From positions 1-14,641 of the forward strand of contig JALTJN010000388.1 of assembly GCA_027076405.1 (NCBI GenBank): a stretch of 14,641 bases of DNA, given 5' to 3'. The number at the start of each line of letters is the position of its first letter. Positions within the stretch are counted from its first letter, which is position 1. A program made the position numbers and the translations under genes. The stretch is from Chromatiales bacterium (GTDB taxonomy: Bacteria > Pseudomonadota > Gammaproteobacteria > UBA6429). Shown one piece after another: positions 1 to 14,641 of this stretch. Below the pieces are notes generated by a model that did not search any database, was not told where the DNA came from, and saw nothing but the letters and a program-made list of their open reading frames with translations.

Positions 1-1459
1 CTTCCACTAGTTTTAATGCAGGGGGTGTTTTAAGAGGCGATGGCATAGGCGCATCTAATAAACGGCTCAGGCAATTAATAATATGCTGCTTAGAGACCTT
101 GCCACTGACCAGTGCTTCTTTAACGGCCTGTTCAACTTTTTGTTCATCGTGCTGTAATACCAGCGCAAGAATATCTACCATCTCTCGATCACCACCAGGG
201 TGTTTGAGTAATTGTTTCTGACACTGCTTAAAGCACAGGGGGAGCTCTAGAAAAGGGGCGCCATTACGAAGTGCGCCCGGTTTGCGTTGAATAACCGATA
301 AGTAATGCCGCCAGTCATAAATCGTTTTACCGATGCTATTATGATCACGGGTAAACACACGTGTGTGCTGCGCTACCACATTCCCTTCGGCAACAAAAAC
401 GAGTTTGTCAGCGTAAACCTGTAAACTAATAGGACGATTAGCAAAACGGGCGGGGACACTGTAGCGGTTGCTCTCAAAGGTAACGAGACACGTTGATGAC
501 ACACGTTTACTGTGCTCAATAAAACCATCAAACAGTGCAGGCACAGACATGAGTTGTGATTGTTCCTCCTCCCAAACATCAGCGACCGTTCTATTTTTAA
601 ACTCAGGATGTTTAGTCTCTTGCCAGAGTGATTTACAGCGCGCTTCTAGCCAGCTATTTAAATCAGTAAGATCTTTAAACTTCGGTGCCGTATGCCAGAT
701 GCGGTGACGTGCATCGCGCACATTCTTTTCAACCTGGCCTTTTTCCCAGCCTGCGGCTGGGTTACAAAACTCGGCTTCAAACATAAAGTGACTGACCATG
801 ACCTGGAAACGGGCATTAACCGTGCGTAGTTTTCCACGCCCGACACGATCAACTGCGGTCTTCATGTTGTCGTAAATACCGCGCTCAGGTACACCGCCTA
901 ACGCAGTAAACGCATGATTGTGAGCATCAAACAACATCTCATGCGTCTGATGAATATAAGCCCGTAGAAAGAATGCACGGCTGTGGCTTAATTTGAAATG
1001 GGCAACTTGCAGCTTGGTGTTTTTGCCATTAATGTCTGCCCAGTCTTCACTCCAGTCAAATTGAAACGCTTCACCCGGTGCAAACGACAGCGGTACAAAC
1101 GTACCACTGCCTGCCACACGGGACGCTTCATTTTGTTGAATGCGCCAGTCTCGTGCAAAGGAGGCCACCCGATCATAAGAGCCGGTATAACCCAGTTGCA
1201 CCAGATTATAAAAAAGCTGTTTAACTGATTGGCGCTGTTTGCGTTTACGCCTGGACTCACGATTTAACCAGTTAGTTAACGTTTTGGAATACTCATCGAG
1301 TTTACTCGGACCTTTACGCTTCGGATATTGAGGATCAACCACGCCATTGGCGAGATACTTACGAACCGTATTGCGAGACAACCCAGTTCTTCTGGCAATG
1401 GCCCGGATGGATATGCCATCACGGTGATGCCAGCGTCGAATTACACTTAATAATGCCAC
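1..1459 (-). CDS. istA: IS21-family transposase IstA (runs off the left edge)
   Basis: DDE transposase of the IS21 family, which moves the element together with the IstB AAA+ helper. I read the frame open from 1459 to base 1 (486 codons, no stop), so the gene appears intact and is cut only by the window edge. The N-terminus carries the family HTH (around residues 13-38, IAIARRTGLSRNTVRKYL-like). The catalytic core is visible as D135 (FQFDWSED), D197 (GIYDNM) and the acidic residue of WEKGQVE (about 239-244). I chose the GTG at 1459 because an AGGAG box lies 8 nt upstream and the product then starts MALLSVIRRW, typical of the family. An in-frame GTG 9 nt further up sits on the Shine-Dalgarno itself and is unlikely. 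Confidence 0.92.
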   Translation of the reverse strand, partial: MALLSVIRRWHHRDGISIRAIARRTGLSRNTVRKYLANGVVDPQYPKRKGPSKLDEYSKTLTNWLNRESRRKRKQRQSVKQLFYNLVQLGYTGSYDRVASFARDWRIQQNEASRVAGSGTFVPLSFAPGEAFQFDWSEDWADINGKNTKLQVAHFKLSHSRAFFLRAYIHQTHEMLFDAHNHAFTALGGVPERGIYDNMKTAVDRVGRGKLRTVNARFQVMVSHFMFEAEFCNPAAGWEKGQVEKNVRDARHRIWHTAPKFKDLTDLNSWLEARCKSLWQETKHPEFKNRTVADVWEEEQSQLMSVPALFDGFIEHSKRVSSTCLVTFESNRYSVPARFANRPISLQVYADKLVFVAEGNVVAQHTRVFTRDHNSIGKTIYDWRHYLSVIQRKPGALRNGAPFLELPLCFKQCQKQLLKHPGGDREMVDILALVLQHDEQKVEQAVKEALVSGKVSKQHIINCLSRLLDAPMPSPLKTPPALKLVE

Positions 1460-1565
1460 GTCTATCACTCCTGTTATCTCCTGCTGTATGTTCAGCAGAA
1501 GAGGATTACACGTGGGTCAATTTTCGGTGCAAATAGTTGGGGTTAGTGGGTCAATTTTGGGTGCA
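1..1565 (-). mobile_element. IS21-family insertion sequence, left end (partial)
   Basis: This is the istA-bearing end of an IS21-type element. The transposase reads away from the end at 1565, which begins 5'-TGCACCC on the minus strand, so it has the TG start expected of IS21 ends. Two 21-bp direct repeats lie just inside this end, as is usual for IS21. The istB gene and the other end should lie left of base 1, outside the window. I could not check a target duplication because the far end is missing. Confidence 0.85.
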
Positions 1566-1566
1566 A
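1512..1566. repeat. IS21 end: two 21-bp direct repeats
   Basis: GTGGGTCAATTTTCGGTGCAA is at 1512-1532 and the same sequence with one change (C to G at the 14th base) is at 1546-1566. They are in direct orientation, spaced 34 bp start to start. Multiple terminal repeats are the transposase binding sites of IS21 elements. The outer copy fixes the element end at about 1565. The repeats lie between istA and the flanking DNA. Confidence 0.85.
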
Positions 1567-1647
1567 TCTAACAGTCTTTATCTTTATGAACGGCAATGCT
1601 TCTGGAAAATACGACTCATTATATAACGTCAACTAGCCATTTAAATA

Positions 1648-1971
1648 TTAATTACCCACCTGGGTCTTCAGGTAATCGATTGCAGCGCTATGTGGCATGG
1701 TTATATCGTTATTTCGTAAAAAACTATTAAACTCCTGGTCTATTTCAATAATCTGAAAGCTCCTATGCTCATAATAGTTAGCGATGACTCTTAAGAGATA
1801 AGGAAAGCTATCGTCAAGTAGGTAGATTTCTTCGATTTGACAATGAGATCCCCACTTTCCTGACTGAGCTTCTTTAATGGCTCTATTCAAACTCATGTTT
1901 GCGGATACACTCGCTGAGTTATTCGAGTCGCGAACAATGCATTGTCGATAATGAGTTTCGATATGGTTCAT
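1648..1971 (-). CDS. hypothetical protein, 107 aa
   Basis: I do not recognise this gene. It encodes a small soluble protein with no signal peptide or membrane segment. The start is supported by AGGAAC about 5 nt upstream of the ATG. The middle (residues 45-80) alternates hydrophobic and acidic residues (IEEIYLLDDSFPYLLRVIANYYEH), suggesting an alpha/beta fold. The gene sits alone between the IS21 end and the 318-aa gene, in the same direction as its neighbours. There is a 182-bp AT-rich gap upstream. It could be a small cytoplasmic protein from an older island whose other parts were lost when IS21 inserted nearby. The call of a real gene rests on the ribosome binding site and ordinary composition only. 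Confidence 0.55.
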   Translation of the reverse strand: MNHIETHYRQCIVRDSNNSASVSANMSLNRAIKEAQSGKWGSHCQIEEIYLLDDSFPYLLRVIANYYEHRSFQIIEIDQEFNSFLRNNDITMPHSAAIDYLKTQVGN

Positions 1972-2133
1972 GATGTTCCTAACGCCTAAAATGTTTTTCT
2001 GGCATGGTGGGTTTTTTACTCTGCAATACGCACATTAATGTACTCTCTGAAATATTTATAAGATTTGCATATTTAAATTTCATCATGCCTGTGTTTTTTC
2101 AAAATATTTGCTGATTAAGATAGGCTTAATTTT

Positions 2134-2160
2134 CAGTTAAATTATTCCATGATTTAACTG
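2134..2160 (-). terminator. stem-loop at the end of the 318-aa gene
   Basis: A perfect 9-bp stem, CAGTTAAAT / ATTTAACTG, with a 9-nt loop overlaps the stop codon of the 318-aa gene on the minus strand. The stem is AT-rich and no clean T run follows, so it is a weak intrinsic terminator at best. It may instead protect the 3' end of the mRNA. Confidence 0.4.
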
Positions 2161-3110
2161 TTTATAATGTCTTTATACTGAGCATCTAAAAAGTCTTTTA
2201 TTTTTTCTTTCTCAACATTGATTTTTTTATAAAGCAATTCGTTATCCTGAATTATTTTTGTTCGACAATCTTTCATAAACGTTTTAAAGCGTATTTTTTT
2301 GAGTACATTTTTGTCTGTAAAAACAAAGTAATGCAATGGGTAACCCGGAGTGCTTTTATTAATAATATAAACGCCATTTTGATTTTCACGATCACCTGTA
2401 TCTGATATCTCATGCCGCGTCTTATCTAAGTAACTGCGAGCCCGTTTTTCAAGCTCATCAAGTACAGATTCCTTTCCGTTAGCATTTGTTTTTAAGTCTA
2501 GTATGTAGTATTCGCCATCTTTTTTTCCATCATTCTCACCTCTAACTATTTCATGGGGAACCAGCTGCTTGATATAATGTTGGCTAAACTCATCCACCTC
2601 ACGGGCGATATAAATTCCCACCATATTCAGTGCGGCGTAGGTAAAGTGCTCGTCTATTAATAAACGCGTCCAACAAAAGTCCAATGTGCCTTGGTACGGT
2701 CTTTCTGGACTATCTTCGCCGTATGTAATCAGTCCTGCCTGAAACTTATAATCATCATAGTCATAATCATAAAGGGTTTCAAAATGAGTAATATCAACGT
2801 CATTGGCAAAATTTTCATTTAGAAAAAACAGGTCTTCTCCTATACCAACTAAGGGCATCAGTAGAGTGTTGAGTTTTGTTATCTCCTCATTTGTTTGATC
2901 GAAAAAAAGTTGTTCCAGCTCGATGGGTGATGATATTTTTACGCCATACAATTTTTCTTCAAGATATATGATGACGGCATCCATTTCATCCATTGGCATT
3001 GTCAGCCGATATTTCAGTTGTTCTTTTTCAGTCATTGAAAAATACAACGGGCAGACTTTCATCAGTGCGCGTGTCAGTAGTGGTGACATGTTGTTCGTTG
3101 TCTTATTCAT
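2154..3110 (-). CDS. hypothetical protein, 318 aa (possible (D/E)xK nuclease-like core)
   Basis: I do not recognise this protein. It appears soluble and acidic in its first half, with a DYDYDDYKF stretch near residue 116, and basic toward the C-terminus. Residues 199-208 (GEYYILDLKT) form a hydrophobic strand ending in D205-L-K207. This resembles the (D/E)xK half of a PD-(D/E)xK nuclease core, but I cannot place the partner acidic residue with confidence, so this is only a hint. The C-terminal 60 residues are lysine-rich and probably helical. The ATG at 3110 has no good Shine-Dalgarno, and ATG codons at residues 8 and 17 are alternatives without better sites. A structured RNA with promoter and terminator lies immediately upstream on the same strand, so the RNA may be a leader for this gene. 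Confidence 0.6.
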   Translation of the reverse strand: MNKTTNNMSPLLTRALMKVCPLYFSMTEKEQLKYRLTMPMDEMDAVIIYLEEKLYGVKISSPIELEQLFFDQTNEEITKLNTLLMPLVGIGEDLFFLNENFANDVDITHFETLYDYDYDDYKFQAGLITYGEDSPERPYQGTLDFCWTRLLIDEHFTYAALNMVGIYIAREVDEFSQHYIKQLVPHEIVRGENDGKKDGEYYILDLKTNANGKESVLDELEKRARSYLDKTRHEISDTGDRENQNGVYIINKSTPGYPLHYFVFTDKNVLKKIRFKTFMKDCRTKIIQDNELLYKKINVEKEKIKDFLDAQYKDIINS

Positions 3111-3191
3111 ATTGGCTGTTTTATAAAAGTTTGAGACAGGTGCGGTGTAGATGCGATGCGTGTATTGAACGAAGGAGTGACTTTTTCTTGC

Positions 3192-3221
3192 GCAAAGAAA
3201 AAGCCTCCCGATAGGAGGCTT
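3192..3221 (-). terminator. intrinsic terminator ending the small RNA
   Basis: A perfect 8-bp stem, AAGCCTCC / GGAGGCTT, with loop TATCG is followed on the minus strand by TTTCTTT. It is a strong rho-independent terminator placed about 80 nt before the start of the 318-aa gene. The plus strand has only a poor T tail. Confidence 0.85.
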
Positions 3222-3318
3222 TAGAATAATTCGGGGACTCTTGGTTATGCCAGTTCGCCTGGAACCCTGTTCGGGCGGTAAGTGAACACCGCTTGCGCAG
3301 CCCCGTGTATATCCACTT
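3192..3318 (-). ncRNA. structured small RNA or attenuator leader, unknown family
   Basis: About 125 nt lie between a good sigma-70 promoter and an intrinsic terminator, with no convincing ORF. Three helices can be drawn. P1 pairs 3301-3305 with 3232-3236 (CGGGG/CCCCG, extended by CT/AG past one bulged base). P2 is GCGGT/ACCGC (3288-3292 with 3275-3279). P3 is GGTT-CCAG/CTGG-AACC (3243-3266) with a 3-nt bulge. The 5' end (AAGTGG, near 3312-3317) is complementary to TCACTT in the P2 loop, giving a possible pseudoknot that includes one G-U pair. The RNA could be a free sRNA or a regulatory leader for the 318-aa gene. It does not match 6S, tmRNA or RNase P as I know them, and I cannot name a family. 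Confidence 0.6.
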
Positions 3319-3324
3319 GTGGTT

Positions 3325-3353
3325 ATTATAATCCTCAGTGTTTGTAAAGTCGA
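3325..3353 (-). promoter_or_regulatory. sigma-70 promoter of the small RNA
   Basis: A perfect -10 TATAAT (3325-3330) lies 17 bp from a -35 TCGACT (3348-3353, four of six matches). Both sit just past the stop codon of the metallophosphoesterase. Transcription would start near 3318 and read into the structured RNA. Confidence 0.65.
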
Positions 3354-3359
3354 TGCAGC

Positions 3360-4787
3360 TCATGACTTTTTTGTTTTTCCATGGGCTTTGAGTGATCCTA
3401 ATATCCATGTCATTAAATGCTTCCTTACGCTTTTCATCCCCTTAAGTGAGTCGTCATAAAATGATTTTGGTGAGTGCGTTGCGGATTTAACCTTACTCAT
3501 TGCGGGACTGTATCCATCGTTAACGTACACGGTTTTATTCGGGATATGTTGGGCTAAATCGATTTGGCTCGGTTCTATGACTTTGTCATCTGGGGAATAG
3601 CTTTTTTTGGGGTTCAGGTTTGATAATACGGGCAGGAGGATTTGTCGGGTAACCTGGTTAAACTCGTTGGCCAGCTCGGCCATGCGCCTGGAGGCGAGAT
3701 CCGCCATGATGAGATCTTTGTTGTGGGCATAAGGTTTTAGGTCTATTGCCTCCTGATAGATTGCATCCCACTGTGTGGCGGTTGTTTCGCATTTAGGCCA
3801 GATGGCAGGCCAGACACCATCGTCTAAATCAATGATGCCATTCGGGTTAAAGTGTTCCAGGTTTCCATCGGTTGGTGCCGGTAGTTTGGTCTCGCCACCA
3901 AACATCTGAATTTCATCTTGTTTGAAGATTTTATCGCCATAGGGATAACCTCGGGGATTAGCCGTGACACGCACTCCTTTTACGGCATAATCCTGAACAC
4001 GATGCGTGTGGCCGTGTATCCACAGATTTATATCATTATGGTATTTTTGTATTAACTCACTCAGGTCAGATGCATATCCCGCAACCCGAAATAAATCCAA
4101 CCGGTCATACCGGTCTGGATACCAGTTTTCTTCGTTTAAGGCGAAATGCGTGTTAACCAGAGACTGTATCGAATCATATAACGGGGCATGATGAGTGACG
4201 ATAACGGTTTTTCCATCATGGGGCTGATCCAGTGTTTTCTTTAACCAGCGTATAGCTTGTTTGTGCTTATGGTAGGCCGTGTGGGGAATAAATCGTTCAC
4301 GGCATCTCTTGGGCAGCAAGCATTGATCATGTAGCCATTTTTCACCTGCTTTCTTACCGGCTTTGGTTGACCACCATTGTTTTGCAAAGATGTAGCGGTA
4401 ATCATTGATACGCATCTGCGCCGCTTCCATTAGACCGGGGTGTCCTTTTCCATAGTTGGTCCACAGGGTGGTTCCCAGAAATCGGACGCCCTCAATGACC
4501 ACGGAGTTGTTTTCTAAGTAATGAATGCCATAGGCTTTGGCGACCTTTTTCAGATCACGGTTCAGGTCATCAATATCAAAGCTGTAGTATTCATGGTTAC
4601 CGGCGACATAGATGACAGGCTTATTTAGACGCTCCATCTGTTTGGCGGCCCAGATAATGCCGTAATAGCCGCTATGGATATCACCAGCGAGTACGATGAC
4701 ATCGGCATCAGTGGGTTCTATGTCGGGGATGTCGAATTTGTCCCCGAGGTGTTCCCAGTGCGTATCACTTAGAAGCTGTATTTTCAT
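3360..4787 (-). CDS. calcineurin-like metallophosphoesterase, 475 aa
   Basis: Cytoplasmic phosphoesterase of the calcineurin-like (MPP) superfamily, which uses two metal ions to hydrolyse phosphodiesters or phosphomonoesters. All blocks are present: D8-x-H10 (LSDTH), G35-D36-I-H, G63-N64-H65-E, the VTHHAP segment (H199, H200) and H258-G-H260-T-H262. The catalytic domain ends near residue 290. The remaining 180 or so residues form an extension without motifs I recognise, so the substrate cannot be read from the sequence. The ATG at 4787 places the first metal ligand at residue 8, normal for the family. The gene has its own promoter overlapping a palindrome, and it is followed within 45 bp by the small-RNA promoter. 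A housekeeping enzyme is less likely than an accessory one, given the surroundings. Confidence 0.85.
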   Translation of the reverse strand: MKIQLLSDTHWEHLGDKFDIPDIEPTDADVIVLAGDIHSGYYGIIWAAKQMERLNKPVIYVAGNHEYYSFDIDDLNRDLKKVAKAYGIHYLENNSVVIEGVRFLGTTLWTNYGKGHPGLMEAAQMRINDYRYIFAKQWWSTKAGKKAGEKWLHDQCLLPKRCRERFIPHTAYHKHKQAIRWLKKTLDQPHDGKTVIVTHHAPLYDSIQSLVNTHFALNEENWYPDRYDRLDLFRVAGYASDLSELIQKYHNDINLWIHGHTHRVQDYAVKGVRVTANPRGYPYGDKIFKQDEIQMFGGETKLPAPTDGNLEHFNPNGIIDLDDGVWPAIWPKCETTATQWDAIYQEAIDLKPYAHNKDLIMADLASRRMAELANEFNQVTRQILLPVLSNLNPKKSYSPDDKVIEPSQIDLAQHIPNKTVYVNDGYSPAMSKVKSATHSPKSFYDDSLKGMKSVRKHLMTWILGSLKAHGKTKKS

Positions 4788-4799
4788 GATCAGTCCAAG

Positions 4800-4831
4800 G
4801 TGTAATATATATTACACTTTTAGGGGTTCAA
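4800..4831 (-). promoter_or_regulatory. promoter with 18-bp palindromic operator, metallophosphoesterase gene
   Basis: GTGTAATATATATTACAC (4800-4817) is a perfect palindrome 13 bp before the metallophosphoesterase start. A -10 TATATT (4804-4809) lies within it, 16 bp from a -35 TTGAAC (4826-4831). A dimeric regulator bound to the palindrome would block this promoter. No regulator for this sequence is identifiable in the window. Confidence 0.5.
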
Positions 4832-4836
4832 AACGC

Positions 4837-4867
4837 ACAAAAGCAGCCGGTTGCTGGCTGCTTTTGT
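4837..4867 (-). terminator. intrinsic terminator after the membrane-protein gene
   Basis: A perfect 12-bp stem, ACAAAAGCAGCC / GGCTGCTTTTGT, has a 7-nt loop (4849-4855). It lies 30 bp past the stop of the 223-aa gene and is followed by GCGTTTTG on the minus strand. It separates that gene from the metallophosphoesterase transcript. Confidence 0.8.
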
Positions 4868-4896
4868 CTGGGTGTAGCTTGTTGTTGGGATCTAGG

Positions 4897-5568
4897 TCAT
4901 GCGGGATAAGCTCTGGGTTCGTCTGGTTGTTCCAGCTCACCGTCGATGAATTTTTTAATAACCAACATCCATTTATCCGCTTCTTCATAGGGCATGGGGG
5001 CAAAGACTTTGGGGTTGTCTATGTCATCTAGGTCGAAATAGAGCCCTGTCTTAAGTGAGGCGGCCTGTTGGTTGCGGTTATTTGCCTGGGCAATAGTAGA
5101 TTGCTCTTCCAGTGTCGCTCTGCCAATCGATTCAAGCGTACTGTGTCCCGGTGAGTGAGCGCTGTAGCTCAGTACCTGTGATGGACTGAATATGCTGTTT
5201 TTACTGGCTTTATACAGATTTGAGTTATCGATTACGGCAATTTTGTTTTCTTTCAAATCCAGCCCGATACTGCCGATAGAGCAAGCATTGTAGTAGTCCG
5301 CCTGATTGAGCTCTTTTTTGACTACATCCACAAACCTGAGAATGGATTCATTGGTTTTTTTGGCCTGTCGTTTTGCAAGCTGATGGCTGAGAAAAACAGG
5401 TGTTATCACCGCAAGAGTACCTGCAACAAAGATAAACGCGGTGAAGTCACCGAGCTGCCAGCCTATCAATACAGAGGGTATGAGGCTCAGCAGCACAAAG
5501 ACCGGAGTGAATATCATAAAGTTCCGAGTTCGAAATGAGGCGATTTGAGTTTTGCCCATTAATTCCAT
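4897..5568 (-). CDS. hypothetical membrane protein, 223 aa, two TM segments
   Basis: I cannot assign a function. Two hydrophobic segments (about residues 17-37 and 42-62) form a helical hairpin near the N-terminus. A soluble domain of about 150 residues follows. Basic residues after the second segment (AKRQAKK) suggest that this domain lies in the cytoplasm. The soluble part (SIGLDLKENKIAVIDNS, YKASKNSIFSPSQVLSY) looks like a small beta-rich domain of the kind found in membrane-anchored DUF4755-type proteins, though I make that comparison from memory with low confidence. The start is chosen for GGAG 6 nt before the ATG. An ATG four codons later is an alternative. The gene is divergent from the XRE repressor gene and has its own terminator. 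Confidence 0.65.
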   Translation of the reverse strand: MELMGKTQIASFRTRNFMIFTPVFVLLSLIPSVLIGWQLGDFTAFIFVAGTLAVITPVFLSHQLAKRQAKKTNESILRFVDVVKKELNQADYYNACSIGSIGLDLKENKIAVIDNSNLYKASKNSIFSPSQVLSYSAHSPGHSTLESIGRATLEEQSTIAQANNRNQQAASLKTGLYFDLDDIDNPKVFAPMPYEEADKWMLVIKKFIDGELEQPDEPRAYPA

Positions 5569-5692
5569 TTTTAGCTCCGTGGTAAACCTACATTTCTCAT
5601 TAATTTAAATTACTTGCAAAGATTTGGAGCCTTATTGAAATAAGCCCAAAATAGCCTTTCATGACAGAAAACCAGTGAAAAACTAAAAATAT

Positions 5693-5760
5693 CTTAGTAT
5701 TTTGCCAAATACTAAGTATTCCTTAGTACATAGTCAAGCCAAAACTAAGAACATCTTAGC
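5693..5760. promoter_or_regulatory. operator cluster upstream of the XRE repressor gene
   Basis: Three overlapping or adjacent palindromes are built from ACTAAG and CTTAGT. The first has 10-bp perfect arms, CTTAGTATTT and AAATACTAAG (5693-5702 and 5707-5716). The second is ACTAAG-TATTC-CTTAGT (5711-5727). The third is ACTAAG-AACAT-CTTAGC (5744-5760, one arm mismatch). They lie 27-94 bp before the repressor ATG, between it and the divergent membrane-protein gene. The same half-site spacing recurs at 6579-6595, which argues for binding by the adjacent XRE protein. Confidence 0.75.
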
Positions 5761-5786
5761 CATGTATTTGTACTTAAAGCCCAGAC

Positions 5787-6092
5787 ATGACTAAGCAACC
5801 ACCTATTAGTAAACGACTTAAAGAATTACGATTGGAAGCAGGGTTGACTCAAGAAAAACTTGGCATACTTGCAGGCATTGATGAACACTCTTCAAGTGCA
5901 CGGGTGAATCAGTATGAAAAAGCTAAACATGTACCTGACTATGACACTATTCAGCGTTTTGCTAAAATATTTAAAGTTCCGTCCTGTTACTTTTATGCAG
6001 AAGATGACTCTCTGGCTTTAATGATACGCCTGCTTGGTAAACGGCCCACACAGGAGCAAGTCAAATTAATCAAGAAATTAACTCATTCTTAG
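5787..6092 (+). CDS. XRE-family transcriptional regulator, 101 aa
   Basis: Small DNA-binding repressor of the Cro/C1 (XRE) type. The HTH domain covers about residues 8-65: KRLKELRLEAGLTQEKLG gives helices 1 and 2, then a recognition region with a small insertion (DEHSSSARVNQYEKAKHVPD), then DTIQRFAKIFKVP. The tail after residue 75 is short and could mediate dimer contacts. No peptidase or ligand domain is present. The ATG has only a weak Shine-Dalgarno. Palindromes matching one consensus lie in front of this gene and in front of the convergent 148-aa gene. This suggests autoregulation and control of that gene. Its 3' end overlaps the convergent gene by 4 bp. Confidence 0.88.
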   Translation: MTKQPPISKRLKELRLEAGLTQEKLGILAGIDEHSSSARVNQYEKAKHVPDYDTIQRFAKIFKVPSCYFYAEDDSLALMIRLLGKRPTQEQVKLIKKLTHS

Positions 6093-6535
6093 TGCTTTAG
6101 CGCAGTTTTAAATGATAATACTGGATTGATTAAATCAGCCTCGTTAGTGTCAAAACTTGAATCAATATACCGATTACCAGACTGAAGAATATATATAAAG
6201 GCTAATTGCTTTGTTCTTGACTTAGGCTCAATAGCTGTCCAAATTTCTTTTATAACATCCATCGCCCAACTATTCTTACCGTTTAAATATGCAGGTGAAA
6301 CCAAATTAACTTCATTAATGTTTACGTCTTGAGATTGGCTCAAATCAACCAATTGCTCTATTTGTTGAAAAAGACTAATACAGGCCTTCTGACAATCACT
6401 TCGACGCTCATCAGTATAACTAACAAAGTACCAGGGCATGTGTAACTGAACATTGATTGTTGACCAAGCATGTTGGCCTGTCTTCCTGATTTGCTTTGGG
6501 ATTGAAATTTCTGCTACATCGAAGCTTTCGAACAT
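6089..6535 (-). CDS. hypothetical protein, 148 aa, likely XRE-controlled
   Basis: I do not recognise this protein. It appears soluble, with no signal or membrane segment. It contains aromatic-rich strands (HMPWYFVSYTDERRSD) and a helix with regularly placed leucines (ISLFQQIEQLVDL). I chose the ATG at 6535 because AAGGGA lies 7 nt upstream. An ATG 10 codons earlier (6565) extends the frame to 158 aa but lacks a ribosome binding site. The gene is convergent with the XRE gene, overlapping it by 4 bp. An ACTAAG-TAATT-CTTAGT palindrome sits 44 bp before the start. This two-gene layout (repressor plus small unknown protein sharing operators) resembles a self-contained accessory module, possibly toxin-antitoxin-like, but nothing in the sequence shows toxicity. 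Confidence 0.65.
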   Translation of the reverse strand: MFESFDVAEISIPKQIRKTGQHAWSTINVQLHMPWYFVSYTDERRSDCQKACISLFQQIEQLVDLSQSQDVNINEVNLVSPAYLNGKNSWAMDVIKEIWTAIEPKSRTKQLAFIYILQSGNRYIDSSFDTNEADLINPVLSFKTALKH

Positions 6536-6578
6536 TATTGATCCCTTATTAATATGAAGAAGCATTATCCAACGAAAT

Positions 6579-6595
6579 ACTAAGTAATTCTTAGT
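6579..6595. promoter_or_regulatory. XRE operator upstream of the 148-aa gene
   Basis: ACTAAGTAATTCTTAGT is a palindrome with 6-bp perfect arms and 5-bp spacer, the same form as the sites at 5711-5727 and 5744-5760. A GATAAT hexamer lies just downstream on the minus strand, so the site would overlap the promoter of the 148-aa gene. Confidence 0.7.
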
Positions 6596-6709
6596 TTTAG
6601 AGCAAGTTAAAAATGATAATTTTATTACTTCTAAAAAACTGTTAATTTACTTTGAACAACTGATATGTGACTGAATTAGACTTGTTTTTAACTTAACAAA
6701 AGACATAAA

Positions 6710-6744
6710 AAAACCCTCGTAACTCATTGATTACAAAGGGTTTT
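6710..6744 (-). terminator. intrinsic terminator of the tRNA-Ser gene
   Basis: AAAACCCT / AGGGTTTT (6710-6717 and 6737-6744), extended by GTAA/TTAC inside, is followed by a run of seven T on the minus strand. It begins 4 bp after the tRNA CCA end. In the insertion model this belongs to the host side of the junction. Confidence 0.85.
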
Positions 6745-6767
6745 ATTTGGCGGAGAGACAGGGATTC

Positions 6768-6781
6768 GAACCCTGGGTCGG
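6768..6781. other. attachment core, left junction
   Basis: GAACCCTGGGTCGG lies in the T arm and variable arm of the intron-bearing tRNA-Ser. The same 14 bp occurs at 14515-14528 in the truncated tRNA-Ser, in the same orientation. In the model, bases left of it (tRNA 3' end, terminator) are host and bases right of it are element. Confidence 0.7.
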
Positions 6782-6802
6782 TTTGACCCGACGCCGGTTT
6801 TC

Positions 6803-7044
6803 CGTCCCAGCTATAGCTTTCGCTACTGTCAAAATGACATTTGTGGGCTGGACTTTCTCTTTACCATGTCACAAATAAATGCGATTTAGGTAGCAGCCGT
6901 CAAGTCTCTACACTTTCAATAAATGACGAACATTTAAAGCTTAGCTCGGGATTGCCATCAGCATTACCTGTAAGGTTTCCCCGAATTTGACTGCATTCAC
7001 ACCAGTAGTTTCCAAACTGGGTGCTCGATTGGATCTATAAGGTC
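6803..7044 (-). ncRNA. group I intron (IC3-like) in the tRNA-Ser anticodon loop
   Basis: 242-nt ORF-less self-splicing intron between U34 and G35. The 5' exon ends in U and the intron ends in G, as group I splicing requires. P1 forms between exon GGTCTT (7045-7050) and the guide GAG(C)ACC (7020-7026), with the U-G pair at the splice site. P4 is TCGGG/CCCGA (6980-6984 with 6946-6950). P5 is ACCT/AGGT (6966-6976). P3 is GTCAA/TTGAC (6987-6991 with 6899-6903). P7 is about 6902-6906 with 6851-6855. P8 is TACC/GGTA (6889-6892 with 6862-6865). P9 has a GAAA tetraloop (6814-6825). Core strings such as GGGGAAACCT, GTAGAGACTTGACGG and GGTAAAGAGAAAGTCC closely follow the Anabaena tRNA-Leu intron as I remember it. 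No homing endonuclease is encoded. Confidence 0.92.
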
Positions 7045-7089
7045 AAGACCGGTGCATTCGACCACTCTGCCATCTCTCCGATGCGGCGC

Positions 7090-7117
7090 ATTATACAGAT
7101 TAGGCTCAATCACGCAA
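7090..7117 (-). promoter_or_regulatory. promoter of the intron-bearing tRNA-Ser
   Basis: The -10 TATAAT is perfect (7090-7095) and lies 16 bp from the -35 TTGCGT (7112-7117). It is followed by a G+C-rich discriminator (GCGCCGC) and the tRNA start at 7079. An AT-rich TAATATATATTA block (7124-7135) sits where an UP element would. This layout is typical of strong, growth-rate-controlled stable-RNA promoters. Confidence 0.8.
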
Positions 7118-7151
7118 GAAGTTTAATATATATTACAATGATTTATACAGT

Positions 7152-7205
7152 TGTGTCGGAATATCCAGTGCCTTATGTGGCACGAGTCGCTAAATTCCAG
7201 ACACA
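7152..7205. repeat. 54-nt imperfect hairpin, unexplained
   Basis: Outer stem TGTGTC-GGAAT (7152-7162) pairs with ATTCC-a-GACACA (7194-7205), with one bulged base. Inner stem GTGCC/GGCAC (7168-7172 and 7179-7183) has a 6-nt loop. It lies between the tRNA promoter and the IS256 relic, where no gene is visible. It could be a folded recombination site, the end of a lost gene, or a small RNA element. It has no T run, so it is not an ordinary terminator. Confidence 0.5.
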
Positions 7206-7295
7206 GCATCCGAGAATGACAGAACTTTTTACGGCATAGCCTTATAACCAACTCCATGTTCCTAGGACGTGGTTTAAATTTTAAATAAAAAAATA

Positions 7296-7324
7296 GACGC
7301 TGTAAATAATTCTGTGTAACTGTC
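7296..7324 (+). repeat. IS256 terminal inverted repeat, left
   Basis: The sequence GACGCTGTAAATAATTCTGT (first 20 bases) matches the reverse complement of 8568-8596 at 25 of 29 positions. The 12-bp CTGTGTAACTGT part is identical in both ends. Confidence 0.85.
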
Positions 7325-7327
7325 AGG

Positions 7328-8530
7328 TTAAATATAATCAGTTAAACGTCCTTCAAACTCAATCATAAACCGATTCAGTGCCAGCTTCCAGTTTCGAATG
7401 GGCATAGTCCATTTTTAAGAGGCTTGCTGAGTCGCTAAGTAAACCACTTTTTTAGCCGAGTCATCGGTGGGAAAGGGTTTTCGTTTTTTAATCACCTTTT
7501 CTAATTACGCTGTTTAACGACTCGATTGCATTGGTCGTATATATCGCTTTTCTTATATCGGCGGGGTAGTGAATAACGTGATTAAGTTCTGCCAGTGAGC
7601 ACGCCAGGATTTGCTGATTTACGGATATTTTTCATCCCAGCGTTCGGCAAATTCATCCAGACATAACAGGGCATGTTCTTCGGTTGTGGCTTAATAAATT
7701 TTCTTTATATCGGCCGCTATCGCTTTGTAATCCTTCCACGGCACAAACCGCACGGAGTTGCGCACCATGTGTACGATGCACAGTTGGATATGGGGTTGAG
7801 GGTAGATCGTATTAATCGCATCGGGGAAGCCTTTAAGCCCATCGACACAGGCAATTAAAATATCTTTCACACCCCGTTTTGTAGCTCGGTTAGTACGTTC
7901 AGCCAGAATTTGGCCCCTTCGTTTTCGGAGAGCCACATGCCTAACAACTATTTTACCGTCAAAATTTAGCCCAGTGCAAAATAGACGGATTTGTTGATAA
8001 CCCGTTTATCCTGACGAATTTTGAGCACAATGCAGTCTAAATAAACGATGGGGTAAATCGGGTCTAACGAACGGAATGGCCAATCAATTACTTGATCAAT
8101 GACCGCATCGGTGATTTTTGAAATTAATGAGGGTAAAACATCGGCATCATAAAGCTCTTTAAATGTTTCTGAAATTTCTCGGGTGGATAAGCAGCGGGTA
8201 TAAAAATGCATGATCTTGCTTTCATCCGAAGGCATACGGCGTTGACTTTTCTTAACCAGTTTAGGCTCAAAATCATCGTTTCGAACACGGGTGTGTCAAA
8301 TTCAAACTGACCATCTTCGGTTTGAATAGTTTTACTGGTATAGCCAATACGGCTGTTTGCTGAGTCGGTTATCACATCTTTAATCGTAGCCAAGATGATC
8401 ATCCAGCTCAGCATTTAAGGCCGCCTCAATGGGGTTTTAGATAACATTTTCGTGAGCTGACTTGGCCATGCCCCGTTTTAATGTTTTTGGCAGCCTCCTG
8501 GACTATGGCGAGTAAGTCTTCTTTTTTCAT
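7328..8530 (-). pseudogene. IS256-family transposase, broken by frameshifts
   Basis: Mutator-type DDE transposase. From the ATG at 8530 (MKKEDLLAIVQEAAKN) to the TAA at 7328-7330 is 1203 bp, the normal length of about 400 codons, but the frame changes several times. Recognisable pieces are LSTREISETFKELYDADV and PIVYLDCIVLKIRQDKRV (first Asp) at 7966-8235, then ILIACVDGLKGFPDAI (second Asp) and QLCIVHMVRNSVRFVP at 7691-7936. IYTTNAIESLNSVIRK (catalytic Glu) lies near 7500-7545. Breaks are near 8430-8450, 8260-8290 and 7900-7970, with stop codons near 7480 and 7420. All three catalytic residues survive in sequence, so decay is fairly recent, but no full-length protein can be made. Confidence 0.88.
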
Positions 8531-8567
8531 TGTCTGTCTATCCTATCCATTTCTGGTATTAATGATA

Positions 8568-8596
8568 AACAGTTACACAGATTTATTTACAGTCTC
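8568..8596 (-). repeat. IS256 terminal inverted repeat, right
   Basis: On the minus strand it begins GAGACTGTAAATAAATCTGT and pairs with the left repeat at 7296-7324. It is 38 bp upstream of the broken transposase start. Confidence 0.85.
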
Positions 8597-8640
8597 AAAA
8601 TACGAATAAATACAGATCATTTTCACCCTATAATTGATTT

Positions 8641-9261
8641 TCATCTATTTAAAAAATCATTATCTTCAAGCCAATCAAACAAAGCCTTCACCTTATCCCC
8701 AGAAGCAACTATCTTTTTATTCTTACGAACAGATAAATCGTGAATTTCTCTTTTCTCTTTATCTAACAGTATAATATTAGAAACTCTTTCTTGAATTAAT
8801 AGTAGCGACATACAAACATCAGATATTTTTCTCTCACAATTAATATTTTCACTCATGTTAATGCTTTTTTTATTATCAATGCTTACATCAACATGATGTT
8901 TTTCTATGTAAGAATACAATCGCTTTAAGTCATTTTCCTTTCTGCTTAGCTCTAATTTCATTGTTTTAATTTTAGATAATAGTAACTCACTATTTACTTT
9001 TTCATTAACATCTAGACAACCAGCACCTGCTTGGTGGTAGTAATATTCTTTTATGTCATGCATATAAATAAGGCTTCTTTCAATAGTTGTCCGGTGAACG
9101 TCTATTCTAGATGAAACCCATGCTATCATTTTAGATTCTGAGACAAAATATAATTTATGTCGTTCAGCCTCCTCTATTGCTAACTTAATCATAGCAAGTG
9201 TTTTTTGTTGTCTTTTTGTTCTCCATGAAGAAAAATTATCCTGTCTTTTTTTTGCACCCAT
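8641..9261 (-). CDS. gmtX: gamma-mobile-trio protein GmtX, 206 aa
   Basis: Third gene of the trio, a small accessory protein that probably assists the two recombinases on DNA. The N-terminus is basic (GAKKRQD, SSWRTKRQQK). Residues about 42-68 (ESKMIAWVSSRIDVHRTTIERSL) look like a helix-turn-helix, and residues about 90-122 (ELLLSKIKTMKLELSRKENDL) have coiled-coil spacing. The start lies 4 nt after the gmtZ stop, with its AAGGATTGAGG ribosome binding site inside the end of gmtZ, so translation is probably coupled. By layout it is analogous to TnpC of Tn554, a small third protein beside two tyrosine recombinases. The name rests on gene order, size and neighbours, not on a database match. The exact role of GmtX is not known to me. 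Confidence 0.7.
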   Translation of the reverse strand: MGAKKRQDNFSSWRTKRQQKTLAMIKLAIEEAERHKLYFVSESKMIAWVSSRIDVHRTTIERSLIYMHDIKEYYYHQAGAGCLDVNEKVNSELLLSKIKTMKLELSRKENDLKRLYSYIEKHHVDVSIDNKKSINMSENINCERKISDVCMSLLLIQERVSNIILLDKEKREIHDLSVRKNKKIVASGDKVKALFDWLEDNDFLNR

Positions 9262-9265
9262 TACC

Positions 9266-12200
9266 TCAATCCTTAAAAATGAGAAGTTTATTACTTAATG
9301 CTGTAGGTTTTCTATAATCTTGTTTTGTTAAAGCATCGGAAATATCACTAAATAATATTTTTTTTGAACTCATTAATGTATTCAAATATCCTGCTAATAT
9401 TTCAACCTCGCAACCTATCTGTATATCAGCAAGTAAATCATCAACATTACCTGTTGAAGCTAAAAGTCTCATTCTTTCTTTATCAGCAATAGCTCGTATT
9501 TCAGGGTTTTGTAAAGTTGGGTATTCATTTGAACTAGCCAGCAAACGGAGCAACCATTCTTTCTCATTGCATTTTTTTGTAACCGCTATTAAATGTTTTC
9601 TTACCATTTCAGGTGCATCTACATGAACAACATTATCTATTTCAGCTTTATAACAATTCTTCAACTTATCTATAAGTATTTCTTCTGTTAATTGCCATGC
9701 ACATGCTTCACTAAAATCGAGATTTTTCGTTTCCCATAACTCATCTAAAACCTCATCAGATTCACCAGATTTTTCAAGCTTTCTGATTAGCTCAGTGTTA
9801 CATTTTGCTGAATATAGCAATGCATATCTTTTTTGTGTTATAGCCTTAAGGTGATCTATATGACTAACAGAAAGAGGACACAACCCACATCGTTTTTTCT
9901 CAATTATGATTTTCAATACTTCCTCAGGGCATATTTCTCCAACCGGGCATATATGTGTTTCACGAAAAACAATTAAACGCATTGGAGTAGCTCTCAACAT
10001 TGAAATCCCATCTTCATCATTAGGATCAACAGTCATACGTATACTTACAAAATGATCTTGATTTAACACGGCACCACGATTAGACTCAAAAGCTGAACGT
10101 AAATATCCATGAGCACTATCAGCTCGCACAGCGTGACAATTACTACGGTCAAATGTTACTGAATCATGCTTAATATCAAACATAGCATCATCTGAGGCTT
10201 TTAATTTTTTTACTAAATCGTCAAACTCAGGTATAAAATAATAAGCCGTTACTATAGAAGAAGAATGCGCAACACATACTTTAATATCCTCTATATCTAA
10301 ATATTCACGTTTTTCACCTATGAAGGTATTTCTGCTTCCATGTGGTGTTGTTATAGCTTTATGTGATTTTAAAAATTTCGTTGTAGGCGCATTCATATAC
10401 GACTCCACATCAGCCTTTACATTTTTCTCGCTTCCTTTCTCATATACAAAACATGTATAATCTGCCTTACCAAGACTATTATAATAAAATTCAAAACCAA
10501 CCAAAAGCCTAAGCCACTCTTCCGCATACTTTGAATCTGATATAGGCTTTTCACCTACCCCTCTAAACATAGGTATTATATTATCAAATGGATTTACTTC
10601 CCTATCTTCATAATTTATAGCTTTTAAATCCATATCTGTACGAGACAACTGAAATTGTTGTTCTCTAAGCAGAGCACCTCTAACCCTATAATTAATAGGA
10701 ATTACAAAGGGGCCATGTGTTTTATCTGTATTAATATAACACTGTGAATAAGATGCAACCTCATTATCATTGGTTTTAGACAAATCCCAATCAAATAAGT
10801 CTAACCATTGCCATGACTGAACCCTTAAGCCTGTTTCAATAGCACACATGAATAGTCTAAGAACACTTAGTACTGGAACCTTCCTTGATACGTTATATGT
10901 TTTAGTGGAATACCCTCCTCTATTATTTTTATATTTTTTTGTTATTTTTAAACTTCTTCTTACGATTCTAAAAATATTTGGCACTTTAAATATCGGATAT
11001 ATTTTTCCCCTAGAAAAAACAATTGGAACATATTCAATATCACCTTTAGTGCCAGTATTAAAAACCTTCCTTGTTGAATCAGATCCTTGATACTTGTTCT
11101 CATACAACGCTTTTTCCGTCATATACATACCTAAAGACTCCAAGGCATATAGGTACTGAATCATATGAGGATAAACACCTTTTTGAAAAGGAATTTTTGT
11201 TGACTTTGCTGGTCTGGATGACACTGGTGAATCAAGTATTCTTCGAAATGGAATTGATCCTAATTCCCACACTTTTGAAACATCTGCAAATGCTTGAGAT
11301 ATATATAAAAAAAATATTTCCAAATCTCTTACAATAGACTGCATTGTCGTACGGCCGCATCTTTTTCCAATCATTGATAATAAAGTCTTTGGTAAGATAA
11401 TCTTTTTATCTGATTCATCTACACGTGAAACAAAAAGATACCTTGAAAATTCCTTGGGTGATTTTGGTATATTAACAGCATTTTCTTTATTAAGCTCATT
11501 CCACCACGGCAAATACAATAAAATATAATCCATCAAAAACACGAATGCTAACCGAATGCCTTTATGTGTTTGAAATCCTTTTATATTACTTCTATGTTCA
11601 ATATATGATTTGTATACCAAAAGCCATATTTTACTTTCCTTCTTAATATCAATAGCATTTTCTCTTCCTGGATAAAATGCTTGGGTCGACAACCACTCAC
11701 TATTTCTTCTCATTTCTGATAAATTACAATAATATTCCTCAAGCAGACCTTCTGTTATACAGCCCCCTCGATTTGAAATATCTATAAGCTTATGATCTTT
11801 TGTATCTTTATCACTTGCTTTTCTTTTTCTTTTTCTTTTTCTTTTTTCATCATATTTTTTACATAAAATTCGTTTTTGCTCAACTCTTTCCATAAATATC
11901 AATTCAATATCTTCGTCTGTTTTTTCTACAAACTCTATTAACGATATTTCTTCCTGAATAACACTTCCAGCGTGTCTATAAAGAGAGTACCTTTCAAACT
12001 GTTCCTTAGTGAATGAAACCTCGTGTTCTTTACATAAAATAAGCTCCGATAATATTAATGAAAATGGAAAAGGAGATTTTGAAAACTTCGCTCCCTCATC
12101 TCCACGTTGAGAGCTTATCCTAGCATCATTTAATATGGCCATATCAAGCACATTAACATCCTTAAATGAATGCCAATCGGTAGACAATATAAGTCGCTTA

Positions 12201-12835
12201 CCTCGTTTATTTAATTCATATATTGAATTTTTTGAAATTAAAGCAGCTTTTTCAGGTCTATGCGAAAGGCCTTTTCTATAAAGACCGATGAATTTTATTA
12301 CTTCAGTATATTTTTTATCGAAAAAGGATTTATGCTTGTCTGTGACTGTATTATTGAAAATCGAAGGGATAATTATTACTTTATTACACCAAAGTGCTAC
12401 AAGAATTAATTTTGAAAACATTTTGATTCTAGTGATTTTAGATACAGGTGTCGTGGGAATGTAACCTATGCTTGAATATGATATAAATAATTCAATATTT
12501 TTGACGTCATCCTTGTCTCCTCGATACCCTTTACCCTTTCCTATAGCTAGACTAGCCACCGCCTCTACAAAAGCAACATCTAAAACTGAATTCTCATATT
12601 GATCCGGTGAAAAATAGTTAAAATAAACCATTTCTCTGAGGTCTTGATAATACTTACATACTTTATAGTAGTTTCTACCTCCTTCAGCATCCTCAACCGA
12701 GTCCGAAATGATATCACCTGAATTTATAAGATTTGAATACAAATATTCCTTTACTTCTCTTAATGTTTTGATAACTGCATTATGTAAGTTTTTTCCATTT
12801 TTAATGAAAATCACCGTATCACCAACATTTACCAT
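9266..12835 (-). CDS. gmtZ: gamma-mobile-trio integrase GmtZ, 1189 aa, tyrosine-recombinase core
   Basis: Very large recombinase, middle gene of the trio. The C-terminal half contains a complete tyrosine-recombinase set: R671 (ETGLRVQSW), H832-G-S-R835 (TPHGSRNTF), H857 (VAHSSSIVTAYY) and nucleophile candidate Y866, at the usual H+9 spacing. After this comes a Cys cluster, C963-x5-C969-x13-C983-x2-C986 followed by H992 and H995, a likely zinc site. Residues 1-650 show no domain I recognise and presumably bind DNA or partners. A KRKRKRKRK run (about residues 337-345) is encoded by repeated TTTTTC units on the plus strand. AAGGAGA lies 8-9 nt before the ATG, 30 bp after gmtY. Ordinary phage integrases are 300-450 aa, so the length is unusual. 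Confidence 0.78.
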   Translation of the reverse strand: MVNVGDTVIFIKNGKNLHNAVIKTLREVKEYLYSNLINSGDIISDSVEDAEGGRNYYKVCKYYQDLREMVYFNYFSPDQYENSVLDVAFVEAVASLAIGKGKGYRGDKDDVKNIELFISYSSIGYIPTTPVSKITRIKMFSKLILVALWCNKVIIIPSIFNNTVTDKHKSFFDKKYTEVIKFIGLYRKGLSHRPEKAALISKNSIYELNKRGKRLILSTDWHSFKDVNVLDMAILNDARISSQRGDEGAKFSKSPFPFSLILSELILCKEHEVSFTKEQFERYSLYRHAGSVIQEEISLIEFVEKTDEDIELIFMERVEQKRILCKKYDEKRKRKRKRKASDKDTKDHKLIDISNRGGCITEGLLEEYYCNLSEMRRNSEWLSTQAFYPGRENAIDIKKESKIWLLVYKSYIEHRSNIKGFQTHKGIRLAFVFLMDYILLYLPWWNELNKENAVNIPKSPKEFSRYLFVSRVDESDKKIILPKTLLSMIGKRCGRTTMQSIVRDLEIFFLYISQAFADVSKVWELGSIPFRRILDSPVSSRPAKSTKIPFQKGVYPHMIQYLYALESLGMYMTEKALYENKYQGSDSTRKVFNTGTKGDIEYVPIVFSRGKIYPIFKVPNIFRIVRRSLKITKKYKNNRGGYSTKTYNVSRKVPVLSVLRLFMCAIETGLRVQSWQWLDLFDWDLSKTNDNEVASYSQCYINTDKTHGPFVIPINYRVRGALLREQQFQLSRTDMDLKAINYEDREVNPFDNIIPMFRGVGEKPISDSKYAEEWLRLLVGFEFYYNSLGKADYTCFVYEKGSEKNVKADVESYMNAPTTKFLKSHKAITTPHGSRNTFIGEKREYLDIEDIKVCVAHSSSIVTAYYFIPEFDDLVKKLKASDDAMFDIKHDSVTFDRSNCHAVRADSAHGYLRSAFESNRGAVLNQDHFVSIRMTVDPNDEDGISMLRATPMRLIVFRETHICPVGEICPEEVLKIIIEKKRCGLCPLSVSHIDHLKAITQKRYALLYSAKCNTELIRKLEKSGESDEVLDELWETKNLDFSEACAWQLTEEILIDKLKNCYKAEIDNVVHVDAPEMVRKHLIAVTKKCNEKEWLLRLLASSNEYPTLQNPEIRAIADKERMRLLASTGNVDDLLADIQIGCEVEILAGYLNTLMSSKKILFSDISDALTKQDYRKPTALSNKLLIFKD

Positions 12836-12865
12836 ATTTAATGTCTCCTTGACTTTTATTTGAAT

Positions 12866-14302
12866 TTATTTCACTTCTAATATAGGAAAATACTCACACA
12901 TGTTATATTCAAGAATAGATTCATCCGACAACTCCTCAAACATTGCTCTATCTGCTTTTTCAAGTTTTTCATGTAGTTCATTCACTTTGTTTTTTGCATA
13001 GTGCCTGGTTGTCATTATACTTTCATGCCCCATCAACATCTGCACCTCTTCAAGTTTTAGGCCTTTTTTTCCATTACTTAATTGAATATCATTAAGCATA
13101 TAAACTGCATAGGCATGTCTCAAACTATGCGGCGTCCAACTAAATCCTTTATGCTCGAAAGGCGTTTCAATTCCCGCACGTTTTACAGCTCTTTTAAATA
13201 AATTTATAAAACCTGCATCGGTAACCCCTACTAATGGTTCACCACGTTTTTTTCCGTATATATATTGAAAAACATAATCATTATTTCGTACACTCCCTGT
13301 ATACTCATGCTTAAGATACATCTCCAACTCATAAAAAAAACGTTCTTGAAAAGACCTTATAAAATACGTCATTGAGTATTTTCGTCCTTTAAATCGAATA
13401 TTTTCCTCTTTTGTCATTTGCTTGCCAAAACGAAGACCTTCTGGATCAGCAACCCAAACCTTGAGTTTATCTATATCGATATCACCCCACATCATATTCC
13501 TTACTTCTGAGCTACGAATACCTGTACCACAAGCCAACAACCACATTGCACGGTCCCGATGACTTCTGCATGCATCAAGTAACTTCCCAAACTCTTTAAT
13601 AGGAAAGTCGAGCCTTGCAATATCAACCAAACCCACTTTTTTAGATCTGTTCTTCAACCCTGCGGGACGTGACATAGACTTCCCGTCAATTCTCAATACA
13701 GATCCGAGAACGGATGATTGTTTAATATTTTTCTTTTCTCGAGATGACAGAAATGAAAAACCATCAACTGCTTTAATTAATGGTTTTAATTGACTTGGCA
13801 AACCCTCTATCCCTAGAAACTTGGCTTTTTCATATTGTTCATTCTTAAATACTTCACAGATATTTAAGAATGTATTTATAGGGGCTATAACATTATCAAA
13901 TGAGCCAGGCATTAGCCCGCCACCCATAAAGTCTAATTGATTAACAACATCTGGAACCCAGTTGTAATTCAAACCTAAATACTCATTTTCCGCCTGCTTA
14001 CTGAATGTCACCCAATCGTACTCCTTACCTTTCTCAAGAATAATTGGATACATCTGAATTACTTCATTTAATTTACTCTGGGTCACTCCTGCTGAAAAAG
14101 CACCCGCTTCATACAAATAATCAATAAATTTAGAAACAACCTCAGCGTACCTTTTTCGGGTAGTAAATGGATGACCTCGATTAGCAAGGTTAACAGCATA
14201 ATATTCAAACGCTAAAACACAATCACCGTCATCATCAATCAATGACCATGATTTTTTCCCATGATGAAAAGAGTTAATTCTCGTAACATTTTTTAATGAC
14301 AT
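12866..14302 (-). CDS. gmtY: gamma-mobile-trio tyrosine recombinase GmtY, 478 aa
   Basis: Site-specific recombinase that should cut and join the attachment sites of the element. The catalytic domain occupies about residues 225-450: R263 (CGTGIRSSEV), a probable beta-hairpin Lys in FKGRKYS (about 305-308), H392-S-L-R395 (TPHSLRHAY), H426 (LMGHES) and Y435 (TTRHYAK). The N-terminal 200 residues include a core-binding type segment (TTRKRYAEVVSKFIDYLYEAG, 47-67). AAGGATG lies a few nt before the ATG. It is the first gene of the gmtY-gmtZ-gmtX operon and lies 212 bp inside the truncated tRNA-Ser, as expected for an integrase next to its attachment site. Recombinase identity is near certain. The GMT name rests on the trio layout. 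Confidence 0.88.
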   Translation of the reverse strand: MSLKNVTRINSFHHGKKSWSLIDDDGDCVLAFEYYAVNLANRGHPFTTRKRYAEVVSKFIDYLYEAGAFSAGVTQSKLNEVIQMYPIILEKGKEYDWVTFSKQAENEYLGLNYNWVPDVVNQLDFMGGGLMPGSFDNVIAPINTFLNICEVFKNEQYEKAKFLGIEGLPSQLKPLIKAVDGFSFLSSREKKNIKQSSVLGSVLRIDGKSMSRPAGLKNRSKKVGLVDIARLDFPIKEFGKLLDACRSHRDRAMWLLACGTGIRSSEVRNMMWGDIDIDKLKVWVADPEGLRFGKQMTKEENIRFKGRKYSMTYFIRSFQERFFYELEMYLKHEYTGSVRNNDYVFQYIYGKKRGEPLVGVTDAGFINLFKRAVKRAGIETPFEHKGFSWTPHSLRHAYAVYMLNDIQLSNGKKGLKLEEVQMLMGHESIMTTRHYAKNKVNELHEKLEKADRAMFEELSDESILEYNMCEYFPILEVK

Positions 14303-14348
14303 TTAACATCCTTACAACCTTCTCTTGTAAGCTTATATTACTACACAA

Positions 14349-14497
14349 TAAATACGCACAACGAAAACGCACTTATTTTCAGCGAACAGAAAAAACCACA
14401 AATGGCATAAATATTTGAAATAATTGACTTTAATTGATATTTTTAATGAAAAAGAGCTAAGAAATACTGATAACTATATAGATTTAAATACGCACAA
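14349..14497. repeat. 13-bp direct repeats at the element end, likely recombinase arm sites
   Basis: TAAATACGCACAA occurs at 14349-14361 and again at 14485-14497, in the same orientation. A partial match (AAAACGCAC) lies at 14364-14372. They sit between gmtY and the attachment core, where arm-type or accessory binding sites of a tyrosine recombinase usually lie. They may also act in control of gmtY. The rest of this 212-bp AT-rich stretch shows nothing else. Confidence 0.55.
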
Positions 14498-14514
14498 GAC
14501 ATGTGTATAGATAA

Positions 14515-14528
14515 GAACCCTGGGTCGG
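14515..14528. other. attachment core, right junction
   Basis: GAACCCTGGGTCGG, identical to 6768-6781. Bases left of it (ATAA and beyond) have no tRNA character, while bases right of it are tRNA-Ser. This is therefore the right boundary of the element. Confidence 0.75.
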
Positions 14529-14584
14529 GATAAACCGACGCCGGTTTTCAAGACCGGTGCATTCGACCACTCTGCCACCTCTCC
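14515..14584 (-). pseudogene. tRNA-Ser(UGA) truncated at the T arm by element insertion
   Basis: On the minus strand this is a perfect tRNA-Ser from position 1: GGAGAGG, D arm, anticodon loop CTTGAAA with TGA anticodon and no intron, and variable arm GTCGG-TTTATC-CCGAC. It then runs to CCCAGGGTTC and stops being a tRNA. The T loop, 3' T-arm strand, acceptor 3' strand and CCA are missing. It cannot be a working tRNA. It is almost identical to the 5' part of the intron-bearing tRNA at the left end, which has A instead of G at position 7 and a different variable loop. It is best read as the host gene's 5' remnant. Confidence 0.9.
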
Positions 14585-14623
14585 AGGTTCGGCGCCCAAA
14601 TATGTGGGTGTACGTCGAGGGGC

Positions 14624-14632
14624 GGTATACTA
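14624..14632 (-). promoter_or_regulatory. possible -10 of the host tRNA-Ser promoter
   Basis: TAGTATACC on the minus strand followed by G+C-rich GCCCC looks like the -10 and discriminator of a stable-RNA promoter, giving a leader of about 30 nt before the tRNA start at 14584. The -35 would lie past the window edge. If active, it would transcribe the truncated tRNA and then gmtY. Confidence 0.4.
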
Positions 14633-14641
14633 CATAAAAAA

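Follow-up and report, generated by a model that had tools for sequence, protein, structure and literature searches.

GMT islands contain a trio with tyrosine recombinases. SEs possess four core genes (intA, tfp, intB and srap), Tfp being among their products, and have been reported in Gammaproteobacteria only; the text of the SE paper never mentions tRNA or tmRNA. Features of SE and Tn554 include a strand-biased circle and a donor site that is not emptied. In islands of the Islander class, a target piece borne by attP restores the target itself (PMC4383910). The authors of the GInt study considered that insertion probably does not inactivate the target completely, and their text makes no mention of tRNA or tmRNA (PMC5385486).

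The window, by which we mean the whole 14,641-nucleotide stretch of DNA analysed, very probably represents the proximal part of an element that broke a host tRNA-Ser gene and carries a whole spare. The broken gene lies at the right end. Positions 14585–14641 (minus strand) were assigned to host DNA just upstream of it, the promoter region, from their sequence and on the model of L003 and L007: in both of these, the upstream flank is collinear with that of sister genomes in which the site is uninterrupted. The 5′ remnant of the host tRNA-Ser(UGA) (14515–14584, minus strand), recognized by its sequence and its likeness to a second copy on the left, starts at 14584, contains no intron and breaks off in the T-loop, its final six bases being GGGTTC (14520–14515). 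It is followed by TTATCT (14509–14514, minus strand), the recombinase-proximal element end; the TTC-TTATCT junction also occurs in eight other genomes. A preliminary description had reported a host tRNA-Ser cut off at the T arm on the right, and an intronless tRNA-Ser(UGA) split by a tyrosine-recombinase trio element. Both points are upheld: the cut falls in the T-loop at 14515, and a remnant without intron abuts the conserved end TTATCT. Both tRNA-Ser copies are on the minus strand and share GAACCCTGGGTCGG, at 6768 and at 14515; their likeness is not confined to these 14 bases and comprises 40 nt at 85% and 37 nt at 97%. ARAGORN called no tRNA in the raw window.

The recombinase trio is encoded on the minus strand. 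Y (12866–14302) is a tyrosine recombinase of 478 aa, matching Pfam PF00589 with 75.8 bits. In an alignment of 30 sequences, its R263 and R395 were invariant, and H392, H426 and Y435 were at least 90% conserved. Z (9266–12835) is a large recombinase-like protein of 1189 aa with a C-terminal Cys cluster; a protein resembling it is encoded after Y in 12 of 15 relatives. Twelve aligned Z sequences had invariant R671, H832, R835 and Y866 as well as invariant Cys 963, 969, 983 and 986; we read the first four residues as a putative tyrosine-recombinase RHRY set. The small third protein, X (206 aa; 8641–9261), has a blastp homologue after Z in 11 of the 15 relatives. Pfam returned no family for Z or for X. 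The subterminal sequence TGTGCGTATTTA (14485–14496, minus strand) may be a recombinase arm site, and it recurs at 14349–14360 on the same strand; of the eight other ends of the TTATCT type, six have a TGTGC box no more than 45 nt from the terminus. Between the trio and the left tRNA lies a decayed IS256-family insertion sequence (7300–8592), identified by its 24-nt inverted repeats (96% complementary), broken ORFs and similarity to Moraxella plasmid sequence, one match being annotated as an IS256 family transposase.

The left copy is a complete tRNA-Ser(UGA), CCA included (6748–7079, minus strand), with exons at 7079–7045 and 6802–6748 separated by a group I intron. The intron comprises 242 nt (6803–7044, minus strand), lies between U34 and G35 with boundaries set by sequence, and scored 56.1 bits against Rfam RF00028, for which the gathering cut-off is 50. 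Once it was taken out, ARAGORN identified the left copy as tRNA-Ser(tga). Upstream is a promoter-like sequence (7090–7117, minus strand; TTGCGT, 16 nt, TATAAT, then the GC-rich GCGCCGC), which was recognized by eye and was not reported by a consensus promoter scan. A sequence scan located a terminator-like stem-loop after the gene (6714–6739, minus strand). The stand-in copy thus has the promoter-like sequence of its own and the group I intron with which it had been credited. The intron had also been called self-splicing: its family assignment is borne out by the RF00028 match, and it is predicted to splice. Comparison with relatives makes it most likely that the element carries this intron-bearing tRNA-Ser as a whole gene, which would be the sole working copy.

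A similar intron occurs at the same place, after U34, in tRNA-Leu(UAA) genes (best piece 93% over 91 nt); the window's intron differs in lying in tRNA-Ser(UGA) and on a mobile element. In small, weak trees of 12 and 13 introns, in which L088 was cut short and L084 and L086 had long inserts, the window's intron grouped with the tRNA-Leu intron L084 (0.987 and 0.988), and the L063 intron grouped with that of Tritonibacter (0.947) or, after L109 was added, with L109 (0.988). On this basis, it appears doubtful that the two tRNA-Ser introns carried by these elements share one origin. Two further proposals were rejected. The first was that the tRNA-Ser intron is widespread in the class of G015: with two candidates scored per genome, 15 of 369 sampled genomes had an intron match at E 1e-15 or better, and none of the 369 had the intron in tRNA-Ser. 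By flank reading, 14 of these matches lie in tRNA-Leu(UAA) (L096 read by its 3′ side only; L091, L092 and L094 by the 5′ exon only) and L095 lies in another tRNA. The second was that the intron is a required part of the element. In G011, where no proximal end was found and the far end is on another contig, the probable spare is an intronless tRNA-Ser(tga) on the recombinase contig, and five tmRNA spares in other relatives are uninterrupted according to ARAGORN. The intron looks incidental to the element.

These results bear on the reading that both tRNA-Ser(UGA) genes, the intron-bearing and the intronless, were native to the host and that the element hit the latter, so that everything left of approximately 8600 would be chromosome. 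The L109 contig, with an intron-bearing tRNA-Ser(UGA) and no element ends within 9 kb, provides a precedent, and no recognized element end is present in positions 1–6747. However, the absence of this intron from tRNA-Ser in all 369 genomes, with two candidates scored in each, argues against two native genes, as does the position of the left copy, which follows the trio on the trio's own strand, as the spare does in G004 and, with one more gene between, in G005 and G006. The left flank (1–6747) also contains accessory genes and an IS21 transposase and no recognized core gene. We consider this reading very improbable. Under our preferred reading, in which the element carries the spare, the HTH regulator, metallophosphoesterase, unknown ORFs and IS21 transposase of this flank are probably further cargo.

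A search of the window for a far-end site, defined as AGATAA adjoining GRGTTC and the 3′ half of a tRNA, gave no exact match and none when as many as 3 mismatches were allowed, a setting that would miss a more diverged end; position 6748 is unlike the element ends of relatives. The element seems to run beyond the left edge, its far end presumably lying outside the window. Because that end is absent from the window, our reading of the window rests on comparison. Of 21 related loci, 15 were inspected upstream of the recombinase; L015 and L018–L022, which were partial or weak, were left out. Seven of the 15 had TTC-TTATCT, two had TTCTCT in trxB, and in L005 the end was 72 kb away; no proximal end was identified in the remaining five (L010, L012, L013, L016 and L017). 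Overall, nine proximal ends, from the window and eight genomes, have GRGTTC-TTATCT after a truncated tRNA-Ser(UGA) or tmRNA. That of G004, an irregular case in which 72 kb separate the recombinase from the proximal end, came from a motif search. The window is apparently a single contig, as it would be if it were an assembly chimera of two tRNA-Ser loci. Nevertheless, the recurrence of the junction in eight other assemblies and the intact, ordered trio speak against this, and we assign a chimera only a minute probability.

Far ends, consisting of AGATAA-GRGTTC and a host 3′ piece, were found in six of these eight genomes and in G011. The first was found by reading; because all the others were found by searching for AGATAA, this motif is common to the far ends by construction. 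For G001 and G010, only the proximal end was found, and G010 yielded no tmRNA above the cut-off, neither remnant nor spare; the permuted tmRNAs of G003 and G013 were also below the cut-off (37.2 bits). According to record titles, the resolved relatives are Methyloversatilis, Dechloromonas, Methylophilus, Acidovorax and Paracidovorax. In all six resolved elements, TTATCT at the recombinase end borders the 5′ piece of the host gene, and AGATAA at the far end precedes its 3′ piece; the two ends of G002 are on different contigs. The distance between ends in relatives is 6.7 to 77 kb. Independently of the motif, joining the flanks gave an intact gene in six of six cases (five tmRNA, one tRNA-Ser), as compared with 0 of 12 single flanks. 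Because G003 and G013 share a site and a near-identical element (97.4% over 8.5 kb), the six cases represent five independent ones.

The joined flanks also correspond to uninterrupted sites. The G006 join was continuous with its sister G025 over 899 bp at 89.6%, and the G002 join matched its sister G037 over 720 bp at 93% and 235 bp at 91%. Against G500, the joins of G013 and G003 aligned over 1400 bp at 75% and 937 bp at 85%, respectively. No recombinase was found near the uninterrupted sites of G025, G037 and G500. Each of the six resolved elements contains a complete spare gene: a tmRNA in five and an intron-bearing tRNA-Ser in one. In G004, G005 and G006, no tmRNA other than the remnant and the spare scored above the cut-off. 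The spares of G005 and G006 resemble each other (82%) more than they do the remnants in their own hosts (73% and 77%), and the G006 remnant is 96% like the sister G025. In G004, the spare follows gene X by approximately 70 bp on the same strand, an arrangement like that of the window apart from the IS.

The preliminary description had placed the left end of the element in the T-loop at 6768, such that the complete tRNA would be rebuilt by joining the intron-bearing 5′ half supplied by the element to the 3′ half of the host gene. Several observations are in keeping with this proposal. Both places are on the same strand and have the same 6-bp GGGTTC, and the expected excision product, a hybrid of the remnant and the left 3′ half, also folds as a tRNA-Ser. 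The remnant equals the spliced left copy at 65 of 70 positions, a closer agreement than in most relatives, with differences at position 7 and in the variable arm. Islands with displaced 5′ tRNA fragments are, moreover, known: Islander lists 159 of 3919 (PMC4383910), so such displacement is not without precedent. By contrast, all six resolved relatives have a separate complete replacement and keep the host 3′ half elsewhere, after AGATAA at a separate far end. In the two Dechloromonas genomes, G003 and G013, the spare is on the opposite strand and therefore cannot be a recombination hybrid. In the window itself, no AGATAA precedes GGGTTC in the left copy, whose acceptor stem is self-matched (GGAGAGA/TCTCTCC; A7-U66), as against GGAGAGG with G7 in the remnant. 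Restoration of a 5′ half was dropped on finding the far ends and the opposite-strand spares; the claim is probably wrong, and we judge this reading unlikely.

In the mechanism that we propose instead, the trio element would insert into the T-loop of the host tRNA-Ser(UGA) and break the gene, bringing, downstream of the trio, a complete and separately promoted tRNA-Ser(UGA) with a group I intron. This spare would make up for the lost tRNA in trans. Insertion would probably proceed in the SE/Tn554 mode, with the 6-bp spacer GGGTTC on both sides, and the element ends would be the short inverted repeats TTATCT ... AGATAA.

The trxB-breaking relatives extend the comparison. Methylobacterium G008 and G009 each have a broken trxB next to a complete second one; the two spares are 91.6% alike and 62–65% like the host genes. 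G007 has a proximal trxB junction, with no second trxB within approximately 30 kb beyond. The far-end motif was found in two of 399 genomes in the order of G006 (one already known, the other, G390, inside an apparent coding gene) and in none of 369 in the class of G015. In viral contigs it occurred in at least 120 stretches. To the eye, most of these resemble ordinary phage tRNAs whose variable loop reads AGATAA, and the short motif is therefore no proof by itself. A recombinase search of viral contigs gave seven loci, the best match by E-value being 24% identical.

On balance, we favour a broader view of the trio-recombinase family, in which its members break an important gene and carry the only working copy. 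The spare would act as a built-in addiction module, and spares would be captured from other genomes, introns included. The insertion targets would then be highly conserved stretches, namely the T-loop of tRNA-Ser or tmRNA and the AAGDVTD stretch of trxB. With the only working copy on the element, its deletion would no longer be open to the host; retention would be tied to translation or ribosome rescue, and the element stabilized without toxin or partition genes. Such elements would also offer a route for foreign tRNA, tmRNA and thioredoxin-reductase genes to replace native ones and for group I introns to enter new genomes. No account of such a break-and-replace habit turned up in the open-licence PMC papers searched.

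With respect to known systems, the likeness to GMT islands lies in the trio with tyrosine recombinases. Y scored 45 bits against NCBIfam GmtY, well below the cut-off of 340, and the NCBIfam GMT models did not match Z or X, so the earlier GMT island label is not retained. GInts likewise have a recombinase operon at one end, cargo and high target specificity, but possess four genes, ginABCD, versus three here, as compared by gene count only (PMC5385486). The same count separates the window and its relatives (Y, Z, X) from the SEs with their four core genes, and the resolved relatives belong to Methyloversatilis, Dechloromonas, Methylophilus, Acidovorax and Paracidovorax, as opposed to Gammaproteobacteria only. 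As in SE/Tn554, 6 bp flank the element on both sides: GRGTTC was present on both sides in six of six resolved relatives, and the window shows the proximal side only. The sides differ in one of the six, G013 (GGGTTC proximal, GAGTTC distal), as a donor-derived footprint would give.

With Islander-class islands, the elements share a tRNA or tmRNA target, a T-loop subsite, a tyrosine recombinase and a split target with a fragment displaced to one end (PMC4383910). Standard tRNA-island finders assume that an island edge regenerates the tRNA or tmRNA it has split, and would mis-bound whole-spare elements: they would report the window as an island of 8 kb whose 5′ half is restored, as against the distances of 6.7 to 77 kb between ends in relatives. 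The Islander orientation filter (PMC4383910) would reject the two opposite-strand cases, and some of the 159 Islander islands with a 5′ fragment could be whole-spare elements. Unlike Islander islands, none of the six relatives with both ends regenerates the target from an attP fragment; they keep the target broken and carry a complete second gene.

The right-hand part of the window contains a host tRNA-Ser(UGA) remnant on the minus strand. It runs from 14584 as far as GGGTTC in the T-loop (14520-14515) and there gives way to TTATCT. Three genes of the same strand lie beyond this junction. The first, Y (12866-14302), encodes a tyrosine recombinase of 478 aa (PF00589, 75.8 bits); Z (9266-12835, 1189 aa) and X (8641-9261, 206 aa) follow downstream. 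A Pfam search of protein Z returned no family. R671, H832, R835 and Y866 of Z and a Cys cluster do not vary across 12 aligned sequences; we read the four residues as those expected of a tyrosine-recombinase core, with a putative catalytic role. At four related loci (L004, L007, L010 and L016), a gene for a RecD2-like helicase comes after the trio; none was seen in the window.

Downstream of the trio, after a decayed IS256-family element (7300-8592), is a complete tRNA-Ser(UGA) gene (7079-6748, minus strand) whose U34 and G35 are separated by a group I intron of 242 nt (RF00028, 56.1 bits). With the intron removed in silico, ARAGORN called tRNA-Ser(tga). A promoter-like TATAAT with a GC-rich discriminator was seen by eye and went unreported by the promoter scan; a terminator-like hairpin also accompanies the gene. 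The truncated and the complete, intron-bearing genes, in the same direction, are thus as the preliminary description had them. Accessory genes and an IS21 transposase occupy the sequence further left. At 5679-6598, AAATACTAAGTA-TTCTTAGT repeats that are nearly identical, one of them inverted, lie on either side of an HTH repressor gene (5787-6092) and an ORF (6089-6565); they are likely operators.

To identify relatives, a genome contig collection was scanned with an alignment of 30 recombinases, yielding 21 loci, and the sequence upstream of the recombinase was read in 15. In seven of these, a tRNA-Ser(UGA) or tmRNA gene breaks off at the same TTC of the T-loop and TTATCT comes next: Methylotenera G001, Methyloversatilis G002, Dechloromonas G003 and G013, Acidovorax G005, Paracidovorax G006 and Herbaspirillum G010. 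The same end in Methylophilus G004 sits 72 kb from its own recombinase. With the window, whose right end is the standard proximal end of the relatives, nine ends are of the TTC|TTATCT type. In this G004 region (C1:20640-98040), AGATAAG sequences lie near the start of the recombinase, and the elements are possibly nested or rearranged. More distant recombinase relatives (L065 and L066, in G422 and G449) directly follow an intact tRNA-Gly(CCC) gene.

The far end was first read in G002, where AGATAA, the inverted repeat of the proximal end, adjoins GAGTTC and the host's own tRNA 3' piece; the two ends of this element are on different contigs. Using this arrangement as a query, we matched it in G003, G004, G005, G006 and G013, and by motif search also in G011. 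All six relatives with both ends carried a complete second gene inside the element. In five of them, 74-166 bp separate the far end from the nearer edge of this spare; in G006 the distance is 41 kb. Joining the host flanks restored an intact gene according to ARAGORN in 6/6 cases, versus 0/12 for single flanks. Five joins are continuous with sister genomes in which the site is uninterrupted: G006 with G025 (899 bp at 89.6%), G005 with G025 (81% over 666 bp of the join), G002 with G037 (720 bp at 93% and 235 bp at 91%), and G013 and G003 with G500 (1400 bp at 75% and 937 bp at 85%, respectively). The far-end motif was absent from the three sisters, and no recombinase relative was found in the stretches available around their sites. 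Because G003 and G013 share one site and an element 97.4% identical over 8.5 kb, the six resolved cases represent five independent ones.

In the relatives, these far ends contradict the expectation from classical islands that the complete gene forms the element's other edge as a regenerated target: AGATAA and the host 3' piece lie elsewhere. The preliminary description took the window's complete gene for a hybrid of a carried 5' half and a host 3' half. The hybrid that excision would then leave, the remnant joined to the left 3' half, would likewise fold as a tRNA; however, no AGATAA precedes the gene's own GGGTTC, its acceptor stem matches itself while the remnant carries G7, and all six relatives have a complete spare and a separate far end, the spare being on the opposite strand in G003 and G013. 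The complete gene is downstream of X on the same strand in the window and in G004 (∼70 bp after X), and downstream of X with one additional gene between in G005 and G006. A search of the window for the far end, allowing up to 3 mismatches, found none. Our best reading, from the relatives, is that the intron-bearing tRNA-Ser was carried whole and that the element would extend beyond the window's left edge.

Sequence comparisons indicate that the spare moves with the element. Compared over the 5' part of the tmRNA, the G005 and G006 spares are 82% identical, versus 73% and 77%, respectively, to their own host remnants; the two remnants are 88% alike, and that of G006 is 96% like its sister's tmRNA gene. 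The G004 pair of spare and remnant is more alike (86%). The only tmRNA matches above cut-off in these three draft genomes were remnant and spare, and the tRNA-Ser site query matched two places in G002, its remnant and its spare.

Divergent trio elements in Methylobacterium (L009, L010 and L070) break a protein gene, trxB, near residue 280, carry a complete second trxB, and end in TTCTCT and AGAGAA. Both host pieces and the spare are present in G008, the N-terminal piece and the spare in G009, where no recombinase-side junction was identified, and the recombinase-side junction alone in G007. Residue 280 is the first of the C-terminal pieces, and the alignment of the N-terminal piece reaches 279 in G009 and 306 in G008, the latter lying beyond the apparent junction. 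Identity is 91.6% between the G008 and G009 spares and 62-65% between the spares and the host genes.

The intron of the G002 spare, 217 nt long, has the same position as the window's (37 bits against an Rfam cut-off of 50; E 2.8e-6). Among 369 genomes of the class of G015, scored at two candidates per genome, homologous introns occurred in 15; judged by their flanks, 14 lie in tRNA-Leu(UAA), one in another tRNA, and none in tRNA-Ser. A viral-database contig (IMG/VR 3300048865_000014; L109:8416-8678) has a tRNA-Ser(UGA) that is interrupted by a group I-like intron and stands beside a tRNA-Leu(UAA), and no element ends within the 9 kb available. The probable spare of G011 is intronless. Together, these data suggest that the intron is a passenger captured along with the spare, outside the mechanism. 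Passages of two papers (PMC8450103, PMC4033280) give Leu, fMet and Ile2 as the tRNAs with group I introns in bacteria, and do not mention tRNA-Ser. A Tritonibacter mobilis megaplasmid (L001:1400-1735) bears another tRNA whose anticodon loop contains a related intron of group I-like type, with 77% identity over 161 nt. The tRNA-Leu(UAA) introns of L084, L086, L091 and L094 look far longer than others, nearly 700 nt in the first two, and may carry an insert.

The 6 bp GRGTTC is on both sides of the element in all six resolved relatives. In one case only, G013, the sides differ: GGGTTC, fitting the host stem, is proximal and GAGTTC distal. Differing sides of this kind are predicted by the SE/Tn554 footprint, according to the accessible part of PMC10214605. 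An SE/Tn554-like insertion at the T-loop would break the host gene, and the spare would probably supply it in trans. The preliminary description held that a mobile element ending in a promoter, half a tRNA and a ribozyme would be undescribed. Fragments of 5' type at islands are not new, since the Islander text, as partly available, already lists 159 of 3919 islands with one (PMC4383910); the accessible portions of the SE, GInt and Islander texts do not describe an element that leaves its target broken and brings a whole spare, and searches of open papers found no such description either. As portrayed in those portions, the tRNA islands of Islander regenerate their target, whereas the resolved relatives leave it broken and carry a whole spare.
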